From the IMG/VR virus record IMGVR_UViG_3300021171_000006, positions 1 through 64,000 of that record: a DNA stretch of 64,000 bases; one strand, written 5' to 3'. This document shows, piece after piece, positions 1-64,000 of this stretch. Both the position numbers and the translations under genes were made by a program. Position 1 is the stretch's first letter; each line of letters opens with the position of its first letter. The notes below the pieces were generated by a model. The model was not told the origin of the DNA. It saw only the letters and a list, made by a program, of their open reading frames with translations, and did not search any database. This DNA comes from a virus.

Positions 1-1
1 C

Positions 2-361
2 TTCATGGCCCACGATCAGTACTACAACACGGCGAATTCGCGGTGGGGCCGTGACGACGTGGCGAATGCGGGTTTCCGGGCGATCCGGGTGCTCGACACG
101 CCGGTCTTCGCCGATCCGTTCTGCCCGAGGGGCGAGGCCTACTTCATCAATTCGCGCTATCTCTCGATGTACCTGTCGGAGTATGCGCCGTTCGTTTTCT
201 CCGGGTTCGAGAGCGCGATCCCGCAGGGGCAGATCGCCTCGATCGGGGTGTTGATCACCGCGCTCGATCTCATTTGCGCGAAGCCGTCGTCCGGAGCGCA
301 TCTGACGGGCATCACCGGCGCGGCATGGCCGAACACGCCGTCGCCGCCGGCCATCCAGTAA
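2..361 (+). CDS. Major capsid protein, C-terminal part (partial)
   Basis: The frame is open to the left window edge, so this is the last ~119 residues of a longer protein; the ATG at 5 is only an internal methionine. The text resembles the C-terminal end of phage HK97/P22-type coat proteins: an aromatic stretch GEAYFINSRYLSMY followed by a hydrophobic strand region (IGVLITALDLICAK) and a short flexible tail. Its position just before connector and tail genes fits the usual capsid-adaptor-tail order. Without the upstream half the family cannot be fixed; another head protein remains possible. Confidence 0.7.
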   Translation, partial: FMAHDQYYNTANSRWGRDDVANAGFRAIRVLDTPVFADPFCPRGEAYFINSRYLSMYLSEYAPFVFSGFESAIPQGQIASIGVLITALDLICAKPSSGAHLTGITGAAWPNTPSPPAIQ

Positions 362-374
362 GGGGGAGAGCAGC

Positions 375-1487
375 ATGCCGCGCATCTTCGGCGGTCCGGG
401 GATCTTCCCCAGCAACGCAGCCGTTCCGGGTTACGGCGACGAGCTCCTGTTGCAGGCCGGGGCGACGTGGACGATCCCTGCCGGGGATTTCCTCGTCACG
501 TCGATCACCGGTCTCTCGCAATTCCAGCAGTTCGACCCGATCACCGAGACGTGGCGCCCGGTCGGCAACACGCCCCCGGGGCCGATATTCGTTACGTCGG
601 AAGGCAACAACTACCGCATGGCCAACCAGTCGGGTTGCGCGGTCGGGGCTTTCGTGACGGCGAAGGGATCGGGGTACACCTCGGCACCACTCGTCGTGCC
701 GACGACCGGTTCGTCGAAGTGGGGGTCCATCGTCGGCGGCGTTCTGACGAGCGTCGCGGTCACCAACGGTGGTTCAGGTTATATCTATCCGCCGCTGGTG
801 TTTTTCGATCTCCCGGTCGGCACGCTGAACGCGGGCCTCATTGCGGCGAACGGTGCCGCCATACAGCCTGGCTTCATGGCGACCGCCTACGCGACGCTCA
901 CGTCGGGTGCCGTTACCTCGATCACGCTCACCGACCAGGGCGCCGGGTACACCAACATCCCGAACGTCTACATCGTCCCCGATCCGCGCGACTTGACCGG
1001 TGGGGGCGCGACCGCAACTGCGGTGACGGGCGGCGCCAATCAGTTGACCGGCCTCGTCTGCTACGATCACGGCAGCCCGGTCACCGCCGCGGGGTCGCTG
1101 ACGATCTCGGGCGGCGGCGGCACCGCTGGCGCCGGAACGATCATCTATGACTTTGCCGTGACCGGCATCGGCGTTACGGGCGGCGGCACCGGTTTCCCGG
1201 TATCCGGCCTTACCCGCATCGTCCCGATTTCACCGCTGTTGACCGGAGCGGCGTGGACCAATCCGACGATGGAGACCGCGCTCCTCCTTGGCCGCGACGC
1301 GACTTTGACTGTCCCGACCACGGGCGGTGGTGCATTGACCGCCACGGGCGCTGCCGGCTTCGGTGGCTCCTATCCGGCGGCGCCGGTCTCCTTCGGTATC
1401 CTCGGTGGGACGTTGATCACCGGCAGCCCGACGCTCACCTTCACGATTGGCGGGTTGTCGGACACGATCATCATCGCGCAGGTCTGA
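375..1487 (+). CDS. Glycine-rich beta-repeat virion protein
   Basis: 370-residue protein made largely of Gly/Thr/Val-rich repeats with the signature GSGYTSAPLV, GGSGYIYPPLV and GAGYTNIPNV, spaced about 35-60 residues apart and preceded by strands like VTSITLTDQG. Such repeats are common in phage tail and head-decoration proteins. It lies 13 bases after the capsid gene, starts with ATG behind a GGGGGAGAG purine run, and was probably cotranscribed with the capsid gene. The same repeat occurs in the nozzle-like protein at 4635 and in the protein at 24529. A head fibre/decoration role is the best guess from position. Confidence 0.7.
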   Translation: MPRIFGGPGIFPSNAAVPGYGDELLLQAGATWTIPAGDFLVTSITGLSQFQQFDPITETWRPVGNTPPGPIFVTSEGNNYRMANQSGCAVGAFVTAKGSGYTSAPLVVPTTGSSKWGSIVGGVLTSVAVTNGGSGYIYPPLVFFDLPVGTLNAGLIAANGAAIQPGFMATAYATLTSGAVTSITLTDQGAGYTNIPNVYIVPDPRDLTGGGATATAVTGGANQLTGLVCYDHGSPVTAAGSLTISGGGGTAGAGTIIYDFAVTGIGVTGGGTGFPVSGLTRIVPISPLLTGAAWTNPTMETALLLGRDATLTVPTTGGGALTATGAAGFGGSYPAAPVSFGILGGTLITGSPTLTFTIGGLSDTIIIAQV

Positions 1488-1560
1488 CGGAGCGAACGCA
1501 GTGTGGGCGAGAGGGAGCCTAACGAGCCAATAGCCGGCACCTCCTGCAACGGGGGATGAC

Positions 1561-2340
1561 ATGGCCTATAGCCTTTCGCTCTACCTGCAAGATGCCGCCG
1601 CGCTGCTACGTGATAACGCCAATATCTTCACGTCCAAGGCGCAACTCACCCGCTACATCAACCAGGGCCGCCGGCAGGCCGCGCGCCGGTCCGGCTGCAT
1701 CCGGCTCCTGCTTTGCGGCCAGTCGCAATTTGGGGCATCAGCCCAACCTAATTTCTTCATCCCAGGCGCCGCGATCCCCGGCAACCTCCCCGATGCCGCA
1801 CCGGGTTCGGGCAGCACAAACCTCTTTCAAACGATCCCGAATGTGGAGTCGTATCCCTTCCGTGGTTTTATCAATCCGTTTCTCCGAGCGCAGTACGATG
1901 GAGCCGATGCCGTCACAGATATCTTTGACTGCGCGGTGAATTGGGGACAGGGATCGTACCGCCCCGTGATTCAGTGGCTACCGTGGATCGAGATGCAAAG
2001 CTACATGCGCGCATACGCAAACCTCAACTCTGCGTACAGTATAGCATGGAGCACAATGGGAGACGGGGATAATCAAGTTCTTTTTCTTTGGCCTCCGCCG
2101 AACACCGCATGCGAACTTGAGTTAGAGGTGTTTGCTGTTCCGAAAGCCCTATACACGGACGATGATGTGGAGTTGCTCCCGGACGGGTTCACCTCGGCCA
2201 TAGCATATTACGCAGCCGGCATGGCCTACCTGAATTCGAGGCCAGCCCAAGCCATGATCATGCTGGATGCTTTTGCTGATCGCCTTGGTGTTGCAAGGTT
2301 CGCGAGCGACTACGGCAAGATGGGGATGGAGGATGGATAG
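1561..2340 (+). CDS. Head-tail connector adaptor protein
   Basis: 259 residues. The N-terminus (MAYSLSLYLQDAAALLRD followed by LTRYINQGRRQAARRSG) has the helical start with the 'inqarrela' pattern typical of podovirus-type head-to-tail adaptors, and the C-terminal helix (AIAYYAAGMAYLNSRPAQAM) is also typical. Family knowledge: these proteins dock on the portal and receive the nozzle. Position between capsid and nozzle genes supports the call. Start ATG follows a GGGGGAT ribosome site. Codon use becomes somewhat more AT-rich after about 1850 than in the flanking genes. Confidence 0.65.
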   Translation: MAYSLSLYLQDAAALLRDNANIFTSKAQLTRYINQGRRQAARRSGCIRLLLCGQSQFGASAQPNFFIPGAAIPGNLPDAAPGSGSTNLFQTIPNVESYPFRGFINPFLRAQYDGADAVTDIFDCAVNWGQGSYRPVIQWLPWIEMQSYMRAYANLNSAYSIAWSTMGDGDNQVLFLWPPPNTACELELEVFAVPKALYTDDDVELLPDGFTSAIAYYAAGMAYLNSRPAQAMIMLDAFADRLGVARFASDYGKMGMEDG

Positions 2341-2371
2341 CGGCACCGATAGCGAAAAACGGGCGCATCGC

Positions 2372-2668
2372 TCACTCCCCGAGAGCGGCGTCGATCATCA
2401 CATGCCAGAGTTGCTGCGCGGTAGGTTCCGGCTCTGCCCGCCATCCATCGAAACAGGCTTTTACCATCGCCTCGGTTGGCTCGCGCAGGGCGGCGATGAT
2501 GTCGGCTGCGGCGGCGCAGAAAAACATCTGGCGTATCGGAGAGGCGTCTTCCCACTTCGGCTCGGTTGGGGTGTCCAGAAGGAAAAGACCGGCACCGTGC
2601 ACGAACAGCCGGCGCGCGGCTCGCTCTACCATTTCGGGGATTTTCGGGGTATCAGTAGGGTCAGCCAT
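2372..2668 (-). CDS. Small reverse-strand protein, EMVER/MIDAAL family
   Basis: 98-residue protein on the opposite strand inside the rightward virion operon. The start at 2668 is chosen because AGGAGA sits 8 bases upstream; an in-frame ATG at 2722 has no such site. Conserved-looking blocks are PEMVERAARRL, IIAALREPTEAMV and LWHVMIDAALGE. The same blocks end the protein at 44112-44933 (EMVERVAR, IAAMREPTETM, LWRAMIDAAL), so the two are paralogues. Function unknown; family members occur in early regions of alphaproteobacterial phages. It looks like an independently transcribed insertion (moron). Confidence 0.7.
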   Translation of the reverse strand: MADPTDTPKIPEMVERAARRLFVHGAGLFLLDTPTEPKWEDASPIRQMFFCAAAADIIAALREPTEAMVKACFDGWRAEPEPTAQQLWHVMIDAALGE

Positions 2669-2769
2669 CGCAATTTCTCCTGTTGGTTGCGATCGGTCAG
2701 GGCTGGTGTCGGGCGTGTCCACCGCCTGCCCAGCCCGATCCTTATATACGGCGTCTCAGGGATCGCGCA

Positions 2770-3135
2770 ATGCTGAGCCGCGATCCCCCCGCTCGGGTGC
2801 CTCAGATCGCGCCACGCACCCCGCGGCAGCAGCAGGCCCGCATGACCGACCGGCCTGGCCGGGATCCGCAGCGCCCGTACATCAACGAGCACGCAAGCCT
2901 GGGGAGCTTGGCAAAGCACATGCGCACCGGCCTCGACCTGTCGCAGCCGACGACGGTCGTCAACACGCATGAACTGGCGACGCTTCTGGAGCACGTCATC
3001 ACGGTGGGGTTCGGGCCGCAGGCGGTCGCGCAGTTGGCGCTGGAGCGCGAGGCAGCGCTGCAGGCCGGCGTTGCTGTGGCGCGCGAGGGGATGATGGGGC
3101 GCCTGAAAGGGACCGAGGAGGACGCCGGTGGCTGA
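2770..3135 (+). CDS. Hypothetical virion-operon protein
   Basis: 121 residues from the ATG at 2770 (an ATG at 2842 is an alternative that drops a basic Pro/Arg-rich leader). The core contains INEHASLGSLAKHM and a helical TTVVNTHELATLLEHVITVGFG segment, then an Ala/Arg-rich helix. I recognise no family. The stop overlaps the GTG start of the next gene by 8 bases, so translation of the two is probably coupled. It is the first rightward gene after the reverse-strand insertion. Confidence 0.55.
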   Translation: MLSRDPPARVPQIAPRTPRQQQARMTDRPGRDPQRPYINEHASLGSLAKHMRTGLDLSQPTTVVNTHELATLLEHVITVGFGPQAVAQLALEREAALQAGVAVAREGMMGRLKGTEEDAGG

Positions 3136-3700
3136 GCCAAAGAAGAAGCCAACCGACGGGGAGAAGGAGGAAACCGCCAGTCCGGTCGAGCCGCTGCGGA
3201 AGGCTCTGGCGGCGACGTGGGGGTTTTACGTTGAATCTCAGTCGTTTCATTGGAACGTGACGGGGCCGAATTTCGTCCAGCTTCATGACTTTTTCGGGCA
3301 GATATACCGCGACGCACAATGGGCGACCGACGACCTAGCGGAGCGGGTGCGGACGCTCGGGGCCTATGCGCCGATGTCGCCCGCTGAGATCGGTGAGCAA
3401 TCCGGGATCACGTTTGCCGAAGGCGACAAGCCGCCGGACGCGCAAGTGATGACGCGAAAGCTGGCTGCGGACAACCTGACGGTGATCGCCGCGCTCGACG
3501 CCGCGCAGAAAGCGGCGACGGGAGCCGACGAGCCGGGTCTGGCGAATTACCTCCAGGGCCGGATGGACAGCCACAAGAAATGGGGGTGGCAGTTGGATGC
3601 TCTGCTGACCGAGGCGAGCGTCAAGGATATCGCCAAGCGGCCACGCGATACCCGGCTCGGCGAGTTGCTGGAAAAGGCTGGGACGAAATCGAGTGATTGA
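3128..3700 (+). CDS. dps: Dps/ferritin-like protein with altered iron site
   Basis: 190 residues with the Dps hallmark block FHWNVTGPNFVQLHDFFG (from F40) and DDLAERVRTLG. Dps proteins form 12-subunit shells that bind DNA and oxidise iron. Aligned by eye with E. coli Dps, H41, H53, D68 and E72 match H51, H63, D78 and E82, but the D67 position is Gly57. A basic, disordered N-terminus (KKKPTDGEKEE) resembles DNA-binding tails. GTG start, overlapping the previous stop by 8 bases; the next gene starts at TGATG. Presence in the virion operon suggests packaging with DNA or a structural role rather than starvation defence. Confidence 0.85.
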   Translation: MAEPKKKPTDGEKEETASPVEPLRKALAATWGFYVESQSFHWNVTGPNFVQLHDFFGQIYRDAQWATDDLAERVRTLGAYAPMSPAEIGEQSGITFAEGDKPPDAQVMTRKLAADNLTVIAALDAAQKAATGADEPGLANYLQGRMDSHKKWGWQLDALLTEASVKDIAKRPRDTRLGELLEKAGTKSSD

Positions 3701-4635
3701 TGGCTGCCGATCTCCTCTCGCTGCTGACGGCGCTGCGCGCGGGACAACCGGGTTCGCAAGCGACCGCCGTTGGGCAAGCGCAGCCGGAGCCGCAACCGGA
3801 TCTGCCGAACGGCGGTTTTTCGCAGGCACAGTCGATGCGCTGGCTGGCTTGGCGGAACGCGAAGATCCAGGCCGCCCCGGTGCCGCCGAACGTCAAGCAG
3901 TACATGCAGCAGAATGAGGATGTCGGCGAGGGCGAGGCACCGCAGACGGTCAACCCCAACGCGCCGCCCAGTCAGCCGACCCCGCCCGCCCTGATCTGGC
4001 CGCGCTCGCTCGACCCGCGCACCGGCCCCGCGCTCACACCTCCTGGGGCGGCGATCCCACCGGGTAACACGGAGGATTGGTTCCACAACTATTCTCCACA
4101 GGCGCTCCCGCAGGTGAAGCAGGTCGCGGATCTCGTTCAGCAGCAGCGCCAGCCGTCGGGTTTGGTTCAGCTTTTGGCGCAACTTTCACCGCAAGCGCAA
4201 CAGACCGAGGGGCGACAGATGCCCGGGCCGGGGTTTATTCCCGGAACGCTAAATCTCAACCCCGCAATCGCCCCGCAAGTACCGCAGGGACAGCCGCGAC
4301 CGTTCGCGCCGGGCGAATGGAACCAGAACCCGGATGGCGGGTGGTCGAGCGAAGAGACCGTCACGGTCTCGGGCGATCCGAATTTCAACGGCGGCAAGCC
4401 TACCGTGCTGCCCTCGCTTTGGGTCAAAGACGGTAAGGCCTACGTCACCAAGGACGAAGATGAGGCGACCGCTCTCGCGCGGGCAAGCGGTTTATCCTGG
4501 CCGAGTTTCCCGGACATGACGGCGGCCGAAAAGTTCGCCAACGAGCGGGAGACGAAATGGCAGGGCATGAAGCCGGCTGATGCCAGCAAAATCGCGCCGC
4601 TTTGGCAAAAGCCTGACGCAGGGTCAGGACAGTAA
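3700..4635 (+). CDS. Pro/Gln-rich virion-associated protein
   Basis: 311 residues, starting at the ATG that overlaps the preceding TGA (a TTG three bases earlier is also in frame). The first ~200 residues are Pro/Gln-rich and probably disordered (QPEPQPDLPNGG, PPGAAIPPGN). The last ~90 residues form a compact domain with DPNFNGGKPTVLPSLWVKDG and AEKFANERETKWQ, a module I have seen at the ends of phage structural or lytic proteins (NGG.P..LP). Function unknown. Its stop overlaps the next start (TAATG), so it is coupled to the nozzle-like gene. Confidence 0.6.
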   Translation: MAADLLSLLTALRAGQPGSQATAVGQAQPEPQPDLPNGGFSQAQSMRWLAWRNAKIQAAPVPPNVKQYMQQNEDVGEGEAPQTVNPNAPPSQPTPPALIWPRSLDPRTGPALTPPGAAIPPGNTEDWFHNYSPQALPQVKQVADLVQQQRQPSGLVQLLAQLSPQAQQTEGRQMPGPGFIPGTLNLNPAIAPQVPQGQPRPFAPGEWNQNPDGGWSSEETVTVSGDPNFNGGKPTVLPSLWVKDGKAYVTKDEDEATALARASGLSWPSFPDMTAAEKFANERETKWQGMKPADASKIAPLWQKPDAGSGQ

Positions 4636-7466
4636 TGGCGCTCGGCAACCAATCTCCCGAGGCCGCACGCCGCGCACAAGACTCTCGTATTGCGCAGCAG
4701 GTCGCGAGGCAATTCGGTTTGCCCCCAGGGTTGCGCCTCCGCGGAGGCCCGCTCGGGCCGATGAACCAGACCGACAGCCGCCTCTTCATCGAGGACAACG
4801 AGCTCTTCTACGTCCAGAACATGCTGCGGATCGGCAATGGGCGTTACCGGACGCTATGGGATATCGGCAATCCGCTGTTCACCGCGCCGGACGGGAAGAC
4901 GATCGTCTCGTTCTTCTGGTTCAACATCGGGGCGTCGTTCTTTTGCGTGCTGTTCTATTCGGACGGCACCGCCGATCAGGTCGATACGAGCGGCAACCGA
5001 ACCGTAATCAGCGCGACGACGGGGACATTCTACAAAGGCTCGGGGACGCCGCTGCCGGTATGCTGTCAGGCCGGGGCCTCACTCCTGTTGATCGCCAACA
5101 ACAACACGGCGAACGATTACTGGATCTGGGATTCGGTTCTCCTTTACGCCCCCGGTACGCTTGGACCCATCCCGACGCTAACCGACACGGGCGACAACTA
5201 CATCGCCCCACCCACGGTGACCGCGTATGGCGGCGTCGGGAGTGGTGCCGTTCTGGACGCTCGGGTGAATGGAGGCGGCGTTATTGCCGTCGACATCACC
5301 AATCCGGGTTCCGGGTGGGGAGCGAGCGATTTCGTGCAGGTCCGTTTTCAGGGGGGTGGCTCAGACGACTCGCCGGTTTTGACGGCAAGCCTCACGGCGA
5401 CAACGGTTGCCAATATCGTTGTTCTCGCCGGCGGCAGCGGCTACACCTTGGCACCATCGGTGAATATCACCGGCGGTGGGGGTTCCGGGGCGGCGGCGAC
5501 CGCCACGATCACCGGCGGCGCCGTGACGCTGATCACGCTCACCAACCCAGGCTCCAACTACACGTCGGCGCCGACCGTCATGTTGACGGGAGGCGGGGGG
5601 CATGGCGCGCTCGCTGCGGCAACATTGGTCCCGCAGAGTGTCGCCGGCATCACCGTCATAGATGGCAGCACAAATTTCACGGGCGTCCCGACCCTGACAT
5701 TGAAGGGAGGTGGCGGGTCTGGCGCAACCGCGACAGCCATCATGTCGGGACCATCTCCCCTTGCCAGCCTTTCGGTCGTTTATGGCGGCAACGGATATAC
5801 GTCGATCCCGACCGTGACGATCACCGACCCGACCGGATCCGGGGCGCAGGTGTCACCCGTCTTTTCCGCTGGCGTCCTGACCTCTTTCGTATTGATCAAT
5901 CCAGGGGTCAACTACACCGCCCCGGTTGTTGCGATCACCGACCCGAGCGGAGGCGTGACGGGGGCAACCGCGACAGCCACGGTCGTCGCCGGCGTCGTAA
6001 CCGCTATCGCCATCACGTTCGGGGGCACCGGATATACCTCCGACCCGGATATCCAGATCATCGGCGGCGGCGGGTCGGGGGCAACAGCGAACGCGACGAT
6101 CTCTGGCGGTTCCGTCACGTTAATCACAGTCACTAATGGCGGCACCGGCTACACCTCGGCGCCACTCGTGGCCATCTTTGGCGGCGGCCCCGGTGCGGTG
6201 GCTCTGGCGACAGCGGCGGTGGGTGGCGGCTCGATCGCGTCGGCAATCGTCGACCTGCCGGGGTCAGGGTACAGTACGGCACCGGCCGTCGTTGTCCAGA
6301 CCGGCCTCAACAGCGCCGCGGCTGCGACGATCCAGTTGATGCCGTTCGGCGTGTCCGGCACTGCAATGGAGAATTTCACGGGCAGGGTCATCATCGGCCC
6401 GCCCGCGCTTACCGGTCCCGGCCATCTGCCGAACGGCGGAAGTTTCTTCGTATCAGCGCCGGCCTCTCTCCTTGATTTTGCAACGACGGACGGGGGGTTG
6501 CTCTACACAACGACCGACCGCTTCCTGCGATCTCAATACACGAATTTCCGCCAGTCGAACGGCTACCTCTATCCGTTCGGGGATTCCTCGATTGCCGTCA
6601 TCTCGAATGTTCAAACAAGCGGAACCCCGCCGTTAACGAGTTTCACCTATCAGAACATCGACCCGCAAAGCGGCACGCTATGGCGGGACTCCTGCCAGGA
6701 CTTCTCGCGCACGATCATCTTCGCCAACCCGCTAGGGATATTCGGTCTCTACGGCGGTGCCGTCACGAAGGTCAGCCAGAAGATCGAGCGCATCTTCCAG
6801 AATGCCTTCTTGCCGACAGCGCAATGGCCGACCACCGGACAGCCGCTCATCCCGTCGTCGGCGGTGGCGAACCTCTACAACATGAAGTGCTACGTCCTGC
6901 TTCTCGAAATCAGCAACCCCCTCACTGAGGCGATCGAGACGGCGATGCTGGTGTGGAACGAGCGAGACTGGACGGTTGCGACGAGCGAAGCGAACCTCAT
7001 CTACATCGGAACGCGGGAGATCGCATCGCAGCTTACGGCTTGGGGAACAGACGGCAACGCGCTCTATCAGCTCTTCGATCAGCCGAGCGCGACGCTGCCG
7101 AAGATCATCGCGAGCAAGCTCTATGGTGCCGATCAGCCGTTGTTGACCAAGCAGAGCCTTGCGGTCTATTCGCAGCCGGTCGATATCGCCGGATCTGGGG
7201 TGACGCTGGATCTGACGATCGAGTCCGAGATGGGCGGATGGCTGGTGCCCGACGATCAGGGCTTCAAAAACTGGTCGGGATATGTCGAGGAAAACGCTGG
7301 TACGCCCCCAACTAGCCCACCGGTTCCGAACGCCCCCCTCTTGGCGGCGCGCGGACTTGATGTCATCGGCCAGCAGATAGGATACACTGTGAGCAGCCTG
7401 TCGGCCGATTTCGAACTGTACCATGTGACGCTGGCAGAGGTGGACGTCGCGAGTGTGTTCGGTTAA
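4635..7466 (+). CDS. Tail nozzle-like protein with inserted repeats
   Basis: 943 residues. Residues ~1-180 (MNQTDSRLFIEDNELFYVQNM, FFWFNIGASFFCVLFYSDGT) and ~560-943 (FATTDGGLLYTTTDRF, MLVWNERDWTVAT, SEMGGWLVPD) look like the two halves of a beta-propeller-type nozzle/tail tube protein of podoviruses. Between them, residues ~185-555 hold about ten copies of a ~37-residue Gly-rich repeat with GSGYTSAP-like signatures. Family knowledge: nozzle proteins extend the connector channel and carry spikes. The inserted repeat domain is the odd feature and may project outward. Overlaps the previous stop (TAATG). Confidence 0.65.
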   Translation: MALGNQSPEAARRAQDSRIAQQVARQFGLPPGLRLRGGPLGPMNQTDSRLFIEDNELFYVQNMLRIGNGRYRTLWDIGNPLFTAPDGKTIVSFFWFNIGASFFCVLFYSDGTADQVDTSGNRTVISATTGTFYKGSGTPLPVCCQAGASLLLIANNNTANDYWIWDSVLLYAPGTLGPIPTLTDTGDNYIAPPTVTAYGGVGSGAVLDARVNGGGVIAVDITNPGSGWGASDFVQVRFQGGGSDDSPVLTASLTATTVANIVVLAGGSGYTLAPSVNITGGGGSGAAATATITGGAVTLITLTNPGSNYTSAPTVMLTGGGGHGALAAATLVPQSVAGITVIDGSTNFTGVPTLTLKGGGGSGATATAIMSGPSPLASLSVVYGGNGYTSIPTVTITDPTGSGAQVSPVFSAGVLTSFVLINPGVNYTAPVVAITDPSGGVTGATATATVVAGVVTAIAITFGGTGYTSDPDIQIIGGGGSGATANATISGGSVTLITVTNGGTGYTSAPLVAIFGGGPGAVALATAAVGGGSIASAIVDLPGSGYSTAPAVVVQTGLNSAAAATIQLMPFGVSGTAMENFTGRVIIGPPALTGPGHLPNGGSFFVSAPASLLDFATTDGGLLYTTTDRFLRSQYTNFRQSNGYLYPFGDSSIAVISNVQTSGTPPLTSFTYQNIDPQSGTLWRDSCQDFSRTIIFANPLGIFGLYGGAVTKVSQKIERIFQNAFLPTAQWPTTGQPLIPSSAVANLYNMKCYVLLLEISNPLTEAIETAMLVWNERDWTVATSEANLIYIGTREIASQLTAWGTDGNALYQLFDQPSATLPKIIASKLYGADQPLLTKQSLAVYSQPVDIAGSGVTLDLTIESEMGGWLVPDDQGFKNWSGYVEENAGTPPTSPPVPNAPLLAARGLDVIGQQIGYTVSSLSADFELYHVTLAEVDVASVFG

Positions 7467-7483
7467 CCCCAGAGGATACGATC

Positions 7484-7804
7484 ATGGCAAAGCGCAAATC
7501 AGAGACCGCCGCCACTGCGGGGATCGCGATCGGGTTCAGCTTCGGCGACGGCATGCGCGAGCCGGTCGCGCCGGAGAGCTTCAACCGGAGCCAGAGCCGC
7601 CCGAACTTGCGGTTCGCCAATCTGGTCGAATTCGGCGAAAATCCGAACGGCTTCACGTCGATTACGCCGAACGGTGTCGGGCATGACAATGGTCTCGGCC
7701 ACAATCAGGATCGGTGGGGATGGAGCAACAAAGCCAACGGCGAGCGTTGGAGTGGCCAGAATCTCGATTGGGCCAAGCGCGGCGGAAACCGCACCGGCGA
7801 ATAA
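7484..7804 (+). CDS. Small Asn/Gly-rich hypothetical protein
   Basis: 106 residues, basic start (MAKRKSE), then a Gly/Asn-rich chain (FGENPNGFTSITPNG, GHDNGLGHNQDRWGW). No family recognised. Starts 17 bases after the nozzle-like gene behind an AGAGGA site and reads on the virion strand with high GC third positions. Probably a minor virion component or one that folds on another protein. Confidence 0.55.
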   Translation: MAKRKSETAATAGIAIGFSFGDGMREPVAPESFNRSQSRPNLRFANLVEFGENPNGFTSITPNGVGHDNGLGHNQDRWGWSNKANGERWSGQNLDWAKRGGNRTGE

Positions 7805-7890
7805 GAGCGTGGCTTGCGCGGCTGCTCCGGCCGCGCGCTGAGGTCGCCCCGCTTCTCACGGTCGCCCCTCCGCGACAGAGGGATAGCATC

Positions 7891-8046
7891 GTGCCGCCGA
7901 ACTGGTTGCTTGCAACCGGAGACGCGCTTGAGGTGATGAGCCGCCGCTATCACCTGCTGGCCGTTCAGCGGGATTTCCAGGGAGCGAACAAGAGGTTCCC
8001 GGCGTTCAAAGCAGAATTTCTAAGCGAAATCGTGAAGCGGCTCTGA
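7891..8046 (+). CDS. Small hypothetical virion-operon protein
   Basis: 51 residues from a GTG at 7891 preceded by AGAGGGA; the frame is open back to an ATG at 7714, but that would overlap the previous gene and encode an Arg-rich out-of-frame-looking leader. The peptide (LLATGDALEVMSRRYHLL, FPAFKAEFLSEIVKRL) is mainly helical. Stop overlaps the next ATG (TGATG). Function unknown. Confidence 0.55.
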   Translation: MPPNWLLATGDALEVMSRRYHLLAVQRDFQGANKRFPAFKAEFLSEIVKRL

Positions 8047-8378
8047 TGCTCGCCAATCTCCTCCAAGTCCCAACTGACGATGCGTCTTGGAACCAGTTTT
8101 CATTTAATCTGCGCGAAGAGGTAGACCGAATCAACGCCGCTATCCTCGCGCAGAACAAAGTAAACCTTCCGAGTTATCAGCTTGACCCGATCAATTGGGA
8201 CGACGTTTATAGCTGGCTCGCGTACCTGTCGCAGGCAATGGACGGCATCAACACCGAGCTTGGTTTACAGTCTCAGGACGTGCTCGCCGTAGACTTGCGA
8301 GACGTGCGACAGCTTACGTCGTGGGTAAATGTTTTGTACAACGAACTATATTCTGCGGAAAATGTCCTGCAAATCTGA
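8046..8378 (+). CDS. Hypothetical helical virion-operon protein
   Basis: 110 residues; acidic, helical, with a block INWDDVYSWLAYLSQAM and no Cys. Starts inside the preceding stop (TGATG). No family recognised; its size and context suit a chaperone or minor head/tail protein. AT content is a little higher than in neighbours. Confidence 0.6.
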   Translation: MLANLLQVPTDDASWNQFSFNLREEVDRINAAILAQNKVNLPSYQLDPINWDDVYSWLAYLSQAMDGINTELGLQSQDVLAVDLRDVRQLTSWVNVLYNELYSAENVLQI

Positions 8379-8607
8379 TGACGATCACCCGGCGGATGGG
8401 TTGGCCCTCATAGCCGCCGCCTTGCGCGCATTCGCTCCGCCTAATCGAATGGAATACATTGGCGAGTGGCGGGTGTGGTGGTGGTGCACGACATGGTATC
8501 TGAAAGGGTTACCGTCCATTAACGTATTGCCCGGGCCGCTGCTTCTGACGGATCAAAGAGAGCGGTCGCGTCCGATCCCCTTATCTGATATACCGACCGC
8601 TGGCTGA
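8362..8607 (+). CDS. Hypothetical Trp-rich small protein
   Basis: 81 residues from the ATG at 8362, overlapping the previous gene by 17 bases; an ATG at 8329 is also possible. Notable cluster RVWWWCTTWYLKG near the middle. No good ribosome site is visible, which lowers confidence. Followed closely by the sulfotransferase-like gene. Confidence 0.4.
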   Translation: MSCKSDDDHPADGLALIAAALRAFAPPNRMEYIGEWRVWWWCTTWYLKGLPSINVLPGPLLLTDQRERSRPIPLSDIPTAG

Positions 8608-8619
8608 AGGGGCGCCGCC

Positions 8620-9717
8620 GTGTTTCTGCGGGCGCTTTGGATGCCGTCACCCTTTCTCATTCTTGCATTGCCGCGAAGCCGAACTTTTTGGCTTTCGCGT
8701 TTCCTCTCATACCCGCCGTGGTCTTGCGGGCACGAGGAAGCGCGGCATCTGCGCAGTGTCGCCGATGTCCGCGCGTGGCTCCAGCAGGATCACACCGGAT
8801 CCGCCGAGACGGCTGTAGCGCGCTGGTGGCGCATTATCCCGCAGCTTTGCCCGGAGATGCGGGTCGTCGTCATTCGCCGGCCGGTCGATGAGGTGGTCGA
8901 CAGCCTCATGCGGCTCGACCTCGGATTTGAGCGGAGCCGGCTGCGGCCGATCATCGAGAAATACGATCGTGCGCTTGACCGGGTGGAGAGGCATCTGTCG
9001 CCCCTGTCGCTGCGCTTCGCCGATCTTGAGAACGAAGCCGATTGCGGGCGGGTGTTCGAGCGGTGCCTGGATCTGCCGCATGACCATGACTGGTGGGCGC
9101 GTTGGGCGCCGCAGCGCGTCGAGTGCGACATGCGGGCGATACTGCGCCACGCGCGGGCGTTCGCCCCGCAGATGGCGCTCACCGGTCGATCGCTTATGGG
9201 GCAATTGCGGCGACGGCATTCCGATCACCCTCATGTCATTGTGCCGGGAGACGACGGGATCGACATCTGCCGCGAGTCTCCCGAGCGGGTGTGGGCCGAT
9301 GGGGGTCCGCTGTTCGCCGAACACTGCCTCGCGGTCGGGGAGCCCGAGGACGAATACCAGCGCAAGAATCTGCCGTTGCTATGGCGGCTGGATGCGGCTG
9401 GAGCGCTGCACATCATCACGGCCAGGTGCAACGGGCGGCTGCTCGCCTACCTGTTCTCGTTCCTTGCGGAATCGCCCGAAAAGGTCGGTCTCCTGACCGC
9501 GACGCAAACGTTGTTCTTCGCCTGCAATGATGCGCCGCCGGGTTTGGGCCTGCGATTACAACGGGCTTCGATCGCCGATCTGCGCGCCCGTGGCGTGGGG
9601 GAGATCTACATGCGCGCCGGCGTGCGCGGGGCGGGCCCGAAACTCGGTGTCCTCTATCGCCGGCTCGGTGCGCAGCCGCATGGCGAATTTTTCAAGCTCG
9701 AATTGAAGGCGGCTTAG
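8620..9717 (+). CDS. Sulfotransferase-like P-loop / GNAT fusion protein
   Basis: 365 residues. The N-terminus has a sulfotransferase-type 5'-phosphosulfate loop, LPRSRTFWLSRFL (PRSRT at 18-22), followed by VVIRRPVDEVVDSLMRL, which resembles the 3'-phosphate-binding RdP..v.S block. The C-terminal ~170 residues (AAGALHIITARCNGRLLAYLFSF, QTLFFACNDAPPGLGLRLQRASIADLRARGVGEIYMRAG) match the GNAT acetyltransferase fold, including a GLGLRLQ acetyl-CoA-loop-like turn. Predicted cytosolic or virion-packaged transferase; substrates unknown. GTG start behind AAGGGG; ATG at 8641 is an alternative. Lies between connector and internal-virion genes. Confidence 0.65.
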   Translation: MFLRALWMPSPFLILALPRSRTFWLSRFLSYPPWSCGHEEARHLRSVADVRAWLQQDHTGSAETAVARWWRIIPQLCPEMRVVVIRRPVDEVVDSLMRLDLGFERSRLRPIIEKYDRALDRVERHLSPLSLRFADLENEADCGRVFERCLDLPHDHDWWARWAPQRVECDMRAILRHARAFAPQMALTGRSLMGQLRRRHSDHPHVIVPGDDGIDICRESPERVWADGGPLFAEHCLAVGEPEDEYQRKNLPLLWRLDAAGALHIITARCNGRLLAYLFSFLAESPEKVGLLTATQTLFFACNDAPPGLGLRLQRASIADLRARGVGEIYMRAGVRGAGPKLGVLYRRLGAQPHGEFFKLELKAA

Positions 9718-9719
9718 AG

Positions 9720-11381
9720 ATGGGCCTAGCAGCAGCAATCGGCGGCGGGATCTCCTCAGCCTTGGGGTTGGGGCTTGGCGATTTCGGCGCGGGGATACTC
9801 GGCAGCTCGTTGTTGGGGGCCGGAACCGGCGCTGTGGAAGGCGGGATTACCGGCCAAAACCCGTTGTTGGGAGCCCTGACGGGCGCTGCGACGGGTGGCC
9901 TCACCGCAGGAATAGGACCGTCGATCGGAGCGGATCTCGGGATCGGCGCGACCGGAGGTGAGGCGCTGACAGGAGCCACGCTGGGGGCCGGATCGTCCGC
10001 ACTGACGGGCGGCAACCCGTTGCTGGGGGCGGCAACCGGCGGTGCGGGACCATTGCTTGGCTCTGCGTTCAGTGGTGCCGGAACCGACTCGGCGATTGCC
10101 GCTGGTGGGACTGGCTTGGGGGCCGACCCGACCGGAGACGCAACCGGAATGGGTCCCGGCTTCGGCTTGGATACCACCGGCGGCTTTGGTGGAGCAGGCG
10201 CAAGCACTGGAGGCAGTCCGACCAGCGCGCCCACAGGGTCGTCGTCAGGCTTTCCTTCGGCCTCTAGTTCGCCGTTGACAACCCCGACAGCGACCGCTGC
10301 AGCGGCGCTCCCGGCGTCGAGCGGTCCGGCACCGGTGTTGGGCGCTGGCCCAGGGGCAGCCGGGGCCGCAGCGCCGCCGTCTGTGGCGCTGTCCGATCCG
10401 GCCAGCAGCGGCCTTCTTGGTTTGGGGTCGTCCACCTCAACGGCGTCGTTGCCGGATATGTCGGGCTACACGTTACTGTCAGGGGGGGCCGGGACGCAGG
10501 GTGACAACATCGGCCTCAACCCCACCGTCGGCGGGGGTAACCCGTCTTTCTCCGACATCCTCGGTCCCAACGCCCTGAACAGCAATCCCGCAGCTTACGT
10601 CGCGGCGACGCCATCGCAACAGGTGTCGGCAGACATAGCGGCCGATCCCACAGGAACGGGGGCCTCATCGTCCTCCGGTGGCATAGGGGGGCTTCTTAAA
10701 TCGCTTGGCTTGGGCAGCGGTGGAGGTATTGGCGGAACCGGCATTTCGCCCGGTCTCTTGTTGGGCGGTGGCCTCTTGGGCCTCGATGCGCTCATGCAAC
10801 CGAGCATGCCGAGCATCGCATCGTCAATCGGCCCGATCAAAAGCGCGGCAGGCAATCTCGCCGGTATCGGTTCAAATCTGACGAGCACCGCAATACCGTC
10901 GCTGGAAAGTGCGGCGTCGGGTTTCGCGGCACAGGGGTCGCAACTGGCGAGTTACCTCGGAACCGGAACGTTGCCGCCTGCGGTGCAGGCGGCCCTCAAT
11001 CAGGGAGAGAACGCAGCGAAGGCCGCAGCCTTGTCGAGATACGCGAACATGGGTGGCGGAGCCGAAACATCCTCGGCGGCGGCACAGGACATCGCCAACA
11101 TCACCCAACAGACAGAGGGGCAGGGTGCCAACATCGCGCTCAACCTGTTGCAGCAAGGGACCAGCGAACAGCAGATGGCCGCGTCGATTGCCCAATCCTT
11201 GTTGTCGAGTGGTCTCGGGGCGACCGGCCAATCGGCGAGCCTCTATGGCGATCTGCTCAATGCGACGCTGGCTTCTGACAACGCGCTCGGTGGTGCGATT
11301 TCCAATTTCGCCGCCGGGATGGTCCCCAAGACCTATGTTCCGCTGACGACAGGCAGCACGGCGAACAACGCGACAGCGTAG
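9720..11381 (+). CDS. Gly/Ala-rich internal virion protein
   Basis: 553 residues. The first ~370 are low-complexity Gly/Ala/Ser/Thr with repeated LLGAATGGA-type units that can form hydrophobic helices. The last ~180 are Ala/Gln-rich and amphipathic (SLESAASGFAAQGSQLASYL, AAALSRYANMGGGAETSSAA, TSEQQMAASIAQSLLSSG). This composition and the position before the large polyvalent protein match ejected internal proteins of podoviruses that build the trans-envelope channel. No enzyme motif seen. Two bases separate it from the preceding stop. Confidence 0.6.
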   Translation: MGLAAAIGGGISSALGLGLGDFGAGILGSSLLGAGTGAVEGGITGQNPLLGALTGAATGGLTAGIGPSIGADLGIGATGGEALTGATLGAGSSALTGGNPLLGAATGGAGPLLGSAFSGAGTDSAIAAGGTGLGADPTGDATGMGPGFGLDTTGGFGGAGASTGGSPTSAPTGSSSGFPSASSSPLTTPTATAAAALPASSGPAPVLGAGPGAAGAAAPPSVALSDPASSGLLGLGSSTSTASLPDMSGYTLLSGGAGTQGDNIGLNPTVGGGNPSFSDILGPNALNSNPAAYVAATPSQQVSADIAADPTGTGASSSSGGIGGLLKSLGLGSGGGIGGTGISPGLLLGGGLLGLDALMQPSMPSIASSIGPIKSAAGNLAGIGSNLTSTAIPSLESAASGFAAQGSQLASYLGTGTLPPAVQAALNQGENAAKAAALSRYANMGGGAETSSAAAQDIANITQQTEGQGANIALNLLQQGTSEQQMAASIAQSLLSSGLGATGQSASLYGDLLNATLASDNALGGAISNFAAGMVPKTYVPLTTGSTANNATA

Positions 11382-11382
11382 A

Positions 11383-12684
11383 ATGGCGGACACATCGCTC
11401 TCTCTGGACATAACAGCGCCGGCCCCCAGCGGGAGTGTTGCGGGGACGCAACTCGGCGGGATGCTGGCGGGGACGCAGCAGGATCGCTCCTCCCTACGGG
11501 CGGCTGGTCTCTCTTTCCCGGCTGAACTCTCGTCGATCCGCTCACAGGAAAAGGAGAGGGTCGACGCACTTGGACCTCCGCCACGCCTTACCCCCGAGCA
11601 GATGCAGCAGTATCTCGGGCCGGCACCGAAGCCGCAGACCCAGAGCCTTGTGGAGGAATGGGGTTCCCCGGCGATGATAATGGCGCTTCTCGGGTCGGCC
11701 TTTACCCGTCAGCCGCTGACCAATGCCCTCAACGCCGGCGGCGCAGTGATGAAAGCTTTTCAGCAACGCGACTTCGATGGGGCACGTTCAGCAGCCGCGC
11801 AATGGAAGGAGAACACCGACACCGCGCTCAAGCTGTACGAACTCCAGTCCAAGAGTTATGCCGCAGACATAAAGGCGATCCGCGAGGGGTCGGGTGACGC
11901 GATCAAGGATGCGGTAGCCAATCTTCGGGCGATGTCGGTCGCCTACAATGATCGGCCGCTGATGAACCTGCTTGCGGCCGGACGTTACGATTTAGCGGTC
12001 GATCGAGAAGATCGGCTTGCTAAGTCCGCCGCCGAGTTGCACACGAAGACCGAAATGATCAACGACGGTCTCACGAAACAACACGGCCTTTACGATGCGA
12101 CGACCGCTCTCGGAACCGCCAAGAAGGCGCTTGAGGCCGCGCAAAAGGGCGGCGACCAAGAAACGATCACGGCTGCGCAGACAGCTTACGACAACGCACA
12201 GGCGACCTATCAAAGCGCAGCCGACGATATGAAGGCGTGGGGAGACGCGCAGCAGGCGGCGAAGGGTGGGGCCAAACCACCAACCCGGGCCCAGCAGACC
12301 GACTCGCAGCTTAACGATAAGGCGCGCGCCGATCACGAAGCGCTGAGCAAGGGCGAGAGCGTAACCCACAACGACATCACGATATCGCCGGAGGATTGGG
12401 CGGCGCGCGACGACGCGATAAAATGGGGTCTGCTGTCTCAGCCGAAGCAGCACGCCATCCAGGACTTGATGAAACGTGCCAATATCCCGCAAGCCGCTGT
12501 CGGCGGACAGCCTGCCGCCAAGCCCGGCGGTGCTGCGCCAGCCGCTGGCGCGCCGCCAGCAAAATCGCCCCAGGAAACCCAGGCGCTCATTGCGCACGCT
12601 CGCGAGGCGATTGAAGCCGGGGCGGACCGCGACGCCGTAATAAAGAAATTGCGCGAAATGGGCGTTGATCCGTCGGGCTTGTAA
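11383..12684 (+). CDS. Internal virion / ejection protein candidate
   Basis: 433 residues, strongly helical with Ala/Lys/Asp-rich coiled-coil-like stretches (TKKALEAAQKGGDQETITAAQ), a more ordered N-terminal part (PPRLTPEQMQQYLGPAP, EWGSPAMIMALLGSAFTRQP) and a Pro/Ala linker before a C-terminal helix (IAHAREAIEAGADRDAVIKKLREMG) that resembles the short repeats seen at ends of ejected proteins. Starts one base after the preceding stop and its TAA overlaps the next ATG, so the three large genes form one translational block. Confidence 0.6.
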   Translation: MADTSLSLDITAPAPSGSVAGTQLGGMLAGTQQDRSSLRAAGLSFPAELSSIRSQEKERVDALGPPPRLTPEQMQQYLGPAPKPQTQSLVEEWGSPAMIMALLGSAFTRQPLTNALNAGGAVMKAFQQRDFDGARSAAAQWKENTDTALKLYELQSKSYAADIKAIREGSGDAIKDAVANLRAMSVAYNDRPLMNLLAAGRYDLAVDREDRLAKSAAELHTKTEMINDGLTKQHGLYDATTALGTAKKALEAAQKGGDQETITAAQTAYDNAQATYQSAADDMKAWGDAQQAAKGGAKPPTRAQQTDSQLNDKARADHEALSKGESVTHNDITISPEDWAARDDAIKWGLLSQPKQHAIQDLMKRANIPQAAVGGQPAAKPGGAAPAAGAPPAKSPQETQALIAHAREAIEAGADRDAVIKKLREMGVDPSGL

Positions 12685-15600
12685 TGCCGCCGCTCGACAG
12701 CAGCAATCCGTTCGGTGATCTGATTTCAGCCGCAAATGCAGCGAGCCCCCCGCCGCCCGCGCCAGCAACCGGGAATCCCTTTGCTGATCTTATCCCCGCG
12801 AAACCGGCGATCAAGCCGGCAGGGCCGACAGCGACCACCAATCCCTTTGCCGACCTGATCCCGAAACCTCCATCATGGACAGGGGTGGCTCGCGAGGCGG
12901 GCTGGAAGGGTCTTGTCCGGGGCGTCACCGAAACAGCAGAAGCGCCGACAGCGTTTCGCGATAGGCCACCTGAAAAGCCTGATACGTCGCCTGTCGGTCG
13001 TCTCTTGTCGCAGCCGATCAGCCGGGGTTATGCCGATCCGAAATGGTGGATCGCCCACATCGCTCATGGTGCAGCGGCTTCATCGCCGTCTTTGGCCTTG
13101 GGTTTGGGTGGGGCCGCTGCTGGCGGAGCCGTGGGCGGCCCGGTCGGAGGATTGATCGGCGGCGCTGGCGGCTTCGCGACAGGGTCGGCCGCCCAAACGG
13201 TCGCTCCAGCTTATATAAAGGCTCGGCAGGACGGCCTTGATCACGATGCGGCGGTCAAGCGCGCTATGACCGAGACTGGAATTGCCGCGCTGTTTGGGGC
13301 GGCCATGGGAGCGGCGCCAGTTGGCGTTGCTGCGGCTATCGAACGTCCTCTCTCTCGCGCACTCGCCGAAATTTTCGTGGTGCAACCCACGCTCGGCGTT
13401 GGTGAGGCGGCAACGACGGGGGCGGTCGAAGGTAAGATGCCGTCAGCCGATGAATTGGGGACCACCTATGCCGAACAAGCCGGCATGGGCGTCGGCCTGG
13501 TCGGGGCGCATGCGGCGGCGCGAAGGCTTATAGGCAGGGGGCCAAACGAACCATCAGATGAGGCGGTCCCCGAAGCCCCGCCGAAAGATATCGTCCCGCC
13601 GCCTCCGCCACCACCCGCTCCCTCGGCAACGAGACAGGAACCACCGCCGGTACGGGAAGGTCAGGAGCCGGCTCCGGGCCTCGACGCTGAGAAATTGCGA
13701 TCGTTTGGCATCACGCAGCTGAGCGACGGTACGTGGCGGACCCCCGACGGCAAAGCCGTGTGGGATCGCAACGGCAACCCACTCAACCGTACCGCCGAAA
13801 CGTGGACGCCTCCGCCCGTCGCGGAACCCGCCAAGGGCAATGTTCCAGGTGGAACACCGGCGACACCAGAAGCGCCCGCTGCCGCAGAAGCGCGCCCCGA
13901 ACCTCCGATCCCTGCCGCCGTGCCGACGCCAGGGTCTCCGCCTCTCACGGATTACGGGGCTGAGTACGAGGCTAACAGAGCCAGAGTGGCGGCAGCCGAA
14001 CGTGATGAACGCGTTCCACCGGCAACCCCTGACGAAATGTTGGAAATGAATAAACGCGTCAGCGAAGGCGACGTGAACCAAGGGGGTGCGTGGCATCCGA
14101 GTTCGCTGGTCTGGCCGCATGTTGAGCAGGAACAGACGCTTCGCGCTGCCGAGGCGCTTCTTCCTCCGGGGTGGAAGGCAGAGCCGCGGAACTTTGGATC
14201 GACAAACTACGGTGACAATTCGGACAGCCCGGGCAGGCTCCGAGATTCGGGCCGCAATGTCGCGATTATTAACCCAGAGGGCGCGACCGTAGGTCTTATG
14301 CAGAGGCCGGGTGATGTGAGCCGGCCATGGTTTCGTGATGCCGTTAGCGGCAAGGATACGCGCGGCGTCTATCAGGCGGCTACTGAGGCGGGAGAAGCTG
14401 CGGCCGGCGTTCCACCGGGAACCATCAGGCCGCCATTCCCACCCGGTCCGGGAGACCGGATGCCGGCAGCGAACGAGGCGGGGGCCGAATCGGGGACGCC
14501 CACGCCGAACCCCGCGACAGCCAAACGGATGCCGCGATCGACGATCCGCGAGGACACGGCGTTCATCCCGTCTAGCGGCGCATCGTTTCCAATCGAATAC
14601 GCCGTGGTCGAGGCGCGTGACCTGATCCCGTCGCACAACGAAGACCTGTCGCCAAACCCGGCCTTTCCACAAGCGCTACAACCCCGCAGCCGCGAACGGG
14701 CCGAGACCGAGGCCCAGATCAACGCTATCCTCAATGGCGATCCGTCCGACCCGGCAGCGACCTTCCGACCGGAGCTCATGGGCGAGAACCCAGACGCGAC
14801 GAACGGCGCGCCCATCGTAGGATGGGAAGGCTATGTCGAGAGCGGCAACGCCCGAACGATCGCGCTGCGGCGGGCCTATTCCCGCAAGCTGCCCCAAGCG
14901 GAGCGGTATCGCGAGTACCTTGCGGCGCAAGGGTATCCGGTCGAGGGCATGAAGGAACCGGTGCTGGTGCGGATTAACCGGGCGCCCATGAATATGCCAC
15001 AGCGGGAGCAGTTGGCGCGCGATCTCAATGTCGCCCCGCAGGCCACGATGTCGGCAACCGATCGGGCGATGGCTGACGCGGCACAAATTCCGCCCGACCT
15101 GCTGCGGCTCTATGGTGACGGCGATATCTTCTCCGCAGGCAACGCGCCGTTCTGGCGCAGCATCCTGACGCGCATCGCGAAGCCAGCCGAATTACCCGCG
15201 CTCACGGATCCGGAGGGCGGGTTGTCGCCGGCGGGGCAGACCCGATTGCGCAATGCCGTTCTCGCCAAGGCCTACGGGGATCCGCAATTCGTGGCGGCGC
15301 TGGTCGAGGACGCGGACTCGAACATCAAGGCGATTGGGAACGCTCTTCTCGACGCGGCCCCCCGTTGGGCGCAACTGAGGCAGGCCGTCGCCGATGGTCG
15401 AATCGATCCGAGTTTGGACGTGACGTCCTCGGTGATCGAGGCGGTGCGGCTCATCCGTTACGCCCGCGACAGCAAGCGGAACGTTGCCGAGTTCATGAAG
15501 CAGCGAGGCATGTTCGACGATGGCGTGTCGCCAAATACCGAGGGTGTGCTGTCGTGGCTTCTTGGGGCACCGGATTGGACTCGGCGATATTCGCGCGATA

Positions 15601-18600
15601 AGATGTCATTGGCGCTCGGCGAATATGCCGCCAGCGCGATGCGCGAACCCGGCATGCTGGGGACCGCGCCGCTCTCGTCGCAGGAGTTGATCGAAAATGC
15701 CCGACAGCGAGCACAAGGAGCAGCCGGAGACCTATTCTCCCCGGGTCTGGCCGAACCCCCGGGCGCAGGAATTGTTCGGGGAGGCGCTGGCGAAGGTAGG
15801 CCGGGAGACGAAGGACTTTCGGCTGCAGACGCTCGGCGCGCTGCACAAGAAGGCGGCGAAGGCGACGCAAGCCTAACCAAGCCGGCGCGTTCCACAACTG
15901 ACGAAGCCCGCGAATTTGCCTCCAAATATCCGATAGGCCCGGAAGGCACGCATCAGGCGGCGGTCGATTATGTCGTCGATGAGGGGCGTCGTACCGGGCA
16001 TGAGTATTTTGCTGCGGTCGATCACACGACCGACGACATCACGCATGCCGGCACTTCGGAGTCGCCCAGCTGGATCAGGTTCGACAAGTCGCTAATCGAC
16101 CGCCTTTGGGATCCTCGCGAAGAGCCGCTGGCGATCCATCACAATCATCCGCTCGACCTGCCGCTGTCGGCGCCAGATCTCGTCCTGCTCGCGATGCCGG
16201 GAGCGGGAAGTGTTACATCGCACGGCCCGGATGGGAGAGTCAGTTCTGCCGGGTTGACGCTCGACACGCGATGGAGATTGGCCGGGTTAAGCCCGCAAAC
16301 GCGGCAGGGTTGGCTTACCAGCGAGATCGTGAAGGCGACGAACGCCGCCAGGGACGCATTCGCTCCATTGTGGACCCGTGGCATGCTGTCGTCGGATCGC
16401 ACCGACCTATTGATCGCTGAGGGCCGCAATCGCCTTCTTGCAGCCTCCGGGGTGATCGACCATATCAGCAGCACTCCAGTACCGCCGTGGGCCACGCCGC
16501 TATTGGTGAAGGCGCTCACGCAACTGACGCCCGAACTATCCGAGGAAATCGCGCATGTTCGGCTTGATCGATCCACCGGGTTTCACAGCCCCGCTGACGC
16601 AGTGGCAGCAATTTCTCGCGCTCATGTTGCAGCTTCCGCAGGACGACCCGCAGGTGCAGTTGGCGGTGCAGGAGGCGCAGGAGGTCTTGGCGCGCAGGCA
16701 GGGCGAGGAGAGCCATCCAAACCCCCACCCCCCGAACTGAGCGGCATCGACGACGAGAAATCCACTTGGCCTCTCGAAGACCTGTTTGACGACGCCGAGC
16801 GCGAGATCGCGATGGATGCGAGCGGGATCTTCCCGCCTCGTCCGCCTCCTCCACCCGGTTTCACCAAGCGCATGCTGTCGGTCTTCGGGGCAAACCCGGA
16901 TTCGCCGTGGCGGGAGCGCCCGTGGATGCTGCCGTGGGAACGGCTTCTCGGGGCACCATCAAACATGGCGCGCTACAATGTCGGCGGTGTCTCGACGCAG
17001 AAATGGATCGCCGACCGCGCCCGCGATCAGCGGTCAGAGGTGTTGTTCAGCACCTACAAGGAGAGCCTAGCGCCGTTCACCAGCTTGACGGCGGATGAGC
17101 ACCAGAAGATCAATGCGGTGCTGGAAATCCAGCGGTTGAAGGGTGAGGAGCCGCCGCTCGACGGTGCGCCGATTTCCGCCACAAACGACACGCACACCCT
17201 CGCCTACCACTCAAAGCCCGGAGAGACACTCACGCTCGATACGCCGCGCCTGATCGCCGGCTATACGGCTGTACGGAAGACGTTGCGCGGCATCTACAAC
17301 GACTACATCGCCGCCACGGCAAAACGGCACGGATGGGAGGGCGAGCCGACGAGCGCCGCGATCAATGCGAGGGCGGAAGCGGAGAGAGCCTTTGGGCGCC
17401 CCGGAGAAGCGCGGCGGCTTGAATTTGTCGGCAAGATCGTGGGGTTGGCGGAATTCGCCCGCCGCAACGCTTACGTGCCCTTCATGCGGGAGGGGGATTA
17501 CTATTTCCGGGTGAAGCCCAAGACCGGCACCCCAGACAGACCGGGTGTACCGGGGTGGACCGGCGAAGGCTTTGCGCCGACCGTTTGGAACTCGCGCATC
17601 CAGTCGCGCTCAGGTCTCGACAAACTCACCGGACAGCCGATCGGCCCGTCGGCGACGATCAGAGACAACCTCGCCGAGATCCGGAAAACCTTCCCGGAGA
17701 GCCAATACACGATTGAGCACGGCTATTTCAAACCGGAGGAAAACCAGCTTCGCAAAATCGGGATCGAGACGATCGAAGATTTGTTCGACGCGGTAGGCCG
17801 CGATTTCCGGCGGGAATGGCGAGCGCGCGTCAAGGCCTCCGACAATCCCGAAGCCATGCGCAAGGCAGCCGATCAGGAAGAGGCAGAACACCGATTGGCT
17901 GTCGAGACGATCATGAACCAGATTTACGAGCGTCTTAGGGCCGGGTTCAAGCACGAGAGTCTGAATATTCCGGGGTATTCAGAGGATCTGAGCCACAGCA
18001 TCGCCCGGTACACAGTCTGGCTCTCAAACCACATCGCCGATCTTGAGTATCGCCAACGTATCGAGGCGGCCGATCAAGTGGTGGAAAGCTCCCCGGATGC
18101 TGAGACGCGCGGCATGTGGCAGCAGCGTGCGAGGGAGTTAGCTGAACCCCGGCGGGATTACGGGACCCAGCGGTTGCGTAACGCGGCCTTCTATTGGGCG
18201 CTTGGGGGAAACTTCGCCTCGACCATCAAGGTGATGCTGCACGGCCCGATGCTTGGATGGCCGCTGCTCTCGACCGGCGTCGGGAAAGCGCAATCCGCTA
18301 AGGAATATTTCCCGGCGTTCGCGAAACTTCTGAGTACGGTCAGGCTTGATCCGCAGGTCGGGTTTCGGCTCGACCCGCTTTCGCAGGCACGTAACGCTAG
18401 TGAGCGGGCGCTGATAGAGGAGAACCTGAAAAACGGCCGGTTGCACGCAAGCGGAGCCGAGGAGCTTGGGTTCGGCGCGATCCATGAAAAAGGGATGGAG
18501 GGCCTGGAGCCGCGCCACCGGATGCAACGACGCGTATTGAAAATCTGGGGAGCGAATATCGCTGCCGCCGATCAGACGATCCGTGGCGCCCTCCTCTTGT

Positions 18601-19910
18601 CTGCCTACCGGGTAGCGTCAAATCCGGCAACGATGGCCCGGCTTGATCGGATCTGGACGAGAGGCGACGCGCTGTGGCGTGACGCAGACTGGAACAAGGA
18701 GAGACGCGCGATCGACAGCGAGCTCGCGATGCTGCGAGAGGCGCGCGATGCCACCGGTAGCGATATACAAGACGACCGGATCACCGAGTTGGCCGAACGC
18801 CGCCGCGAGATCGAACGGCAGATGCCGGCCCGGTTCGCCGAATTCATCACCGACCGTGGAGCTGGGATCTGGGGGTCGGCGAATCGGCCTGAATTCGCGC
18901 GCCATCCTGCCGGGGGCCTCTTTTATCAGTTCCGGAATTACGAACTGAATTACCTATCCACGTTCCATCAGCTGATGTGGCACATGGGTCCGGAGGGAAA
19001 GCACGCGGCCCTTCTGATGCTGGCAAGCCTTGGACTGATGGCCGGCGCTGGCGGCATTCCATTCGCCCAGGACATCGAGGGGGCCAGCGAGTGGATCTAT
19101 AAATTCATAACCGGAATCGACCCGAACCTGAACGAACGCTTCCTTAGATGGATGGAAACCGACCCCTTGGGTTTGGGGAAGGATTTCGGCAAATACGTGC
19201 TCTACGGCGTGCCGGGGCAGATGCCGCACGGGGTGGCCATTGGACAGGGATTGTCGTTCGGCGATCTGATCAGCCGAAACGCCCGCTCGGTGCTCGACGT
19301 CGCTCCATCATTGTCGATCTTCGCCGGCGGTCTACAGCACGCGGCTGAGCGTTACCGGGGAGAGAATCCGACGGGCGACCTCACGGCTCCGGACGTGGCA
19401 AAATGGCTGTCGGTCGGCGGCGAGGTTATGCCGAACGCCATCAAGAACCTGGTCAAGGCGTATGGCGTCTACCCCGAAGAGGGTGTCCGCACGATGGCCG
19501 GCAAGACCGTGGTGCCGCCATGGCAGGTCACGGCGGAAGACAAATTGGCGCGCGCGGTGGGTCTGACCTCGGGTCATATCGAGAAGGTGTACCAGGAGTG
19601 GGAGCGGGATTACCGGCTGGGCGAAGCGTCCAACGCGAAGTCTGCCGCGCTGAACAAGCACCTCGCGTCTCTGGCAACGGACATGGTGAACGCAGAGCAT
19701 CGTGGCGACAAGGCGGCGGCGAAGGCGGCCGAGGATGAGGCGACCAGAATTGCTACGGCAGCCGGCGGAGATCCGAAAGCGCACGCCAGGGTATTCCGCG
19801 ATGCTGTCAAGGCCGCGCAAGACCCGATGCAGGGCCGGCTGCGGCACCTTCCGAAGGCCGTTCGGGGAGAGGCGGCAAAACCGCTGTTCATAGAACCGGG
19901 CGCACCGTAA
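12684..19910 (+). CDS. 2408-residue polyvalent virion protein
   Basis: Parts seen in order: three NPF(G/A)DLI repeats at residues 8, 31 and 53; Gly/Ala-rich hydrophobic stretches near 130-178 and 199-221; Pro-rich linkers; a DdrB/ParB-like region about 630-1005 (YAVVEARDLIPSHNEDLSPN, GNARTIALRRAY); a JAMM-like region about 1080-1290 with H1153-N-H1155-P and S1162-x2-D1165, candidate Glu1107; and ~1000 C-terminal residues of the large polyvalent-protein-associated type (NAYVPFMREGDYYF; GGLFYQFRNYELNYL). Family knowledge: polyvalent proteins are packaged and injected with phage DNA. Two +1-frame genes overlap its linkers (15697, 16555), where this frame becomes Gly/Ala/Pro-rich with low GC third positions. 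Last gene before the terminator. Confidence 0.75.
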   Translation: MPPLDSSNPFGDLISAANAASPPPPAPATGNPFADLIPAKPAIKPAGPTATTNPFADLIPKPPSWTGVAREAGWKGLVRGVTETAEAPTAFRDRPPEKPDTSPVGRLLSQPISRGYADPKWWIAHIAHGAAASSPSLALGLGGAAAGGAVGGPVGGLIGGAGGFATGSAAQTVAPAYIKARQDGLDHDAAVKRAMTETGIAALFGAAMGAAPVGVAAAIERPLSRALAEIFVVQPTLGVGEAATTGAVEGKMPSADELGTTYAEQAGMGVGLVGAHAAARRLIGRGPNEPSDEAVPEAPPKDIVPPPPPPPAPSATRQEPPPVREGQEPAPGLDAEKLRSFGITQLSDGTWRTPDGKAVWDRNGNPLNRTAETWTPPPVAEPAKGNVPGGTPATPEAPAAAEARPEPPIPAAVPTPGSPPLTDYGAEYEANRARVAAAERDERVPPATPDEMLEMNKRVSEGDVNQGGAWHPSSLVWPHVEQEQTLRAAEALLPPGWKAEPRNFGSTNYGDNSDSPGRLRDSGRNVAIINPEGATVGLMQRPGDVSRPWFRDAVSGKDTRGVYQAATEAGEAAAGVPPGTIRPPFPPGPGDRMPAANEAGAESGTPTPNPATAKRMPRSTIREDTAFIPSSGASFPIEYAVVEARDLIPSHNEDLSPNPAFPQALQPRSRERAETEAQINAILNGDPSDPAATFRPELMGENPDATNGAPIVGWEGYVESGNARTIALRRAYSRKLPQAERYREYLAAQGYPVEGMKEPVLVRINRAPMNMPQREQLARDLNVAPQATMSATDRAMADAAQIPPDLLRLYGDGDIFSAGNAPFWRSILTRIAKPAELPALTDPEGGLSPAGQTRLRNAVLAKAYGDPQFVAALVEDADSNIKAIGNALLDAAPRWAQLRQAVADGRIDPSLDVTSSVIEAVRLIRYARDSKRNVAEFMKQRGMFDDGVSPNTEGVLSWLLGAPDWTRRYSRDKMSLALGEYAASAMREPGMLGTAPLSSQELIENARQRAQGAAGDLFSPGLAEPPGAGIVRGGAGEGRPGDEGLSAADARRAAQEGGEGDASLTKPARSTTDEAREFASKYPIGPEGTHQAAVDYVVDEGRRTGHEYFAAVDHTTDDITHAGTSESPSWIRFDKSLIDRLWDPREEPLAIHHNHPLDLPLSAPDLVLLAMPGAGSVTSHGPDGRVSSAGLTLDTRWRLAGLSPQTRQGWLTSEIVKATNAARDAFAPLWTRGMLSSDRTDLLIAEGRNRLLAASGVIDHISSTPVPPWATPLLVKALTQLTPELSEEIAHVRLDRSTGFHSPADAVAAISRAHVAASAGRPAGAVGGAGGAGGLGAQAGRGEPSKPPPPELSGIDDEKSTWPLEDLFDDAEREIAMDASGIFPPRPPPPPGFTKRMLSVFGANPDSPWRERPWMLPWERLLGAPSNMARYNVGGVSTQKWIADRARDQRSEVLFSTYKESLAPFTSLTADEHQKINAVLEIQRLKGEEPPLDGAPISATNDTHTLAYHSKPGETLTLDTPRLIAGYTAVRKTLRGIYNDYIAATAKRHGWEGEPTSAAINARAEAERAFGRPGEARRLEFVGKIVGLAEFARRNAYVPFMREGDYYFRVKPKTGTPDRPGVPGWTGEGFAPTVWNSRIQSRSGLDKLTGQPIGPSATIRDNLAEIRKTFPESQYTIEHGYFKPEENQLRKIGIETIEDLFDAVGRDFRREWRARVKASDNPEAMRKAADQEEAEHRLAVETIMNQIYERLRAGFKHESLNIPGYSEDLSHSIARYTVWLSNHIADLEYRQRIEAADQVVESSPDAETRGMWQQRARELAEPRRDYGTQRLRNAAFYWALGGNFASTIKVMLHGPMLGWPLLSTGVGKAQSAKEYFPAFAKLLSTVRLDPQVGFRLDPLSQARNASERALIEENLKNGRLHASGAEELGFGAIHEKGMEGLEPRHRMQRRVLKIWGANIAAADQTIRGALLLSAYRVASNPATMARLDRIWTRGDALWRDADWNKERRAIDSELAMLREARDATGSDIQDDRITELAERRREIERQMPARFAEFITDRGAGIWGSANRPEFARHPAGGLFYQFRNYELNYLSTFHQLMWHMGPEGKHAALLMLASLGLMAGAGGIPFAQDIEGASEWIYKFITGIDPNLNERFLRWMETDPLGLGKDFGKYVLYGVPGQMPHGVAIGQGLSFGDLISRNARSVLDVAPSLSIFAGGLQHAAERYRGENPTGDLTAPDVAKWLSVGGEVMPNAIKNLVKAYGVYPEEGVRTMAGKTVVPPWQVTAEDKLARAVGLTSGHIEKVYQEWERDYRLGEASNAKSAALNKHLASLATDMVNAEHRGDKAAAKAAEDEATRIATAAGGDPKAHARVFRDAVKAAQDPMQGRLRHLPKAVRGEAAKPLFIEPGAP
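13839..13856. repeat. parS-like near-palindrome, copy 1
   Basis: 18-bp AATGTTCCAGGTGGAACA, identical to 61135-61152. The core TGTTCCA-GG-TGGAACA is palindromic except for the centre and differs from a parS-type TGTTCCACGTGGAACA by one base. It lies in the polyvalent gene and encodes NVPGGT. Confidence 0.7.
15697..15876 (+). CDS. Small gene nested in polyvalent-protein linker (first)
   Basis: 59-residue ORF in the +1 frame of the 2408-residue gene. It starts at an ATG ten bases after CAGGAG (15681-15686). The peptide reads like a real globular or helical protein (RVWPNPRAQELFGEALAKVG, LGALHKKAAKATQA), with roughly nine in ten third positions G or C, whereas the long frame here has about half and encodes low-complexity sequence. 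Function unknown. It lies exactly in the linker between the DdrB-ParB-like and JAMM-like regions. The alternative is a chance ORF. Confidence 0.5.
   Translation: MPDSEHKEQPETYSPRVWPNPRAQELFGEALAKVGRETKDFRLQTLGALHKKAAKATQA
16555..16740 (+). CDS. Small gene nested in polyvalent-protein linker (second)
   Basis: 61-residue ORF, again in the +1 frame of the long gene. ATG sits eight bases after GAGGA. The peptide is natural-looking and amphipathic (FTAPLTQWQQFLALMLQLPQ, VQEAQEVLARRQ); third positions are about 85-90% G/C, against roughly half in the long frame, which here gives Ala/Gly/Pro-rich text. It falls in the linker between the JAMM-like region and the LPD-type region. No family recognised. 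Confidence 0.5.
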   Translation: MFGLIDPPGFTAPLTQWQQFLALMLQLPQDDPQVQLAVQEAQEVLARRQGEESHPNPHPPN

Positions 19911-20081
19911 AAATCGGCCTTGTCATCGAAGCTGGCGACGGCTATATCATCGTCATGTTCTGGTCATCCATCCTGTCGACAACGCCGCGAGCCGATTGCC
20001 TCGGGCATATGCAGCCCGAAAATCGGTATTCGGGAGGGGTTCGGCTCGGATAGACCGAGCGCAAGGTCCAAACGGACACCG

Positions 20082-20111
20082 AACCCCGCCCTGAAACGAG
20101 CGGGGTTTTTG
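20082..20111 (+). terminator. Rho-independent terminator after virion operon
   Basis: Perfect 8-bp stem AACCCCGC (20082-20089) / GCGGGGTT (20100-20107), 10-base loop, and a T-rich tract (TTTTTGTTTG) running from the stem end. It closes the virion operon about 170 bases after the polyvalent gene. The rest of 19911-20207 shows only short open frames without ribosome sites and no convincing promoter for the tRNA array that follows. Confidence 0.85.
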
Positions 20112-20207
20112 TTTGACCATTGATCGAGCGACCCGGAAGGTGCCGTGGAATCCCGGCATCACAGAGCCGTATAGCCGGCCGCAGCGATCTTAGATTTTGT
20201 AATTTTC

Positions 20208-20281
20208 GGGGTACTCGTCCAATGGGAGGGCTCCTGTTTTGCAAGCAGGCAATCGGGGTTCGATTCCCCGGTACTCCACCA
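20208..20281 (+). tRNA. tRNA-Ala(TGC)
   Basis: Acceptor GGGGTAC/GTACTCC (one G-T), anticodon stem CCTGT/GCAGG with loop TTTGCAA, T-arm CGGGG TTCGATT CCCCG, encoded CCA. First tRNA of the array. Confidence 0.93.
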
Positions 20282-20285
20282 ATTC

Positions 20286-20359
20286 GCGGCCATCGTCTAA
20301 CGGCAAGACACGAGTCTGCCAGTCTCGGAATAGGGTTTCGACTACCCTTGGCCGCTCCA
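20286..20359 (+). tRNA. tRNA-Gly(GCC)
   Basis: Acceptor GCGGCCA/TGGCCGC perfect, anticodon loop CTGCCAG on a CGAGT/TCTCG stem with a T-T mismatch at the loop end, T-arm AGGGT TTCGACT ACCCT, encoded CCA. Confidence 0.9.
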
Positions 20360-20363
20360 ATAT

Positions 20364-20458
20364 GGGCGTCGGCTCTGGTGAGCGGGTGCGCCTTATAAGC
20401 GCGCGAGAGCGGGCGGACGGCCTGCAACGGTAGGGATCGTAACCCTAGACGCCTCCCA
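20364..20458 (+). tRNA. Class II tRNA, anticodon TAT by geometry
   Basis: Acceptor GGGCGTC/GACGCCT plus CCA; D-stem GCTC/GAGC with only a 4-base loop; anticodon stem TGCGC/GCGCG, loop CTTATAA; long variable arm with a 6-bp stem (GCGGGC/GCCTGC); T-stem TAGGG/CCCTA with loop ATCGTAA. Anticodon reads TAT (Ile, AUA), but a long variable arm is normal only for Ser, Leu and Tyr in bacteria, so identity is open. Confidence 0.6.
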
Positions 20459-20462
20459 TTTA

Positions 20463-20534
20463 TGCGGGTAGACCAAGGGTCCACTTAGGCTCATAACCTA
20501 GGAGGGGTCGGGGCAGTACCGACACCCGCAACCA
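20463..20534 (+). tRNA. tRNA-Met/Ile2 (CAT) with reduced loops
   Basis: Acceptor TGCGGGT/ACCCGCA perfect, anticodon stem TTAGG/CCTAG with loop CTCATAA, T-stem GTCGG/CCGAC. D-arm GACC-AAG-GGTC has a 3-base loop and the T-loop is GGCAGTA instead of TTCGA-type. CCA encoded. CAT could serve Met or, if modified to lysidine, Ile AUA. Confidence 0.75.
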
Positions 20535-20537
20535 TTC

Positions 20538-20613
20538 GCCCAGATAGCAAAGGTAGTCCTCGCGCGCCGTTGAAGGCGACGAAATCTTGGTGCGATCCCA
20601 AGTCTGGGCACCA
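20538..20613 (+). tRNA. tRNA-Phe(GAA)
   Basis: Acceptor GCCCAGA/TCTGGGC perfect, T-arm CTTGG TGCGATC CCAAG, encoded CCA. Anticodon stem CGCCG/CGACG has one mismatch with loop TTGAAGG, giving GAA. D-arm pairing is weak, so identity is a little less certain than for neighbours. Confidence 0.75.
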
Positions 20614-20614
20614 C

Positions 20615-20689
20615 GCGGCTATGACCGATTGGCAAAGGTCTCAGTCTTCCAAACTGAAGTTCCGGGTTCGATTCCCGGTAGCCGCTCCA
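20615..20689 (+). tRNA. tRNA-Gly(TCC)
   Basis: Acceptor GCGGCTA/TAGCCGC, anticodon arm TCAGT CTTCCAA ACTGA, T-arm CCGGG TTCGATT CCCGG, CCA encoded. Begins one base after the preceding tRNA. Confidence 0.93.
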
Positions 20690-20696
20690 GTTTCAT

Positions 20697-20774
20697 TGGC
20701 GGGTAGCACTCAGGGTGAGCGCGTCCGGCTGTTAACCGGAATTGAGGTCGGTTCGATCCCGACCCCGCCAGCCA
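20697..20774 (+). tRNA. tRNA-Asn(GTT)
   Basis: Acceptor TGGCGGG/CCCGCCA, anticodon arm TCCGG CTGTTAA CCGGA, T-arm GTCGG TTCGATC CCGAC, CCA encoded. Confidence 0.93.
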
Positions 20775-20776
20775 TT

Positions 20777-20844
20777 ACCGCCGCGATCCGGGATCAACGG
20801 AGCCTCCAAAACTCCGGATGAGGGTTCGACTCCTTCCGGCGGTG
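20777..20844 (+). tRNA. tRNA-Trp(CCA), short D-arm, no encoded CCA
   Basis: Acceptor ACCGCCG/CGGCGGT perfect; anticodon stem GGAGC/ACTCC (one mismatch), loop CTCCAAA; T-arm GAGGG TTCGACT CCTTC. D-arm GATC-CGG-GATC has a 3-base loop, so the molecule is only 68 bases; CTA follows where CCA would be. Confidence 0.8.
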
Positions 20845-20848
20845 CTAA

Positions 20849-20923
20849 GTCCCGATGGCAGAGCGGCAAATGCGCGGGTCTGCAAAACCCGTTACGCCGG
20901 TTCAACTCCGGCTCGGGACTCCA
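20849..20923 (+). tRNA. tRNA-Cys(GCA)
   Basis: Acceptor GTCCCGA/TCGGGAC, anticodon arm CGGGT CTGCAAA ACCCG, T-arm GCCGG TTCAACT CCGGC, CCA encoded. Confidence 0.93.
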
Positions 20924-20930
20924 GTTTGAT

Positions 20931-21005
20931 GGCGGGTATCGTCTAATGGTAGGACGGGAGATTGTGGATCTCCTAACGCGGGTTCGATCCCCGCTACTCG
21001 CCCCA
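20931..21005 (+). tRNA. tRNA-His(GTG)
   Basis: Acceptor GCGGGTA/TACTCGC with an extra 5' G(-1) at 20931 facing C73, the His identity pair; anticodon arm GGAGA TTGTGGA TCTCC; T-arm GCGGG TTCGATC CCCGC; CCA encoded. Confidence 0.95.
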
Positions 21006-21079
21006 GCCCGGTCAGCACGATGGCCGTGCAGCGGTCTTGTAAACCGCTGATGGGAGTTCGATCCTCTCACCGGGCACCA
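21006..21079 (+). tRNA. tRNA-Thr(TGT)
   Basis: Abuts the His tRNA without a spacer. Acceptor GCCCGGT/ACCGGGC, anticodon arm GCGGT CTTGTAA ACCGC, T-arm GGGAG TTCGATC CTCTC, CCA encoded. Confidence 0.93.
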
Positions 21080-21095
21080 GACAAGAGGAGGGGGT

Positions 21096-21281
21096 ATGAT
21101 GGTCAATCAGGACGACATTCGCCTTCTCCGGGAGATCACCGCGCGGCAGCGCGATGAGTTGATGGGGATTAGCACACCAGCTAGTGCATCGGTCTCTGAC
21201 ACCGAGGAATCCGGGGCGGCACCGGAATCCCCTTCCAACACAGACGGCGGGTTTTCGAGTGGCCTCGACGCGAGTCCTTGA
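21096..21281 (+). CDS. Small ORF inside tRNA array
   Basis: 61 residues behind a very strong ribosome site (AGAGGAGGGGG). Acidic, Ser/Ala-rich and probably disordered after a helical start (NQDDIRLLREITARQRDELM). Its last 36 bases overlap the 5' half of the tRNA-Gln gene. It separates 11 tRNAs upstream from 21 downstream. No family recognised. If translated, ribosomes would compete with folding or processing of that tRNA. Confidence 0.55.
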   Translation: MMVNQDDIRLLREITARQRDELMGISTPASASVSDTEESGAAPESPSNTDGGFSSGLDASP

Positions 21282-21320
21282 AATTCGTAGATCAGGGTTC
21301 GATCCCCTGGCCCGCTTCCA
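21246..21320 (+). tRNA. tRNA-Gln(TTG), C33
   Basis: Acceptor GGCGGGT/GCCCGCT with two G-T pairs, anticodon stem CGAGT/ATTCG, loop CCTTGAA (C rather than T at position 33), T-arm CAGGG TTCGATC CCCTG, CCA encoded. The 5' part overlaps the small ORF ending at 21281. Confidence 0.78.
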
Positions 21321-21396
21321 CGCTCCTTCGGCTACTGGCTAGGCCGCCACCCTCTCAAGGTGGAGAAGTCGGGATCGAAACCCACAGGAGCGACCA
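21321..21396 (+). tRNA. tRNA-Glu(CTC)
   Basis: Abuts the previous CCA. Acceptor CGCTCCT/AGGAGCG, anticodon arm CCACC CTCTCAA GGTGG, T-loop ATCGAAA on a weak 3-bp GGG/CCC stem, CCA encoded. Confidence 0.82.
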
Positions 21397-21402
21397 GTTT
21401 AT

Positions 21403-21477
21403 GCCCCGCTAGCCCAACTTGGTAGAGGCGCCTGATTTAGGATCAGGAGGTTCGGCGTTCGAGTCGCCGGCGGGGTA
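21403..21477 (+). tRNA. tRNA-Leu(TAG), class I body, no CCA
   Basis: Acceptor GCCCCGC/GCGGGGT, canonical D-loop (TTGGTAGAG), anticodon arm CCTGA TTTAGGA TCAGG, 5-base variable loop, T-arm CGGCG TTCGAGT CGCCG. Anticodon TAG reads CUA/CUG, yet the long variable arm of bacterial tRNA-Leu is absent. CCA is not encoded (CGG); the next tRNA begins two bases after position 73. Confidence 0.82.
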
Positions 21478-21478
21478 C

Positions 21479-21564
21479 GGAGGGCGCCGCTAAATGGCTG
21501 GCGACTGGTCCTGAAAACCAGGGTTTCCGAAAGGATAGGGGTTCGATTCCTCCGCCCTCCGCCA
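21479..21564 (+). tRNA. tRNA-Ser(TGA), C33
   Basis: Acceptor GGAGGGC/GCCCTCC, anticodon arm CTGGT CCTGAAA ACCAG (C at 33), class II variable arm with TTTCC...GGA pairing, T-loop TTCGATT, CCA encoded; 86 bases. Confidence 0.85.
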
Positions 21565-21569
21565 ATCAT

Positions 21570-21657
21570 GGAAGATGCTCGGGCTGGCTCCCGAAGCGGT
21601 TTGCTAAACCGTAGTGGCTCGCAAGGGCCAATGGTTCGACGCCATCATCTTCCGCCA
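21570..21657 (+). tRNA. tRNA-Ser(GCT)
   Basis: Acceptor GGAAGAT/ATCTTCC, anticodon arm GCGGT TTGCTAA ACCGT, long variable arm (TGGCTCGCAAGGGCCA), T-loop TTCGACG, CCA encoded; 88 bases. Confidence 0.9.
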
Positions 21658-21659
21658 CC

Positions 21660-21733
21660 GCCTTCGTAGCACAACAGCAGTGCGCCGCTTTGGTAAGGCG
21701 GAAATCCCGGAGCATCACCGGGCGAAGGCTCCA
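21660..21733 (+). tRNA. tRNA-Thr(GGT), noncanonical T-loop
   Basis: Acceptor GCCTTCG/CGAAGGC, D-stem GCAC/GTGC, anticodon arm CCGCT TTGGTAA GGCGG, T-stem CCCGG/CCGGG but T-loop AGCATCA, which lacks TTC. CCA encoded. Confidence 0.83.
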
Positions 21734-21734
21734 G

Positions 21735-21818
21735 CCGTGGTGAAACCGCGAGGCTGCGGAACGTGTCTGTAAAACACGGCCCTTCGGGGGAGCTGTTCGA
21801 TTCGGCCACCACGGACCA
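21735..21818 (+). tRNA. tRNA-Tyr(GTA)
   Basis: Acceptor CCGTGGT/ACCACGG, anticodon arm CGTGT CTGTAAA ACACG, class II variable arm (GCCCTTCGGGGGAGC), T-loop TTCGATT, CCA encoded. Confidence 0.93.
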
Positions 21819-21823
21819 ATTTT

Positions 21824-21899
21824 GCCGGCGTCTTCCAACGGCCAGGAAGCCCGCCCGATAAGCGGGTAACGTTCGGTTCGACTCCGACCGCCGGTCCCA
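21824..21899 (+). tRNA. tRNA-Ile(GAT), C33
   Basis: Acceptor GCCGGCG/CGCCGGT, anticodon arm CCCGC CCGATAA GCGGG (C at 33), T-loop TTCGACT, CCA encoded. Confidence 0.87.
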
Positions 21900-21903
21900 G
21901 TAT

Positions 21904-21977
21904 GGGCTCGTAATTCAATGGTAGAATAGCTGGCTCTTAACCAGCCCATGAGGGTTCGATTCCTTCCGGGCCTACCA
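21904..21977 (+). tRNA. tRNA-Lys(CTT)
   Basis: Acceptor GGGCTCG/CGGGCCT, anticodon arm GCTGG CTCTTAA CCAGC, T-arm GAGGG TTCGATT CCTTC, CCA encoded. Confidence 0.92.
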
Positions 21978-21980
21978 CTT

Positions 21981-22055
21981 GCGCCTGTCGCACTCTGGGA
22001 GTGCCGCCGCCTGTCTAGCGGATGCAGGAGGGTTCGATCCCCTTCGGGCGCGCCA
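21981..22055 (+). tRNA. tRNA-Asp(GTC)
   Basis: Acceptor GCGCCTG/CGGGCGC, D-stem GCAC/GTGC, anticodon loop CTGTCTA on CCGC/GCGG, T-loop TTCGATC, CCA encoded. Confidence 0.88.
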
Positions 22056-22056
22056 C

Positions 22057-22133
22057 CTGCGCGTTACGGTAGCGGCTAACCGCCCTGGTTTGGGACCAGG
22101 AATTCGGGGGTTCGAGTCCCTCCGCGCAGACCA
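22057..22133 (+). tRNA. tRNA-Pro(TGG)
   Basis: Acceptor CTGCGCG/CGCGCAG, anticodon arm CCTGG TTTGGGA CCAGG, T-loop TTCGAGT, CCA encoded. Confidence 0.92.
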
Positions 22134-22138
22134 TTTTC

Positions 22139-22210
22139 GCCCTTCTCAGCGGACCTGGGCGCGGGTTTCCTAAACCTGCTGACGCGGTTCGACTCCGCGG
22201 AGGGGCGCCA
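22139..22210 (+). tRNA. tRNA-Arg(CCT), short D-arm
   Basis: Acceptor GCCCTTC/GAGGGGC, anticodon arm CGGGT TTCCTAA ACCTG, T-arm CGCGG TTCGACT CCGCG, CCA encoded. Only 16 bases lie between acceptor and anticodon stem. Confidence 0.88.
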
Positions 22211-22213
22211 ATA

Positions 22214-22291
22214 CGGGGTGTAGCTCAGTCAGGCCAGAGTGTCCGGTTCGGAACCGGAAGATCGGTGGTTCAAATCCACCCACCCCGACCA
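22214..22291 (+). tRNA. tRNA-Pro(CGG)
   Basis: Fully canonical: acceptor CGGGGTG/CACCCCG, anticodon arm TCCGG TTCGGAA CCGGA, T-loop TTCAAAT, CCA encoded. Confidence 0.95.
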
Positions 22292-22295
22292 ATTT

Positions 22296-22369
22296 GCCTC
22301 GCTCGTCTAATGGTAGGGCCGCTGGCTTACATCCAGCAGATGGCGGTTCGATTCCGTCGCGAGGTACCA
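22296..22369 (+). tRNA. tRNA-Val(TAC)
   Basis: Acceptor GCCTCGC/GCGAGGT, anticodon arm GCTGG CTTACAT CCAGC, T-loop TTCGATT, CCA encoded. Confidence 0.92.
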
Positions 22370-22443
22370 CGCGCGGTCGTCTAAGGAAGGACACTTGCCT
22401 TTCAAGCAGGGTAACGCGGGTTCAAATCCCGTCCGCGCGACCA
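22370..22443 (+). tRNA. tRNA-Glu(TTC)
   Basis: Abuts tRNA-Val. Acceptor CGCGCGG/CCGCGCG, anticodon arm CTTGC CTTTCAA GCAGG, T-loop TTCAAAT, CCA encoded. Confidence 0.92.
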
Positions 22444-22447
22444 ACTC

Positions 22448-22519
22448 GCCCTCACCAGTGGATCTGGCTTGGTGGCTACGAACCACCTATGCGCGGTTCG
22501 ATTCCGTGTGGGGGCTCCA
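22448..22519 (+). tRNA. tRNA-Arg(ACG), compressed D-arm
   Basis: Acceptor GCCCTCA/TGGGGGC, anticodon arm GGTGG CTACGAA CCACC, T-arm CGCGG TTCGATT CCGTG, CCA encoded. D-arm CCAG-TGGAT-CTGG follows the acceptor directly, without positions 8-9. Confidence 0.88.
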
Positions 22520-22523
22520 TTCC

Positions 22524-22596
22524 GGGCTTAGCGCTGGGACGCGGGCGGGTCTTCTAAACTTGCCGACGCACGGTTCGATTCCGTGTAAGCCCACCA
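22524..22596 (+). tRNA. tRNA-Arg(TCT), short D-arm
   Basis: Acceptor GGGCTTA/TAAGCCC, anticodon arm CGGGT CTTCTAA ACTTG, T-arm CACGG TTCGATT CCGTG, CCA encoded. Only 15 bases between acceptor and anticodon stem. Confidence 0.88.
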
Positions 22597-22597
22597 T

Positions 22598-22669
22598 GCG
22601 CTCACCAGCGGATCTGGCGTCTGGCCTCCGAAGCCGGAATGCGGCGTTCGACTCGCCGTGGGCGCGCCA
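22598..22669 (+). tRNA. tRNA-Arg(CCG), compressed D-arm
   Basis: Acceptor GCGCTCA/TGGGCGC, anticodon arm CTGGC CTCCGAA GCCGG, T-loop TTCGACT, CCA encoded. D-arm CCAG-CGGAT-CTGG is nearly identical to that of tRNA-Arg(ACG), pointing to duplication. Confidence 0.9.
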
Positions 22670-22672
22670 TTT

Positions 22673-22749
22673 GGGCGCCTATGCAAATTGGCAAAGCAGT
22701 TTCGCTCAAAACGAAATGTATCAGGGTTCGACTCCCTGGGCGCCTACCA
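22673..22749 (+). tRNA. tRNA-Leu(CAA), class I body
   Basis: Acceptor GGGCGCC/GGCGCCT, anticodon arm TTTCG CTCAAAA CGAAA, 5-base variable loop, T-arm CAGGG TTCGACT CCCTG, CCA encoded. The Leu anticodon sits on a body without a long variable arm. Confidence 0.85.
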
Positions 22750-22750
22750 T

Positions 22751-22825
22751 GCCTCGCTGGTGTAACGGCAGCATATCCGGCTTTTAACCGGTAAGGACAG
22801 GGTTCGAATCCTTGGCGGGGTACCA
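22751..22825 (+). tRNA. tRNA-Lys(TTT)
   Basis: Acceptor GCCTCGC/GCGGGGT, anticodon loop CTTTTAA on CCGG/CCGG, T-loop TTCGAAT, CCA encoded. Confidence 0.9.
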
Positions 22826-22827
22826 TA

Positions 22828-22901
22828 GCTGGCGTAGCATAGCGGCAGTGCAGCCGGTTCGTACCCGGCCGACGCTGGTTCGAGTCCAGCCGCCAGCACC
22901 A
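22828..22901 (+). tRNA. tRNA-Thr(CGT)
   Basis: Acceptor GCTGGCG/CGCCAGC, anticodon arm GCCGG TTCGTAC CCGGC, T-arm GCTGG TTCGAGT CCAGC, CCA encoded. Last tRNA, 11 bases before the HNH gene. Confidence 0.93.
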
Positions 22902-22912
22902 GGAGCACCACG

Positions 22913-23485
22913 ATGTCATCCGCAGCCCGGAAGCTAGGATCGCTGCGGACGCTTGTGCTCAATGCCGATGGCCGCCCTCTGACGACTTGGCCGCTCAGCC
23001 TTGTCTCGGCTCAAGATGCGGTTTCGACGATCTGGCGTGATCGCGCCTACGTGGTCGAGACATGGGAGGATGCGTTCTTTCGTTCGCCCTCCGTGACGAT
23101 CGCGGTGCCGAAGGCGATGATGCTGCGCGAGTATGCGCACACCGGAAAGCACCCGAAGTTCTGCCGGGCGTCGATCTACCTGCGTGATCGGTTTACGTGC
23201 CAATTCTGCGGCAAGCGATTCGAGCGCTCCGAGTTGACGTTCGACCACCTGCTGCCGCGCCGGCTGGGCGGACGCACGGTATGGGACAACATTCTTTCGG
23301 CGTGCCTGCGGTGCAACGCACAGAAGGGCGACCGCACGGCCGAGCAAGCGGGCATGCGTCCGCTGAGCCTGCCGCGCCAGCCGACCACGGCAGAATTGCT
23401 ACGTGCGGGGCTTGAATTGCTGCCCAACGACATCCGCGACGATTTTGGTTCCTGGTTGTATTGGAACACACCGCTGCAAAGCTGA
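22913..23485 (+). CDS. HNH endonuclease family protein
   Basis: 190 residues. N-terminal half is the helper region of the phage/bacterial HNH family (LVLNADGRPLTTWPLSLVS). The nuclease core has CQFCG (C96, C99), FDHLLPRRLGG with catalytic D111-H112, N126 in WDNILSAC and C131-x2-C134, so both zinc knuckle pairs and the HNH triad are present. Likely free-standing nicking or packaging-associated nuclease; next to a tRNA array a homing role is also possible. ATG follows an AGGAG site directly after the last tRNA. Confidence 0.88.
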   Translation: MSSAARKLGSLRTLVLNADGRPLTTWPLSLVSAQDAVSTIWRDRAYVVETWEDAFFRSPSVTIAVPKAMMLREYAHTGKHPKFCRASIYLRDRFTCQFCGKRFERSELTFDHLLPRRLGGRTVWDNILSACLRCNAQKGDRTAEQAGMRPLSLPRQPTTAELLRAGLELLPNDIRDDFGSWLYWNTPLQS

Positions 23486-23511
23486 TTGGGACGTGGTAGC
23501 GTTCTGCCGGT

Positions 23512-23928
23512 ATGGCCGAAGTAACCCCCTTCCCCGGTTCGCTCTCGGCCCTCCTTGAGACCGAGTTCACCCGGCTGCTCCAAGAGCTCGCCGGCAAGTC
23601 GCTGCGCGAGCGCGCCCGCATGTTGAACACGGCGACCGACTACCTGTTGCGAATGCAGGCGCTCGGCACCCGCGCCGACCACACGCTCGCCGACACGATC
23701 GAGGCGCAGTTTGTGGCATTGCTTACCGAGATCCAATCTGCTAAGGATGACGCCGAGGGGACGTGCGGCCTTACGGTAGCCGAGCGCATAAACGTAGCGA
23801 ACTCGGCTCTCGCGTTTCTGTCCAAGCGACGGAAACTCAAGAGGCACGACCTCAAAAGTGGAATCGACCTCCTTCAAAGCCAATTCCGCGACGCCCGTCG
23901 AGCTGGCCGGCGTCGAGGTGCTTCCTGA
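23512..23928 (+). CDS. Hypothetical helical protein
   Basis: 138 residues, nearly all helical (LLETEFTRLLQELAGKSLRE, DTIEAQFVALLTEIQSAKD) with a basic C-terminus. No family recognised. The last 71 bases overlap the next gene in another frame; the basic tail (RRAGRRRGAS) may therefore be the less constrained reading of the shared segment. Confidence 0.6.
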   Translation: MAEVTPFPGSLSALLETEFTRLLQELAGKSLRERARMLNTATDYLLRMQALGTRADHTLADTIEAQFVALLTEIQSAKDDAEGTCGLTVAERINVANSALAFLSKRRKLKRHDLKSGIDLLQSQFRDARRAGRRRGAS

Positions 23929-24325
23929 GCGACCGCGCCGCGCGCCGTCATTGGTGCGCCCAGCTGAGGAGCCGACCCCCGCCTCGCCCGATACCAATGC
24001 CGTCCTGGCGCAGATTGCGCGGGTGCATGAACAGCAGCAGGCGCTCGCCGTCCATCTGACGCGCCAGACCCAACAGGCGCAGGCGCAGAGCCGCATCAAT
24101 CAGCAAGTCCTGGCCGTCACGATTGCTCTGACGCGCGTGCTCGCCGTCCGCTTTCTGCTCTTCCTGTCGCTCATCGGCGCCTTTGTGCTGGCGCTCGGGG
24201 CGATGCAGTTCCAGACGATCCCAGCAATCGCCGTACTCATCGCCTACGCCCTCCTGACAGTTGGCCCGATCGTGGCTTTGGAAATACGGCATGGCCGCGC
24301 GCTGCCGCCGCCGCAGGCCGGGTGA
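23858..24325 (+). CDS. Coiled-coil membrane protein
   Basis: 155 residues: Pro-rich start, Gln-rich coiled coil (IARVHEQQQALAVHLTRQTQ), then two membrane helices (VRFLLFLSLIGAFVLALGAM and IPAIAVLIAYALLTVGPIVAL) and a short cytoplasmic tail. Resembles small phage membrane proteins with a helical soluble domain; role unknown. Overlaps both neighbours (71 and about 4 bases). Confidence 0.6.
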   Translation: MESTSFKANSATPVELAGVEVLPERPRRAPSLVRPAEEPTPASPDTNAVLAQIARVHEQQQALAVHLTRQTQQAQAQSRINQQVLAVTIALTRVLAVRFLLFLSLIGAFVLALGAMQFQTIPAIAVLIAYALLTVGPIVALEIRHGRALPPPQAG

Positions 24326-24328
24326 GCG

Positions 24329-24529
24329 ATGCCGTGGGATTCGCGGGACGCATCACGGTTTACGCGGAAGGCCAAGACGCCCGTTGCAAAGCGGCAATGG
24401 CGGCACGTCGCCGACAGCATGCTTCGCCGCGGCGCTTCGGACGGGTCTGCCGTGCGCGCGGCCAACGCCGTCGTTGCCAAGAGGCGAGATTCGTCCCGGT
24501 CCCGTCGTCGAGCCAGCCGGAGAAGCTGA
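24329..24529 (+). CDS. Small basic phage protein (MPWDxxDA family)
   Basis: 66 residues starting MPWDSRDASRFTRKAKTPVA with TPxxxRQWxHVADSML and AANAVVAKRR. I recognise this layout as a widespread small alphaproteobacterial phage/prophage protein of unknown function. A longer reading in a neighbouring frame (from 24322) exists but is Arg-rich and out-of-frame-like. Its TGA overlaps the next ATG. Confidence 0.7.
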   Translation: MPWDSRDASRFTRKAKTPVAKRQWRHVADSMLRRGASDGSAVRAANAVVAKRRDSSRSRRRASRRS

Positions 24530-25188
24530 TGCAACTCGCCGGCTCCCGCGGACAGCAACAAAGAGATCACTACTATCGAGCGGACGGCACGATCGCCTCC
24601 GGGAACACCTCGCAGTTGCTGTTGCCCGAGCGCAAGAGCACCTCGTTTTTGCTGATTTCGAACAATTCCAACGGGGTGCTGTGGGCTGAGATCGGCGGCG
24701 CGCGCGCTACGGTCTCGATTTCCGGCGGCGGGTTGAACGTCTTTACGGTCACCAACGGCGGCTTCGGCTACAAAGTCGCCCCGAAGGTGTACCTGTTTGG
24801 CGGCGGCAGCGGCGGGAACACTTTGGCACCGGGCGTCGGGTTGGCAACGTGGCCCGCTCCTGGGGATGCAGGGTTCACCGCACCACGACAGGGATCGACC
24901 ACCGATCGGATTGGGAGGGCAAATGCCCTGCTGACCGGCGGCGTTGTGTCGTCGATCCTCGTCGACGATCCGGGTTCGGGCTACCTCGCCGCGCCATACG
25001 TCTTTCTCGAAAACAGCCCTCTCGACCCCTTCGGCTGCGCCGATCCTTATTTCGGCAGCGCCAATACCGGTTTCCAGATCGGGGTCGGCGGCAGCTATTA
25101 CGTCAACGGCACGCATTGCCCGACCGACGCCATCTCGATCTGGGGGGCGACGACAGGTCAGGCGTATTTTTGTGCGTGGGCACCCTAG
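24529..25188 (+). CDS. Repeat-containing virion protein
   Basis: 219 residues. Start at 24529 is chosen because GGAGAAG lies just upstream and the codon overlaps the previous stop (TGATG). Residues ~1-60 form a beta-rich domain (GNTSQLLLPERKSTSFLLIS), followed by two copies of the GGFGYKVAPKV / GSGYLAAPYV repeat found in the proteins at 375 and 4635, and a C-terminal strand region (ISIWGATTGQAYFCAW). Likely a head or tail surface component. It opens the adsorption module and lacks a signal peptide. Confidence 0.65.
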   Translation: MQLAGSRGQQQRDHYYRADGTIASGNTSQLLLPERKSTSFLLISNNSNGVLWAEIGGARATVSISGGGLNVFTVTNGGFGYKVAPKVYLFGGGSGGNTLAPGVGLATWPAPGDAGFTAPRQGSTTDRIGRANALLTGGVVSSILVDDPGSGYLAAPYVFLENSPLDPFGCADPYFGSANTGFQIGVGGSYYVNGTHCPTDAISIWGATTGQAYFCAWAP

Positions 25189-25202
25189 AGAGGGGAATTT
25201 TG

Positions 25203-25640
25203 ATGACGAAGCTCATCCTGCGGGCGCTTGGCGCAATCGCGCTCGTCGTCGCCCTCCTGGCGACGCACGGGGCCGAGGCCCAATCGCCAAATTTCTACCA
25301 GTGCCAGTTCACCTGGAGCCAGGGAGGGGTCAGCAACACCAGCCCCAATACGATCTGTCAACTCGACCCGAACCGTATGATCAACGGGGCCGGGGCCGCG
25401 GTTCTCCTAACGCTGTCGTCGGGTGCCAGCATGACGGCAACGGTTCAGATAACCGGAGACATCCCGATCAACCTCGCCGGCGGTGGAAACTGGAACAATC
25501 ACGACACGCTGGTCACCGAGACGACCTCGGCCAACGGGAACATCCAATACCCGGTGACCGGCATTCGTCTGAATGTTTCGAATTACGTCAGCGGCGTGGC
25601 GACCTTAACGGTCATCATGCCAGGTATTCCGCGGAGTTAA
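25203..25640 (+). CDS. Secreted beta protein, tail-region family A
   Basis: 145 residues with a clear Sec signal peptide (MTKLILRALGAIALVVALLA, cleavage after AEA). Mature part is beta-rich: FYQCQFTW, ICQLDPNRMINGAGAAVLLT, NWNNHDTLV and YPVTGIRLNVSNYVSG. Clearly paralogous to 28909-29334 (ICNLDPQRIVSGAG, WNNHDYM, LTAVRLYLTRYTSG). Start ATG behind GAGAGGGG. Two conserved Cys may form a disulfide, fitting export. Possibly a decoration or fibre-base protein. Confidence 0.65.
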   Translation: MTKLILRALGAIALVVALLATHGAEAQSPNFYQCQFTWSQGGVSNTSPNTICQLDPNRMINGAGAAVLLTLSSGASMTATVQITGDIPINLAGGGNWNNHDTLVTETTSANGNIQYPVTGIRLNVSNYVSGVATLTVIMPGIPRS

Positions 25641-25644
25641 GCCA

Positions 25645-25926
25645 ATGAAGCGAATCTTGTTCGCGGGTTTGGGCGCTCTCGCCATCATGGCCGGCGCCGG
25701 CTCCGGTGAGGCACAGATCGGGGGCGCGGGGGTCGTGAGATCGACAGCGGCGACGCTCGGCTACCTGCAATTCTTTACCCCGCCGCCGCTGAACAATCAG
25801 TTGAGCGATACGCAGCTTTGCAAGGGGTGGCCGGTCCCGAGTTTCACCCAGCAAACGGGACTCGTGGGGGGATACGCGATCCTCTACGACGCCAGCGGCA
25901 AGCCTCATTATGTTCCGGGTTGCTGA
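25645..25926 (+). CDS. Small secreted protein in tail module
   Basis: 93 residues; signal peptide MKRILFAGLGALAIMAGAG with cleavage after GEA. Mature segment has LGYLQFFTPPPLNNQLSDTQ and AILYDASGKPHYVPGC, with two Cys. Unknown family. Four bases after the previous gene, so likely translated from the same message. Confidence 0.6.
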   Translation: MKRILFAGLGALAIMAGAGSGEAQIGGAGVVRSTAATLGYLQFFTPPPLNNQLSDTQLCKGWPVPSFTQQTGLVGGYAILYDASGKPHYVPGC

Positions 25927-25930
25927 GTTG

Positions 25931-26650
25931 ATGAACACGAAGCGCCCGCCCGCGATCATGATTGGGGTGCCCTCACCCGGATTCTGGAAAGCCAAGATGG
26001 GGGTCGACACGCTGTCGATGGCGCTGTGGGCGGCCTATCACGGCATTTATATCGAGGCGCGCGGCGCCGAGGGCGCTTACACCGAGGCAAACCGCAACAA
26101 CATTGTACGGGCGGCGCTCGACTACAAACACCCGATTGACGCGATCATGTGGATCGACGCGGATATGCGGGTTCTCCCGCAAACGCTGCTCCGGCTGTGG
26201 AAATATGGCCGGGACATCGTGGGTGCCAACTACCGCGAACGCGAGCCGCCCTACAGCCATCTCGGCAAGTTCTCCAACGAGCGGGACGCCAAGGCCAAAG
26301 GTGGCATCCATGAGATGGATCTGATGCCGGGGGGCATGATCCTCGTGCGCACAGCGGTTTATCGCAAGCTGTCGGCGCCCTGGTACAAGCTCGACGACGA
26401 CGGTTTGCGCGACGACTACTACTTCTGCACCAAGGCGCGCGAGGCTGGCTACAAGGTCTGGTGCGACATGGAGCTGACCCGCACCGTTCGCCATCGCGGC
26501 GACAACGATGTGTGGTGGTATGGGGAGGGCGAGGAGCCGGTCGCGAGGGCCGATCCGCGTCAGCCTGTCTTCGATATTCCGTCTCTGGTCGGGCGTGCCG
26601 GGCTAGAGAACGGGGCGGCTTTCCCGGCACCGGAGAAGGTAGCATCATGA
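25931..26650 (+). CDS. GT-A fold glycosyltransferase
   Basis: 239 residues from the ATG at 25931 (25910 also in frame). GT2-like GT-A layout: AIMIGVPSPGF at the start, NRNNIVRAAL, then IMWIDADMRVLP with the metal-binding D76-A77-D78, DLMPGGMILVRTAVY as the acceptor-loop region and DDYYFCTKAREAGYKVWCD near the end. No signal peptide. Lying among tail-fibre genes, it may glycosylate virion proteins or host surface glycans; substrate unknown. Its stop overlaps the next start (ATGA). Confidence 0.75.
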   Translation: MNTKRPPAIMIGVPSPGFWKAKMGVDTLSMALWAAYHGIYIEARGAEGAYTEANRNNIVRAALDYKHPIDAIMWIDADMRVLPQTLLRLWKYGRDIVGANYREREPPYSHLGKFSNERDAKAKGGIHEMDLMPGGMILVRTAVYRKLSAPWYKLDDDGLRDDYYFCTKAREAGYKVWCDMELTRTVRHRGDNDVWWYGEGEEPVARADPRQPVFDIPSLVGRAGLENGAAFPAPEKVAS

Positions 26651-27165
26651 ACGCTTTGAGAAAGACCCTCCTTGGTGGCGTGTCGGCGGTTGCGCTGCTC
26701 GCGCTCCCGATCGCTGGCGAGGCCGACGTACCCGGCACCTCCGTCACTCAGACCGCGACGCATCTTGACGCGGCGGTGATCTGGCAGGGCGAGGCTGCGG
26801 GGGCAACCTCGTGCAACGCCGTGTCGGCGACATCGGCCTCGGATACGATCACAATCACCCCGCCGGGCGGGCAGTACGTGTACCTGACCAACTTCCTCCT
26901 GCAGCACTCGACGGACGCGACCGGCGCGACCGAGGTGCCGACGATCTCGATGACCAACATCGGCACCGGCGGCTTTCCGGCATTCCTCTCGGCGGCATCG
27001 ACCCTGGCGACCACCGGCTACACTGTCAACGTCGACATTCCGTTCGGCGTCGGCGGCCTGAAATCGGCTGCCGCGGGCGTGGCGGTGACCTTCGTCCCGT
27101 CCGCGACCCTCTCGGCGCACACGATCATGTGCAACTCGGTGACGTACTACCTGAACGCGAACTGA
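26647..27165 (+). CDS. Secreted beta-rich protein in tail module
   Basis: 172 residues; signal peptide MNALRKTLLGGVSAVALLAL, cleavage after GEA. Mature part is beta-rich with a Thr/Ser/Ala bias and two Cys (TSCNAVS, TIMCNSVTYYL). The layout (DTITITPPGGQYVYLTNFLL, STLATTGYTVNVDIPFGVGG) resembles small jelly-roll-like receptor-binding or decoration domains. Start overlaps the glycosyltransferase stop. Confidence 0.6.
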   Translation: MNALRKTLLGGVSAVALLALPIAGEADVPGTSVTQTATHLDAAVIWQGEAAGATSCNAVSATSASDTITITPPGGQYVYLTNFLLQHSTDATGATEVPTISMTNIGTGGFPAFLSAASTLATTGYTVNVDIPFGVGGLKSAAAGVAVTFVPSATLSAHTIMCNSVTYYLNAN

Positions 27166-27171
27166 GGCCAC

Positions 27172-27672
27172 ATGCGCTGGAAGCTCCTTCTCGGGCTCGC
27201 AGCGGGGCTCGCGGCCACGGGCATCGTTCTGTGGGCACCGTGGGCCTCGCCGCCGCCTTTGCTTTACGAGACGGTCAGTGGCTACCCGATGCGGGTCTAT
27301 TACCGCAATCGCGGCGTCTCTCCGGCGGCGGTGCGCGCGGTCAACGCGATGCCGGCGCTCAGCGTCGACAAGCCGTTGACCGAGGAACAGATCGACAGGT
27401 ATCTCGCCGAGGTCAAGGCGCAGATAAAGCGCGCTCCTACGATCGTCGCGCCGGGCGATTTCATGTGGTTTGTCGCCGATGACCCGGATGAATTGGCGTG
27501 GATGCCGGCGAAGACGGAACACACGACATGGCTCTATATCTTCGGCGTCGTCGAGATGCCGAGATCCAGCGTGGTTGACACCAAATGGGTCAGCGAGCTT
27601 TGCCTTGTCTCGAAGACCAAGGAGCCGTTCAGGCCCTGCGATAGACACAACGACGTATACGCCGGCAGCTGA
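27172..27672 (+). CDS. Membrane-anchored or secreted hypothetical protein
   Basis: 166 residues; N-terminal hydrophobic helix MRWKLLLGLAAGLAATGIVL without a clear cleavage site, then a soluble mixed alpha/beta domain (LTEEQIDRYLAEVKAQIKR, DFMWFVADDPDELAW, TTWLYIFGVVEMPRSSV). No family recognised. Six bases after the previous gene. Confidence 0.6.
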   Translation: MRWKLLLGLAAGLAATGIVLWAPWASPPPLLYETVSGYPMRVYYRNRGVSPAAVRAVNAMPALSVDKPLTEEQIDRYLAEVKAQIKRAPTIVAPGDFMWFVADDPDELAWMPAKTEHTTWLYIFGVVEMPRSSVVDTKWVSELCLVSKTKEPFRPCDRHNDVYAGS

Positions 27673-27684
27673 AGAGGGGGAGCG

Positions 27685-27846
27685 ATGAACGCCCCACCCT
27701 CGCCCATACCTTGCCGCGCCCCGCCGCAGCCTACCGCACCGTACCTAGGCACAGCACACCGGACCGGAGCCCACCGCGCCGTAGCACGCCGGGAACGGAA
27801 GAATACCGATCGGTGTGATTTTCTGTCAACATTGGGAGATCGCTGA
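27685..27846 (+). CDS. Small Pro/Arg-rich ORF
   Basis: 53 residues from an ATG behind GAAGAGGGGGAG; stop overlaps the next ATG (TGATG), which argues for translation. The peptide is Pro/Arg/His-rich with no fold apparent (RAPPQPTAPYLGTAHR) and could simply be a leader that couples translation of the next gene. No signal peptide. Confidence 0.4.
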   Translation: MNAPPSPIPCRAPPQPTAPYLGTAHRTGAHRAVARRERKNTDRCDFLSTLGDR

Positions 27847-28541
27847 TGGCGGCCCCAAGTTTGGCGGTTTTTCAAACCGGCGGCGCGGCTGTCACCGGCG
27901 ACAATTTGAACTCGATGGTGCAGTCATGCGATACGATGAGCGAGCTTCGTGCTCTCGTCGGCGTCGCTGGGATGCAAATCTTTGTTCGGGGGCAGAGCGC
28001 TCCAAACGACGGGCTTCAAGGCAACTTCTACTGGAACGTCAACGGCACGGCACCCGATGACAATGGCGTGACGACGGTTGTCCCCTACGGGGCCGGGTCT
28101 GGAGAATGGACGCGGATCATCAACCTTTCCCCAAGGGGAACGTTAGCCACAACCTACCCCCCTAATCCGTCCGGAACGACCAGCCTCATAGGCGTTATGA
28201 TGGGGTTGGGGATGACGTTTACGCCCACGAAATCGGGCAATTTCCTGCTCATGGCCACCGCCATTATTTACAATGCGACATCGGTCGATGGCGTTACGGC
28301 TGAGTTGCGATATGGCATAGGGACCGCGCCTTCCAATGGAACCCCCCTAGCGGGCACCAACATATGCGTGGCCGGCGAAAATAATATCCCCGCCGCAACA
28401 GCATCGACTCCGGTTGCTCTAATAGCATTCGTGGGTAATTTGACGGTCGGGGTCACATATTGGCTTGATTTGTCCCTGGCGGCTATTGCGGGGGGGACAG
28501 CAAACGCTATCAATGTGACATTGACGGTCGTCGAGTTATGA
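27846..28541 (+). CDS. Tail-fibre-like structural protein
   Basis: 231 residues without signal peptide. N-terminal part has TGDNLNSMVQSCDTMSELRA and FYWNVNGTAPDDNGVTTVVP, as in phage fibre/neck-appendage N-termini; the C-terminal ~120 residues are a beta-rich domain (GNFLLMATAIIYNATSVDGV, VTYWLDLSLAAIAGGTANA) resembling C1q-like fibre heads. Likely receptor-binding or fibre-tip protein. Lower GC than neighbours, suggesting recent exchange. Confidence 0.6.
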   Translation: MAAPSLAVFQTGGAAVTGDNLNSMVQSCDTMSELRALVGVAGMQIFVRGQSAPNDGLQGNFYWNVNGTAPDDNGVTTVVPYGAGSGEWTRIINLSPRGTLATTYPPNPSGTTSLIGVMMGLGMTFTPTKSGNFLLMATAIIYNATSVDGVTAELRYGIGTAPSNGTPLAGTNICVAGENNIPAATASTPVALIAFVGNLTVGVTYWLDLSLAAIAGGTANAINVTLTVVEL

Positions 28542-28912
28542 TCCGCGCAGTCATTATTGGGCTGTTCGTGTTTTTCGCTCTGCCAGCATTGGCGCAGCCG
28601 GGAGCCTGTCTTGATCCGTCGCAGTCCTGGTCGTGGAGTTACTCGGTTGGGCCGATCTCCTCGATCAACTATTATCTCGACAGCCAGGTTCTCGCGGTCG
28701 CGTACAATGATGGCGTCGAGCATCTGCTGAACGGCGTGCCGACCAATGTCGCGCAGCGCTTTCAGATCGGCTACGGGGTATCGCCGGCCTCGATCTGGGC
28801 CGGGATGCGATACGGCTATCTGGAGATTCTTCAAAGCCAAGTTCACTGCCCATTACGCTCGCAGTCCGGTGAGTTTTTGCTTTCCGCTGCACAACACGAC
28901 ACCCCCCAATGA
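28538..28912 (+). CDS. Secreted KTSC-like domain protein
   Basis: 124 residues; signal peptide MIRAVIIGLFVFFALPALAQ. The mature part SSINYYLDSQVLAVAYNDG followed by VEHLLNGVPTNVAQRF matches the KTSC layout (short beta-sandwich with strand, strand, G..Y/V.., VP..V...). KTSC domains occur in phage and effector proteins; function poorly defined. Start overlaps the previous stop (ATGA), and the last bases overlap the next gene. Confidence 0.6.
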   Translation: MIRAVIIGLFVFFALPALAQPGACLDPSQSWSWSYSVGPISSINYYLDSQVLAVAYNDGVEHLLNGVPTNVAQRFQIGYGVSPASIWAGMRYGYLEILQSQVHCPLRSQSGEFLLSAAQHDTPQ

Positions 28913-29334
28913 AACGCTGGTTCCTCGTTTTCGCTCTGTTGATCCTGGCGCTTATCACGCCCAATCGGGCGTGGTCCCAGAGCTCGTTCTACAATTGCGC
29001 GATCGTCATCCCGAACCCGCCCGCGACGCAGTTTGCCACGCCGGCCGCCAGCCCGACGATCTGCAACCTTGACCCGCAGCGCATCGTCTCCGGTGCCGGC
29101 GTTGGATTGATCCTCAATTTCTCGCCGGGCGCTGTCGCAACCGTCAGCGTGCAAGTCACCGGCGACCAGAACCCGGCAGGCGCGACGGCGGCGTGGAACA
29201 ACCACGACTACATGTTCAACCTCACGAGCTCGATGAACGGCAACATCATCATGCCGCTGACGGCTGTGCGCCTTTACCTGACGAGGTACACATCGGGCAC
29301 GATCACGCTCTATCTGGTGGAGGCCGCGAAATGA
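28909..29334 (+). CDS. Secreted beta protein, tail-region family A paralogue
   Basis: 141 residues; signal peptide MKRWFLVFALLILALITPN ending near WSQ. Mature part parallels the 25203 protein block by block (FYNC, ICNLDPQRIVSGAG, SPGAVATVSVQVTGD, AWNNHDYM, MPLTAVRLYLTRYTSG). The pair arose by duplication and then diverged strongly. Stop overlaps the tailspike start. Confidence 0.65.
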   Translation: MKRWFLVFALLILALITPNRAWSQSSFYNCAIVIPNPPATQFATPAASPTICNLDPQRIVSGAGVGLILNFSPGAVATVSVQVTGDQNPAGATAAWNNHDYMFNLTSSMNGNIIMPLTAVRLYLTRYTSGTITLYLVEAAK

Positions 29335-31190
29335 GAACGCTCGGTCGCCTCCTCCTCGCCGCTACTCTGTGGGTCGGGCTGTCGGCCGGCGCGGTCGCCC
29401 AGTACATCTCCACCCCTCCCGGCATAATTCCGGTCACGGCGTTCACCTATTACCCCACCAACTTGGCGCTCCAGGTGGCGATTGGCGGCTCCGCCTCAAC
29501 CGTGTACCGCGGCGGCTTTTTTGCGGCGGGAGACGGTGGTGCCAGTTTCTATCAATGGTCGACCAGCGCGTGCTCGCTCAATTCGGGTAGCGGCGATAAC
29601 GGTAGTCAGGTTGCCCCGGCAACGGGGGTCGGTTGCTGGATTGCGGAAAAGCCGACGGGTCCATGGGATGTGCGCATTTTCGGTGCCGACGCGACGGGCG
29701 CCAACGATAGCACCGTCGCGCTCAATGCCTGTTTGGCAGCGGCTGGCCCCGGCGGAACCTGTCTGGCTAGCGGGGGTACTACGCTGAAAATTCTCGGGGC
29801 TGTTTCGCTCCCCGGCCACACGACGCTGAGTTGCGGCAATTCCTATCTGGACGCCGAGGATAACCCGGCCGCATATGCGTCGACCCCGGCAATCAAAGTA
29901 AGCAACTCGCCTGCGATCACGGCCACCGGCGAGGGAGCGGCGGTCGCCAACTGCCTCATCTACCGCAACGGCATGACGTTTCCGGCGGCGGACAGTTCAG
30001 GTTTTGCGGGTACAGGACTATCAGACGCGGGCTACGGAAATTTCACCGTCATCGGCTCTGTGATCATCGGTTTCGACACGGCCATCGATACGTCGGGGCC
30101 TCGGCCCTACATCCAGTACGTCTACGTCGACGGAACTGGGGTCACGCATCCGGTCATCTACGAGCACAACGGCAACAGTGACGGCGGTGTGTTCGACAAT
30201 ATCAAAATCCAGCCGCTCGCTACGGGCAATTACGGGGGTAGCATAACCTGCGCTGAGGCAACAAGGCCAGGCACCGGATTCTATATGGGGGGCATCAATT
30301 TTATCGGCAAAATCGTCTCACAAAACATGCGGACGGCTGAGTTCGATTTCGAGTTTTACACCATTGCCGACGGGATATGGGCCGATTTCCCCGTTGCTTG
30401 TTTGAGCGCGCCGAGCAGCTATACGCCGACAGGTGTATTGATCGGCAACACGCAACTAATGGCGAACCACGTTGACATCAATTCGGTCAGCGTCGGGATT
30501 ATTTCCAAGAACACTGGCGCCGCAAATTGGATCGGCAGTCTGTTCCTCAACAGCGTCGGGGGGGACTGCGTTCAAATAGGAACCAGCGGCGGCGTGGCGG
30601 GCGGCGCGTTTACTATTGGCGATGTGGTGATGAATGCCGGCAACGCGTCTAATTGCGGAGGATACGTCGTCAACTATCTGGATTCAACGCATCTGTCTTA
30701 CCTGACGATTAACAGCGGTCTTTTACACGGGGCCAATAGCGGGAACCCGCCCTACATAAACGTGCCCTCTGCCGTGAACGCTTGGCAGATAAACATTTCT
30801 CCAAAGGTCGTCACCGATCTCGCGAACCCGGCGGCGATTTATGGGGCGACGACGGTGGGGTCATGTACCGGGTTGGGGACTTCGGGTAACGCCTGCGCGC
30901 TGATGCCGTCCAGCCTCACCGATCCGTATTCGGGGGTAGTCCTGCTCACGGTAGGGTCGGGTGGGTCGCCGGGTACGACGGGGGTGGCTGAACTGACGTG
31001 GCCGCTGACGATCTCCAACGTCAACGGCTGCACCGCAGGCATACAGGATGCCGGGAACGCGTGGGCGGTGCCTGCTGGTGTGAAGATCATCAGCATCGAC
31101 AGCACGCACACTGAGTTGTCGTGGTTCGCCAATTCTGCGCTGACAGCAAGCGGCACCTACCGCATCGCCTTTACGTGCAGGCCGCAATGA
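29331..31190 (+). CDS. Secreted beta-helix tailspike-like protein
   Basis: 619 residues from an ATG overlapping the previous stop; signal peptide MRTLGRLLLAATLWVGLSAG, cleavage after VAQ. Then a neck-like segment and the typical spike entry DVRIFGADATGANDSTVALNACLAAAG, leading into a right-handed beta-helix (pectate-lyase-like) of ~350 residues and a C-terminal beta domain (LTWPLTISNVNGC). Such spikes bind or cut surface polysaccharide. The signal peptide is unexpected for a phage spike. Stop overlaps the next start. Confidence 0.7.
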   Translation: MRTLGRLLLAATLWVGLSAGAVAQYISTPPGIIPVTAFTYYPTNLALQVAIGGSASTVYRGGFFAAGDGGASFYQWSTSACSLNSGSGDNGSQVAPATGVGCWIAEKPTGPWDVRIFGADATGANDSTVALNACLAAAGPGGTCLASGGTTLKILGAVSLPGHTTLSCGNSYLDAEDNPAAYASTPAIKVSNSPAITATGEGAAVANCLIYRNGMTFPAADSSGFAGTGLSDAGYGNFTVIGSVIIGFDTAIDTSGPRPYIQYVYVDGTGVTHPVIYEHNGNSDGGVFDNIKIQPLATGNYGGSITCAEATRPGTGFYMGGINFIGKIVSQNMRTAEFDFEFYTIADGIWADFPVACLSAPSSYTPTGVLIGNTQLMANHVDINSVSVGIISKNTGAANWIGSLFLNSVGGDCVQIGTSGGVAGGAFTIGDVVMNAGNASNCGGYVVNYLDSTHLSYLTINSGLLHGANSGNPPYINVPSAVNAWQINISPKVVTDLANPAAIYGATTVGSCTGLGTSGNACALMPSSLTDPYSGVVLLTVGSGGSPGTTGVAELTWPLTISNVNGCTAGIQDAGNAWAVPAGVKIISIDSTHTELSWFANSALTASGTYRIAFTCRPQ

Positions 31191-32884
31191 TCGCAAGGAT
31201 CTTCCTCCTTGCCCTTATGCTGATCGCGCCCGCCGCATGGGCGCAGACGATTGGCGGCGCACCACCGCTGCAGCAACCGGTGCAAGCGAGCGACCAAATA
31301 TTCATCTTCCGTGGTTCGGCACCGGTCTATTCGACGACGGTGGGGACGCTGCTGTCCGGTCTGACGACGGGCGTCTACGGGCCGGTGTCGAGCTCGAATG
31401 GCTACGTGCCGACTTGGAACGGTGTGGCGGGTAACAAGCTGAACGCAGGCCTTCCGGTTGGACAGACCGGCAATTCGACGATCGTCGAGACAGGCGTTTC
31501 GGGGCTGATCTCGTCGTCAATCCTGCCGATCATAGGTGGGGCAAATGGTGGAACCGGAGTCAACAACGGCAGTTATACCGAGACTTTTGGGGGCAACCTC
31601 GTTACCGGCGGGGCACTGACGACGACCGGGCTCGGCCCTGTGACGCTCGCCTTCCCTAGCATCCCGGTAACCTTCACCTTCCCGAGCACATCGAAGACGC
31701 TCTTGGCGAGCGATGCCAGCAACGTGTCGCTGCCCACTGCGCTCAACAACCTCGGCCTCGGATCGGGCAATACTCCTATTTTTGCGGGTGTGACGCTCGG
31801 TACGGCACCGAGTAGCCTCGGGGCAATCCTGAGCAGTGAGTGGGCCGGTCCTAACTGGACCAGTTATACCGGCAATCAGGACATGATGCGAATCATGGTC
31901 AACAATTATCCGCTGTCCGACGAGTACCTGGGCGGTACGGTTCCGCTCGTGAGTGGCCTCGTCGTTGGGATGGTCGTTCCAAGCGGCGCGATCGGAGGGG
32001 CGACCGTCGGGGATCAGGTGCTCATCGCCTACGGCAAAACCCTGTCATCGACCAAAGGTGTTGCTGCTACTACCGGGTTCTCCTTCATGGGAGCTGCAGG
32101 ATCACAGGCGTGGGGTCTTGTAGGCAATGTCATCAACTGCCAGGACTTCCCCTGTACCGGTGGGGGGTTTGGCGGCGGCGGCGTCCTGTATAGCGCCGAG
32201 CTGGACATGAACGTGGTCCCCAAGACCGGCAGCGTCGCTCCGGACCTCACCGCGATCGGGCTCCATATCGTCAACAATAGCCTGACGGACGTGGCTGGCG
32301 GGTATTTGGAGGCCGCAATCAACATTTCTGCGACGCAGCAGCCGTGGGATGTCGGCATAAGTTTCTCGGACGGCGCGAGCAGGACTGCCGCGATGAACCT
32401 CGGCCGCGCAGCGACTGGCGTGAGTCAGCCCTCGCAGGTGCTTGCGTTCAACGCAGAGAACAGCGGCGGCTCCAATCTAACGGATACTCTCTTTGAGACA
32501 GCGTTCGGTACGCTACAGCTCAACCTGCCTACGACATCTTCATTTTTCCAGGTCGTCGGCGGTGCGATTGCGGTCGCGCAGCCCGCTAATGGTAGTACGA
32601 CGGGCGCTCTTTACCTAAGCCGGGCTACAGACAGCGGGCCGACGGGGAATTTGATCGAGGCGGTCAACGCTGCGCAAAACTCCACGCTGTTTAATATCGA
32701 CGTTAACGGGGTGGCAAATTATTCGGCGGCGGTCGCCCGGTCTGGTGCGCCGACTGTAGCGGCTGGGCAGATAGGATATGGCAGTACGGTAGCCGCCGCA
32801 AGCAACTGTGGATCTTTAGCCAGTTCGGTGGGGTGTATCATCGTGAATATCGCCGGTTCAGTGCACTATTTTCCTTATTACTAA
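31187..32884 (+). CDS. Secreted tail-fibre-like protein
   Basis: 565 residues; signal peptide MIARIFLLALMLIAPAAWAQ. Contains fibre-type text: STVGTLLSGLTTGVYGPVSS, GGANGGTGVNNGSYTETFGG, LLASDASNVSLPTALNNLGL and long Gly/Thr-rich beta segments. C-terminal VAAASNCGSLASSVGCIIVN with Cys pair. Probably trimeric fibre; no enzymatic motif seen. Start overlaps the preceding TGA. Confidence 0.65.
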   Translation: MIARIFLLALMLIAPAAWAQTIGGAPPLQQPVQASDQIFIFRGSAPVYSTTVGTLLSGLTTGVYGPVSSSNGYVPTWNGVAGNKLNAGLPVGQTGNSTIVETGVSGLISSSILPIIGGANGGTGVNNGSYTETFGGNLVTGGALTTTGLGPVTLAFPSIPVTFTFPSTSKTLLASDASNVSLPTALNNLGLGSGNTPIFAGVTLGTAPSSLGAILSSEWAGPNWTSYTGNQDMMRIMVNNYPLSDEYLGGTVPLVSGLVVGMVVPSGAIGGATVGDQVLIAYGKTLSSTKGVAATTGFSFMGAAGSQAWGLVGNVINCQDFPCTGGGFGGGGVLYSAELDMNVVPKTGSVAPDLTAIGLHIVNNSLTDVAGGYLEAAINISATQQPWDVGISFSDGASRTAAMNLGRAATGVSQPSQVLAFNAENSGGSNLTDTLFETAFGTLQLNLPTTSSFFQVVGGAIAVAQPANGSTTGALYLSRATDSGPTGNLIEAVNAAQNSTLFNIDVNGVANYSAAVARSGAPTVAAGQIGYGSTVAAASNCGSLASSVGCIIVNIAGSVHYFPYY

Positions 32885-32900
32885 AGGGACAAGATTGGGA

Positions 32901-33389
32901 ATGAAACTCTTCACCGGCATTCTGATCTCCGCCGCGCTGCTAGTTTCGATGCCGTGCTTTGCTCAAGAGTTATCTCAGGTTCGGCCGGAGAGACTTGCTG
33001 GGGCGCCTCCGCCGCCCGCCCCGGCACCGCCGCCGCCACCATCCACAAAGCCCCCCGTGACGAAAGAGCCAACAGCGACGAGTGCGGCACAAGCGTCGGA
33101 GCCACCGGCACCGATCAATCCGTGCGCTCGCGGGCCGTCGCGGATAAAGCTTGGCGGGGTCGATCTTGACGCTCTGAAATGCCTAAACATCGTTCTGGCC
33201 CAGCAGCGCGACGCCCAGGTGCAGCAGGTCAGCAACAAGGAAGCGATTGTGTCCGTGGAGCTCCTGTTGGCGAGGGACGATCTAGAGAAGGCCTCGGCTC
33301 AATTAAAAGACGTAAGCGCGCGGGAGGGGTGGTGGCAGCACTGTATCACTGACCCGGCATGTGTGACATGGGCCAACCAGGGGCACTGA
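32901..33389 (+). CDS. Secreted Pro-rich / coiled-coil protein
   Basis: 162 residues from ATG 32901 (TTG 32895 possible); signal peptide MKLFTGILISAALLVSMPCF, cleavage after FAQ. A Pro/Ala-rich linker (PPPPAPAPPPPPSTKPP) leads to a Cys-containing helical region (LKCLNIVLAQQRDAQVQQVS, ARDDLEKASAQLKD). Looks like a periplasmic spacer or fibre-linker protein; function unknown. Confidence 0.55.
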   Translation: MKLFTGILISAALLVSMPCFAQELSQVRPERLAGAPPPPAPAPPPPPSTKPPVTKEPTATSAAQASEPPAPINPCARGPSRIKLGGVDLDALKCLNIVLAQQRDAQVQQVSNKEAIVSVELLLARDDLEKASAQLKDVSAREGWWQHCITDPACVTWANQGH

Positions 33390-33402
33390 GAGGATCGTGA
33401 AA

Positions 33403-35994
33403 ATGAAGCGTTTAGCAATAGCGCTTCTCGCGCTGTTTTTATTCGGCCACGCGGCGCTCGCGCAGCTTACCAATTATGCTAACACGACGCTATCGAATGC
33501 TGCGCTGCCCAACGCGCGCGCCAACCTTGGCTTCCTCAACTACGTCTCCGTCACGGACCCGGCCTATGGGGCGAAGTGCGACGGGGCGACGGACGACTCG
33601 GCGGCGATCCAGACGGCGGCGAATGCCGTCCCGGCAGGCGGCATCTTGCTGCTCCCCGCCGGGAAGCAATGCAATTACGGCACGACACTGACCCTCGCCC
33701 TCGGGATCAATATCAAGAGCGACGGCCCGCAATCGTCGGGGCAACTCTTCTGGACCGGCGACGCGACCTCCGATCATATCGTCATCGCGAGTGGCATCGG
33801 TCCGTTCCAGGCGGCGGATGTCCGCATGGTCGCGACGGCGGGGGCGACCTACTCCGTCAACGACACGATCACGCTGAACGATGGTTGTGGCACTCATGCC
33901 ATTGTGAAGGTTGCCAGAGTGTCGGGTACAGGCGTCGCCGATGCCCGGATCACCACGGTTGGTTCTTGCACGAGCCAGCCATCCCCGACGACCGCAATTA
34001 CGCAATTGTCGTCATCCGGCTCCGGCACCGGGGCGACGTTCAAGGTCTTCTACGGTTCGCAGACGACGAAAGTCTATGAGCCGGAATTTCATAACGTCAT
34101 CCTCGGCAGCACGACGACGATGACCTCGGGCTGCGTGATCCGCGCCGATTACGCCGGGTATCTCGTCTTCGACAACTCGCGGATTTACGGAGCCAGAAAG
34201 ACGTGGCGCGGCATCTGCATGTCGCGGGTCATCACCGCGCACATCGGGCACAATTCCTTGATCGACAACCTGCTTGGCGAATCCATCGTCATGTCAGGGA
34301 CGGATACGGCTGGAAATCAGTCATCCGACGTCATGCTCGACCATTTGGAGTTGCAGGGGTGCAATCTTGCCATCGCGTCGAAGGCCGCCGCGCTACTGAC
34401 CGGGTGTATCCTGCACGGGGATAATACGGACGGGATCTTTGTCACGCATACGGAGGTATACGGGTCATTCCTGGGGTACGCTGTCTACTTTGGCGCTGTG
34501 AACGGAGCGGCAAGCACACATTCGCTGTACTTCTTCAACGACTTCAATGTCGAGGCGGCGGGAACGTGGTCGGGCTCAATCAGCGGGACGAACTATAATA
34601 ACATCTACCTCTCGGGCGGCTCCTGGATCGGGGCGAACAACATCGACGCCATCCACTTTCCCGCTGGAGCGACGCAACTCCAGATCGACCCGAGCGTCCT
34701 CATCTACTCGAACACGACCGATGCGTCGTCGCCAAACGGCATCTATGTGAACGGGACGGATGTCAGCATCGCCGGGACGATCATCGGAAACTATAACGGG
34801 GGCGGTGTGCTGGGCGCGGGCGTCTATCTCGACAGCTCGTCCAGCTACGTCTTCATCGGATCGACGGCCTCGATCCGCCAGTTCGCAGCCGGAGTGCAGG
34901 GCAATAGCGCGGTCGGCGTCTACACGCTCGATGCGGTCATGCAGAGCAATACGGCGGATCTGTCTGGCATTACCTGCACCGCTTTCGCCCGCCCGCTCAC
35001 GAACGCGATCTCGTCGAGCGTGACCTCGCTCTGCCCGAACTGGTCCACGACCGGGACGCTCGCGGCCGGCGGGGCGGTCTCGCTCGGGTCCACGACGAAC
35101 TTCCTCGGTGGTGCGACGGGAGTCACGATCACCGGGGCCAATTCCGGCGTCACCTTTGCCACCGTAAATCAATATCTGGCGAGCAACATCTACTATAACG
35201 GCGGCTGGAAATATGCCGCCAACGGCACGGGTCTTGTGTTCGCCTTGTCAACCACCTCGACGAATGCGATGGACATCTACACGGCGGCGAACAACGCGGG
35301 CGGAGCGGGTGCCGCCGCGTCGCTGACGACAGCGGCTCATGTCATCGCGAGCAGCAACGAGTGGGATTTCCCTGGCATCGTGACTGCTGGCGGTACGATC
35401 ACGGGGACCAACCTCATTCCATCGGGGTCGGCGGCTCCGACCGTGGGCATGGGGCTGCCGGCGGCAGGTAAGCTCGGCCTCTACGGCACGACGAGCGAGT
35501 TGTTTTCCGGTGCGACGGACATCTGGGACTATGGCGTGACGACAGCGAGCGTGCTGACCCTGCCGGTGGCGACGACGCTTTCGAGCGCAAACGTGCTGCT
35601 GACGGGCATCACAACCGGGACGAATGCCGATTTCCTGTGCCGAGCCGCCACCGGGGCGGTCCTTTTGCAGACCTCAGCCTGCACGATTTCGTCGATGCGG
35701 TTCAAGAACCTGATGGGAAACTATCTCGACGATCCGCTCAAGGCTATCGGGGGATTGCACCCCATCGTCTTCACACGCAAGCGTGACGTGGAACACCCCG
35801 ATCCTGATTGGAATGCATATCAGCCGCAGATTGGTCTCTCCGCCGAGAATGTAGCGGCAATCGAGCCCAAATGTGCGATCTATGAGCAGGATGGGAAGAC
35901 GCCAAAATCCTATCGGCAGGAATGCCTAATCGCAGTTTTAGTTTCTGCCGTGCAAAGACAGCAGGCAGAAATCGCCGAACTCAAACATCATTAA
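33403..35994 (+). CDS. Secreted tailspike with S74 autochaperone
   Basis: 863 residues from the ATG at 33403 (GTG at 33397 possible). Signal peptide MKRLAIALLALFLFGHAALA. Residues ~25-100 give the spike entry (DPAYGAKCDGATDDSAAIQT, GGILLLPAGKQCNYG), followed by a long beta-helix and repeated fibre-like beta sections. The end (SSMRFKNLMGNYLDDPLKAI, HPIVFTRKRD, QIGLSAENVAAIEPKC, LIAVLVSAVQRQQAEIAELK) matches the endosialidase-type intramolecular chaperone (peptidase S74), which trimerises the spike and cuts itself off, usually before a Ser. Probably the main host-range determinant. Confidence 0.8.
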   Translation: MKRLAIALLALFLFGHAALAQLTNYANTTLSNAALPNARANLGFLNYVSVTDPAYGAKCDGATDDSAAIQTAANAVPAGGILLLPAGKQCNYGTTLTLALGINIKSDGPQSSGQLFWTGDATSDHIVIASGIGPFQAADVRMVATAGATYSVNDTITLNDGCGTHAIVKVARVSGTGVADARITTVGSCTSQPSPTTAITQLSSSGSGTGATFKVFYGSQTTKVYEPEFHNVILGSTTTMTSGCVIRADYAGYLVFDNSRIYGARKTWRGICMSRVITAHIGHNSLIDNLLGESIVMSGTDTAGNQSSDVMLDHLELQGCNLAIASKAAALLTGCILHGDNTDGIFVTHTEVYGSFLGYAVYFGAVNGAASTHSLYFFNDFNVEAAGTWSGSISGTNYNNIYLSGGSWIGANNIDAIHFPAGATQLQIDPSVLIYSNTTDASSPNGIYVNGTDVSIAGTIIGNYNGGGVLGAGVYLDSSSSYVFIGSTASIRQFAAGVQGNSAVGVYTLDAVMQSNTADLSGITCTAFARPLTNAISSSVTSLCPNWSTTGTLAAGGAVSLGSTTNFLGGATGVTITGANSGVTFATVNQYLASNIYYNGGWKYAANGTGLVFALSTTSTNAMDIYTAANNAGGAGAAASLTTAAHVIASSNEWDFPGIVTAGGTITGTNLIPSGSAAPTVGMGLPAAGKLGLYGTTSELFSGATDIWDYGVTTASVLTLPVATTLSSANVLLTGITTGTNADFLCRAATGAVLLQTSACTISSMRFKNLMGNYLDDPLKAIGGLHPIVFTRKRDVEHPDPDWNAYQPQIGLSAENVAAIEPKCAIYEQDGKTPKSYRQECLIAVLVSAVQRQQAEIAELKHH

Positions 35995-35997
35995 CGA

Positions 35998-36123
35998 ATG
36001 GTCTCGCTAGTCGCCACGCTCGTCCTACCCTTCGCGGCGGCGGCCTGCTGCTCCCCGTTTGCCGTGCCTGTCGCGGCAGCTTTGGCTCTCGTGCTGGCGC
36101 AGTATCAGCGAATGGCGATGTAG
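35998..36123 (+). CDS. Small hydrophobic membrane peptide
   Basis: 41 residues, almost entirely hydrophobic (MVSLVATLVLPFAAAACC, FAVPVAAALALVLAQ): one or two membrane segments. Sits between the tailspike and the coiled-coil membrane protein at the entry of the lysis module, one base before the next ATG. Could be a pinholin-like peptide; no family seen and no strong ribosome site. Confidence 0.45.
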   Translation: MVSLVATLVLPFAAAACCSPFAVPVAAALALVLAQYQRMAM

Positions 36124-36124
36124 C

Positions 36125-36661
36125 ATGGACCCTACCGTTGAGATAGCCATCATCGGCTCGCTGAGCGTCACGGCGGCAGCATTGTCTCCGATCGTCCAAG
36201 CTCGTATAGCGAACAGGCAGCGGCAGAGGGAGCGCGACGAGGATAGAGCCGACCGCAAAGAAGTGGCGGCCAAGGTGGACGCGGCGGCAGATCAAGCACG
36301 GGAAGCCGCCCGCCTCCTGTCCGATGCACAGCAGGTTACGATATCGAAAACCGATGAGGTTGCGACGGAAGCCAAGGCGGCGACGGCCGAAACCCGAAGC
36401 CAGTTGAAACAGATCCATACTCTTGTCAACAGCGACATGACCGCTGCCCGGCAGGGTGAGTTGGATCAGGTGAGGCTAAACCTTACCACGCTTCGTAAGG
36501 TGGTATTGCTTGGCGCGGAGATGGGGCGTCCGCCGGCCGATGAAGATAGCGTGGCCATCGAGACCGCCGAAGCCAGGATCAAAGAATTGGAAGGGATTTT
36601 GGCTGATCGGCTATCGCAGATGCGGGTTATTGAGGCTGAGGCCGACGTTGGCAAATCGTGA
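36125..36661 (+). CDS. Membrane-anchored coiled-coil protein
   Basis: 178 residues from the ATG at 36125. One N-terminal membrane helix (IAIIGSLSVTAAALSPIVQA) followed by a basic stretch and long coiled coils (KVDAAADQAREAARLLSDAQ, IKELEGILADRLSQMRVIEA). Layout resembles Rz-type inner-membrane spanins or other lysis accessory proteins; no outer-membrane lipobox partner is nested inside it. Function inferred from position only. Confidence 0.55.
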   Translation: MDPTVEIAIIGSLSVTAAALSPIVQARIANRQRQRERDEDRADRKEVAAKVDAAADQAREAARLLSDAQQVTISKTDEVATEAKAATAETRSQLKQIHTLVNSDMTAARQGELDQVRLNLTTLRKVVLLGAEMGRPPADEDSVAIETAEARIKELEGILADRLSQMRVIEAEADVGKS

Positions 36662-36742
36662 AAGCATCGTGATTTTCACGGAATTTTCACACAAAATCAA
36701 CGACCTTGTGTTAGTAACAATGTGAGAGTCTGAGGACGGCCG

Positions 36743-37180
36743 ATGTTCGACGGCGTTGTGATAGGGTGCGAACCGATGCGATCTGATGGGTCTCAGGATA
36801 TGACCGACCCGCGCACCGTCATCGCACAGTCGGAACGTCTCGCCGTTGTGGAGACGAAAGTGGAGGGGCTGAAGGAAGATACGGGGGTTATCAGGTCTAA
36901 TATTCATGTCGTCAATAACGTATTACAGCAAATTATTTCGATGGAGCAGAGGTGCGAAACCAAACTCAGCGAGTTAATAGCATTGACGAAAGACCTTCCG
37001 ACCATAGCGAGAACTGCCAATTCGTTTTCGGAAATGAAGGATGAGATTGAGGCGATGATCGACGAGCGCCAGCAGCGTCAGGGGGCGTGGAGGGCCATTG
37101 TACGGATGGGGGCCGCCCTTGTTGGTGCCGCATCAATCGGAGCCTGTGCCGCGGCGTGGTATTACGGACACTTCCATTGA
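36743..37180 (+). CDS. XhlA-like coiled-coil protein with C-terminal TM
   Basis: Up to 145 residues; starts at 36776 or 36800 are also possible. Coiled coil (RLAVVETKVEGLKEDTGVIR) then a C-terminal membrane helix (AIVRMGAALVGAASIGACAA). This order matches the XhlA/hemolysin-type lysis accessory proteins, which work with holins. Preceded by 81 non-coding bases containing a CGTGA-TTT-TCACG hairpin (36668-36680). Confidence 0.55.
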   Translation: MFDGVVIGCEPMRSDGSQDMTDPRTVIAQSERLAVVETKVEGLKEDTGVIRSNIHVVNNVLQQIISMEQRCETKLSELIALTKDLPTIARTANSFSEMKDEIEAMIDERQQRQGAWRAIVRMGAALVGAASIGACAAAWYYGHFH

Positions 37181-37473
37181 GCGATCCGAAGGGCGAGCCC
37201 TACGTTGTCCGCCAGCCTGTCGCCCCCGCATGGAAGCGTTTTCATCGGCGTGGCGATTTCTGGCGCAACCCCATCATCGTAGCCGTGGTCGCAGGCCTGC
37301 TGATTAACGTGGTTTGGGCGGCGGGGGTCTACGCTTGGCAGCGCGGCATCGAAACCACCAGGGAATATTGGAGGAGTTACGGTGCCGGGCTCGCCGCCGA
37401 GGGGCACTACACCAACAGCCCCGATAAGCTGCGCGAGATCATCGCCCGCGTCCAGGAGGCTAGGCCAAAGTGA
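37177..37473 (+). CDS. Single-TM lysis-module protein (TTG start)
   Basis: 98 residues; the only sensible start is TTG at 37177, embedded in the preceding stop (TTGA). Basic N-terminus (APAWKRFHRRGDFWRN), one membrane helix (IIVAVVAGLLINVVWAAGVY), helical C-terminal tail. Candidate holin or holin partner from position between XhlA-like and endolysin genes. Confidence 0.5.
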   Translation: MSDPKGEPYVVRQPVAPAWKRFHRRGDFWRNPIIVAVVAGLLINVVWAAGVYAWQRGIETTREYWRSYGAGLAAEGHYTNSPDKLREIIARVQEARPK

Positions 37474-37708
37474 ACTCGCACAACTTCCCCGAGGGCGCTG
37501 CGTCGCCTGCGGAACCCTTCGCACGCAGTTCGAGCACGCGCCGGACAAGAGCCCGTGCCCGTATGCTAAACCGCCGAGCGGGTTGCGACCCGAGCCAGCC
37601 GAGCATCGGTACGCTGTGAATGACCAAGCGACGATCGCCGCGCGACTGATCGAACTGCGGGCAGAGCAAGAGGCGTCTTGGAACACGATTGAAGGGGAGA
37701 CAGGATGA
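37470..37708 (+). CDS. Zinc-motif small protein read through a -1 shift
   Basis: A GTG at 37470, ten bases after AGGAGG, opens a frame that would end at 37619 with an Arg-rich non-protein-like tail. Shifting back one base at the run CCCC (37487-37490) gives a natural protein ending at 37708: N-terminus MNSHNFP, then RGRCVACGTL, FEHAPDKSPCPY and a helical tail (IAARLIELRAEQEASWN). The C-x2-C ... H ... C pattern suggests a small zinc fold. The -1 frame itself has no start codon nearby. Either programmed slippage, a mutation or a sequencing error. Confidence 0.4.
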
Positions 37709-38148
37709 CGCGCTCAATTAACTCGGACGGTCTCGAAATCATCAAATCGGGCGAAGGGTTGCGCCTCACGGCCTATCTCGACCCGGCGGGCATCTGGACG
37801 ATTGGCTACGGGCATACCCCCGCTCACCAGGGGCAGGTAGTCACGCAAGACCAGGCGGACGCGCTGCTCATCTCGGATATTGCTTGGGCTTCCGCAGCGA
37901 TCGACAGCGCAACCCATGATGTAAGCACGACAGACAACCAATTTTCTGCTATGGTAAGCCTTGCGTTCAACATTGGTGCCGGTGCGTTCAAGGGATCTAC
38001 GGTTTTGCGGCTTCATCGGGCGATGAAATATCAGGGTGCTGCAGATGCCTTCCTCCGCTGGGACAAGGCCCACGTCGATGGGGTGCTTGTGACCCTCGCT
38101 GGCCTAGCGAAGCGCCGGGAGCAAGAACGGGAGTTGTATCTGAAATGA
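37705..38148 (+). CDS. GH24 endolysin (phage lysozyme)
   Basis: 147 residues, the usual size for T4/P22-type lysozymes. Catalytic triad pattern E-x8-D-x5-T is present at E17, D26 and T32 within KSGEGLRLTAYLDPAG and WTIGYGHT. Cleaves peptidoglycan glycan strands at the end of infection. No signal or anchor sequence, so it needs a holin; candidates flank it (37177, 38414). ATG overlaps the previous stop and the stop overlaps the next ATG. Confidence 0.92.
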   Translation: MTRSINSDGLEIIKSGEGLRLTAYLDPAGIWTIGYGHTPAHQGQVVTQDQADALLISDIAWASAAIDSATHDVSTTDNQFSAMVSLAFNIGAGAFKGSTVLRLHRAMKYQGAADAFLRWDKAHVDGVLVTLAGLAKRREQERELYLK

Positions 38149-38417
38149 GTGATGCAGAACAGCACGAACCCGATGGGATGGCGGCCTACGCTTTGGCCAT
38201 CAAAAACTCTAGCCGAGACGATCCGAATTGGCCCTTACCATCCTTTGATGCGAAGGATTGGGCCGAAGCGTTTTGCAAGACGGCGGCAAAGTTGGGGCAT
38301 CCCGGCATCGACGAGGAGTGGATGATCGGGTGGTTCGCCAATGCTCTGATGCGCGGCTACGATGAGGCGAACATGCGAACGTCAAGGGCCGCATCGGAGG
38401 CTAAGCGCGCGCTATGA
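38145..38417 (+). CDS. Hypothetical small acidic protein
   Basis: 90 residues, soluble, helical (FDAKDWAEAFCKTAAKLG, EEWMIGWFANALMRGYDEA). I recognise similar short proteins in alphaproteobacterial phages but no function. Overlaps the endolysin stop and the next start by 4 bases each. Confidence 0.6.
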   Translation: MSDAEQHEPDGMAAYALAIKNSSRDDPNWPLPSFDAKDWAEAFCKTAAKLGHPGIDEEWMIGWFANALMRGYDEANMRTSRAASEAKRAL

Positions 38418-38812
38418 ACCCCTCCCAACAACAGATCAACAGCGCCGTCCGCACGCTCCTCGCCACATTGGGCGGCTTGGTCGCCGGATGGGCAATCGCC
38501 AAGGGGTACATTACTCAATCCGAGGCGGACTCGATCCTCTCCAATCAGCAGGTTATGGATTCGGTAACGACCGTCGTTCTCACGCTGCTAGGTTCAGCCG
38601 GAGCGGCTGGCGTCGGCATCTGGGGCCTCGTCGCCCACAAGCAGGCGAACGTTGTCGCAACTGTCGCCGCGATGCCCGAGGTGAACAAGGTCGAGATGGT
38701 GTCTACCGCAGCGGGGCTCAATCTCGCGGCAGCGGTCCCTTCGGCGCCGGGGTCGGTCGTGACGGTAGCCCCGCCATCAGCGATGCCGCCCCTGGGCAGC
38801 GTGGTAGCATAG
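38414..38812 (+). CDS. Candidate holin (two TM segments)
   Basis: 132 residues with two membrane segments (TLLATLGGLVAGWAIAKGYI and VVLTLLGSAGAAGVGIWGLV), a short loop and an Ala/Val/Pro-rich C-terminal tail. This is the usual class II holin layout, and it follows the endolysin by one small gene. No sequence signature of a named holin family was recognised. Confidence 0.6.
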   Translation: MNPSQQQINSAVRTLLATLGGLVAGWAIAKGYITQSEADSILSNQQVMDSVTTVVLTLLGSAGAAGVGIWGLVAHKQANVVATVAAMPEVNKVEMVSTAAGLNLAAAVPSAPGSVVTVAPPSAMPPLGSVVA

Positions 38813-38823
38813 GAGAACCCCGT

Positions 38824-38991
38824 ATGGGTCAATTCCTCTTGGTGCTTGCTGACGTCCTTCTACTGGTCGCGTCTTTCATCTATCGGCCAAATCCTACGCC
38901 GCTCCACCCCCTCTTCCCCCACCTGGGATGGTTCGGGCTGTTCCTCTATGTGCTGGTCGCAGCCCTCGGAGCCTTCGGCATCGGTCGATGA
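38824..38991 (+). CDS. Small two-TM membrane protein
   Basis: 55 residues behind TAGGAGA: FLLVLADVLLLVASFIY and WFGLFLYVLVAALGAFGI form two membrane helices joined by a Pro-rich loop. Possible antiholin or lysis regulator by position. Confidence 0.55.
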   Translation: MGQFLLVLADVLLLVASFIYRPNPTPLHPLFPHLGWFGLFLYVLVAALGAFGIGR

Positions 38992-39128
38992 ACCCGCTCA
39001 TTCTGATCCTGCTCGTCCTCCTCCTTGTGGGAGGCTTCGGCGGCGGCACCTACTACGGCGGCATGCACGTCGGCGGCGGGATCGGGCTCGTGCTGCTGGT
39101 CGTGATTATCATTTTGCTGTTTCGCTGA
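38988..39128 (+). CDS. DUF3309-like membrane peptide
   Basis: 46 residues: Leu-rich helix, central GGFGGGTYYGGMHVGGG and a second Val/Ile/Leu helix. This matches the DUF3309 pattern (two short hydrophobic segments around a Gly/Tyr-rich turn), common in Alphaproteobacteria. Function unknown. Overlaps the previous stop (ATGA). Confidence 0.7.
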   Translation: MNPLILILLVLLLVGGFGGGTYYGGMHVGGGIGLVLLVVIIILLFR

Positions 39129-39141
39129 AAGGACCAACGCC

Positions 39142-39219
39142 GTGCGCCAACTCCTTGAGAAGATCCGCCGCCTGCTCACAGAGAAACGGCGTGCCGCTCC
39201 CGTGGCGGCTACAGCCTGA
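39142..39219 (+). CDS. Very small basic peptide
   Basis: 25-residue ORF from GTG behind AAAGGA; MRQLLEKIRRLLTEKRRAA would form a basic amphipathic helix. Fits tightly between genes of the same strand, but could be chance. Confidence 0.35.
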   Translation: MRQLLEKIRRLLTEKRRAAPVAATA

Positions 39220-39230
39220 AAGGAAATGCC

Positions 39231-39728
39231 ATGACCCAAATCTCTCGCCGTGCGCTGCTGAGTTCGACAGCAATGATCCCGGTGGCGATCGCCGTAGATG
39301 GCTGCGCCGGCCTTACCTCCCTCCCGCAGTTCGCGACCGATGTCGAGAACATCGCCGGCATGCTCAGCAACGCCGCGCCGACACTCGGGACGCTGGCCGG
39401 GATCGGATCGGCCACGATTGCGAAGGTGCAGGGGCTTATCGCCACGGCGAAGACCGTTGCCGCCTCGGTCACGGCAGCGGCAGCGGCGGGCGGCTCCGGC
39501 ATCGGAGCGCTCGTCTCGGATTTCGCTGGCGTCTTCGGCTCGATCACGGCGGCTCTGGGAGTGAACGTTCCGGGCCTGTGGGGGACGGTCATCTCTGCCG
39601 GCGTGTCGCTGCTGCCGAGCATTCTGGGCGCAGCCGGCATTCCCCTGGCTGCCGGTCCCGGTGCTCCCGCCCCCACGATGCCCGTAGCGCAGGCGCGGGC
39701 GATCGCTGCGGCGCTGGCGGGTAAATGA
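39231..39728 (+). CDS. Tat/lipoprotein-signal protein
   Basis: 165 residues. N-terminus SRRALLSSTAMIPVAIAV has a twin-arginine-like motif and ends at a Cys (DGCAGL) that might be a weak lipobox. The mature part is Ala/Gly/Val-rich and helical (TLAGIGSATIAKVQGLIATA), lacking charged surface. Periplasmic or membrane-associated role likely. Preceded by AAAGGAAA; stop overlaps the next start. Confidence 0.55.
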   Translation: MTQISRRALLSSTAMIPVAIAVDGCAGLTSLPQFATDVENIAGMLSNAAPTLGTLAGIGSATIAKVQGLIATAKTVAASVTAAAAAGGSGIGALVSDFAGVFGSITAALGVNVPGLWGTVISAGVSLLPSILGAAGIPLAAGPGAPAPTMPVAQARAIAAALAGK

Positions 39729-39925
39729 TCCGCGCGCTCGTCCTGCTCGCCCCGCTGGCGCTCAGCGGGTGCGGGCTCGCACCAACGCTGATCCTGTCCA
39801 TCGTCGGAGCCGGGTTGGAGTTCGGCGACAAGGTTCTGCAATTGGACCTGAGCGTGCAGCAGAACCAGCCGAACAAGTTGCCGATCTCCGCCATCGTCGC
39901 GCCGCAGCCGATGAGGACGCCATGA
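39725..39925 (+). CDS. Small lipoprotein
   Basis: 66 residues with a classical lipobox LSGC at residues 13-16 after a short hydrophobic signal (MIRALVLLAPLALSG). Mature part 51 residues. Size and lysis-module position fit an outer-membrane o-spanin candidate, although the usual Pro-richness is weak. Overlaps neighbours by 4 bases on both sides. Confidence 0.6.
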   Translation: MIRALVLLAPLALSGCGLAPTLILSIVGAGLEFGDKVLQLDLSVQQNQPNKLPISAIVAPQPMRTP

Positions 39926-40131
39926 GTGCACCTGTGGTCTGGTTTATCGTGATGAGCAGTTGTAGCAACTGCGCTGGTGATCCAGGAATTTTCCCCGGTT
40001 TCCAGGCACACTACGACAAGACCTATGTCGAAATGCCGTCGCAAGAAGCCTGCCTGGAAGCGCAGAAGCTGAATACCGGATCAGAGTGCTGGGCACGGCC
40101 AGGCACACCCAACGACATCAAATCTCGGTGA
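39922..40131 (+). CDS. Small Cys-rich protein
   Basis: 69 residues; hydrophobic start (APVVWFIVMSS) then CSNCAGDPG, EACLEAQ and SECWARPG: five Cys in total. Likely exported and disulfide-bonded, but the signal is short. Overlaps the lipoprotein stop. Confidence 0.55.
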   Translation: MSAPVVWFIVMSSCSNCAGDPGIFPGFQAHYDKTYVEMPSQEACLEAQKLNTGSECWARPGTPNDIKSR

Positions 40132-40135
40132 TGCC

Positions 40136-40351
40136 ATGAACCCCGACATCCTCGGCACGGAGGCGGCTACGACGGTCGCCCGCACCGTTGCGCTTGCCCT
40201 GCTGCTCGCCCTTGCGGCATGTCAGGCGACGACGCCTGCCCCTCGTGGTCCCGATATGCCGCAGGCTACCGGTGCGGGGCAGTATGAGCCGGGGTTCCAT
40301 GCGTTTTGTCTCGCAAACCCGGCCGAGCCAGCCTGTCACTTAGGAAGGTAG
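40136..40351 (+). CDS. Small lipoprotein candidate
   Basis: 71 residues with hydrophobic signal VARTVALALLLALAAC (lipobox LAAC) and a short Pro-rich mature part containing two Cys (FHAFCLANPAEPACH). A second o-spanin-type or periplasmic candidate. Function unknown. Confidence 0.55.
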   Translation: MNPDILGTEAATTVARTVALALLLALAACQATTPAPRGPDMPQATGAGQYEPGFHAFCLANPAEPACHLGR

Positions 40352-40354
40352 GTC

Positions 40355-40423
40355 ATGCGTTTTTATTGTGTCTTAATGGAGACGTTACCCCATGAGCACC
40401 CCTCAATGGTTCGCCGAGTTTGA
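40355..40423 (+). CDS. 22-residue ORF carrying a 19-bp repeat
   Basis: ATG follows AGGAAGGTAGG. The peptide contains YCVLME, encoded by the 19-bp sequence that recurs exactly at 60274-60292, where it encodes the same residues in another small ORF. It overlaps the next gene by 32 bases. May be a leader peptide rather than a product. Confidence 0.35.
   Translation: MRFYCVLMETLPHEHPSMVRRV
40364..40382. repeat. 19-bp direct repeat, copy 1
   Basis: TATTGTGTCTTAATGGAGA, exact match to 60274-60292 about 20 kb away, same orientation. AT-rich against its surroundings. Here in a 22-residue ORF, encoding YCVLME. Confidence 0.7.
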
Positions 40424-40778
40424 GCGGCAAGAGGCGATGCGCGATGAACGTATAGATATCATCCGAGGCGATATGGAGCGTCGGAAGAGCCTGCGCCATT
40501 TTGGCGATCCATGCGTTCATTGTGGAATAACTCACGACGACGTTGCACCAGGCCCGTGTCTCGGCGATCCCACCAAAGCGGTAGTGGTTGCCTATTGCGT
40601 ATGGCGGCAAGCGTACCAAAACCCAGGAAGCGGCTGCGATACGATACGGTGCGCAATGAGCGATGGAACCATTAAAGACGACGCGAGGCACCCGGCCGAA
40701 CACTGGCCATACAACGTTTGGTTTGCGCGAGCCCGCGTGCTCTCTCGCACCGAATTTCAAAAGTTATATCCCCGTTAA
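40392..40778 (+). CDS. Hypothetical zinc-motif protein
   Basis: 128 residues with CVHCGITHDD and two further Cys (GSGCDTIRCAM), suggesting zinc or redox function, plus aromatic-rich PAEHWPYNVWFARARV at the end. No signal peptide. No family recognised; lower GC than neighbours. Confidence 0.55.
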   Translation: MSTPQWFAEFERQEAMRDERIDIIRGDMERRKSLRHFGDPCVHCGITHDDVAPGPCLGDPTKAVVVAYCVWRQAYQNPGSGCDTIRCAMSDGTIKDDARHPAEHWPYNVWFARARVLSRTEFQKLYPR

Positions 40779-40789
40779 GGTCCATTAAA

Positions 40790-41188
40790 ATGCCCGCTTC
40801 CCAAGAGCAACTGTCCCAACTCACGGCCACCAACGCGAGCGTGAACGCTGTGCCCTACGTTGCGGATAATCCGGCATTCGGCGAGTTGCCAGATACGTGG
40901 AAGGTCCGCCCCGATGGAAAGGGGTTTTTATGTCGGGACTACGCCATCGCCAAAGCGACTGAGTTGGTCGACCAGGGGTGGCCGAAAGCTGATCTCTCGG
41001 TCGTGCTCTGCTACGACGAGTTGGGGGATTATCACGCTGTCTTGGCTGCCGAGGCTGGCGGAGAGACATGGATCCTCGACAACCGCTACCCGAAGCCGTA
41101 TCGCTGGGACGAGCCCCCGTACCCGTACAAATGGGCGCTGCGCCAAGTTGCGGGAACGGACGAGTTCCGGGATATATCGCAGGCATGA
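40790..41188 (+). CDS. Transglutaminase-like cysteine peptidase (BTLCP)
   Basis: 132 residues. Cysteine-peptidase pattern matches the bacterial transglutaminase-like family: YVADNPAFG, then C48 in LCRDYAIAKATEL, H82 in DYHAVLAAEAG and D97 in TWILDNRYP, giving a C-H-D triad. Host members (LapG-like) cut surface adhesins in the periplasm; this copy has no signal peptide, so it may act in the cytosol, be released at lysis or process virion proteins. Start at 40790 follows a short spacer; stop overlaps the next ATG. Confidence 0.8.
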   Translation: MPASQEQLSQLTATNASVNAVPYVADNPAFGELPDTWKVRPDGKGFLCRDYAIAKATELVDQGWPKADLSVVLCYDELGDYHAVLAAEAGGETWILDNRYPKPYRWDEPPYPYKWALRQVAGTDEFRDISQA

Positions 41189-41868
41189 AGCGTCCCCTCG
41201 CCATCTTCCTCCTCGCTGCGCTCGCCGGCTGTGGCAGCGGCGGCGGCCCTCCACCTCCCCCTCCGCCCGTCGTCACCATCCCGGATCTCTCCGTGTACCT
41301 GGTGGGAGACGGCGCCTTCTCGGACGGCCAGGATCAGGTCGAGTACAGCTTTTCGGACCCTCGCGGTTTCTGGGTCACGGCATGGACCTACCCGACCCAT
41401 CCGGCAGATAACGGGGGCGAGGTCTACGTGAGCGACGGCACGACCGTCTCGATTTGCTGCACCCAGGACGGCAGTCAGCCGGGCATCCAGCGCTTCGCCG
41501 AGTGGGGCTTGTTCAACAAATACACGATCCCTTGCTCGCAAGGCTGGACGCAGGTGGATTCCCTCGGGCGCGCGTGCGAGGCTACCGTGACATATCCGGG
41601 CGGCCTCGTCGCCGACTCGATCATCAGCGAGCACTACAGCCAGCCTACTCAAGGCGGCGATATGGAGCGGTTCTACTTCGCCAGGGGGCGTAAAACCTGG
41701 GAGGCGTATAACTTCGCCGCACCGCGTGATGGAATGCCGCTTGTTGGGCCGACTGGTGGGCCGCCGGTCGATGCCGGTGTCAGGCCGTTGTCGGATCGCC
41801 GGGTGCTCACTATTCCGGTCGCCGGGACTCCGGGAACGGACTGGCCGCCGACGGGATTCGTGCCGTGA
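41185..41868 (+). CDS. Lipoprotein with beta-rich mature domain
   Basis: 227 residues; lipobox LAGC after MKRPLAIFLLAALAG, then a Gly/Pro linker and a beta-rich domain (DQVEYSFSDPRGFWVTAWTY, ERFYFARGRKTWEAYNF) with four Cys. Probably anchored in the outer membrane; could protect the infected cell (superinfection exclusion), but that is a guess. Overlaps its neighbours by four bases. Confidence 0.6.
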   Translation: MKRPLAIFLLAALAGCGSGGGPPPPPPPVVTIPDLSVYLVGDGAFSDGQDQVEYSFSDPRGFWVTAWTYPTHPADNGGEVYVSDGTTVSICCTQDGSQPGIQRFAEWGLFNKYTIPCSQGWTQVDSLGRACEATVTYPGGLVADSIISEHYSQPTQGGDMERFYFARGRKTWEAYNFAAPRDGMPLVGPTGGPPVDAGVRPLSDRRVLTIPVAGTPGTDWPPTGFVP

Positions 41869-42089
41869 GCGTCATCCTACAATCGTGGCCGCTGCAACTC
41901 ACCATCGTGTTCGTGATCGCCGGCAGCGTCTTTGCAGCGCATGAGGGTTGGGCACTCATCACCCATCGCCAGACCCTCACCGAATGGATCAGGGCGACGA
42001 CCAAGCGCTTCCCGATCTTCATTTTTTTGACGGGCGCTTTCGTAGGATGGTTTTTCCAGCACTTATGGGGTTCTCCGCCTTGCCAATGA
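41865..42089 (+). CDS. Two-TM membrane protein
   Basis: 74 residues from a GTG: two membrane helices (LQLTIVFVIAGSVFAAHEGW and FPIFIFLTGAFVGWFFQHLW) with a basic loop. Unknown role. Its TGA overlaps the next ATG. Confidence 0.55.
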   Translation: MSVILQSWPLQLTIVFVIAGSVFAAHEGWALITHRQTLTEWIRATTKRFPIFIFLTGAFVGWFFQHLWGSPPCQ

Positions 42090-42856
42090 TCGACAAATTG
42101 CCAACGTCAATGACGGCGGCAAAGGCAATAAAGGCACCATTTTACTATACGGGCAGACCCTGCTCGCGCGGGCATTTAGCTAAACGCCGCACGGGGAATG
42201 GCACATGCAGTGCATGTAAAAATGCGTGGCGACCAACAGTGTTTCGGGATGCTGTCGCTAAAGCCTGTGCAAAATGTGGAGAAGTTAAACCGCCCAGCGA
42301 ATTTTATGATCATCCGGTAGCTAAAGATCGGAAACAAGGGAGTTGTCGGCAATGTGTTGCCATCGCTCATCGATTGCGGATGGAACGCCCCGGCATTCGA
42401 GAAAAACGCAATGCATATTTTCGGGAATATGGGAGGACGCCGCATAGGCGGGAGCGGCAGGCTATTGCTGTGCGAAAGCCCGAGAGACTTGCGAAGGTCA
42501 AAGAATATAATCAACGTCCAGAGGTGAAAGAGAGGGTGGCTAGGGGAGCGCGCGCGAGACGTGCTCTAAATCCCCTCCCGCATCGGGCGGATAGTAAAAA
42601 CCGTAAGGCGCTTAAGCGGGCTGGGCGCAGTAGTGTCTCAACGAAGCAGATAGTTGAGCTTCTGGCCCTCGCCAAAAAGTGCCCCGACTGCGGTCGGCGG
42701 TTCTGCAAAGCGCGACCAAAGACCATCGATCATGTGATGGCGCTCTCGCGTGGCGGAGAGCACCGGATCGATAACCTCCGGGTGATCTGCGGCTCCTGTA
42801 ATTCAAGCAAGAGCGCGAGAGCATTCTCATCAAATGGTCAGGGGATTCTCCTTTGA
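42086..42856 (+). CDS. HNH endonuclease with zinc-ribbon repeats
   Basis: 256 residues. N-terminal half has paired zinc ribbons (CSRGHLAKRRTGNGTCSACK; CAKCGEVKPPSEFY ... CRQC), a basic middle region that should bind DNA, and a C-terminal HNH core (KKCPDCGRRFC, TIDHVMALSRGG, IDNLRVICGSCNSSKSA). Typical of free-standing homing-type phage HNH nucleases. Codons are more AT-rich than in neighbours and it sits at the strand-switch boundary, both consistent with recent insertion. Confidence 0.82.
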   Translation: MIDKLPTSMTAAKAIKAPFYYTGRPCSRGHLAKRRTGNGTCSACKNAWRPTVFRDAVAKACAKCGEVKPPSEFYDHPVAKDRKQGSCRQCVAIAHRLRMERPGIREKRNAYFREYGRTPHRRERQAIAVRKPERLAKVKEYNQRPEVKERVARGARARRALNPLPHRADSKNRKALKRAGRSSVSTKQIVELLALAKKCPDCGRRFCKARPKTIDHVMALSRGGEHRIDNLRVICGSCNSSKSARAFSSNGQGILL

Positions 42857-42937
42857 CACATCTCTATGGCGGGATGCCTTGCACATGACGATCTTCGACG
42901 GCGCAGAGGACGACTGGACCGAAACCGAGCGCCGGGA

Positions 42938-43198
42938 TCACAGCGGGTCGATCCCCGCTTCGTCGGCCATCATAAGCCAATCACGGATAGCCTCTCGACT
43001 ATCGAGGCGGTCGATCCATGCGCGAAGTTCGTCAATGCTAGGCCCCCGCCACGACGGCGCAGCAATCCACTGCCGAAGGTATGCCCGCATCGCGGCGACG
43101 TGGGTGCTCGACATTTCGGTGCCCGTGAGATAGGCCTCGACGGCGGGGCGCAAAGCTCCGCTTGTTTCGTTCATCCAATAGCCCGGCGCATCGATCAC
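42938..43198 (-). CDS. Hypothetical protein, end of leftward operon
   Basis: 86 residues; GTG start inside the upstream stop (GTGA). Helical (STHVAAMRAYLRQWIAAPSW, IDELRAWIDRLDSREAIRDW). Last gene of the leftward operon. The 81 bases to the convergent HNH gene hold no obvious T-tailed terminator. Confidence 0.6.
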   Translation of the reverse strand: MIDAPGYWMNETSGALRPAVEAYLTGTEMSSTHVAAMRAYLRQWIAAPSWRGPSIDELRAWIDRLDSREAIRDWLMMADEAGIDPL

Positions 43199-43419
43199 GC
43201 CAACCCGCCGATCCTGGCGCACCATTCCCTCCGGTGCTCCTCGCTGAAGAACCAGAAGGTCACCGCCGAGTCGCTGTCGTCGAGCGCATTCGGCGCGGTT
43301 AGATCTTCCGGGGATTTGAGGAAGATCCTGATGCCGACGAAATCGCCGGATTGGGTGCGCTTCGATACGAGCTCGACGCGACCTGTGATCTCCTCGGCGT
43401 AGCAATTCAGACGGCTCAT
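43195..43419 (-). CDS. Hypothetical protein
   Basis: 74 residues, mixed alpha/beta (GRVELVSKRTQSGDFVGIRI, DSAVTFWFFSEEHRREWCAR). No family recognised. Overlaps both neighbours by four bases. Confidence 0.6.
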   Translation of the reverse strand: MSRLNCYAEEITGRVELVSKRTQSGDFVGIRIFLKSPEDLTAPNALDDSDSAVTFWFFSEEHRREWCARIGGLA

Positions 43420-43673
43420 TTTCGGCCCTCCTCAGACTTTTGTGGTTGAGCGTCCGGCGGAATATGAATGTGTTGCCGATCCGCGATGCTCCTCACTGTC
43501 CGACAGACAGATTCGGGATCATCGTCCCCCATTACTACGTCTCGGTCATCATGGGCAGTGTTTCGGATCACCAGCGTAATCTTGATGTCGTCTCGGAATA
43601 GTTTGCGGATATCATCCAATCGCCAGCCAAGTTCGGCGCGGAGAACCCGCAGGCTTTCGGCTGTAGAGGCCAT
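43416..43673 (-). CDS. Hypothetical protein with HTH-like start
   Basis: 85 residues from ATG 43673 behind AAAAGGAAAA. AESLRVLRAELGWRLDDIRK and IKITLVIRNTAHDDRDVVMG; the first part could be a short helical DNA- or protein-binding segment. Function unknown. Confidence 0.55.
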   Translation of the reverse strand: MASTAESLRVLRAELGWRLDDIRKLFRDDIKITLVIRNTAHDDRDVVMGDDDPESVCRTVRSIADRQHIHIPPDAQPQKSEEGRK

Positions 43674-43686
43674 AGGATTTTTCCTT

Positions 43687-44094
43687 TTACGGTTGAGTAT
43701 GAGCGATTGTGCGGTAGATCTCGCGAGCCCGCCGCTCGCATCCGGCGGGCACCGGCCTGCGCCTATCGGGCCAAAGGTAGCCGTGGAAGAAGATTTCTGC
43801 CGCTCGGGCCGGGTCGCGTTCGGCCAGGAGCCGATCCAGCGTGCCGAACTCGCGGAGCTCGGTGAAGATGTGGCCGATCTGCGCCTGCCCGTCGCTCCAA
43901 TGGCGACCGAGGACAGCGCGGGCACGTTTGCGCCGCTTGCCGGTCCACGCCCCGAAGCCCTCTCCGAGACGGCTGCTCGCGGTGGGATCGAGGCCGGGCC
44001 CGACTTCTCGTTCGAAATGTGCGATCAGGCCGGCAGAGCAGGCCAGATGGCAATGATGCACGGCGAGGGCCGCGACGAGGGCGAGCATCTTCAT
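43687..44094 (-). CDS. Hypothetical protein with hydrophobic N-terminus
   Basis: 135 residues; MKMLALVAALAVHHCHLACSAG may be a weak signal peptide, followed by a basic helical domain (WTGKRRKRARAVLGRHWSDG, LDRLLAERDPARAAEIFFHG). Starts 18 bases after the upstream stop. Alternative start at 44088. No family recognised. Confidence 0.5.
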   Translation of the reverse strand: MKMLALVAALAVHHCHLACSAGLIAHFEREVGPGLDPTASSRLGEGFGAWTGKRRKRARAVLGRHWSDGQAQIGHIFTELREFGTLDRLLAERDPARAAEIFFHGYLWPDRRRPVPAGCERRAREIYRTIAHTQP

Positions 44095-44111
44095 TTCGCA
44101 GCGATGGGCGG

Positions 44112-44933
44112 TTAATCCGCGAGCGCCGCGTCGATCATCGCGCGCCAGAGATGGGCAGCCTTCTCTCGCGTATCGCCGACATCGGCCCAGATCGCCAGCA
44201 TAGTCTCGGTCGGCTCGCGCATCGCCGCGATGGCCGCGCGGGCATCGGCACGATAGTATTCTTGTCCTCTTTTTGGTAACGCATCCCATGTCCTGACAAA
44301 GCTACCGCGTCGTTTAGCTAGGCGCTCGTAAGGCGCTCGTGCGACGCGCTCGACCATCTCGTTCATCACGGCACTCCCTTGTGTCTGAGACCTGGGGTGT
44401 GCTGTTTCCCGCGCGATCCGGGCGATGGCCTGGCGCTCGGGCTCGGCGATCGTGCTGCCCTCAACACGACCATCCGCCAACCCCCGCGCATAGCCTTTCT
44501 CTTCTTCTCTTTGCAGAGCGATAACGTGCTCAGATTGCTGGCGGTAATAGCGCCGGTCGGCATCGCTATCTTCGGCAAGGTGGCGTTCGTGGAGTTCAGA
44601 CATTTCGCGATACTTGGCGATGTCGATCTGACATGCCGCATATGCCATCTCGTCTCGCCCGAAGTGAAGGGTGGCGGCCTCTCGATCCGTAAAGGTTTCC
44701 CCGCAGTGGAAACACGTCCACCTCTCGATGATGCTGCCCTCCTTATCCGGCGGAGGAATAAACTCTCCGATTTTAGAAAAGTGATCGTCACCTAGTGTTA
44801 TTCCGTGATCTCTCGCACACAACGACCATTCACCGAGATGGGACCAATAAGCAACCTGAGGCCAACCCTCACCGACCGTTACCCAGTAGAATCCGGCCGA
44901 TCTCTCTGAGGGTCTATCGTTACGTTCGCTCAT
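44112..44933 (-). CDS. Two-part early protein: zinc motif plus EMVER domain
   Basis: 273 residues. Central CFHCGETFTDREAATLHFG (C74, C77, H90) is a zinc-finger-like motif; a charged helical linker follows; the last ~85 residues (MNEMVERVARA ... LWRAMIDAALAD) repeat the free-standing protein at 2372-2668. The internal Met before EMVER could also be used as a separate start. Looks like a fusion of two small phage proteins. ATG overlaps the upstream gene's stop by four bases. Confidence 0.65.
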   Translation of the reverse strand: MSERNDRPSERSAGFYWVTVGEGWPQVAYWSHLGEWSLCARDHGITLGDDHFSKIGEFIPPPDKEGSIIERWTCFHCGETFTDREAATLHFGRDEMAYAACQIDIAKYREMSELHERHLAEDSDADRRYYRQQSEHVIALQREEEKGYARGLADGRVEGSTIAEPERQAIARIARETAHPRSQTQGSAVMNEMVERVARAPYERLAKRRGSFVRTWDALPKRGQEYYRADARAAIAAMREPTETMLAIWADVGDTREKAAHLWRAMIDAALAD

Positions 44934-46120
44934 CGCTTAGGTCCTCCGCTCTCAATCGCTATCACGGTCGCGCTGATATCGGGATGCGTCGCATGTGCTC
45001 GTGCCCACCACGCGCAGCGCTGACGCTCCCGCTCAGTGCCCTCGATGACGCCGGCAGCGTGGGCCTCGCGCCGGTTTGCAGCGACAGCCTCCTCCCGAAG
45101 CCTGCGGGATTCCTCCACATATCCCGCTCGGGCCTCGCGCTCGGCCTGCTCGACGAGGCGGGCATAGTAGGCAAGCGTATCCGGTAAGCTCCCGCGAGCT
45201 ACTTCGTCTTCGGCTGCATCACGATAAGCCTTGTAGACGCGCTCCATCGCCGAGGTGCCGGGCGGGGCCGTCTCCGCAGGCACATCAAACGCAGGATTTA
45301 GCGCTTTGTCCGACAAGTCTTCAGTCAAATGTAAAAATGTTGGGAGATCAACAAATCGACAGAAGACAGCGACGTTCATTTTACGGGCAATCTCTAGCAA
45401 CGTTCTAAGGCTCCACCCGCTATATGCCGGATTCTCCAGGCGCCCAATGATCGTTTTTTGCGTGTCAAGGTTCGCGGCAAATTCTTCCTGTGAACGATTA
45501 CCACGAAAATTACGCATCTGCTGTGCGAGGACGCCTCGCGTATGTGAGGCCACATAGCCATCGCGATAGGTCTTGTCGCTAAAGTTTTCCGTGAGGATAG
45601 CAATGCGACGCGAGGCGCCGGGCTGGGCCGCCACCCGCCGATCTTTGCCACCCCGACGCTCGGTCCCATCGTCGCGCGGCACGATCCCCTGTCGGCGCCC
45701 TTGGCCTATTCGGCGGTCTTTCGTCTTCCAAGGGGCCAACGGCTCGTATACGTCGAGTTTGGCCGTCTCTGCTTTGATACGGACCTTCAGCGTCTCGCAG
45801 TCCTTCGTCAGCCGCGCGATCTCCCCGACCAGCCACTCGGTCATCTGCGCCATGTCCGGCAGGACCAACTCGTTGCCGGGGTGCGCCGCGCGCCACGCCT
45901 CGACGCCCCGCATCTGTGCCTCCCAGAAGCGGTCGAAGCGCTGCCGCCAATCGGCGACCTCGGCTCGCTCCGTATCGAGGAGGCGGAGCAAAAAATGACA
46001 CGCACCACAAGAGTCGCCCGCACTTTCCCCCTTTTCCCTGACACCGGGCATAAGTAGCCACTCGCGAATCTGCGCCTCATGCTCTGCGTCGACCGTCTCC
46101 GGGGTGGGGTCAGCCGGCAT
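44930..46120 (-). CDS. XRE-domain protein with long helical flanks
   Basis: 396 residues. Residues ~195-252 form an XRE-type helix-turn-helix (LAQQMRNFRGNRSQEEFAAN, IIGRLENPAYSGWSLRTLLE) similar to antitoxin/regulator HTHs. The N-terminal ~130 residues are helical with CGACHF, the middle is basic (RRGGKDRRVAAQPGASRR) and the end is an Arg/Glu coiled coil. Possibly several small early proteins fused around a DNA-binding core. Confidence 0.65.
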   Translation of the reverse strand: MPADPTPETVDAEHEAQIREWLLMPGVREKGESAGDSCGACHFLLRLLDTERAEVADWRQRFDRFWEAQMRGVEAWRAAHPGNELVLPDMAQMTEWLVGEIARLTKDCETLKVRIKAETAKLDVYEPLAPWKTKDRRIGQGRRQGIVPRDDGTERRGGKDRRVAAQPGASRRIAILTENFSDKTYRDGYVASHTRGVLAQQMRNFRGNRSQEEFAANLDTQKTIIGRLENPAYSGWSLRTLLEIARKMNVAVFCRFVDLPTFLHLTEDLSDKALNPAFDVPAETAPPGTSAMERVYKAYRDAAEDEVARGSLPDTLAYYARLVEQAEREARAGYVEESRRLREEAVAANRREAHAAGVIEGTERERQRCAWWARAHATHPDISATVIAIESGGPKR

Positions 46121-46412
46121 CGTCGGCTCCTGTTTTCGGTGCGCGATGATCCATCAGTTTCAGCCGCGGTGCTGGTGTCGGCGCCTTGACATCGGCCGCC
46201 TCCCGTTTCCGCCAGCGCCGCGTGTCGTGCGACCACTCGTAATCCTCGATTCGGATCAGGCCACGCATGAACGGCTCGCCGGCGAGTTGCACTTCGTACT
46301 TCCCAGCCGGATCCTTCGTCATGATCTTGGCGATCATGGTCTGCGATGGAGCGTCTACCGAGTGCGCCGTGATCTCGACGAGATCGCCTGCTGCGGCGTG
46401 GACATCAGGCAT
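46110..46412 (-). CDS. Hypothetical small beta protein
   Basis: 100 residues; start at 46412 chosen for the GGAGGA site seven bases upstream. Beta-rich core (GDLVEITAHSVDAPSQTMIA, GKYEVQLAGEPFMRGLIRIE) with a basic C-terminal tail. No family recognised. Confidence 0.6.
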   Translation of the reverse strand: MPDVHAAAGDLVEITAHSVDAPSQTMIAKIMTKDPAGKYEVQLAGEPFMRGLIRIEDYEWSHDTRRWRKREAADVKAPTPAPRLKLMDHRAPKTGADDAG

Positions 46413-46413
46413 A

Positions 46414-46491
46414 TCATTTCCTCCAGAGGGCGGCATCGCGCAGCAGTGGTGCGAGCCGGGCGGCGGCTTGGGTTTGCATTGGCATGGTCAT
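46414..46491 (-). CDS. 25-residue coupled peptide
   Basis: MTMPMQTQAAARLAPLLRDA-type helix followed by ALWRK, starting in the upstream stop (ATGA) behind GGAG and ending two bases before the next start, which places the next gene's ribosome site inside it. Probably translated, maybe only for coupling. Confidence 0.4.
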   Translation of the reverse strand: MTMPMQTQAAARLAPLLRDAALWRK

Positions 46492-46757
46492 TTACTCCGC
46501 TTGATATGTGCACGATCGGCCTTGCCATCGAGAGGCGCAAGCACCCGCTGGGGGATGCCCTGGCAATGCCAGATGATCCGCAGGCAGTCGGCGCAGTTGA
46601 TCTTGCCGCGCGCTACGGGCTCGACGCCGCTGTCGCCCTCGCCCTCAACACAAGATCCCTCATAGGCGTAGCCGCACAGGGTCGCGTCGAAAGCGGCATT
46701 ATCCGCATGGATCACCCAACCCCCCTCTGTGCGCTCCCGAAGTCGCTGGAAGGTCAT
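46488..46757 (-). CDS. Hypothetical Cys-containing protein
   Basis: 89 residues with ATLCGYAYEGSCVEGE and INCADCLRIIWH, a four-Cys arrangement that may bind zinc, and a basic end. Typical of small phage early zinc-ribbon proteins that read the sequence of CxxC with His. No named family. Confidence 0.6.
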   Translation of the reverse strand: MTFQRLRERTEGGWVIHADNAAFDATLCGYAYEGSCVEGEGDSGVEPVARGKINCADCLRIIWHCQGIPQRVLAPLDGKADRAHIKRSK

Positions 46758-46790
46758 CTTAGGTTATCAATCTGCCGTTGGATATCGGCC

Positions 46791-47084
46791 TCACTCCTTG
46801 AATGCGGCTCGTATCGTGGCGACGAGAGCGGGGACGAGCATCCGCGCCAACTCATCATCGCTGACCGCGCTGCCAGCCTCGACCGGGGCCGGCTCCGGTA
46901 TGTCGGTGCGCTCCCGCAGGCTGTACGACAGGGCGATATAGAGGCAATCGACGGCGCGCTGGGTCAGCCTCAGATCCCATGACCTCCCCGCCGGCATGGG
47001 GCGGCCGGCGATGGTGGCAGGGAGTCCGTCCATGAGGGCGCGGCAGTCGCGATCCCACTCGGCGCTGCGGATGTTCTTGCTCAT
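46791..47084 (-). CDS. Hypothetical helical protein
   Basis: 97 residues from ATG 47084 (a longer open frame upstream overlaps other genes). Helical, e.g. AEWDRDCRALMDGLPATIAG and SDDELARMLVPALVATIRAA. No family recognised. Confidence 0.55.
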   Translation of the reverse strand: MSKNIRSAEWDRDCRALMDGLPATIAGRPMPAGRSWDLRLTQRAVDCLYIALSYSLRERTDIPEPAPVEAGSAVSDDELARMLVPALVATIRAAFKE

Positions 47085-47095
47085 GCTGATACTCT

Positions 47096-47293
47096 CTACC
47101 GGAGAGCGTCGATCCGGCGCTGGATCTCGGCCTCGCCAAGGATCAGCCAAGCCGGATCGTTGAAGGCGTGAAAGGCAAAGGCGGCCTTCGCATGGTCGAG
47201 ATCGGGCGCCAACTCTAGGCATGAGGGCCAGAGGATCTCCATGTCGATCGCGCGCTGCCGAGCGGCCCACCAGGCGCGGAGCCAGCGGATCAT
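47096..47293 (-). CDS. Small hypothetical protein
   Basis: 65 residues: MIRWLRAWWAARQRAIDMEI then AKAAFAFHAFNDPAWLILGE and a helix (AEIQRRIDALR). Overlaps the previous stop (ATGA). Unknown. Confidence 0.6.
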   Translation of the reverse strand: MIRWLRAWWAARQRAIDMEILWPSCLELAPDLDHAKAAFAFHAFNDPAWLILGEAEIQRRIDALR

Positions 47294-47481
47294 GCTGATC
47301 GAGCCCGGAGCGCGGCAATGCAGATGGCGAGCGCGGGGGTTGAGGGGGGTCCATTATGATCGCGGTGCCATCCAAACTCATTGTGTCCAGGGTCGCCATG
47401 ATCGGGATGCGTCTTATGAACAAGTGCCCACGCCTGGAAAATCGACGTGCGACCACAACGCCAGAACCACCCCTCGGGCAC
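47290..47481 (-). CDS. Small His-rich ORF, frame uncertain
   Basis: 63 residues from a GTG without ribosome site: WALVHKTHPDHGDPGHNEFG and a natural-looking end (LAICIAALRARSA) whose stop overlaps the next ATG. A second open frame from 47399 (MATLDTMSLDGTAIIMDPP) covers the same DNA, and a six-C run (GGACCCCCCT) separates the better parts of both, so a frameshift is possible. Confidence 0.4.
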   Translation of the reverse strand: MPEGWFWRCGRTSIFQAWALVHKTHPDHGDPGHNEFGWHRDHNGPPSTPALAICIAALRARSA

Positions 47482-47502
47482 GAGGGTCAGAGCCGCGTCG
47501 AG

Positions 47503-47703
47503 CTAACGGCTGAATCGCAACTCGGTCCCCTGCGACATATCGGGATAACGCCACATCGGGATTGCGGTTTGGCTAGGATCACCGTCAAGGACGACATATT
47601 CGATCGGCTCGCCCATAGTGGCCGTAGCGATAGCGCGATCTAGTTCTTCGCTCCCCTCGCTCGCGGCCTCAAGCCGTCGGATCAGATCGTCGATGTCGGT
47701 CAT
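47503..47703 (-). CDS. Small early protein (LDxLIxRLEAA type)
   Basis: 66 residues beginning MTDIDDLIRRLEAASEGSEE with LDRAIATAT, a layout I recognise from many alphaproteobacterial phage proteins of unknown function; the rest (IEYVVLDGDPSQTAIPMWRY) is beta-like. Overlaps the upstream stop. Confidence 0.65.
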   Translation of the reverse strand: MTDIDDLIRRLEAASEGSEELDRAIATATMGEPIEYVVLDGDPSQTAIPMWRYPDMSQGTELRFSR

Positions 47704-47924
47704 GGCGTTCCCCCTGATTTGCGGTTCGGCTTATCCTCAAAAACCTGCGGTTGTGTTGCCGCCCACCTGCCTGCACACATTCCCGCCGGTCCGAGCCATG
47801 ACGCGCTCACCATAACCTTCGCTATCGTGTTATAGCCTTCTGGCCATTCGCGACATTTGTAATACGCAAGCACGCCACAGAACCAAAAACTCATCGCGAG
47901 GGCGAACAGAATTGCGACGCTCAT
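47700..47924 (-). CDS. Small membrane protein
   Basis: 74 residues; N-terminal hydrophobic helix SVAILFALAMSFWFCGVLAY and a second weaker one (NTIAKVMVSASWLGPAGMCA), basic tail. Unknown role. Confidence 0.55.
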   Translation of the reverse strand: MSVAILFALAMSFWFCGVLAYYKCREWPEGYNTIAKVMVSASWLGPAGMCAGRWAATQPQVFEDKPNRKSGGTP

Positions 47925-47940
47925 GCTGCTATCCTCATCC

Positions 47941-48339
47941 TCAAATGCTCGGGGAGCGCGAACGCAACTCGATAGCCTGCCGCGCGCGTTCGATGATTCG
48001 GATGCCGGCGGTCACGTCACCCGAGACGGTCCATAGTCGGAGTGAGACGTTGAGCGGGTCGATGCCGAGTTGACCCCAGAACGCGACCTCGCCGATTTGG
48101 TGTTGCCTCATGTGGCAGGCGTGATCGCCAGGGACGGAGAACTTGTCGCTCGGCTTCATGCCGGTGCCCCCATCGGTCCCGCCGCGAACGTGCATCGCCT
48201 CGACCGGGCCGCGCGCCCCGCAGGCTAGGCAGATCCCAAGCGAACGCACGAAGGCAAGATGCTGCGCCGCCCGCCGTAGGTTCGGCTTTCGCTTCCCCTT
48301 GGGGACGGTGCGGGGGATGCGGGGCGAGGCGCGGGTCAT
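47941..48339 (-). CDS. DUF968/HNH-like recombination nuclease
   Basis: 132 residues from ATG 48339. Core CLACGARGPVEAMHVRGGTD, GTGMKPSDKFSVPGDHACHM and RQHQIGEVAFW matches the DUF968-type zinc/HNH layout (CxxCG, ExxHvR, GGtGxKpsD, CH..qH). Family members are encoded beside phage recombination genes; RecT lies just upstream here. Predicted DNA endonuclease; metal ligands C, C, H, C/H visible. Confidence 0.75.
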   Translation of the reverse strand: MTRASPRIPRTVPKGKRKPNLRRAAQHLAFVRSLGICLACGARGPVEAMHVRGGTDGGTGMKPSDKFSVPGDHACHMRQHQIGEVAFWGQLGIDPLNVSLRLWTVSGDVTAGIRIIERARQAIELRSRSPSI

Positions 48340-48635
48340 CGCGGCGCGCTCTCGATGTTCTCGCTCACCCGACCGCCATCGCCTTCGACACAGTAAGTTT
48401 TGGACGGAAGAGAGCCGCCGTGGGTAAATCCCCATAGCATGGAAGGTGATGGATGCTTCAAATCATCTGTGATGTGCCTCGCAACGTCCTCGCACATCGC
48501 GATGTCATCATGCCAGATAACCCGTTCAACGTACCCATCGGGCCACTCGTGAACCAGGAACACCAAGGCCAGAGGCAGCGTGAGGCATACACCGAGGCGG
48601 CGCGCCAAGCGGGGATTGCGGTGGATCTCGGTCAT
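48336..48635 (-). CDS. Hypothetical membrane-anchored protein
   Basis: 99 residues; LGVCLTLPLALVFLVHEW is a membrane or signal segment after a basic start, followed by a soluble region with two Cys (IAMCEDVARHITDDLKHPSP, KTYCVEGDGG). Overlaps neighbours by four bases. Confidence 0.55.
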   Translation of the reverse strand: MTEIHRNPRLARRLGVCLTLPLALVFLVHEWPDGYVERVIWHDDIAMCEDVARHITDDLKHPSPSMLWGFTHGGSLPSKTYCVEGDGGRVSENIESAPR

Positions 48636-48727
48636 GGGGTCTCAGAATGTTGGGTAACAGCGGCAAGTTGACGAGCGAGGTCAGTTGCCGCTTTGTCTGT
48701 GGTACGCCATTCCATTTGTTCCATCAT
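48632..48727 (-). CDS. 31-residue coupled peptide
   Basis: MMEQMEWRTTDKAATDLARQ followed by a short Ala/Val helix. Starts in the RecT stop (ATGA) and ends in the next ATG (ATGA), filling the space perfectly; this argues for real translation. Unknown function. Confidence 0.5.
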   Translation of the reverse strand: MMEQMEWRTTDKAATDLARQLAAVTQHSETP

Positions 48728-50286
48728 CCAGCCTTTCCGATTTCGTCCCATTGCTTCGTAATGGCCGCGTCCAGTTCTTTCAGGTCGGCGACGTCGATCT
48801 CCTTGCGAGCCGCTTTCAGGTGCTCGTCATTGTCCCCGATCATGGTGGCTAAATCATCGCTGTTGGTCATCTTCCGCAATTCCGGCAGGAAGACAGAGAC
48901 CGTCCAGATGTGCCATTCCGGCTCCCCGCGCACCATGACGGGCGGTAATTCCAGGCTCGGGTGCATGCGCTCGTCAGCCGGGACGCCGAACCCGAGGCGC
49001 TGCTGGCCGGGTTCTGCCGGCGGTGCTGCCTTGGGCGGCGGTGGCCCCCGTTTTACCGGGGGCGCCGTTTTATCGGTGGGGTCGGGTTCCACGGCTGCAT
49101 TGGGCATCATCTCCTTTCCAAGTTCCGCAGCCTGGGGGGGCTTGGCAGTCGAATGCGGTTCCTCCCCAGGCCGCTCCGCCTCGGTCTGAGGCGAAGCTTG
49201 TTGCGTCTTTTTCTCCTCGGCCTCGCGCGCAGCTGCTTCCCGAGCCGCCATTGCCTGCCGCGCCAGTCCGTATTCGGTGCTCAGTTCCTTCGACAGCGCG
49301 TCGTGCCCGGTCTCGTCCAACCGCTGCATGAGGCCCTGGTTGTTGTCCCACACCGTCGTCAAGGCCGCTTCGTTCTTGGCCTCTTCCAGCGCGGCTCGGT
49401 AGGCAAAGACCGCTGTCTCCACGGTCTCGTAGAGGACGACGTTGCCGACCATGTCGATCACTTCGAAGGGGTCGGGATGTTGCTCTGTCTCGGTGATGGC
49501 ATCGCTGACCAATTCGGCCGGATCTTTGAAGTCCGACCGTTTCGGCCGCGGGGGCGGTGTCACGTCGGTTGCGAGTTCGGAGGCGTCGATCAACTCGTCG
49601 TGATCGAACGGCATGCCACCGAGGATGCCCGGCGCCACGCCCGTCGCGAACCGACGCATCGCGAGATAGCGGATTTGTGTTTTTGGGTCGCTGCCCCAGA
49701 GCGGGCTGTTGAGAGGGAAGCATTGCACGAGATAGAACGGCTCATCCTCGCCGGGCCATACGCGGGGCTCATCCTCGCCCTTCACTCGCCAGCTGATGAT
49801 GATGCCGAGCCCCTTCGCATCTTCCGGCGTCCATGTCGCCTTGATGAACTCGTTGCCCTTCTGGCTGGTCTGTTTCTGGAACTTGCCGATCACCTTCGAC
49901 CAGTCGCCGACATAGGTAGCCTTCGGGGCACCGATGAACCGACCAGATTGCTCCAAGATCGCCTGCACCAGCTTGCCCTCGAAGCCGACCGAGCCGCCCG
50001 GTGTCTGGTATGTGCTCCGGGCGACGAAGCTTGGATCAATGTTCCACGTCACCGCTTGCGTAATCACCGTGAAACACGCCTCGGCCTTGCCGGCAAGGTG
50101 ACGCGGCGTGAAGACCGAGTCTCTGGACATGATTCCGCTCAACCTCTTGATCGACTCGTAAAGCCGCTCGTCGAGCAGGATGCGCAGCGATGGCGCGAGT
50201 TCGCGCTTCGGGCTGAGCAGGTCGCCGATAGAAGTCTCTTGAGCGAGATCAGCCGGAAGGGCGGGGACCGGTGCGGTGTCGTTCAT
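48724..50286 (-). CDS. recT: RecT-family ssDNA annealing recombinase
   Basis: 520 residues from ATG 50286. Residues ~50-220 match the RecT/Redbeta-type core: MSRDSVFTPRHLAGKAEACF, SFVARSTYQTPGGSVGFEGK, LVQAILEQSGRF, followed by ISWRVKGEDEPRVWPGEDEP and TQIRYLAMRRFATGVAPGIL. The C-terminal ~250 residues are an Ala/Glu/Pro-rich extension not usual for RecT (core ~270 residues). Promotes strand annealing in phage recombination and replication. Neighbours: zinc-ribbon peptide upstream, DUF968-like nuclease candidate downstream. Confidence 0.85.
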   Translation of the reverse strand: MNDTAPVPALPADLAQETSIGDLLSPKRELAPSLRILLDERLYESIKRLSGIMSRDSVFTPRHLAGKAEACFTVITQAVTWNIDPSFVARSTYQTPGGSVGFEGKLVQAILEQSGRFIGAPKATYVGDWSKVIGKFQKQTSQKGNEFIKATWTPEDAKGLGIIISWRVKGEDEPRVWPGEDEPFYLVQCFPLNSPLWGSDPKTQIRYLAMRRFATGVAPGILGGMPFDHDELIDASELATDVTPPPRPKRSDFKDPAELVSDAITETEQHPDPFEVIDMVGNVVLYETVETAVFAYRAALEEAKNEAALTTVWDNNQGLMQRLDETGHDALSKELSTEYGLARQAMAAREAAAREAEEKKTQQASPQTEAERPGEEPHSTAKPPQAAELGKEMMPNAAVEPDPTDKTAPPVKRGPPPPKAAPPAEPGQQRLGFGVPADERMHPSLELPPVMVRGEPEWHIWTVSVFLPELRKMTNSDDLATMIGDNDEHLKAARKEIDVADLKELDAAITKQWDEIGKAG

Positions 50287-50471
50287 TGGGTTGTGTCCTC
50301 GGGTTCGGGGAACTCTTCGGGGAACTGCTCCTGGCCATGGGCCTGTTCCCATTGCGCATTCCAGCACGGATAGCAGAGACCGTGATCGGGATCGCCCTCG
50401 GGCCAAATCTTCGCCCCGCAATTCCCGCAGAGGGTTTCGGTCCAACCGGGCTGAAGCCACCAGAAGCTCAT
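50283..50471 (-). CDS. Zinc-ribbon small protein
   Basis: 62 residues; CGNCGAKIWPEGDPDHGLCYP plus CW gives a four-Cys ribbon (C-x2-C ... C-x2-C), acidic tail. Overlaps RecT start (ATGA). Likely nucleic-acid or protein contact module. Confidence 0.65.
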   Translation of the reverse strand: MSFWWLQPGWTETLCGNCGAKIWPEGDPDHGLCYPCWNAQWEQAHGQEQFPEEFPEPEDTTQ

Positions 50472-50809
50472 CTCCGGTGTCCTCCTACAATCGCGTTGTA
50501 GATGGAATCGTGAATGGTCCCGGAGAGCCGGTCGATCGTCAGGTTCACGCCATCGCCGTTGAGCCAGCCGGCGATCTGCTCCGTGGCGTCGGCAATCCGC
50601 TTGAGGCTGATTGCGATCGACGCCAAGGCCGCGCCCTGGTCGATCATGGCGATGTTCTCTTCCAGCCGAGCGATAGTGCCTTGGTACACGTCGCCCCGGA
50701 GACCCTCAAGGGCATCCCATCCGCAGGGGCAATGCTGCAGGTCATAGCCTGCGCCTCGTAGCGGCTTGTGGCAGTCGGGACAGGATTCGTGTTTCTCGGC
50801 CATTGTCAC
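50468..50809 (-). CDS. Zinc-ribbon plus helical protein
   Basis: 113 residues (Met3 at 50803 is an alternative start). N-terminal ribbon CPDCHKPLRG ... CPCGW, then a long helix (ARLEENIAMIDQGAALASIA, ISLKRIADATEQIAGWL) and a C-terminal tail. Function unknown; overlaps neighbours. Confidence 0.65.
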   Translation of the reverse strand: MTMAEKHESCPDCHKPLRGAGYDLQHCPCGWDALEGLRGDVYQGTIARLEENIAMIDQGAALASIAISLKRIADATEQIAGWLNGDGVNLTIDRLSGTIHDSIYNAIVGGHRR

Positions 50810-51147
50810 TCATCCACGTCATCGAAGATTGATCGGTTGCCGTTCTCGTCGAGGAGCATGCCGTCATCGGACCACATATGCTGGCCGTTCGGGTGCCGCT
50901 CGGTCGCCTCCCGCTCATAGAGCGCGCGCGTTTCCTCGCCGTAGTTCGGCGGATCGTCGACGGCCCCATGGTGGCCGGAGGCCCATGCTTCGCAGGTCAT
51001 GCGCCCGCTCACGTACTTTCCGTGGTTTGGGCCGGTCTCGCTGAGGCAAAGAGCCTGCACCGAGCCGCCGCCTTCGGATTTCGCGATCATCTCAGACCAG
51101 AAGCGGCAGCCGTAACAATCCTTGGTCTCGCCGAAACTGCGGGGCAT
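50806..51147 (-). CDS. Cys-containing early protein
   Basis: 113 residues: DCYGCRFWSEMIA, ALCLSETGPNHGKYVSGRMT with CEAW; four Cys may bind one metal. This arrangement occurs in small alphaproteobacterial phage proteins of unknown function. One base overlap with the next gene. Confidence 0.65.
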   Translation of the reverse strand: MPRSFGETKDCYGCRFWSEMIAKSEGGGSVQALCLSETGPNHGKYVSGRMTCEAWASGHHGAVDDPPNYGEETRALYEREATERHPNGQHMWSDDGMLLDENGNRSIFDDVDE

Positions 51148-51497
51148 CAGAACGGCTCCTCATCGTCGAGGGGGTTGTAGCGAGGCGCAGGCTCGACGGG
51201 CGGCAAAGCGGCCAGCGGGATTGTCGCGAAAATCGTCGGCGGCAATTCATACTGCCGCCTCGCCTGCCGGTCCCATGCGACGACAGGAGAGCATGGCGTC
51301 AGGCGATAGATCGCAGCGCCGCCGTGAAAGACGGCGGGTAGCAGCACGCGATTGAACAGCGGCTCGATCGCCAGCATTTTCGATCCGAAGCGCTCGACTT
51401 CGGCAATGCGGCCGATCAGCGTCGTGTGTCCGAATAACTCGACGATCGCGTACTCGCCGGGCGGGAGCGCCTCAGCATTTTCGAGTTGCTCGGTCAT
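51147..51497 (-). CDS. Hypothetical beta protein
   Basis: 116 residues: GEYAIVELFGHTTLIGRIAE, RFGSKMLAIEPLFN, VFHGGAAIYRLTPCSP and VAWDRQARR. The strand-rich pattern is one I recognise from phage early regions; function unknown. Overlaps the upstream stop. Confidence 0.65.
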   Translation of the reverse strand: MTEQLENAEALPPGEYAIVELFGHTTLIGRIAEVERFGSKMLAIEPLFNRVLLPAVFHGGAAIYRLTPCSPVVAWDRQARRQYELPPTIFATIPLAALPPVEPAPRYNPLDDEEPF

Positions 51498-51763
51498 GCG
51501 GTGCCACCAATATCGGGTTGGCCTTCGAAGCGTTTGATCTGCTCCTTGAACATCACAACGATATCCCGGCGATCGGCGCCGTTGCTGATGTAGTTGCAGC
51601 GCCCCTCGTGCTCGCCGAAGGGGAAAACGAGCAGGACGAAGCCGGTCTTGCGCTCTTTGCCTTTGGGCCCCTTGTTGAAGGCGTTGTCGAGCATCCGCGC
51701 GATTTGGTTCATCATCTCGCGATATGCGTCCTCGATCGGAGCGTCGCCCAATCTCTCAACCAT
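51494..51763 (-). CDS. Hypothetical protein
   Basis: 89 residues from ATG 51763 (in TGATG). Helix EDAYREMMNQIARMLDNAFN then strand TGFVLLVFPFGEHEGRCNYI and ADRRDIVVMFKEQIKRFEG. Well-formed alpha/beta protein, family unknown to me. Confidence 0.65.
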   Translation of the reverse strand: MVERLGDAPIEDAYREMMNQIARMLDNAFNKGPKGKERKTGFVLLVFPFGEHEGRCNYISNGADRRDIVVMFKEQIKRFEGQPDIGGTA

Positions 51764-51951
51764 CACACCAACCCCTTCTCTGTCGCCAGCGATTCGTCCA
51801 TCGTCATCGTGCCCGCCTCCTCGTCCCATTGGCACTGGCTCTTGGGGAGCCAGACGGTCGTCCTGCCGTCATAGAACCGATACGCTTTCTCGGTTTCTCG
51901 CGGCGGCACGAGCTCGCCCTCGATATCAACGAGTTTGCTGCGGCTGGTCAT
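51763..51951 (-). CDS. Small hypothetical protein
   Basis: 62 residues from ATG 51951 behind GAGG. Beta-like KAYRFYDGRTTVWLPKSQCQ. Its first residues (SRSKLVD) resemble those of the upstream gene (ARSKLVD), a shared short DNA segment. Confidence 0.6.
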   Translation of the reverse strand: MTSRSKLVDIEGELVPPRETEKAYRFYDGRTTVWLPKSQCQWDEEAGTMTMDESLATEKGLV

Positions 51952-52244
51952 GGTCGCATCCTCACGGTCGGCTTTGTAGCGGCGTATTTCGTATCGACGA
52001 CAAAGCCGCAGATCGCGCACCGTTTTAGCGTCTCGTCAGGCTGGCAAGCGTCACCACTTGCAAGCGCCGATAAACAAGGCGTCTGCTGGCTATCCCGATC
52101 TATGAGCGCGGCGGCGCATGCCGCTACCATCGCTTCACGGATCGATATCTTGCGGATGATTGCCTGACCAAATTCGGCAAGCACCACATCGACTATCCGT
52201 TCCGCGCGCATCGTTCGATTGTCGACGAGTTTGCTACGGGCCAT
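51948..52244 (-). CDS. Hypothetical protein with CxxC
   Basis: 98 residues from ATG 52244: helix AERIVDVVLAEFGQAIIRKI, ISIREAMVAACAAALIDRDS, and RCAICGFVVDTKYAATKP. Could bind zinc at the CxxC with upstream Cys. Unknown function. Confidence 0.55.
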   Translation of the reverse strand: MARSKLVDNRTMRAERIVDVVLAEFGQAIIRKISIREAMVAACAAALIDRDSQQTPCLSALASGDACQPDETLKRCAICGFVVDTKYAATKPTVRMRP

Positions 52245-52425
52245 CGGGCAAGTCCCCTTGCTCGATCGGCTCAACCGCAATCTCGCCGATGCCGTCACAC
52301 TCGGGGCAGATGTCGACCGAAATGATCTCGCCGCGATAAGGGTCATGGCCGTGCGAGATTTCGACCCTGCCGATGCCCGCGCATTCTGGGCATTTGATCG
52401 CCGTCCACATATCTTCGATCATCAC
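52234..52425 (-). CDS. DnaJ-type zinc-finger peptide
   Basis: 63 residues with two CxxCxGxG-like repeats (CPECAGIGRVEI and CPECDGIGEIAV), as in the DnaJ central domain. Such stand-alone peptides are frequent in phage early operons. Unknown partner. Confidence 0.75.
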   Translation of the reverse strand: MMIEDMWTAIKCPECAGIGRVEISHGHDPYRGEIISVDICPECDGIGEIAVEPIEQGDLPDGP

Positions 52426-53360
52426 ACGACGCTCTTGATGATGGTGGTCGAATCCTCGATCACCCGTGCGCCAGGCAAGGTACGGACGCCAGCCTTCACC
52501 TGCCGGTCGAATATCTGCTGCACGGCAGCGCGGACGGTTGCCTCGTCCACCTTGCGAGCGTGGCGGATCGCAGCGGTGAGGTCGTAGATCTCGACCTTCC
52601 AGACCTTCCGACCGCTCGCTTTGACGCCGAGACCGCTGTCGATCGCCTTCGCCGTCACGGCGGCGGCTTGGCGATCAAGCTCGGCGGACGCTACCGCAGC
52701 GCGGCGCGCCTCGATGTCTGCGGCTAGGCGGCGTTCGGATGCTTCCGCTTCGGCCTTGGCTTGTTCGGCGCGGGCCTGGGCAGCTTTGGCTGCTGCCTCG
52801 CGATCACCGGCCCGGCGCGCTTCTTCCTCCGCCCGCCGTACACGCTCGGCGGCTTCGCGGGCGGCAGCGGCTTCGCGCTCCTCAGCTTCACGGCGAGCAC
52901 GTTCCGCAGCGGCGGCCTTCTCGCGCTCGACCCGGGCGGCTTCCTCCAGCCGACGCCGCTCGGCCTCAGCTTTGGCTTCCTCGTCGCGGCGGAATTTGTC
53001 CACCATACCAAGTACGGTGAACAGCGGGCCGCCTATCACCTTCTTTTCCGGATCGAATATGGCGAGGCGAGCGGCGATGCCGTTGAAATGCGCGTCGACT
53101 GCGCGTCCGGCCTCAAGGTAGGGACGCTTGCGGGATGCGCGGGCGTCGTCGATCGTGGCGAGATGGCTCTTGATCATCCCTGCTAATAAGGTAGCGCGTC
53201 CCGCGCTCTCCTGGTCGGTGACCTTGGCGCGCTCTACACCACCGATCAGATCCCCGGCTTTCTTTTCGATTTCCGCTGTCTCGACCGGCAGCAATTCAGC
53301 GAGAGGCGGAAGGTTACCACCGATTACAGCCCTGGGATTGGCGTCAAGCGCGTCGGACAT
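52422..53360 (-). CDS. Coiled-coil recombination-region protein
   Basis: 312 residues; folded N-terminus (VIGGNLPPLAELLPVETAEI, SRKRPYLEAGRAVDAHFNGI), central ~110-residue Ala/Glu/Arg coiled coil, and a C-terminal domain (GRKVWKVEIYDLTAAIRHAR, FDRQVKAGVRTLPGARVIED). This architecture is common next to phage recombinases of the RecT/Erf type; exact role unknown. Confidence 0.7.
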   Translation of the reverse strand: MSDALDANPRAVIGGNLPPLAELLPVETAEIEKKAGDLIGGVERAKVTDQESAGRATLLAGMIKSHLATIDDARASRKRPYLEAGRAVDAHFNGIAARLAIFDPEKKVIGGPLFTVLGMVDKFRRDEEAKAEAERRRLEEAARVEREKAAAAERARREAEEREAAAAREAAERVRRAEEEARRAGDREAAAKAAQARAEQAKAEAEASERRLAADIEARRAAVASAELDRQAAAVTAKAIDSGLGVKASGRKVWKVEIYDLTAAIRHARKVDEATVRAAVQQIFDRQVKAGVRTLPGARVIEDSTTIIKSVV

Positions 53361-53371
53361 GATGTGCTCCT

Positions 53372-53827
53372 CTAAAACGGGATTGGGAGTTGGTCGAGGC
53401 GAATACGCTCTTTCGGCCGCACCTTCGGCTCTTCAGGGCGCCATTTCTGCGCATGTTCCAAATCTGCAATTTCGTATCGCCAGTCAGCCTCGGTGATCCG
53501 ACGCGCTCGTTCTTGCCGCCACTTCGCCATCGGGGCTGTCTGAAGCGCCTGCTGGCGACCGCTGCGTGGAGCGCGATCTGCCGGCGGCGGGTTCGCCATG
53601 CGCCGTTGTTCTGCTGGGGTCGCTTCGACGAACTCCAACATCGCCCAAATTTCGTATGGGTCGGCGAGGTCGGTGCCGATCTGCCCTTGAAGGTATGGCA
53701 TGGGCCATCTATCGAGCTTGTTCTCAGGTATTCCCGGCTCATGGTCGCACCAGAATAGTCGCGCTGGCACTTCGGGCCCGTCACGCCTGAGTCTGACCAT
53801 CCAGTAGCCCTCGCGAGGCTCAGCCAT
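53372..53827 (-). CDS. Hypothetical protein
   Basis: 151 residues: MAEPREGYWMVRLRRDGPEV, ARLFWCDHEPGIPENKLDRW, LADPYEIWAMLEFVEATPAE. The alpha/beta start and a basic C-terminal half are clear, but no family is recognised. Its ATG overlaps the upstream stop region (8 bases). Confidence 0.65.
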   Translation of the reverse strand: MAEPREGYWMVRLRRDGPEVPARLFWCDHEPGIPENKLDRWPMPYLQGQIGTDLADPYEIWAMLEFVEATPAEQRRMANPPPADRAPRSGRQQALQTAPMAKWRQERARRITEADWRYEIADLEHAQKWRPEEPKVRPKERIRLDQLPIPF

Positions 53828-53984
53828 CCCCTATCTCCTTGGCGATCCGGTCCCGCTCGTACTCCAGCCAGTCCTCGATCCGCTGCTGGACCTCCTGAGC
53901 GAGCCGATCAGCGAGCGCGTGCAGTTCCGGCCCGTTACCGAGAAAGTGTTGGGCCAGCTTGTAGCATTCCTCGTCATAGCTCAT
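53820..53984 (-). CDS. Small helical protein
   Basis: 54 residues from ATG 53984 (54026 also open): one long helix, KLAQHFLGNGPELHALADRL and VQQRIEDWLEYERDRIAKEI. Unknown. Confidence 0.6.
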   Translation of the reverse strand: MSYDEECYKLAQHFLGNGPELHALADRLAQEVQQRIEDWLEYERDRIAKEIGDG

Positions 53985-54391
53985 CGCTCGGTCACGTCCG
54001 ACAGCGCGAACACGATGCCCCGACAATATTTTTCGCCGTCCTCCAAAATGTCGAAGGAAACGTGAGGAATGGTAGTCTCATAGACCCACGAATAGCCCTC
54101 CGTGTCCCACTTGGCGTCAATGGTGGACGCCGCCTTCATTAACCGCTTGAAATGGGGGCAATCCTCATTATCGCATTCGTTCACCAAGAGACCGGATTTT
54201 GTGAAGTACGCCGTCGCACCTTCCCATGCGCCGATTTCATCGTTGACGGCACCCCGAAACTCCATGAGGTCATCGCTAGCGCCGAAGACAATCACAAGGC
54301 CGTTGAGTTTGGCTTCGTATTCCTCGGCGTCGGTGGTTTCGTCGCGGTACTCTCGACCATGCAGTTGTACGGCCAACTCTCTCGCGTCCAT
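53981..54391 (-). CDS. Hypothetical protein
   Basis: 136 residues, acidic: AKLNGLVIVFGASDDLMEFR, GAWEGATAYFTKSGLLVNEC, CPHFKRLMKAASTIDAKWDT, VSFDILEDGEKYCRGIVFAL. Good alternating strand/helix pattern with three Cys. Not recognised beyond phage hypothetical. Confidence 0.65.
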   Translation of the reverse strand: MDARELAVQLHGREYRDETTDAEEYEAKLNGLVIVFGASDDLMEFRGAVNDEIGAWEGATAYFTKSGLLVNECDNEDCPHFKRLMKAASTIDAKWDTEGYSWVYETTIPHVSFDILEDGEKYCRGIVFALSDVTER

Positions 54392-54408
54392 GTGGTTTAA
54401 CTCCCTAT

Positions 54409-54765
54409 GTGTTCGATGGAGAGGCAGGCAGAGTCCCCCCTTCCGAGGGGATCTGCGTGTTCGACGGAGCCGGCTTCGCAGTGCGCTCTTGCTCGCCCTG
54501 GTGTTTGGCGGAGGCGGTCATCCTGTACCTCGCTTACGGCTGTTCCACATACGACGGTTACGACATCCCCGGAGCCGAGCGCATCGACAGCCGGGTTGTC
54601 CGCGGATACACCATCCGCGTCTTTGGCCTGCGTTGCCGCGCGTTCGCGCCCCCAGCGGCCGTTCCCCCGAACGGTCGCATCTGCGCTCGCCAGAGCGGCT
54701 ATGCGCTCGGCGGCATCGAGTTTGTTCCTGCGAGGGGTTGCCCTTCACGCCGGGCCGCGCTATAA
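54409..54765 (+). CDS. Possible opposite-strand protein in operon gap
   Basis: The leftward operon is interrupted for 457 bases (54392-54848). The best reading there is this rightward ORF: 118 residues from a GTG, third positions mostly G/C, with text such as SCSPWCLAEAVILYLAYGCS and VVRGYTIRVFGLRCRAFAPP. No ribosome site or family is visible, so it could be chance. A leftward open frame over the same DNA has no start codon. A CCCCTTCCGAGGGG hairpin lies near 54440. Confidence 0.35.
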   Translation: MFDGEAGRVPPSEGICVFDGAGFAVRSCSPWCLAEAVILYLAYGCSTYDGYDIPGAERIDSRVVRGYTIRVFGLRCRAFAPPAAVPPNGRICARQSGYALGGIEFVPARGCPSRRAAL

Positions 54766-54848
54766 AACCCGCAGGAAATCGCCGGTCGCCGCCGAGCGAA
54801 GTCCAGAGGGCGGGTCGAGAGTTTACACCTCTCCCCGCCTTCGCCATT

Positions 54849-55091
54849 TCAGGGTGGCGCATCTGCCGGGCCTCTGTCAATAAGTTTTCGCCGGGCTGCA
54901 TTAATCCGCGCCTTCCGTTTTTCATACCTGACCGGATCAGCCTTGATGGTCTGGAAGTAGCGCCGCATATGTGCGGAATAGCACTGTCGGCATCTCCGTT
55001 GCCCATTCGGTAAGGGTGCGGCGTCCTCAAGCGAGTGGCCACGTTTGCAGTGCGTTTGCCGGGGCCTGCCGGGCTTGCGCTTCTCGCTCAT
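54849..55091 (-). CDS. Basic zinc-motif protein
   Basis: 80 residues from ATG 55091. RKPGRPRQTHCKRGHSLEDA, NGQRRCRQCYSAHMRRYF: the CxxxH ... CxxC pattern seen in small phage HNH-associated zinc ribbons, with a very basic AT-hook-like GRPR start. Probable nucleic-acid binder. Overlaps the upstream gene by four bases. Confidence 0.7.
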   Translation of the reverse strand: MSEKRKPGRPRQTHCKRGHSLEDAAPLPNGQRRCRQCYSAHMRRYFQTIKADPVRYEKRKARINAARRKLIDRGPADAPP

Positions 55092-55321
55092 GGCGTGGCC
55101 CAAGCCATCAGCGCGACGACCATCAGCGCGCACGCGAGGACACAGAGCCAGCCGATGACCGCCCGCGCGATGGACCTGTCGCCTGCCGCAGCCTCAGCGT
55201 AGGCCACACCCGTAGCGTCGGGCACGGCGAGGCGGTCCAGCGTCTCCATCGCCTCGTCGAACTCGGCCTCGTGCGACTCCAATTCGGTCGGCCATCGGAT
55301 TATATTATTCATCATCTTCAC
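55088..55321 (-). CDS. C-terminal membrane-anchored small protein
   Basis: 77 residues (Met3 or Met4 also possible). Acidic soluble start (TELESHEAEFDEAMETLDRL) and C-terminal membrane helix (AVIGWLCVLACALMVVALMA). Tail-anchored layout; unknown role. Confidence 0.6.
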   Translation of the reverse strand: MKMMNNIIRWPTELESHEAEFDEAMETLDRLAVPDATGVAYAEAAAGDRSIARAVIGWLCVLACALMVVALMAWATP

Positions 55322-55514
55322 TTTGGCGCAACTTTAGGGCCTCAATCTCATCGGCGATGTCTCGTTCAATTTCTACCGAGTAATCGTTCGTCAGTTTGGC
55401 TAATAGAGAGCCAATCTTGATGGGGTCATCTGTGCGACATTGACGTTGCGCTTCCTCTATAAGACGCTCGCGCCATTGGCGGCAGATAGAAGCGCGAATA
55501 ATATCGGTGTTCAT
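55305..55514 (-). CDS. Small helical protein
   Basis: 69 residues from ATG 55514: ICRQWRERLIEEAQRQCRTD, IKIGSLLAKLTNDYSVEIER, acidic tail. Overlaps the next gene by 17 bases. Unknown. Confidence 0.6.
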   Translation of the reverse strand: MNTDIIRASICRQWRERLIEEAQRQCRTDDPIKIGSLLAKLTNDYSVEIERDIADEIEALKLRQSEDDE

Positions 55515-55696
55515 GGCTTCCTCCACCAAAGACCAGCCGCGTTGAACTCAGGGAGAAGATCCGCCCAACGACCAAACCACGGAGCCTGTCGATGCACGTT
55601 CTCGTCACGCGCAAACTCAACAATCTCGCTGGGATTCGGCAGATCGCCCTCAGCCACTGAGTGCCATCCCTCTGCGCGCAGTTCGGCGCCAGTCAC
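55511..55696 (-). CDS. Small hypothetical protein
   Basis: 61 residues: MTGAELRAEGWHSVAEGDLP, PSEIVEFARDENVHRQAPWF. The 'W.S..eGdLP...E.V.f' start resembles DUF551-like short phage proteins that may bind a small ligand; not certain. Overlaps neighbours by four bases. Confidence 0.6.
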   Translation of the reverse strand: MTGAELRAEGWHSVAEGDLPNPSEIVEFARDENVHRQAPWFGRWADLLPEFNAAGLWWRKP

Positions 55697-55998
55697 GGCG
55701 TCACCAATACCGGCACAACCAACCCGGCCAGGATCTCTGCCTCGGTGAAGCCGCTATCCGCCCCGAAGGCTCGGGCGCGCGCTTCGAGAGCGCAGAGTTC
55801 GTCATGGAGCCGCCGCACCCCGCAGCCGTCGCCGTGGTAGACCTCAGCCAAGGCTGCGGCGAGCTCCGCGTGCCCGTGGAGCCCGGCCCGGCGCAGATGC
55901 CCGGCGGCGACAAGGCAATAATCCGAGCGCAGGAGCGATCCGTTCGCTTCGAGGCTTCGGTCAAGGGCGATGATCGCTTCGGTGAGGTGGGTCATCAC
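55693..55998 (-). CDS. Hypothetical helical protein
   Basis: 101 residues (Met2 at 55995 equally good). LTEAIIALDRSLEANGSLLR, HAELAAALAEVYHGDGCGVR, LHDELCALEARARAFGADSG. All helical; unknown. Confidence 0.6.
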   Translation of the reverse strand: MMTHLTEAIIALDRSLEANGSLLRSDYCLVAAGHLRRAGLHGHAELAAALAEVYHGDGCGVRRLHDELCALEARARAFGADSGFTEAEILAGLVVPVLVTP

Positions 55999-56285
55999 TT
56001 TTCCGAGAAATCAATAATTTCCTGCGGCAATCCCCGTTTTGATTGGCCGGCGATCTGCATTTGGGTCTTGATCGTGCGCAGGATTTCACGGGATTGCGCC
56101 GCAACAGCGTCCGCCCGATTCGGGAGCATCTGTTCGGTCTTCACGTCGTTCAGTGTCTCCCATAGGATGTCTTTGAGGCTACTCGCTGTCAGCGGCCTTA
56201 TAAGAGTCGTCGCGTTTCGGCCCTTCTGAACGGCGGTCCCGCTCTTGCGCTTTGTTCCCGGTTTGGTTTTGGCGACGGATTTCAT
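55995..56285 (-). CDS. Basic hypothetical protein
   Basis: 96 residues behind GAGGAG eight bases upstream of ATG 56285. Lys-rich start (MKSVAKTKPGTKRKSGTAVQ) then SSLKDILWETLNDVKTEQML and AQSREILRTIKTQMQIAGQS. Overlaps the 3' end of the next upstream gene by 107 bases in another frame. Confidence 0.6.
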   Translation of the reverse strand: MKSVAKTKPGTKRKSGTAVQKGRNATTLIRPLTASSLKDILWETLNDVKTEQMLPNRADAVAAQSREILRTIKTQMQIAGQSKRGLPQEIIDFSEK

Positions 56286-56730
56286 AGTTGCTGCTCCTCG
56301 TTTTAATCTCTCGGTTGAGTTCGATCGTCAGCCTCGCGGCCTCAGCAAACTCGCCGTACTGAGCATCGCGCCGTGCTTGATCGTATTTGGCTTTCTTCGC
56401 TCGATAGGCCGGCTGGCGACAATACTCCACATGCTGCGGCATCCGTGCTTTCCGGATTACCGCTGCCGCCACCGGGTCATAGGTGCGCTGGAAGTGGTCT
56501 GCCTTTTTCCGCTTAAGTAGCGCGTGATTCCGCTCACGATATTTCTTATCGTAGGTGGCCTTCTCAGCTTTCTTTTGAGCATCGGTCTTCGGCGGCTTGC
56601 GGCGCGCCAACCCTGCACAAATCTGGCCGCAATATAGCGGCGCTCCAATTCCCCGAGCGCGATTGACCGCTCCTGCTTCCCTAAAGCAGGATTTGCCGCA
56701 TTGCTGACAGGTGAATGGCAATAGGGCCAA
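56179..56730 (-). CDS. Zinc-ribbon basic protein, first gene of leftward operon
   Basis: 183 residues: N-terminal ribbon FTCQQCGKSCFREAGAVNRA ... LYCGQICAGLARRK, then a Lys/Arg/Tyr-rich region (TYDKKYRERNHALLKRKKAD) as in HNH-linked DNA-binding proteins without the nuclease core. The basic tail overlaps the next gene. It is the first gene after the divergent promoter. Confidence 0.6.
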   Translation of the reverse strand: MALLPFTCQQCGKSCFREAGAVNRARGIGAPLYCGQICAGLARRKPPKTDAQKKAEKATYDKKYRERNHALLKRKKADHFQRTYDPVAAAVIRKARMPQHVEYCRQPAYRAKKAKYDQARRDAQYGEFAEAARLTIELNREIKTRSSNYEIRRQNQTGNKAQERDRRSEGPKRDDSYKAADSE

Positions 56731-56816
56731 TCTAAAATCTCCCCGCCGCCGCGATCTCTATTCCGGTGGGGACCGGCGACCGCCGGGGTGGGGCGGGAGA
56801 CGCGGCGGCGAGGGAG

Positions 56817-56844
56817 ATAATAAGCCACTTTGGTTGAATGTCAA
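56817..56844 (-). promoter_or_regulatory. Sigma70-type leftward promoter
   Basis: Reading leftward: -35 TTGACA (56844-56839), 16-base spacer, -10 TATTAT (56822-56817), that is 6/6 and 5/6 matches to consensus. It would start transcription near 56810, about 80 bases before the first gene of the leftward operon. The -35 is part of the GGTTGA-ATG-TCAACC palindrome. Confidence 0.75.
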
Positions 56845-56846
56845 CC
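56832..56846. promoter_or_regulatory. Operator palindrome OL candidate
   Basis: Perfect inverted repeat GGTTGA-ATG-TCAACC overlapping the leftward -35. A protein bound here would block the leftward promoter. A further ACTTTG (56827-56832) / CAAAGT (56864-56869) pair flanks the region. The XRE gene product at 56891 is the obvious candidate ligand. Confidence 0.6.
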
Positions 56847-56847
56847 G

Positions 56848-56876
56848 GGATGCTTGATTTTTTCAAAGTAGCATCC
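56848..56876. promoter_or_regulatory. Operator inverted repeat at rightward promoter
   Basis: GGATGCT (56848-56854) and AGCATCC (56870-56876), perfect 7-bp arms 15 bases apart, bracket the rightward -35; AGCAT-CCT-ATGCT (56870-56882) forms a second small palindrome over the -10. Likely autoregulatory site. Confidence 0.5.
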
Positions 56877-56882
56877 TATGCT
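56854..56882 (+). promoter_or_regulatory. Rightward promoter, probably leaderless
   Basis: -35 TTGATT (56854-56859), 17-base spacer, -10 TATGCT (56877-56882). The predicted start lies at about 56889-56891, at the ATG of the XRE gene, and no Shine-Dalgarno sequence precedes that ATG (CTCCTTCCCC), so the message would be leaderless. Confidence 0.55.
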
Positions 56883-56890
56883 CCTTCCCC

Positions 56891-57181
56891 ATGAGCGATA
56901 TCGGTATGTCTCCGGGCGAGGCGATGACCTTGGCGCGGCGTCGCCTCGGTCTGCCGCAAAAGGCTATAGCGGATATCTGGGGCGTCTCGACGGCATACGT
57001 CTCGGCGGTGGAAACTGGCGACAAACGATTCCCGAGAGAGAGGGTGGCCAATCTGCCCATCGAAATCCGGCGCGAGATTGTGACGGCGCTGATCGCCGAT
57101 CACGAGCGCGCTATCGCAGAATTGCGCGAGTTGGTCGCCGAGGGCGGCCTTGAACCCGTCCAGTTGGAGGCTGGCGACTAA
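56891..57181 (+). CDS. XRE-family regulator (repressor candidate)
   Basis: 96 residues. HTH at residues ~9-55: AMTLARRRLGLPQKAIADIW, GVSTAYVSAVETGDKRFPRE. C-terminal helix (IADHERAIAELRELVAEGG) may dimerise. No peptidase (LexA-type) domain. Position beside palindromic operators between divergent promoters suggests it controls the early switch; autoregulation likely through the repeats over its own promoter. Confidence 0.8.
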   Translation: MSDIGMSPGEAMTLARRRLGLPQKAIADIWGVSTAYVSAVETGDKRFPRERVANLPIEIRREIVTALIADHERAIAELRELVAEGGLEPVQLEAGD

Positions 57182-57192
57182 GGAGAAAACAG

Positions 57193-57576
57193 ATGGCACG
57201 CACACGCAAACGGAAAAACGGCGCGGACGCGGAATGGGGCGACGATAGCGGCGAATCTCCGCCGACCGATCACAACGCAAAAAGCCGCGCGGAGACAATT
57301 CAGCACTGCTGTCGTGAGATCACAAATCTGGAAGCCGAGCGGTCTTCGATCAGCGAGCAGGTTCGCGAGATCAAGCAGATCCGCATCAAGGGCGAACTCG
57401 GTATGAAGATTGGCGATTTTAACGCCGCCCTACGCTTATACGCGCTCGAAGGCGATGATCGCGATCAGTTCTTCGACAGGCTCCGGGAAACGTTCGAAGC
57501 CCTCGGCGTGGGAGCACAACTCGATTTCATCGATGCGTTGCGGGGCGAGGCCGAACATGCTGATCGCGGGGATTGA
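57193..57576 (+). CDS. GapR-like nucleoid protein
   Basis: 127 residues; disordered basic start, then AETIQHCCREITNLEAERSS, ISEQVREIKQIRIKGELG and FNAALRLYALEGDDRDQFFD. The helix-turn layout (long coiled helix, 'i.e.ik.i...ak.kG', then a second helix) matches GapR/DUF2312 proteins, which clamp overtwisted DNA ahead of replication in Alphaproteobacteria. The C-terminal extension (LREGFEALG-like) is a common phage variant. Sits 12 bases after the XRE gene. Confidence 0.65.
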   Translation: MARTRKRKNGADAEWGDDSGESPPTDHNAKSRAETIQHCCREITNLEAERSSISEQVREIKQIRIKGELGMKIGDFNAALRLYALEGDDRDQFFDRLRETFEALGVGAQLDFIDALRGEAEHADRGD

Positions 57577-58099
57577 TCCCGGGCTGTCCGGCGCCATCGC
57601 TCTGCGGGATACCGACGACGGCAGCATGAGGGTGGTGGACATCCCCACCTTCTCGCTGTCGCGTAACGGCAAGAACAAGCGAGAGATCGACGCCGTAACG
57701 CTGTCGATCATGCTCGACCTGTCTATCGGACATGCCTTTGTCGAGCAGGTCGGCGCAATGCCACATCAGGGCGTCTCTGGCGTGTTCGCCTTCGGTAAAT
57801 CCTACGGCATCATCATCGGCGTTCTGGCGGCTCGTGGTGTGCCGATGACTTTCGTCAATCCTCGGGTGTGGAAGAAGTCTCTAGGTGTGCCGGCAGCAAA
57901 GGATGGTGCTCGTGCGAGGGCTTCACAATTGATGCCGTCGAGCGCGGAGTGGTGGACGCGGGTGAAAGATGACGGGCGCGCCGAGGCTGCATTGATCGCG
58001 TATTGGGGCATCCGCTCGCTCGCTGGCATTGGAAAGACGATGCCGGCCAAACTAGCCCCGCCGCACAAGCTGGGGCCGCTCTTCGCCGAGAGGTCGTGA
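57557..58099 (+). CDS. RuvC-like Holliday junction resolvase
   Basis: 180 residues from ATG 57557. RNase H-fold signature: IAGIDPGLSGAIAL (D7), HAFVEQVGAMP (E63), and DDGRAEAALIAYW (D138/D139, E143) provide the acidic metal-binding set. Likely cuts branched recombination or replication intermediates before packaging. Overlaps the GapR-like gene by 20 bases and the next by TGATG. Confidence 0.85.
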   Translation: MLIAGIDPGLSGAIALRDTDDGSMRVVDIPTFSLSRNGKNKREIDAVTLSIMLDLSIGHAFVEQVGAMPHQGVSGVFAFGKSYGIIIGVLAARGVPMTFVNPRVWKKSLGVPAAKDGARARASQLMPSSAEWWTRVKDDGRAEAALIAYWGIRSLAGIGKTMPAKLAPPHKLGPLFAERS

Positions 58100-58368
58100 T
58101 GAACTTCGCCCCCGTCACGACGAAAGCCGACCTGATGACGCTTGATCCCGACGAGATCACGGCGGGGTACATGGATGCGCAACGAGGTGATCCCGAACCC
58201 GGCGTTAACCGGGGGCGCGCCTATTGGCACGGCTGGCGGAATCGAATGATGGATCTCGGCGAGATCGAGATCGACGCAGGCCATCGCCGACTTGTTCACG
58301 AGATCGCGCCGAATGGCGTGTTCGACGACGAGGTGGTCGGGCGGCGCAGCGAGAGAGTGCGACGGTGA
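58099..58368 (+). CDS. Hypothetical early protein
   Basis: 89 residues: LDPDEITAGYMDAQRGDPEP and RGRAYWHGWRNRMMDLGE. The 'G..dg..G...p.......AYwhGwrnG' layout is common in alphaproteobacterial phages and faintly recalls ribosome modulation factor; function unknown. Confidence 0.6.
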   Translation: MNFAPVTTKADLMTLDPDEITAGYMDAQRGDPEPGVNRGRAYWHGWRNRMMDLGEIEIDAGHRRLVHEIAPNGVFDDEVVGRRSERVRR

Positions 58369-58640
58369 TGCCCTACGCCGTCGGCGAGACAGTTCGCATC
58401 GACTTCCCCGCAGACGAGTGGCATGGCCGCGCGGTCGAGGTCGTGCGCGATGATCCGGCGGTCGAGGTCGGGCACGAGGACGGCACCAGCATGATCGCTC
58501 GGGTGATATTCGTCCGGGGCCCCGGTATCCCGCATGCGGTGGGTTTCCACGCCTCTCACATAGCCGGGACGGTGGAGGCTCAGCAGCGCCGGCGGTGGGA
58601 TGCTGAGGGTGACGATCGACAGGGAATGCTCGGATTATGA
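58368..58640 (+). CDS. Small beta-barrel-like protein
   Basis: 90 residues: VGETVRIDFPADEWHGRAVE, GTSMIARVIFVRGPGIPHA. The 'G..V.i....W.G..g.V' start resembles short SH3-like folds seen in phage early proteins. Start within TGATG. Confidence 0.55.
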   Translation: MPYAVGETVRIDFPADEWHGRAVEVVRDDPAVEVGHEDGTSMIARVIFVRGPGIPHAVGFHASHIAGTVEAQQRRRWDAEGDDRQGMLGL

Positions 58641-58993
58641 ACTCGGGAGCCTGGAATGCCGAATCCATCGCCCGCCTTAAGGATCTGGTCGAGGCCGGAG
58701 AGGCGAGCTTTAAAGAGATCGGCCAGGAGATGGGCCTATCGAAAAACATCGTCATCGGGAAGGCGCGGCGGGAGGGGTTTGTCGGGCCTAAAACGCTCGG
58801 CCCTCGGGACGATGGTGTCCTGACCCTCACGCAGCGCTTGGACGCTCTTGATGTGTTCCCCGGACCTCGGAAGTGCGTGTTCCCGATCGGGCACCCGAGA
58901 GCGCCCAATTTCCATTTCTGCGCCGCGCGGGCGGATGAAGGGGCGCCCTACTGCCCAGAGCATCGGCGGATCGCGCTGGTGAAGGTGCTGTGA
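58637..58993 (+). CDS. gcrA-like: GcrA-family cell-cycle regulator
   Basis: 118 residues with the GcrA plan: N-terminal HTH WNAESIARLKDLVEAGEASF, EIGQEMGLSKNIVIGKARRE, and C-terminal sigma-factor-binding block KCVFPIGHPRAPNFHFCAAR, GAPYCPEHRRIA. Known GcrA binds sigma70 domain 2 and activates promoters containing methylated GANTC sites. A phage copy could redirect host polymerase to phage promoters or shift the host cycle. Followed at 59453 by a DNA methyltransferase. Overlaps neighbours by four bases. Confidence 0.88.
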   Translation: MNSGAWNAESIARLKDLVEAGEASFKEIGQEMGLSKNIVIGKARREGFVGPKTLGPRDDGVLTLTQRLDALDVFPGPRKCVFPIGHPRAPNFHFCAARADEGAPYCPEHRRIALVKVL

Positions 58994-59271
58994 GCGACCT
59001 TTTCGGCAACCCCGTCATCCCTGACGGCCCCGCGATGACGCCCGCCGAGCGACGACAGGCGCTCCGTAAGGAGCCGAAGCCGAACGGGTACGCCGCACCT
59101 CCGGGGAGCGGACCCGCTGGAGAGACCTGCGGATCGTGCCGCAACCATACCGTCGTCAGGTACGCCAAGACCTACCACAAGTGCGAACTGACCCGGCAGG
59201 GGTGGACAGGCGGTCGGGCGACGGACATCCTCGTGCGGTCGCCGGCGTGTAGCCAGTGGGAGGCGAAATGA
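58990..59271 (+). CDS. CxxC early protein
   Basis: 93 residues, GTG start: MTPAERRQALRKEPKPNGYA, ETCGSCRNHTVVRYAKTYHK, CELTRQGWTGG, SPACSQWE. The Cys set C-x2-C ... H-x-C ... C suggests a zinc ribbon; a frequent small protein in alphaproteobacterial phages. Overlaps both neighbours. Confidence 0.7.
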   Translation: MSDLFGNPVIPDGPAMTPAERRQALRKEPKPNGYAAPPGSGPAGETCGSCRNHTVVRYAKTYHKCELTRQGWTGGRATDILVRSPACSQWEAK

Positions 59272-59456
59272 TCGAGGTTCGCCGCTGCCGGGTATCAGCC
59301 GATTGGACGATGCGCAAAGACGGCACGCCCGGAAGCTCCAAGACCACGCTGACCTACTGGCGCGTCCTTGTGGACGGGAGGATCGTGGACAGCTTCCTCG
59401 ACCAGAAGCGGGCAGAGGCGAGGGCGGCTGAGTTGCGCGGGGAGGATGCGGCATGA
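59268..59456 (+). CDS. Small hypothetical protein
   Basis: 62 residues from ATG 59268: beta-like KTTLTYWRVLVDGRIVDSFL and a helical tail (QKRAEARAAELRG). Unknown. Overlaps both neighbours by four bases. Confidence 0.6.
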   Translation: MIEVRRCRVSADWTMRKDGTPGSSKTTLTYWRVLVDGRIVDSFLDQKRAEARAAELRGEDAA

Positions 59457-60205
59457 GCGTTCGCGTCGAGCATATCGGCGATGCGACTCTCTATCTCGGG
59501 GATTGCCAAGAATTGCTGCCTCGGTTCGATGGGGACGTAGCGGTCGTCGCAGATCCGCCCTATGGGATTTGGTTTCGGCATTCTGGCTGCGGCAACCAGT
59601 TCCCGGTCGATCGCGGGGGACGCAAATCGCGCGTGCCACGCTTCGCAAAAATATCAATAGTCGGTGACAAGGAGGGTTGCGATCCGGGACCGATGCTACG
59701 CTTCGAAGAGGTAATCATCTGGGGAGCCAATCACTTCGCCGACCAGCTTCCGGCATCCTCGCGCTGGCTCGTCTGGGACAAACGTGACGGAATGGCCTCA
59801 AATACCTTCTCCGACTGCGAGTTGGCGTGGTGCAAAAAGCCTGGCGCAGCGCGACTCATCCACTACCTGTGGAACGGCATTTGCCGTGCCGGCGAGAAAG
59901 AATCTCGCGTCCATCCGATGCAGAAACCGATAGAGGTCATGGCGTGGTCGATCGGATTCACCGCCGGCGACACCATTTGTGACCCCTTCATGGGCTCCGG
60001 CACAACCGGCGTCGCCGCACTGCGTCTTGGCCGCAAATTCATCGGCATCGAGATCGATGAGCGCTGGTTCGATATCGCCTGTCGCCGCATCGAGGCCGAA
60101 GCGCGACAAGGGCGGCTGGACATTCCCGAGATTGCGCAGCGCCCTCCCCCGAGGGAAGATCCGGTGCCGCCGCTCTTGGCCGCGATGGAGGGGGATGGGG
60201 AATGA
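59453..60205 (+). CDS. Beta-class DNA methyltransferase
   Basis: 250 residues. Catalytic motif IV DPPY at 34-37 precedes the SAM-binding motif DPFMGSGTTG (177-186), the order of beta-class N6-adenine/N4-cytosine enzymes; HPMQKP and IGIEIDERWFDIA are further family motifs. It lacks the C-terminal DNA-binding domain of CcrM (about 350 residues), so GANTC specificity cannot be assumed. May protect phage DNA or create GcrA-responsive sites. No paired nuclease seen. Confidence 0.88.
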   Translation: MSVRVEHIGDATLYLGDCQELLPRFDGDVAVVADPPYGIWFRHSGCGNQFPVDRGGRKSRVPRFAKISIVGDKEGCDPGPMLRFEEVIIWGANHFADQLPASSRWLVWDKRDGMASNTFSDCELAWCKKPGAARLIHYLWNGICRAGEKESRVHPMQKPIEVMAWSIGFTAGDTICDPFMGSGTTGVAALRLGRKFIGIEIDERWFDIACRRIEAEARQGRLDIPEIAQRPPPREDPVPPLLAAMEGDGE

Positions 60206-60300
60206 GCAAGGGCAGCGAGGCCGTCAATGCCCTCTTGAGGGACGCCAAGGCGACACAGGCCGCAATCCCCTCATATTGTGTCTTAATGGAGAAGCGCTGA
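60202..60300 (+). CDS. 32-residue ORF carrying the 19-bp repeat
   Basis: Starts within the methyltransferase stop (ATGA): KGSEAVNALLRDAKATQAAI followed by PSYCVLMEKR. The SYCVLME end is encoded by the 19-bp repeat shared with 40364-40382. Unknown function. Confidence 0.45.
   Translation: MSKGSEAVNALLRDAKATQAAIPSYCVLMEKR
60274..60292. repeat. 19-bp direct repeat, copy 2
   Basis: Exact copy of 40364-40382, at the 3' end of a 32-residue ORF and again read as YCVLME. Both copies sit in small ORFs just before another gene. Confidence 0.7.
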
Positions 60301-60321
60301 TGCGCGGTCGCGGGTGCGCGA

Positions 60322-60573
60322 ATGAAATCTCTCAATGATCTTACGCCCGCCGCCCTACGAGCGGCCCTGACTGGCGGGACGGAGTCATGGGGCCAATGGG
60401 GTTCAGCCGATCAGCACGTTCGCTATGTTCAGCCCGCGCCCGCTACCGTCAGGCGTCGCTGTCATTGCGGATGCAAGCGGCGAGCGTCCCATAGCGGCAT
60501 GGCGAATGGTGTCTGCCTCACAATGGGATGCGAATTATCCATGAGGCGATGGGTCGCCGATCCTCACCGTTAA
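60322..60573 (+). CDS. Small Cys-rich hypothetical protein
   Basis: 83 residues: LNDLTPAALRAALTGGTESW, RRRCHCGCKRRASHSGM, VCLTMGCELS. Cys cluster could bind zinc. Weak ribosome site; a start further up is not available. Confidence 0.5.
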   Translation: MKSLNDLTPAALRAALTGGTESWGQWGSADQHVRYVQPAPATVRRRCHCGCKRRASHSGMANGVCLTMGCELSMRRWVADPHR

Positions 60574-60658
60574 CAAGTAATTGTAAGGGGAATCCATGCG
60601 CGGCTTGCCGGAGTGAGCCGGTGCCCGAGTTCTTCCTACCCATTGATGGGAATAAGCG

Positions 60659-61438
60659 ATGAGCGACACGGTTCTGAGGCTAGCCGATCACCGACCGAAG
60701 CCCGAAAACGAGCCGCCAGCATGGGAATACCTGCCGTGCGCGCTGATCGTCGTTCATGGCATCGCGTGGGAGGAGTGGGTCTCGCTTTGGAACACGGTCG
60801 AGCAGCTGGACAAAAGCTCGAAATGGTACGTCGGCGACGCTCTCCTTGCGGGCCAGCGGGAGTTCAACGAGCGATTCTCCCAGGTGGTTGATGCGCAATA
60901 TATCCACCAGCAACGCGGGGCGCTGTGGGTATCGAGCCGCATTCCGCCGGCCGAACGTCGCGAAGGGTTGAGTTGGTCCGTCCACCGAGAGGCTGCAAGT
61001 CTCTCCCCGGCCCGGCGGAAGAAGATGCTCGACCTGGCCGAAGCAAACGGCTGGGGCTCGAAGGAGGTCATCGAGGAGATCAACCGGCGCTACCCCGATG
61101 CCCGGCAGAAGCACGCCCCACGGAAGCAGAGTGAAATGTTCCAGGTGGAACAATCCGAGTTAGATGCGGGATCAACCGATAAGCCGCGCCATGTTCATGT
61201 GCTGGATGAAGTGAGCGATCGCGACCCGATGACCCTGGACGAGGCGGTGGACCTTCTCACCAATTTGCCCGTGGGGGCCTTGCCGGACAACATCACGGAA
61301 GCGATTGCGCTGGTGCTGGACGAGCGGGCGAAGCTGCTCCGGGTGCTCGCGGTGGCGCGGGAGACCGTGTTGCAATACCACCTGCCCGACTTGGCTGCGG
61401 CGGTCGAGGCGCTGGAAACCCCTCATATCGTAACTTAA
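60659..61438 (+). CDS. Replication/partition-associated DNA-binding candidate
   Basis: 259 residues. EEWVSLWNTVEQLDKSSKWY, VGDALLAGQREFNERFSQVV, GLSWSVHREAASLSPARRKK, MLDLAEANGWGSKEVIEEIN. This 'W..G..L......W.lGDwL..g' plus 'LSWshHaEVA.L...er...L..A...gws..eLr..v' pattern recurs in plasmid and phage replication/partition accessory proteins with an HTH-like core. The coding sequence also contains the parS-like repeat at 61135-61152. ATG lies 10 bases after GGGAATAAG. Confidence 0.6.
   Translation: MSDTVLRLADHRPKPENEPPAWEYLPCALIVVHGIAWEEWVSLWNTVEQLDKSSKWYVGDALLAGQREFNERFSQVVDAQYIHQQRGALWVSSRIPPAERREGLSWSVHREAASLSPARRKKMLDLAEANGWGSKEVIEEINRRYPDARQKHAPRKQSEMFQVEQSELDAGSTDKPRHVHVLDEVSDRDPMTLDEAVDLLTNLPVGALPDNITEAIALVLDERAKLLRVLAVARETVLQYHLPDLAAAVEALETPHIVT
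61135..61152. repeat. parS-like near-palindrome, copy 2
   Basis: Same 18 bp as 13839-13856 but read in another codon frame (encodes FQVEQ-type residues), so the match is at DNA rather than protein level. Lies in the gene at 60659, a partition/replication-type candidate. Confidence 0.7.
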
Positions 61439-61453
61439 ACGGAACCCATCCTC

Positions 61454-61864
61454 ATGCTGTGTCCAAAATGCGGCGCGCCAGTTTATCCCTCAGCACCCGA
61501 TGGTGATTTCCGTTATCGGCCGCCTCCGGCACGCAAGATTACAGGAAAGACAAGCGATGGCTACCATACGTTCGATGAACTGTACGAGCATCGGCACGCC
61601 CTGTTCATAACCCTTTGCCGCACCGTCGCGCGCGAACTATCAGATGAGCGTGTTGTCCGATCCCAACATCACTACGATGGAACCATGATCAACGGGTGGT
61701 TCATTCTTATGATCGATGGTGATCGAAGAGGCGAGCAGATTTCCTATCATCTGCCTCTGCGTCTTTGGGACCAAACGAATTTCGCAAATACGCTTGATCG
61801 AGCACCTGATTGGGATGGGCATTTGTCACAAGATGTGCTCGCGCGTCTTGCGGTTCTCCGTTAA
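61454..61864 (+). CDS. Conserved phage protein (WDGHLSxDVLxRL type)
   Basis: 136 residues: N-terminal CPKCGAPVYP half-ribbon, then SDGYHTFDELYEHRHALFIT, LCRTVARELSDERVVRSQHH, GWFILMIDGDRRGEQISYHL, WDGHLSQDVLARL. This is a layout I recognise as a widely spread phage protein of unknown function. A 15-residue ORF (61882-61929) and a Trp-rich 32-residue ORF follow. Confidence 0.7.
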   Translation: MLCPKCGAPVYPSAPDGDFRYRPPPARKITGKTSDGYHTFDELYEHRHALFITLCRTVARELSDERVVRSQHHYDGTMINGWFILMIDGDRRGEQISYHLPLRLWDQTNFANTLDRAPDWDGHLSQDVLARLAVLR

Positions 61865-61925
61865 GCAAGGCAGGACGGCTTGTGGCGCAGGGGAAGAAGC
61901 ACGGCATTATCCACCCGGCGAGCGA

Positions 61926-62024
61926 ATGATGAAACCTCATCCAGATTGGCAACTTGACCCACTTAAGGGCATGTGGTGGGCCACGCTTTTCTTCCGCGTA
62001 TGGTTTTGGGTCGACCGGAGATGA
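61926..62024 (+). CDS. Small Trp-rich peptide
   Basis: 32 residues (ATGATG; second ATG at 61929 possible): HPDWQLDPLKGMWWATLFFR followed by VWFWVDRR. Could be membrane-associated. Its TGA overlaps the next start. Confidence 0.4.
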   Translation: MMKPHPDWQLDPLKGMWWATLFFRVWFWVDRR

Positions 62025-62200
62025 TGGACGATCACTTCATTCTCAGTGCGGCGCGCAATCACCTTGCCGATGCGCTCAAAGCGTTGTTGGTTGCGGACAC
62101 CATGACAGAGAGAGACTTCCGTGCCGCTCGGTGGTCTGCGCGAGAAGCAATCGAGAAACTTGATGTTCTGCTACGCGAGTCGGACGGGCACCGGACGTAA
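62021..62200 (+). CDS. Small helical protein
   Basis: 59 residues: FILSAARNHLADALKALLVA, ERDFRAARWSAREAIEKLDV. Overlaps the previous stop (ATGATGA-type). Unknown function. Confidence 0.5.
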   Translation: MMDDHFILSAARNHLADALKALLVADTMTERDFRAARWSAREAIEKLDVLLRESDGHRT

Positions 62201-62846
62201 CTTGGCCGCGCTTCGGGCGCACGGCTGGGGTCTTCTGGTCTCTCGGGCCGGTGTCTGGCGCACTGAGGGCTTTGAGCGGTGGGGTTCCGACAATGGCGCG
62301 TGGGCAGATTTCCAGGCTGGACGCAGTTTTGATGAGGATGCTTACGAGCACTTTCTCGATTGGGTTGGCGCTCAACCGGTTCATCCTGATTGGATCGTGC
62401 TCCCTGATATTGTGGCAGGCGGTCTTCCGTCGCTGAGGCTGTCGATGCGCTACCTCAACCGGTGTTTGTCGCTGGCGCCGCTTGTGCTGATCGCTGTCCA
62501 GGACGGCATGGAGACGACCGATCTCGCGGCCTTAGTTGGGACCGCCGTCGGGGTCTTCCTCGGCGGCTCGACGGAATGGAAGTTGGCGACGATGCGCGCC
62601 TGGGGCGAGTTCTGCGCCGAGCGCGGCATCCACTACCACGTCGCTCGCGTCAACAGCACCAAACGGATGAACCTCGCGGCTAGCTGTGGGACTCAATCGG
62701 TCGATGGCTCCTCGGTCAGCCGCTACGCCGTGACCTGCCCGAAACTGACTTCGGCATCGCGACAAGCCGATCTTTGGTCGCCGCGCCGCGTCGTCGACAA
62801 CGGCATTGTCCACCCGCCGCTACAAAGCGATGGAGCCGAAACTTAA
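62163..62846 (+). CDS. DpdA/TGT-like transglycosylase candidate
   Basis: 227 residues from ATG 62163 (62121 possible). FCYASRTGTGRNLAALRAHG, GSDNGAWADFQAGRSFDEDA, DWIVLPDIVAGGLPSLRLSM, LIAVQDGMETTDLAAL, VGVFLGGSTEWKLATM, YHVARVNSTKRMNLAASCGT, SVDGSSVSRYAVT. The order of strands and Asp/Gly motifs parallels TIM-barrel guanine transglycosylases of the TGT/DpdA2 type, which insert 7-deazaguanines into tRNA or DNA; the zinc Cys motif is not seen. No precursor-synthesis genes are in the window. The 202 bases after it hold only weak short ORFs (62856, 62881, 62930). Confidence 0.5.
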   Translation: MFCYASRTGTGRNLAALRAHGWGLLVSRAGVWRTEGFERWGSDNGAWADFQAGRSFDEDAYEHFLDWVGAQPVHPDWIVLPDIVAGGLPSLRLSMRYLNRCLSLAPLVLIAVQDGMETTDLAALVGTAVGVFLGGSTEWKLATMRAWGEFCAERGIHYHVARVNSTKRMNLAASCGTQSVDGSSVSRYAVTCPKLTSASRQADLWSPRRVVDNGIVHPPLQSDGAET

Positions 62847-63048
62847 TCTTTTACGTGAAGGGGAAAGCCGCTGGCCCGTCATGCCTCTGCAGCAAGGGGT
62901 CTTGACGATGCGGCGGCGGCGGGAGCACGATGCGTCTCCCGAACGAAGTCACCCGGCCGCGAGGGCCAGGTGCTGCTTCTAGGGGATCGAGGGGCCAAAG
63001 CCGCGTGGGGTCGGCAGAGGCCGGGACACAACGAAGGACGAGTTCGTT

Positions 63049-63408
63049 ATGCCAGACACCGAAGTAACCTTTCCCGATCAAAAAATCAAGTCGCATCATC
63101 ATCTGCGCCACGACTTCGATTGGGCGTCTCGCCCCGAGCCGTGGAATTGGATCGGGCCGCAGTTCCGCGCCGAGTGCGAGAGGATCGGGCCGCGCGTCGA
63201 GATCAAGGCTCCGCCCCGGTGGAAGGAGATCAAGCGGCGGCGCGAGGCCTTGGGCATGTCGCAACTCGATTTGGCTCGGGAAGCGAAGTGTCGCCAGCCC
63301 GTATTGTCCAATATCGAATTGAACAGAGGCGGCAATCCCTCTGCAGCGGCGGCTACGGTTCGCGTCCTCTCGGCTCTCGACCGGATCGAGAAGGAGCCAA
63401 CACCGTGA
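63049..63408 (+). CDS. XRE-family regulator
   Basis: 119 residues. HTH in the C-terminal half: WKEIKRRREALGMSQLDLAR, EAKCRQPVLSNIELNRGGNP, VRVLSALDRIE. The N-terminal ~60 residues (HHHLRHDFDWASRPEPWNW) are unlike standard regulators and may bind a partner. Stop overlaps the next GTG. Confidence 0.75.
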   Translation: MPDTEVTFPDQKIKSHHHLRHDFDWASRPEPWNWIGPQFRAECERIGPRVEIKAPPRWKEIKRRREALGMSQLDLAREAKCRQPVLSNIELNRGGNPSAAAATVRVLSALDRIEKEPTP

Positions 63409-63641
63409 GCGCCTGGGTCTCTGCCGCCGATGAGGCAAAGCGTAGGCTGACCCCCCGGCCAGGAGCCTCGCCTTTGGTCGAGCCGGAAAGCACCGTCGAT
63501 GAGGTATTCGCTGTGCTCGCCGAACCCGATGGCGACATGATCCGCGCAGGCATGCGGGCTCTCGCAGACGAAGGGCGCCAGGCTACGGCCCGACAAATTG
63601 TCCTTGCCGTTTGGGAAGCAATGCTGAGGGCCGCGTCGTGA
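63405..63641 (+). CDS. Small hypothetical protein before dnaA-like gene
   Basis: 78 residues, GTG start: SAADEAKRRLTPRPGASPLV, DEVFAVLAEPDGDMIRAGMR, ATARQIVLAVWEAMLRAAS. Helical; the second half resembles a short HTH-like bundle. Overlaps both neighbours by four bases, so probably works with one of them. Confidence 0.55.
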   Translation: MSAWVSAADEAKRRLTPRPGASPLVEPESTVDEVFAVLAEPDGDMIRAGMRALADEGRQATARQIVLAVWEAMLRAAS

Positions 63642-64000
63642 TCGAGGGCCAGCACATCACCCTCCGCGAACTCAAGGAGTTGGTGAGAACGGCGCGCATT
63701 GCCATTGATGCGGCCGCCCCCAAGATCATCGACATTCAGCAAGCCGTTGCCGAGGCGTTTGGTATCCGGCTCATCGACATGACGTCTGCACGCCGCGCCC
63801 GGTCGGTAGCTCGCCCCCGCCAGGTCGCGATGTACCTCGCCCGGCAGCTGACGCTTAAATCCCTCCCGCAGATCGGTCGAGCCTTCGGCGACCGTGACCA
63901 CACGACAGTGATGCACGCGATCAAACAGGTGGAGATCCTGGCCTCTCTCGACCCGGACTTCGGCGAGCGCATCGTCATCCTGCGCGAGCGTCTCGGGGTA
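63638..64000 (+). CDS. DnaA domain IV protein (runs off right edge)
   Basis: GTG at 63638 opens a frame to the window end (121 residues so far). Residues ~49-100 match the DNA-binding domain of DnaA: TSARRARSVARPRQVAMYLA, LTLKSLPQIGRAFGDRDHTT followed by VMHAIKQVE, including the DHTTVMHA signature (from D87) that reads DnaA boxes. No ATPase domain precedes it. Such proteins could occupy or block host DnaA boxes or help phage origin recognition. Confidence 0.88.
   Translation, partial: MIEGQHITLRELKELVRTARIAIDAAAPKIIDIQQAVAEAFGIRLIDMTSARRARSVARPRQVAMYLARQLTLKSLPQIGRAFGDRDHTTVMHAIKQVEILASLDPDFGERIVILRERLGV

Follow-up and report, generated by a model that had tools for sequence, protein, structure and literature searches.

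Complete tRNA sets have already been described in phages. A 2019 survey counts eight clusters in viruses that are complete for the 20 isotypes (PMC6409571), and XacN1 is reported to carry 56 tRNAs for 20 amino acids (PMC5852040). The annotation of Streptomyces phage JPandJE (46 kb) lists 22 tRNAs, with every one of the 20 amino acids represented. In mycobacteria and cyanobacteria, tRNA array units cover 19-20 amino acids and are proposed to act in antidefence (PMC12803027). Phage tRNAs are also described as countering tRNA-cutting defence (PMC10264068), including T5 against PARIS AriB (PMC12409363) and T6 tRNA-Tyr against Septu (PMC13096335).

The window analysed here comprises the first 64,000 nucleotides of IMG/VR record IMGVR_UViG_3300021171_000006, a tailed-phage record of 91 kb. 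A 2.7-kb tRNA array was found on the + strand at 20208-22901. Over these 2,694 bases, ARAGORN and a loose cloverleaf scan together gave 33 tRNA genes, and none of the 20 amino acids was left without a tRNA. A viral tRNA gene cluster has at least two tRNA genes per kb and the largest have 20 isotypes; the array falls within this class. It resembles the 20-isotype clusters of the survey, XacN1 and JPandJE in being dense, complete and carried by a tailed phage. A sequence-only reading had placed 32 tRNAs for all amino acids here; position, strand and coverage were confirmed but the count was one short, the overlooked gene being tRNA-Gln(CTG). The contents were Ala1, Arg4, Asn1, Asp1, Cys1, Gln2, Glu2, Gly2, His1, Ile2 (GAU and a class-II UAU), Leu2, Lys2, Met1, Phe1, Pro2, Ser2, Thr3, Trp1, Tyr1 and Val1. 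The tRNA of unclear identity in that reading was probably the class-II UAU gene. The features are listed below; tRNAs were found by both ARAGORN and the cloverleaf scan unless marked "scan only" (not ARAGORN).

20088..20113, +, weak terminator-like hairpin upstream of the array (1 found, 4.1 expected in shuffles)
20208..20281, +, tRNA-Ala(TGC), G3:U70 retained
20286..20359, +, tRNA-Gly(GCC)
20364..20458, +, class-II tRNA(TAT), variable region 27 bases, T-loop ATCGTAA (A54-U58)
20463..20534, +, tRNA-Met(CAT), T-loop GGCAGTA (G54-G58, G55), very short D-loop, scan only
20538..20613, +, tRNA-Phe(GAA), T-loop TGCGATC (G55)
20615..20689, +, tRNA-Gly(TCC)
20697..20774, +, tRNA-Asn(GTT)
20777..20847, +, tRNA-Trp(CCA), short D-arm, tail GCTA, scan only
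20849..20923, +, tRNA-Cys(GCA)
20932..21005, +, tRNA-His(GTG)
21006..21079, +, tRNA-Thr(TGT)
21163..21237, +, tRNA-Gln(CTG), T-loop GGCGGCA (G54-G58, G55), D-loop AG, scan only, with synteny in G010 and G002
21246..21320, +, tRNA-Gln(TTG), C33, scan only
21321..21396, +, tRNA-Glu(CTC), T-loop ATCGAAA (A54-A58), T-stem of three pairs only
21403..21478, +, tRNA-Leu(TAG), variable loop 5 bases
21479..21564, +, tRNA-Ser(TGA), C33, scan only
21570..21657, +, tRNA-Ser(GCT)
21660..21733, +, tRNA-Thr(GGT), T-loop AGCATCA (A54-U58, G55), D-loop AG
21735..21818, +, tRNA-Tyr(GTA), scan only
21824..21899, +, tRNA-Ile(GAT), C33
21904..21977, +, tRNA-Lys(CTT)
21981..22055, +, tRNA-Asp(GTC), anticodon stem of 4 pairs and U37 by hand reading
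22057..22133, +, tRNA-Pro(TGG)
22139..22210, +, tRNA-Arg(CCT), short D-arm
22214..22291, +, tRNA-Pro(CGG)
22296..22369, +, tRNA-Val(TAC)
22370..22443, +, tRNA-Glu(TTC)
22448..22519, +, tRNA-Arg(ACG), short D-arm, scan only
22524..22596, +, tRNA-Arg(TCT), short D-arm
22598..22669, +, tRNA-Arg(CCG), short D-arm, scan only
22673..22749, +, tRNA-Leu(CAA), variable loop 5 bases
22751..22825, +, tRNA-Lys(TTT)
22828..22901, +, tRNA-Thr(CGT)
22913..23485, +, HNH endonuclease gene, 11 bases past the last tRNA; its position after the array is conserved in three relatives

ARAGORN predicted 25 tRNAs over the whole window, every one within the array. Rfam RF00005 gave 17 matches at the gathering score in the window and 19 when the search space was cut to 2.9 kb; in the 2.9-kb search three class-II genes matched weakly as tRNA-Sec. 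The cloverleaf scan ignored the T-loop sequence and gave 33 matches in the array at a score of at least 18.5, with two on the opposite strand. Chance was ruled out as the origin of these matches by the 67,853 bases downstream, in which no match was found on either strand at the lower cut-off of at least 17.5. The eight genes dropped by ARAGORN included the sole Met, Trp and Tyr tRNAs. Gln(CTG) was also missed by Rfam, and it precedes Gln(TTG) in relatives G010 and G002 as it does here. A 61-amino-acid ORF at 21096-21281 overlaps it and was rejected as a gene. The scan assigned a CTA anticodon to the tRNA at 21981-22055, which was overruled by ARAGORN and synteny in favor of Asp-GTC. Gene order was the same, with different letters, in G010, G002, G020 and a metagenome-assembled genome (MAG) contig. 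Across eight arrays ARAGORN missed 24 of 53 altered tRNAs compared to 19 of 196 unaltered ones. In several of these tRNAs, as in those of related viruses, near-universal elbow bases are swapped for matching alternatives, and standard gene finders therefore miss some members of the set.

The bases U54, U55, G18, G19 and C56 are regarded as near-universal in tRNA (PMC7912444, PMC7566577). The array as a whole departs from the canonical bacterial elongator form (U54, U55, C56; D-loop GG; U33). Altered T-loops lacking U54 or U55 were found in six of the 33 tRNAs, C33 in three and shortened D-arms in seven, beside the long variable arm of the tRNA(UAU) and the short variable arms of the Leu tRNAs. 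All 38 chromosomal tRNAs of the MAG, a control of one bacterial genome, were canonical in T-loop, U33 and D length; C33 occurred there in 0/38. T-loops were TTC in 26/26 tRNAs of XacN1 and 16/16 of JPandJE in the stretches scanned, whereas 6/33 were non-TTC here. The novelty of the array is this structural remodelling, which the sequence-only reading overlooked. No paper on altered T-loops or an 18-55 exchange in phage tRNAs was found among the titles and abstract openings listed in searches of open-access literature. A18-G55 also occurs in arrays of Laspinema and Gloeobacterales. The mycobacterial and cyanobacterial units differ in being plasmid- or chromosome-borne and in having fewer altered elbows.

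Covariation was analysed in 517 distinct tRNAs from 25 records, with p-values that ignore kinship. Pair 54-58 alternated U-A with G-G or A-U, at a mutual information of 1.02 bits compared to 0.47 for the best of 20,000 shuffles. Pair 18-55 alternated G-U with A-G (odds ratio 686). U55 occurred with D-loop GG in 396 tRNAs and AG in five, and G55 with AG in 26 and GG in three; these exceptions are three of 29 scorable G55 tRNAs, a further 11 lying outside the scoring. By eye, pair 19-56 had A19-U56 in 3/4 and U19-A56 in 4/7 variants beside G-C. The altered elbows of isolated phages, such as Erythrobacter phage L02 and Rhodobacter phage RcXuper, obey the same matching rule. Stems and T-loop/D-loop contacts were thus kept by compensatory change, in accordance with a canonical fold. 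Zagryadskaya, Doyon and Steinberg reportedly found in 2003 that an E. coli suppressor tRNA selected in the laboratory was active with G54-G58 in place of U54-A58. The exchange is the same here but natural, and coupled to A18-G55.

The array is probably transcribed as one long RNA, from which host enzymes would cut and charge the tRNAs for use on phage mRNA. The altered tRNAs would still fold to the L and act in translation, and the set would keep phage translation going when host tRNAs run short or are cut. That these are working elongator tRNAs is very probable, and the replacement of failing host tRNAs is somewhat favored as their purpose; the two together form a reading which we consider reasonably likely. 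The altered elbow, C33 and D-arms may be retained because host enzymes that read canonical forms fail to recognize such tRNAs, the candidates being tRNA-cutting defences or modification enzymes at U54, U55 and G18. Such escape as the reason for the elbow is possible but less than even in our estimate; nothing links the altered elbow to one particular nuclease, and the canonical T-loops of several complete-set phages (JPandJE, XacN1) counted against it. Nuclease-evading phage tRNAs also depart from host tRNAs at enzyme-read positions; the known examples are changed in the variable loop or the anticodon arm, whereas the present array has a matched T-loop/D-loop exchange. A still more tentative proposal is that arrays of phages and mobile elements share an alternative elbow (G54-G58 or A54-U58, A18-G55, A19-U56 or U19-A56) which switches between orthologues, keeps the L-shape and sheds the bases used by host nucleases and modification enzymes. 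This would yield a partly orthogonal, attack-resistant pool undercounted by annotation.

Decay, in which several members are pseudogenes and the set is incomplete in practice, was the least probable of the alternatives. Because ARAGORN omits the sole Met, Trp and Tyr genes, a standard scan on its face rejects unique members, which the sequence-only reading had named as fatal to its claim. The T-stem of Glu-CTC is poor and Trp ends in GCTA, both weak points in a working set. The relatives and the covariation overturned the outcome of the scan. Orthologues of the dropped genes in relatives keep their order and their stems although the letters differ, and stem scores of non-TTC tRNAs were not lower (16.3, n = 45, compared to 16.0, n = 113, both biased by the score threshold). 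Since the tertiary contacts of the elbow covary over the 517 tRNAs, the departures from canon are, as judged from sequence, not signs of decay. Use outside translation is unlikely, if a little less so than decay; the altered tRNAs would then translate poorly or not at all, and would tie up nucleases, modification enzymes or defence sensors as inhibitors or decoys. Changes at U54, U55, G18 and the D-arms could weaken translation, and the staphylococcal cell-wall tRNA-Gly, whose T-loop is altered, is an earlier case of a tRNA used off the ribosome. A decoy role is mentioned for phage tRNA-Tyr in PMC13096335 and soil UAU allo-tRNAs are described as unusable in E. coli (PMC7609411, section 7). Against this the altered tRNAs include sole members of the complete set (Met, Phe) and retain anticodon arms, identity signals, encoded CCA and elbow geometry. 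The signal G3:U70 was kept in 6/6 Ala tRNAs, and CCA was encoded in 43/45 altered tRNAs of five arrays, a proportion biased by the scan score.

Codon compensation, in which the tRNAs supplement the host for codons that the phage uses more and the oddities are tolerated drift, was also improbable but the strongest of the three. It is a long-standing hypothesis for phage tRNAs (PMC10264068), and single gene copies could matter at high phage copy number. The array serves every amino acid and not just a chosen few, it covers both frequent and rare codons, and drift leaves the matched tertiary exchange unexplained. As a one-of-each set, it looks more like a substitute for lost host tRNAs than a top-up for a few rare codons. 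With superwobble the set decodes 99.8% of 25,617 codons; UUA (53 codons) was the only codon with no clear reader by this count. No initiator tRNA was found in the array, the sole Met tRNA being without initiator features. The earlier suggestion that a complete set would sustain phage translation after host tRNA cleavage or loss was partly supported: the set is complete, but the data do not support full independence.

If still working, the elbow-altered tRNAs could become orthogonal tRNAs. Natural arrays with matched base exchange amount to an experiment in which the tRNA elbow is probed by compensatory mutation, and whether phage tRNAs are remodelled to escape elbow-reading enzymes becomes directly testable. 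The arrays further reveal that ARAGORN, a tRNA finder in common use, misses some of their members.

A DNA search of phage records with 9720-19910 gave no match. The array gave short tRNA matches only against phage records at the DNA level, with none for the UAU gene, and short matches only in a plasmid search. The terminase search found four distant records and the 2408-amino-acid protein had only partial matches under 60%; no relative was found in viral-contig scans using two large proteins. The syntenic Acetobacteraceae MAG contig had no protein in common with the window's record by tblastn, and host assignment through it is weak. Homologues of the HNH gene lie among scattered unannotated tRNA-like genes in Tunturi_5 and approximately 7 kb from one tRNA in Phosso, with no tRNA-like match nearby in Atu_ph07 and RHph_TM30.

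The shortened-D-arm Arg pattern occurred in six stretches in the genomes of 84,980 species. Five of the six loci were tRNA arrays; the sixth, in Mycobacterium OAS707, had no tRNA there and was taken as chance. All 17 stretches in viral contigs sat among tRNA genes. As its loci are arrays, the pattern is not an ordinary chromosomal feature and a host-derived origin of the shortened D-arm was rejected.

Allo-tRNAs from soil have 8/4 or 9/3 acceptor branches and UAU is common among them (PMC7609411, section 7, citing Mukai et al. 2017). The array UAU gene shares their long variable arm and non-Ser anticodon but differs in its 7/5 structure, in which 99.4% of cells were paired across six tRNAs with double changes in 15/27 pairs. 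Its identification as an allo-tRNA was rejected by these stems. Soil polycistrons of allo-tRNAs with other irregular tRNAs are on record in the same section, and it is a guess that these are phage arrays of the present type. Among Ser identity elements, base 73 was A in five of the six UAU tRNAs and C in the other, while Ser tRNAs of the arrays mostly had G73. A model search matched 3/385 alphaproteobacterial genomes, namely the array-bearing MAG contig, L099 and L100, and in a family sample 1/200, again the array-bearing contig. The UAU genes of L099 and L100 lie outside arrays and have ordinary T-loops; the class-II UAU tRNA is therefore not phage-specific.

The tRNA genes of the window lie in a single array. 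The features discussed are listed below.

20208-22901, + strand: array of tRNA genes
20364-20458, + strand: class-II tRNA with anticodon UAU and a long variable region
21163-21237, within the array: tRNA-Gln(CTG), T-loop GGCGGCA
21403-21478 and 22673-22749, within the array: the two tRNA-Leu genes

ARAGORN predicted 25 tRNAs. Rfam recognized 17 at gathering score and 19 when the search was limited to the array stretch. When the gaps were read by hand the count rose to 32, the number given by the sequence-only reading. A hand-made cloverleaf scan, whose score is biased toward TTC and CCA, was also applied. A match had to show an acceptor stem, an anticodon arm in which position 33 is U or C and position 37 a purine, and a T-stem closing a 7-base loop whose sequence was left free; U33 was obligatory in the first version. 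The scan gave 33 matches at ≥18.5 in the array and two on the array's own opposite strand, and no match at ≥17.5 in 67,853 bases downstream on both strands. The additional gene is tRNA-Gln(CTG), so the count of 32 was one too low. Gln-CTG precedes Gln-TTG at the equivalent place in related arrays. A 61-amino acid ORF called in this region overlaps tRNA-Gln(CTG) and is probably not a gene. The ARAGORN check proposed by the sequence-only reading placed every call inside the array on the + strand but listed only 25.

At least one tRNA was found for each of the 20 amino acids, as had been claimed. Under plain wobble rules, 82.7% of 25,617 codons can be read by the set; superwobble by U34 tRNAs raises this to 99.8%, with UUA (53 codons) still lacking a clear reader. 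Bacterial initiator tRNAs usually have an unpaired first base and a GGG/CCC anticodon stem. In the sole Met tRNA the first base is paired and the anticodon stem lacks GGG/CCC, so by these signs it is not an initiator. Complete phage tRNA sets are already known. In phage JPandJE, 46 kb long, 22 annotated tRNAs cover all 20 amino acids, a viral tRNA survey describes eight clusters with complete sets (PMC6409571) and a complete set is reported for phage XacN1 (PMC5852040).

Several tRNAs of the array depart from the canonical form. T-loops without U54 or U55, here termed altered, were present in 6 of 33.

Altered T-loops in the window
UAU: ATCGTAA
Met: GGCAGTA
Phe: TGCGATC
Gln-CTG: GGCGGCA
Glu-CTC: ATCGAAA
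Thr-GGT: AGCATCA

The D region is shorter than 17 bases in seven of the 33 (UAU, Met, Trp and four Arg). U33 is near-universal in tRNAs; C33 was present in three of 33 (Gln-TTG, Ser-TGA and Ile-GAT). C33 in the Ile(GAT) isoacceptor recurs across unrelated phages, being found in the window, the viral relatives G010 and G002, XacN1, RcXuper and MD18. Bacterial tRNA-Leu normally has a long variable arm. The variable loop is 5 bases in both window Leu tRNAs and ≤6 bases in 45 of 51 Leu tRNAs of the arrays, while it is long in 30/30 Ser tRNAs. An Acetobacteraceae metagenome-assembled genome (MAG) has one contig with a similar array, and its other contigs served as a control from one genome. All 38 scored control tRNAs were canonical in T-loop, U33 and D length, and a 39th stretch gave no scan match. 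Both scored control Leu tRNAs had a variable loop of 13. Across eight arrays ARAGORN missed 24 of 53 tRNAs without U54-U55 compared to 19 of 196 with them, and the cloverleaf scan missed 10 tRNAs listed by ARAGORN.

The contacts of the elbow, where T-loop and D-loop meet (canonically U54-A58, G18-U55 and G19-C56), were compared in 517 distinct tRNAs pooled from 25 records, mostly arrays. The T-loops comprised 442 TTC, 22 TGC and 53 other. A58 was present in 441 of the 442 TTC loops. U54 was absent from 44 loops, whose 54-58 pairs were G-G (17), A-U (15), C-A (5), A-A (4) and one each of C-C, A-G and C-U. Mutual information between 54 and 58 was 1.02 bits compared to a peak of 0.47 in 20,000 shuffles. 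A60 was found in 34/53 other-type loops compared to 9/442 TTC loops. One report describes A54-A58 with purine 60 in eukaryotic tRNA-Ala and states that its unusual pairs have not been seen in tRNAs of bacteria or archaea (PMC7566577).

Positions 18-19 were assigned by rule. They were GG in 396 and AG in five U55 tRNAs, and AG in 26 and GG in three G55 tRNAs (odds ratio 686, Fisher p 2e-33, with tRNAs treated as independent though they are related). A further 72 U55 and 11 G55 tRNAs were not scorable or other, mostly with short D-loops, and four had A/C55. An earlier, looser count gave AG in 32/40 G55 tRNAs. The 26 AG/G55 tRNAs are spread over 10 records, including two Laspinema arrays and one Gloeobacterales array. 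That arrays from different phyla share the pattern is a better argument than the p-values, because these assume an independence which fails. C56 was absent in 12/691 tRNAs, with G56 in one; A19 stood opposite U56 in 3/4 and U19 opposite A56 in 4/7 (assigned by eye). The Thr-GGT T-loop is AGCATCA in the window, GTCAGTA in both G010 and a further viral relative, G020, and TTCAAGT in G002. Such differences in type between orthologues fit repeated switching.

Decay of the tRNAs is disfavored because the tertiary partners are exchanged as matched sets. Judged from sequence, such exchange is the mark of selection on a folded, working elbow, which decay would not leave. The acceptor signals support charging, since G3:U70 is present in 6/6 Ala tRNAs and base 73 is the expected one in most isotypes. 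The exceptions are A73 in G010 Asn, U73 in G002 Ser-GCT and, in the window, C73 in both Ile genes. Phage tRNAs with altered cleavage sites are an established counter-defense. Modification enzymes act on U54, U55 and G18 (PMC7912444), Cas12a3 is described as holding the T-arm backbone (PMC12851939) and AriB seems to read beyond the anticodon stem (PMC12409363). These points make it plausible that the altered elbow would allow escape from host enzymes reading the canonical form. Just as likely, it may reflect a relaxed need for host modification.

Eight further named phages and JPandJE were scanned in part on both strands at ≥19, giving 192 matches (183 TTC and nine not TTC). The four array-strand tRNAs without U54 agreed with the covariation described above.

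Named-phage tRNAs without U54
RcXuper His: ATCGTTA (A54-U58)
MD18 Ser: ATCAAGA
Erythrobacter L02 Val: GGCAGCA (G54-G58), A18-G55, AGCAGTA in D region
Erythrobacter L02 Gly: ATCGTAA (A54-U58)

A fifth match (CCCCAAA, C-A), which lies opposite the array strand in Tunturi_5, was taken as chance. No base-54-altered tRNA was found in the stretches scanned of XacN1, Angela, SPAsTU, XM05 and JPandJE. The 16-kb locus of Erythrobacter phage vB_EliS-L02 (66311-82395) gave 25 scan matches; an 8-kb unannotated stretch there holds tRNA-like genes, including altered elbows. Tunturiibacter phage Tunturi_5 has 39 tRNA-like + strand matches in 40 kb (220154-260585) and its deposited record lists no tRNA.

The class-II UAU pattern matched six stretches. 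Six homologues were compared; each has a variable region of 27 bases and keeps U72. Of 162 cells (27 pairs, six homologues) 99.4% were paired, two-sided changes occurred in 15 pairs compared to 6.2 in shuffles, and pairing was lost when partners were slid. By its anticodon this tRNA would read AUA without a lysidine-modified CAU tRNA, which bacteria are described as generally using (PMC11938285). Two class-II UAU genes are single, outside arrays and have ordinary T-loops. They lie in alphaproteobacterial genomes (G234 and G557), and the phage gene may have come from such bacterial genes.

The parent record of 91,353 bases, whose positions 1-64,000 form the window, is that of a tailed phage, as its proteins include terminase large subunit, RecT, phage lysozyme and structural proteins. 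The short-D-arm Arg tRNA pattern was found in 17 viral stretches, all amid tRNA genes. The window's gene order is largely followed in the arrays of G010, G002, G020 and the MAG contig; scan matches in the relative G008 were identical to those of G002. The terminase is shared with G010 (49% identity, one of six records searched), as are many structural proteins, and a 2,408-amino acid protein with G020 (one of nine records searched). An HNH gene 3' of the array is kept in G020 (65%), G010 (57%) and G002 (62%). Neither the terminase nor the 2,408-amino acid protein had a match in G002, and retention of the HNH gene there suggests that it and the array may travel together. In phage T6 a GIY-YIG homing endonuclease, thus of another type than the HNH gene here, adjoins tRNA genes and is reported to amplify them (PMC13096335). 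Three further loci were noted.

12684-19910, + strand: the 2,408-amino acid protein, with a DdrB/ParB-like domain, related to P1 DdrB and directly upstream of the array
3128-3700, + strand: protein with a ferritin-like domain (Pfam Ferritin, E 9.7e-18) amid phage structural genes
74827-76086 and 76079-76726 of the record, both + strand: M16 peptidase with both domains beside a DnaJ-domain protein, unusual company in a phage

Follow-up and report, generated by a model that had tools for sequence, protein, structure and literature searches.

The question raised by this locus is whether a phage that encodes relatives of several alphaproteobacterial cell-cycle regulators could redirect sigma70-GcrA transcription, methylation state and origin firing together. 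The earlier note had proposed this for a GapR-like protein, a GcrA-family protein, a beta-class DNA methyltransferase and a DnaA domain IV (DnaA-IV) protein, all placed in one early operon. The window, i.e. the whole stretch of 64,000 nucleotides that was analysed, corresponds to bases 1–64000 of a viral record of 91,353 bases that contains 25 tRNA genes; close phage DNA relatives of the window were sought and none were found. All four genes are present, on the + strand, within a rightward gene string that starts at 56906 and continues beyond the window end at 64000. The opposite, leftward arm encodes RecT-like, exonuclease and HNH proteins. This divergent arrangement is a lambda-like layout, and it is from the layout that we infer the early status of the rightward block. 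The divergent control region between the two arms contains a leftward sigma70-like promoter on the − strand (TTGACA-16-TATTAT, 56817–56844) with 11 of 12 consensus positions, which is a match to the consensus alone, the total count of such sites in the window being equal to that in shuffled sequences.

The rightward operon, with all of its genes on the + strand, opens with an XRE/HTH gene (56906–57181; PF13560 1e-5, just under the cut-off), which is in a Cro/repressor-like position. It is followed by the gene for the small helical 'GapR-like' protein (127 aa, 57193–57576), a RuvC-like Holliday junction resolvase gene that overlaps it by 20 bases (57557–58099; phrog_1770 3e-30), and two small genes known from gene models, one with a 1-base overlap with the resolvase gene (58099–58368) and the other with a 4-base overlap with the GcrA gene (58368–58640), for both of which a search for relatives found none. 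Next are the genes for the compact GcrA-family protein (118 aa, 58637–58993), two further proteins defined by gene models (93 aa, 58990–59271; and 62 aa, 59268–59456, with a 4-base overlap at each end) and the methyltransferase (250 aa, 59453–60205). Because adjacent genes between 57193 and 60205 overlap by 1–20 bases, they probably form one transcript. Further downstream are genes for an LmbU-family-like transcription regulator (60659–61438; NF038070 5.8e-19, with 68.7 bits below the cut-off of 125), a phrog_15826 protein (62163–62846; 3e-42), a second XRE/HTH protein (63049–63408; PF01381 2e-6) and the free-standing DnaA-IV (63638–64024), the true end of which lies 24 bases beyond the window. 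The phrog_15826 protein has a relative on a GcrA-carrying contig (L107, 2e-70). The proposed single operon is plausible, given the overlaps between 57193 and 60205.

The assignment of the 58637–58993 product to the GcrA family was borne out by both profile and structure comparisons. It matched PF07750 with 65.3 bits (1.1e-17), above the cut-off of 26.9, and both domains were matched by PDB entries of GcrA (7ye1, 3.6e-10; 5yix, 1.6e-6). The protein comprises an N-terminal DNA-binding domain (DBD; residues ∼5–53), which covers positions 2–50 of the PF07750 profile, a short linker, and a C-terminal sigma70-interaction domain (residues ∼75–114) with the conserved Cys/His pattern. In an AlphaFold2 model that was built with 18 window and contig sequences (pLDDT 82), the sigma70-interaction domain superimposes on 5yix and the DBD on 5yiu, each with an rmsd of 1.4 Å, and 7ye1 was the top Foldseek match (7e-5). 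The recognition region reads SKNIVIGK, the common form in relatives being TRNAVIGK, and single-sequence scans found no close relatives. Judged by profile scores, the protein is a relative of GcrA and not an orthologue, because it lies far under the cut-off of the NCBI GcrA equivalog NF050816 (52 bits against 280). Since both working GcrA domains are kept, the N-terminal domain most likely binds methylated GANTC-type sites and the C-terminal domain most likely holds domain 2 of sigma70. The protein would then either activate a subset of promoters or rival the host GcrA for sigma70.

The DnaA domain IV call also held. The 128-aa protein matches PF08299 (3e-30, 104 bits) and aligns without gaps over 81 residues with E. 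coli domain IV (1j1v, 9e-23). Residues R399, R407, P423, D433, H434 and T435 of DnaA domain IV contact the DnaA box, and the phage protein retains equivalents of these E. coli residues. In 70 free-standing phage copies, D433 and R407 are found in every sequence (70/70 each), and H434, R399 and T435 in 68, 66 and 64 of them, respectively. The AAA+ domain III with its ATPase is absent from the protein, and the match to the full DnaA model (111 bits, cut-off 344) is confined to positions 322–436. Such a stand-alone domain most likely recognises DnaA boxes, with neither ATP control nor oligomerisation; at those of the host it would be a competitor or a transcription factor, delaying or deregulating host initiation.

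For the product of 57193–57576, the GapR-like call was not confirmed. It was not matched by PF10073 at E 0.1, whereas true phage GapRs are recognised at ∼1e-33, and hhalign against 37 phage GapRs returned a probability of 21% over 80 collinear columns, a score that is above shuffles but falls among those of helical control proteins. The structure model, of low confidence, contains one long and two short helices and had no match in Foldseek, and single-sequence scans found no close relatives of the protein. Its gene occupies a slot upstream of the resolvase that is shared with two independent relatives only: a member of the same resolvase family directly follows a true GapR in contig L206 (PF10073 4e-28) and a diverged GapR in contigs L192/L193 (6e-10). 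This slot makes it probable that the protein is a GapR-type DNA-coating protein that has diverged very far.

For the methyltransferase, the beta class stood and the kinship with CcrM did not. The enzyme belongs to the N6/N4 class (PF01555 3e-18; phrog_67 1e-36) and has motif IV (DPPYG, near residue 35) before motif I (DPFMGSGTT, near residue 174). It scored 56 bits with the CcrM equivalog (cut-off 830), and the alignment stops at CcrM residue 255–260 with ∼35 residues left, so that the CcrM C-terminal domain is absent. Relatives occur in 547 phage records, many with hosts outside Alphaproteobacteria (phages of Mycobacterium, Staphylococcus, Flavobacterium, Gordonia and others; the best, at 46%, in a Nostoc phage), and genomes gave distant matches only. 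By these comparisons it is a general phage beta-class enzyme, CcrM-like no further than the general fold, and its role is most likely the protection of phage DNA.

Enrichment of GANTC or DnaA boxes in phage promoters, for which the earlier note had suggested looking, was not observed. GANTC is depleted in the window, with 115 sites found versus 317 expected from dinucleotides; the tRNA block accounts for 22 of them, intergenic DNA for 12, and the divergent promoter region (56731–56905) for none. Within genes, the deficit survives synonymous-codon shuffling (79 versus 116, z −4.6). GANTC was below half of the expectation in 74 of 80 DnaA-IV loci and 17 of 19 GcrA loci, compared with 14 of 80 mixed-host resolvase loci, which also differ in GC content (0.60 versus 0.44 in the resolvase loci). 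The deficit suggests a CcrM-type host, i.e. a GANTC-methylating alphaproteobacterium, and it may also be a mere consequence of host composition. DnaA boxes in the window are at chance (16 versus 15), and promoters are not enriched in them. The classic place of a lambdoid origin is inside the O gene. In the O-like gene of this phage, four exact copies of GTTGACAC lie within 87 bp (positions 64458–64544 of the record), three of them spaced 22–23 bp apart, and no DnaA box is present at these iterons, which by sequence and position very likely represent the phage's own O-type origin. GcrA and DnaA sites in phage genomes have been found to show no positional asymmetry (PMC9437464), and the negative GANTC and DnaA-box results obtained here are in line with this.

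Relatives of DnaA-IV were detected in 278 IMG/VR contigs. The best 80 of these 278 loci were taken; 10 contained a Walker A motif and were excluded as possibly full-length DnaA, leaving 70. The fetched flanks of the 70 loci contained GapR in 27 cases, two-domain GcrA in 7 and the methyltransferase family in 17. GcrA was counted solely if the sigma-interaction motif was present (7/70 instead of 23), and HTH-only proteins picked up by a locally iterated GcrA profile were rejected for lack of this motif, as was the helix-turn-helix-only 'GcrA' of L206. In 16 of the 27 GapR-bearing loci, GapR starts no more than 1.4 kb downstream of DnaA-IV, and these counts hint that the association between the two genes may go beyond independence. 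All four types are found within the fetched flanks of two contigs (L053 and L087), and GcrA, DnaA-IV and GapR in another two (L094 and L104). Base rates were obtained from 30 records, each 20 kb or longer, that were selected through an unrelated terminase, and in which DnaA-IV was present in 13, GapR in 5 and GcrA in 5. GapR was found in 3 of the 13 DnaA-IV records versus 2 of the 17 others, and GcrA in 1 of 13 versus 4 of 17, i.e. co-occurrence of the three above independence was not seen in these 30 phages. When the genes do co-occur they are neighbours, 0.4–2.3 kb apart, and each of them recurs in early regions of alphaproteobacterial phages. On these base rates, the gene combination in the window is expected mosaicism. 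A literature search for phage GcrA together with GapR gave no match, and in the papers searched no description was found of the recurrence of free-standing DnaA-IV in alphaproteobacterial-type phages.

We therefore lean, with slightly more confidence than doubt, towards a rightward early operon in a lambda-like phage whose host is a GANTC-methylating alphaproteobacterium, rich in small DNA-binding regulators that were acquired independently, with host-directed GcrA-family and DnaA-IV proteins and a protective methyltransferase. DnaA-IV is more likely to compete or regulate at the DnaA boxes of the host than to be a phage origin factor, since the phage origin contains iterons of its own and Mu-like phages (with DUF3164 and GemA; 5/50 records), which replicate by transposition, carry DnaA-IV as well. 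DnaA-IV could still act at a phage promoter with non-consensus boxes, and there is perhaps one chance in four that both the GcrA-type protein and DnaA-IV work for the phage's own programme, the former as a switch from early to middle promoters and the latter as a regulator of phage promoters or a helper in helicase loading at the phage origin just downstream. The position of the DnaA-IV gene directly upstream of the O-like initiator fits such a programme, as does the location of these genes in the replication/early region of relatives, but DnaA boxes are neither enriched nor present at the O iterons, the early divergent control region lacks GANTC and intergenic DNA contains only the 12 sites, and Mu-like phages without an origin carry DnaA-IV too.

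What stands of the earlier proposal is that one operon of the phage encodes both a host-like GcrA-family co-activator and a predicted DnaA-box-binding domain, each confirmed by domain matches, and that the phage has the GANTC deficit typical of phage contigs with DnaA-IV or GcrA. The idea that a matched GcrA-CcrM-DnaA-GapR set jointly redirects transcription, methylation and origin firing is unsupported, and we consider it improbable. The GcrA-family and methyltransferase genes do share one overlapping gene string, and three or all four of the types are found in the four contigs named above, but the methyltransferase belongs to a family that is widespread in phages of diverse hosts and has no CcrM C-terminal domain, GapR is unproven, GANTC is depleted, and unselected phages show no record-level association. 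Less probable still, and very unlikely, is a reading in which the GcrA-like and DnaA-IV genes derive from the host as neutral fragments with no specific role: their sequences are far from the host orthologues, but their frames are intact in a tight operon, their base-contact and cysteine motifs are conserved across divergent phages, and such genes recur in hundreds of contigs. Beyond the favoured reading of host-directed, independently acquired regulators, we tentatively raise the rather unlikely possibility that alphaproteobacterial phages, origin-replicating and Mu-like alike, recurrently assemble a stripped-down DnaA-IV/GapR/GcrA early toolkit that would jointly stop or retime host initiation. 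The recurrence of free-standing DnaA-IV, often beside GapR and sometimes GcrA, matters in its own right, and offers a direct test of whether an ATPase-less DnaA-box binder shuts down host initiation.

Phage GcrA, GapR and CcrM-like enzymes are already known, each from separate reports. For the GcrA homologue gp222 of phiCbK-like Caulobacter phages, an action on the cell-cycle transcription of the host has been proposed (PMC3556154); the window protein is likewise a phage-borne member of the family, but it has only 118 aa and a much shorter linker, and its gene, with that of DnaA-IV nearby, belongs to a lambda-like operon in a 91-kb record. Caulobacter GcrA itself (7ye1, 5yix and 5yiu) has the same DBD and sigma70-interaction domain, each superimposing as described above, and differs in its length of 173 aa, the linker of the phage protein having shrunk strongly. 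GcrA and UPF0335 occur in phiLM21-like prophages (PMC12429752), and Erythrobacter phage R34L1 carries GapR/UPF0335 (PMC12185513); the 57193–57576 protein resembles GapR/UPF0335 in its helical nature, similar size and slot upstream of the resolvase (as in L206 and L192/L193), but is missed by the PF10073 family model. The methyltransferase shares the beta-class amino-methyltransferase fold with CcrM and, by the citations in PMC12429752, with the CcrM-like methyltransferase of phiLM21, and CcrM-like enzymes of Sinorhizobium phages are cited in PMC9437464; unlike CcrM, the window enzyme has neither the C-terminal DNA-recognition domain nor full-length similarity. A close parallel to the pairing of GcrA and DnaA-IV is Synechococcus phage Ssp-JY42 (PP438432), in which GcrA-family and DnaA C-terminal proteins are encoded in one operon, ∼4 kb apart, but with other neighbours and no GapR match. 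PRK06030-type stand-alone proteins (NF004686–NF004688), on which a literature search gave no match, and those of Bradyrhizobium phages ppBeUSDA76-2 and ppBjS10J-1, in which the DnaA-IV and DUF2312 (GapR) genes lie within ∼1 kb, are similarly small domain IV proteins without the AAA+ domain. The window DnaA-IV differs from the PRK06030 type in lying below its cut-offs and nearer to canonical DnaA domain IV, and from both groups in having an O-like initiator downstream.

Four exact copies of GTTGACAC are found within the O-like replication gene, at record positions 64458–64544 (4458–4544 of L002, a piece of the same record), and this array is the probable phage origin. Downstream of the replication genes lie the genes for a DUF1643 protein (record 65665–66390) and a serine recombinase (record 67184–67798). 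An M16 insulinase-type peptidase containing both M16 domains (record 74827–76086; 2827–4086 of L003, another piece) is directly followed by a DnaJ-domain protein (record 76079–76726; L003:4079–4726), a pairing that is unusual in phage. The rightward operon also encodes an LmbU-family-like regulator (60659–61438) and a phrog_15826 protein (62163–62846); a relative of the latter is present in the GcrA-carrying contig L107, and a PDB search with this protein returned no match.

The CcrM-type methylation site GANTC is strongly depleted in nearly all viral contigs that carry DnaA domain IV or GcrA (L010–L108), and such depletion could act as a predictor of CcrM-bearing alphaproteobacterial hosts. 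In the window, 22 of the 115 GANTC sites are located inside a block of 25 tRNA genes (20208–22901).

Stand-alone DnaA domain IV genes are also found in the early regions of Mu-like (DUF3164/GemA) phages (contigs L021, L023, L016, L062, and L071).
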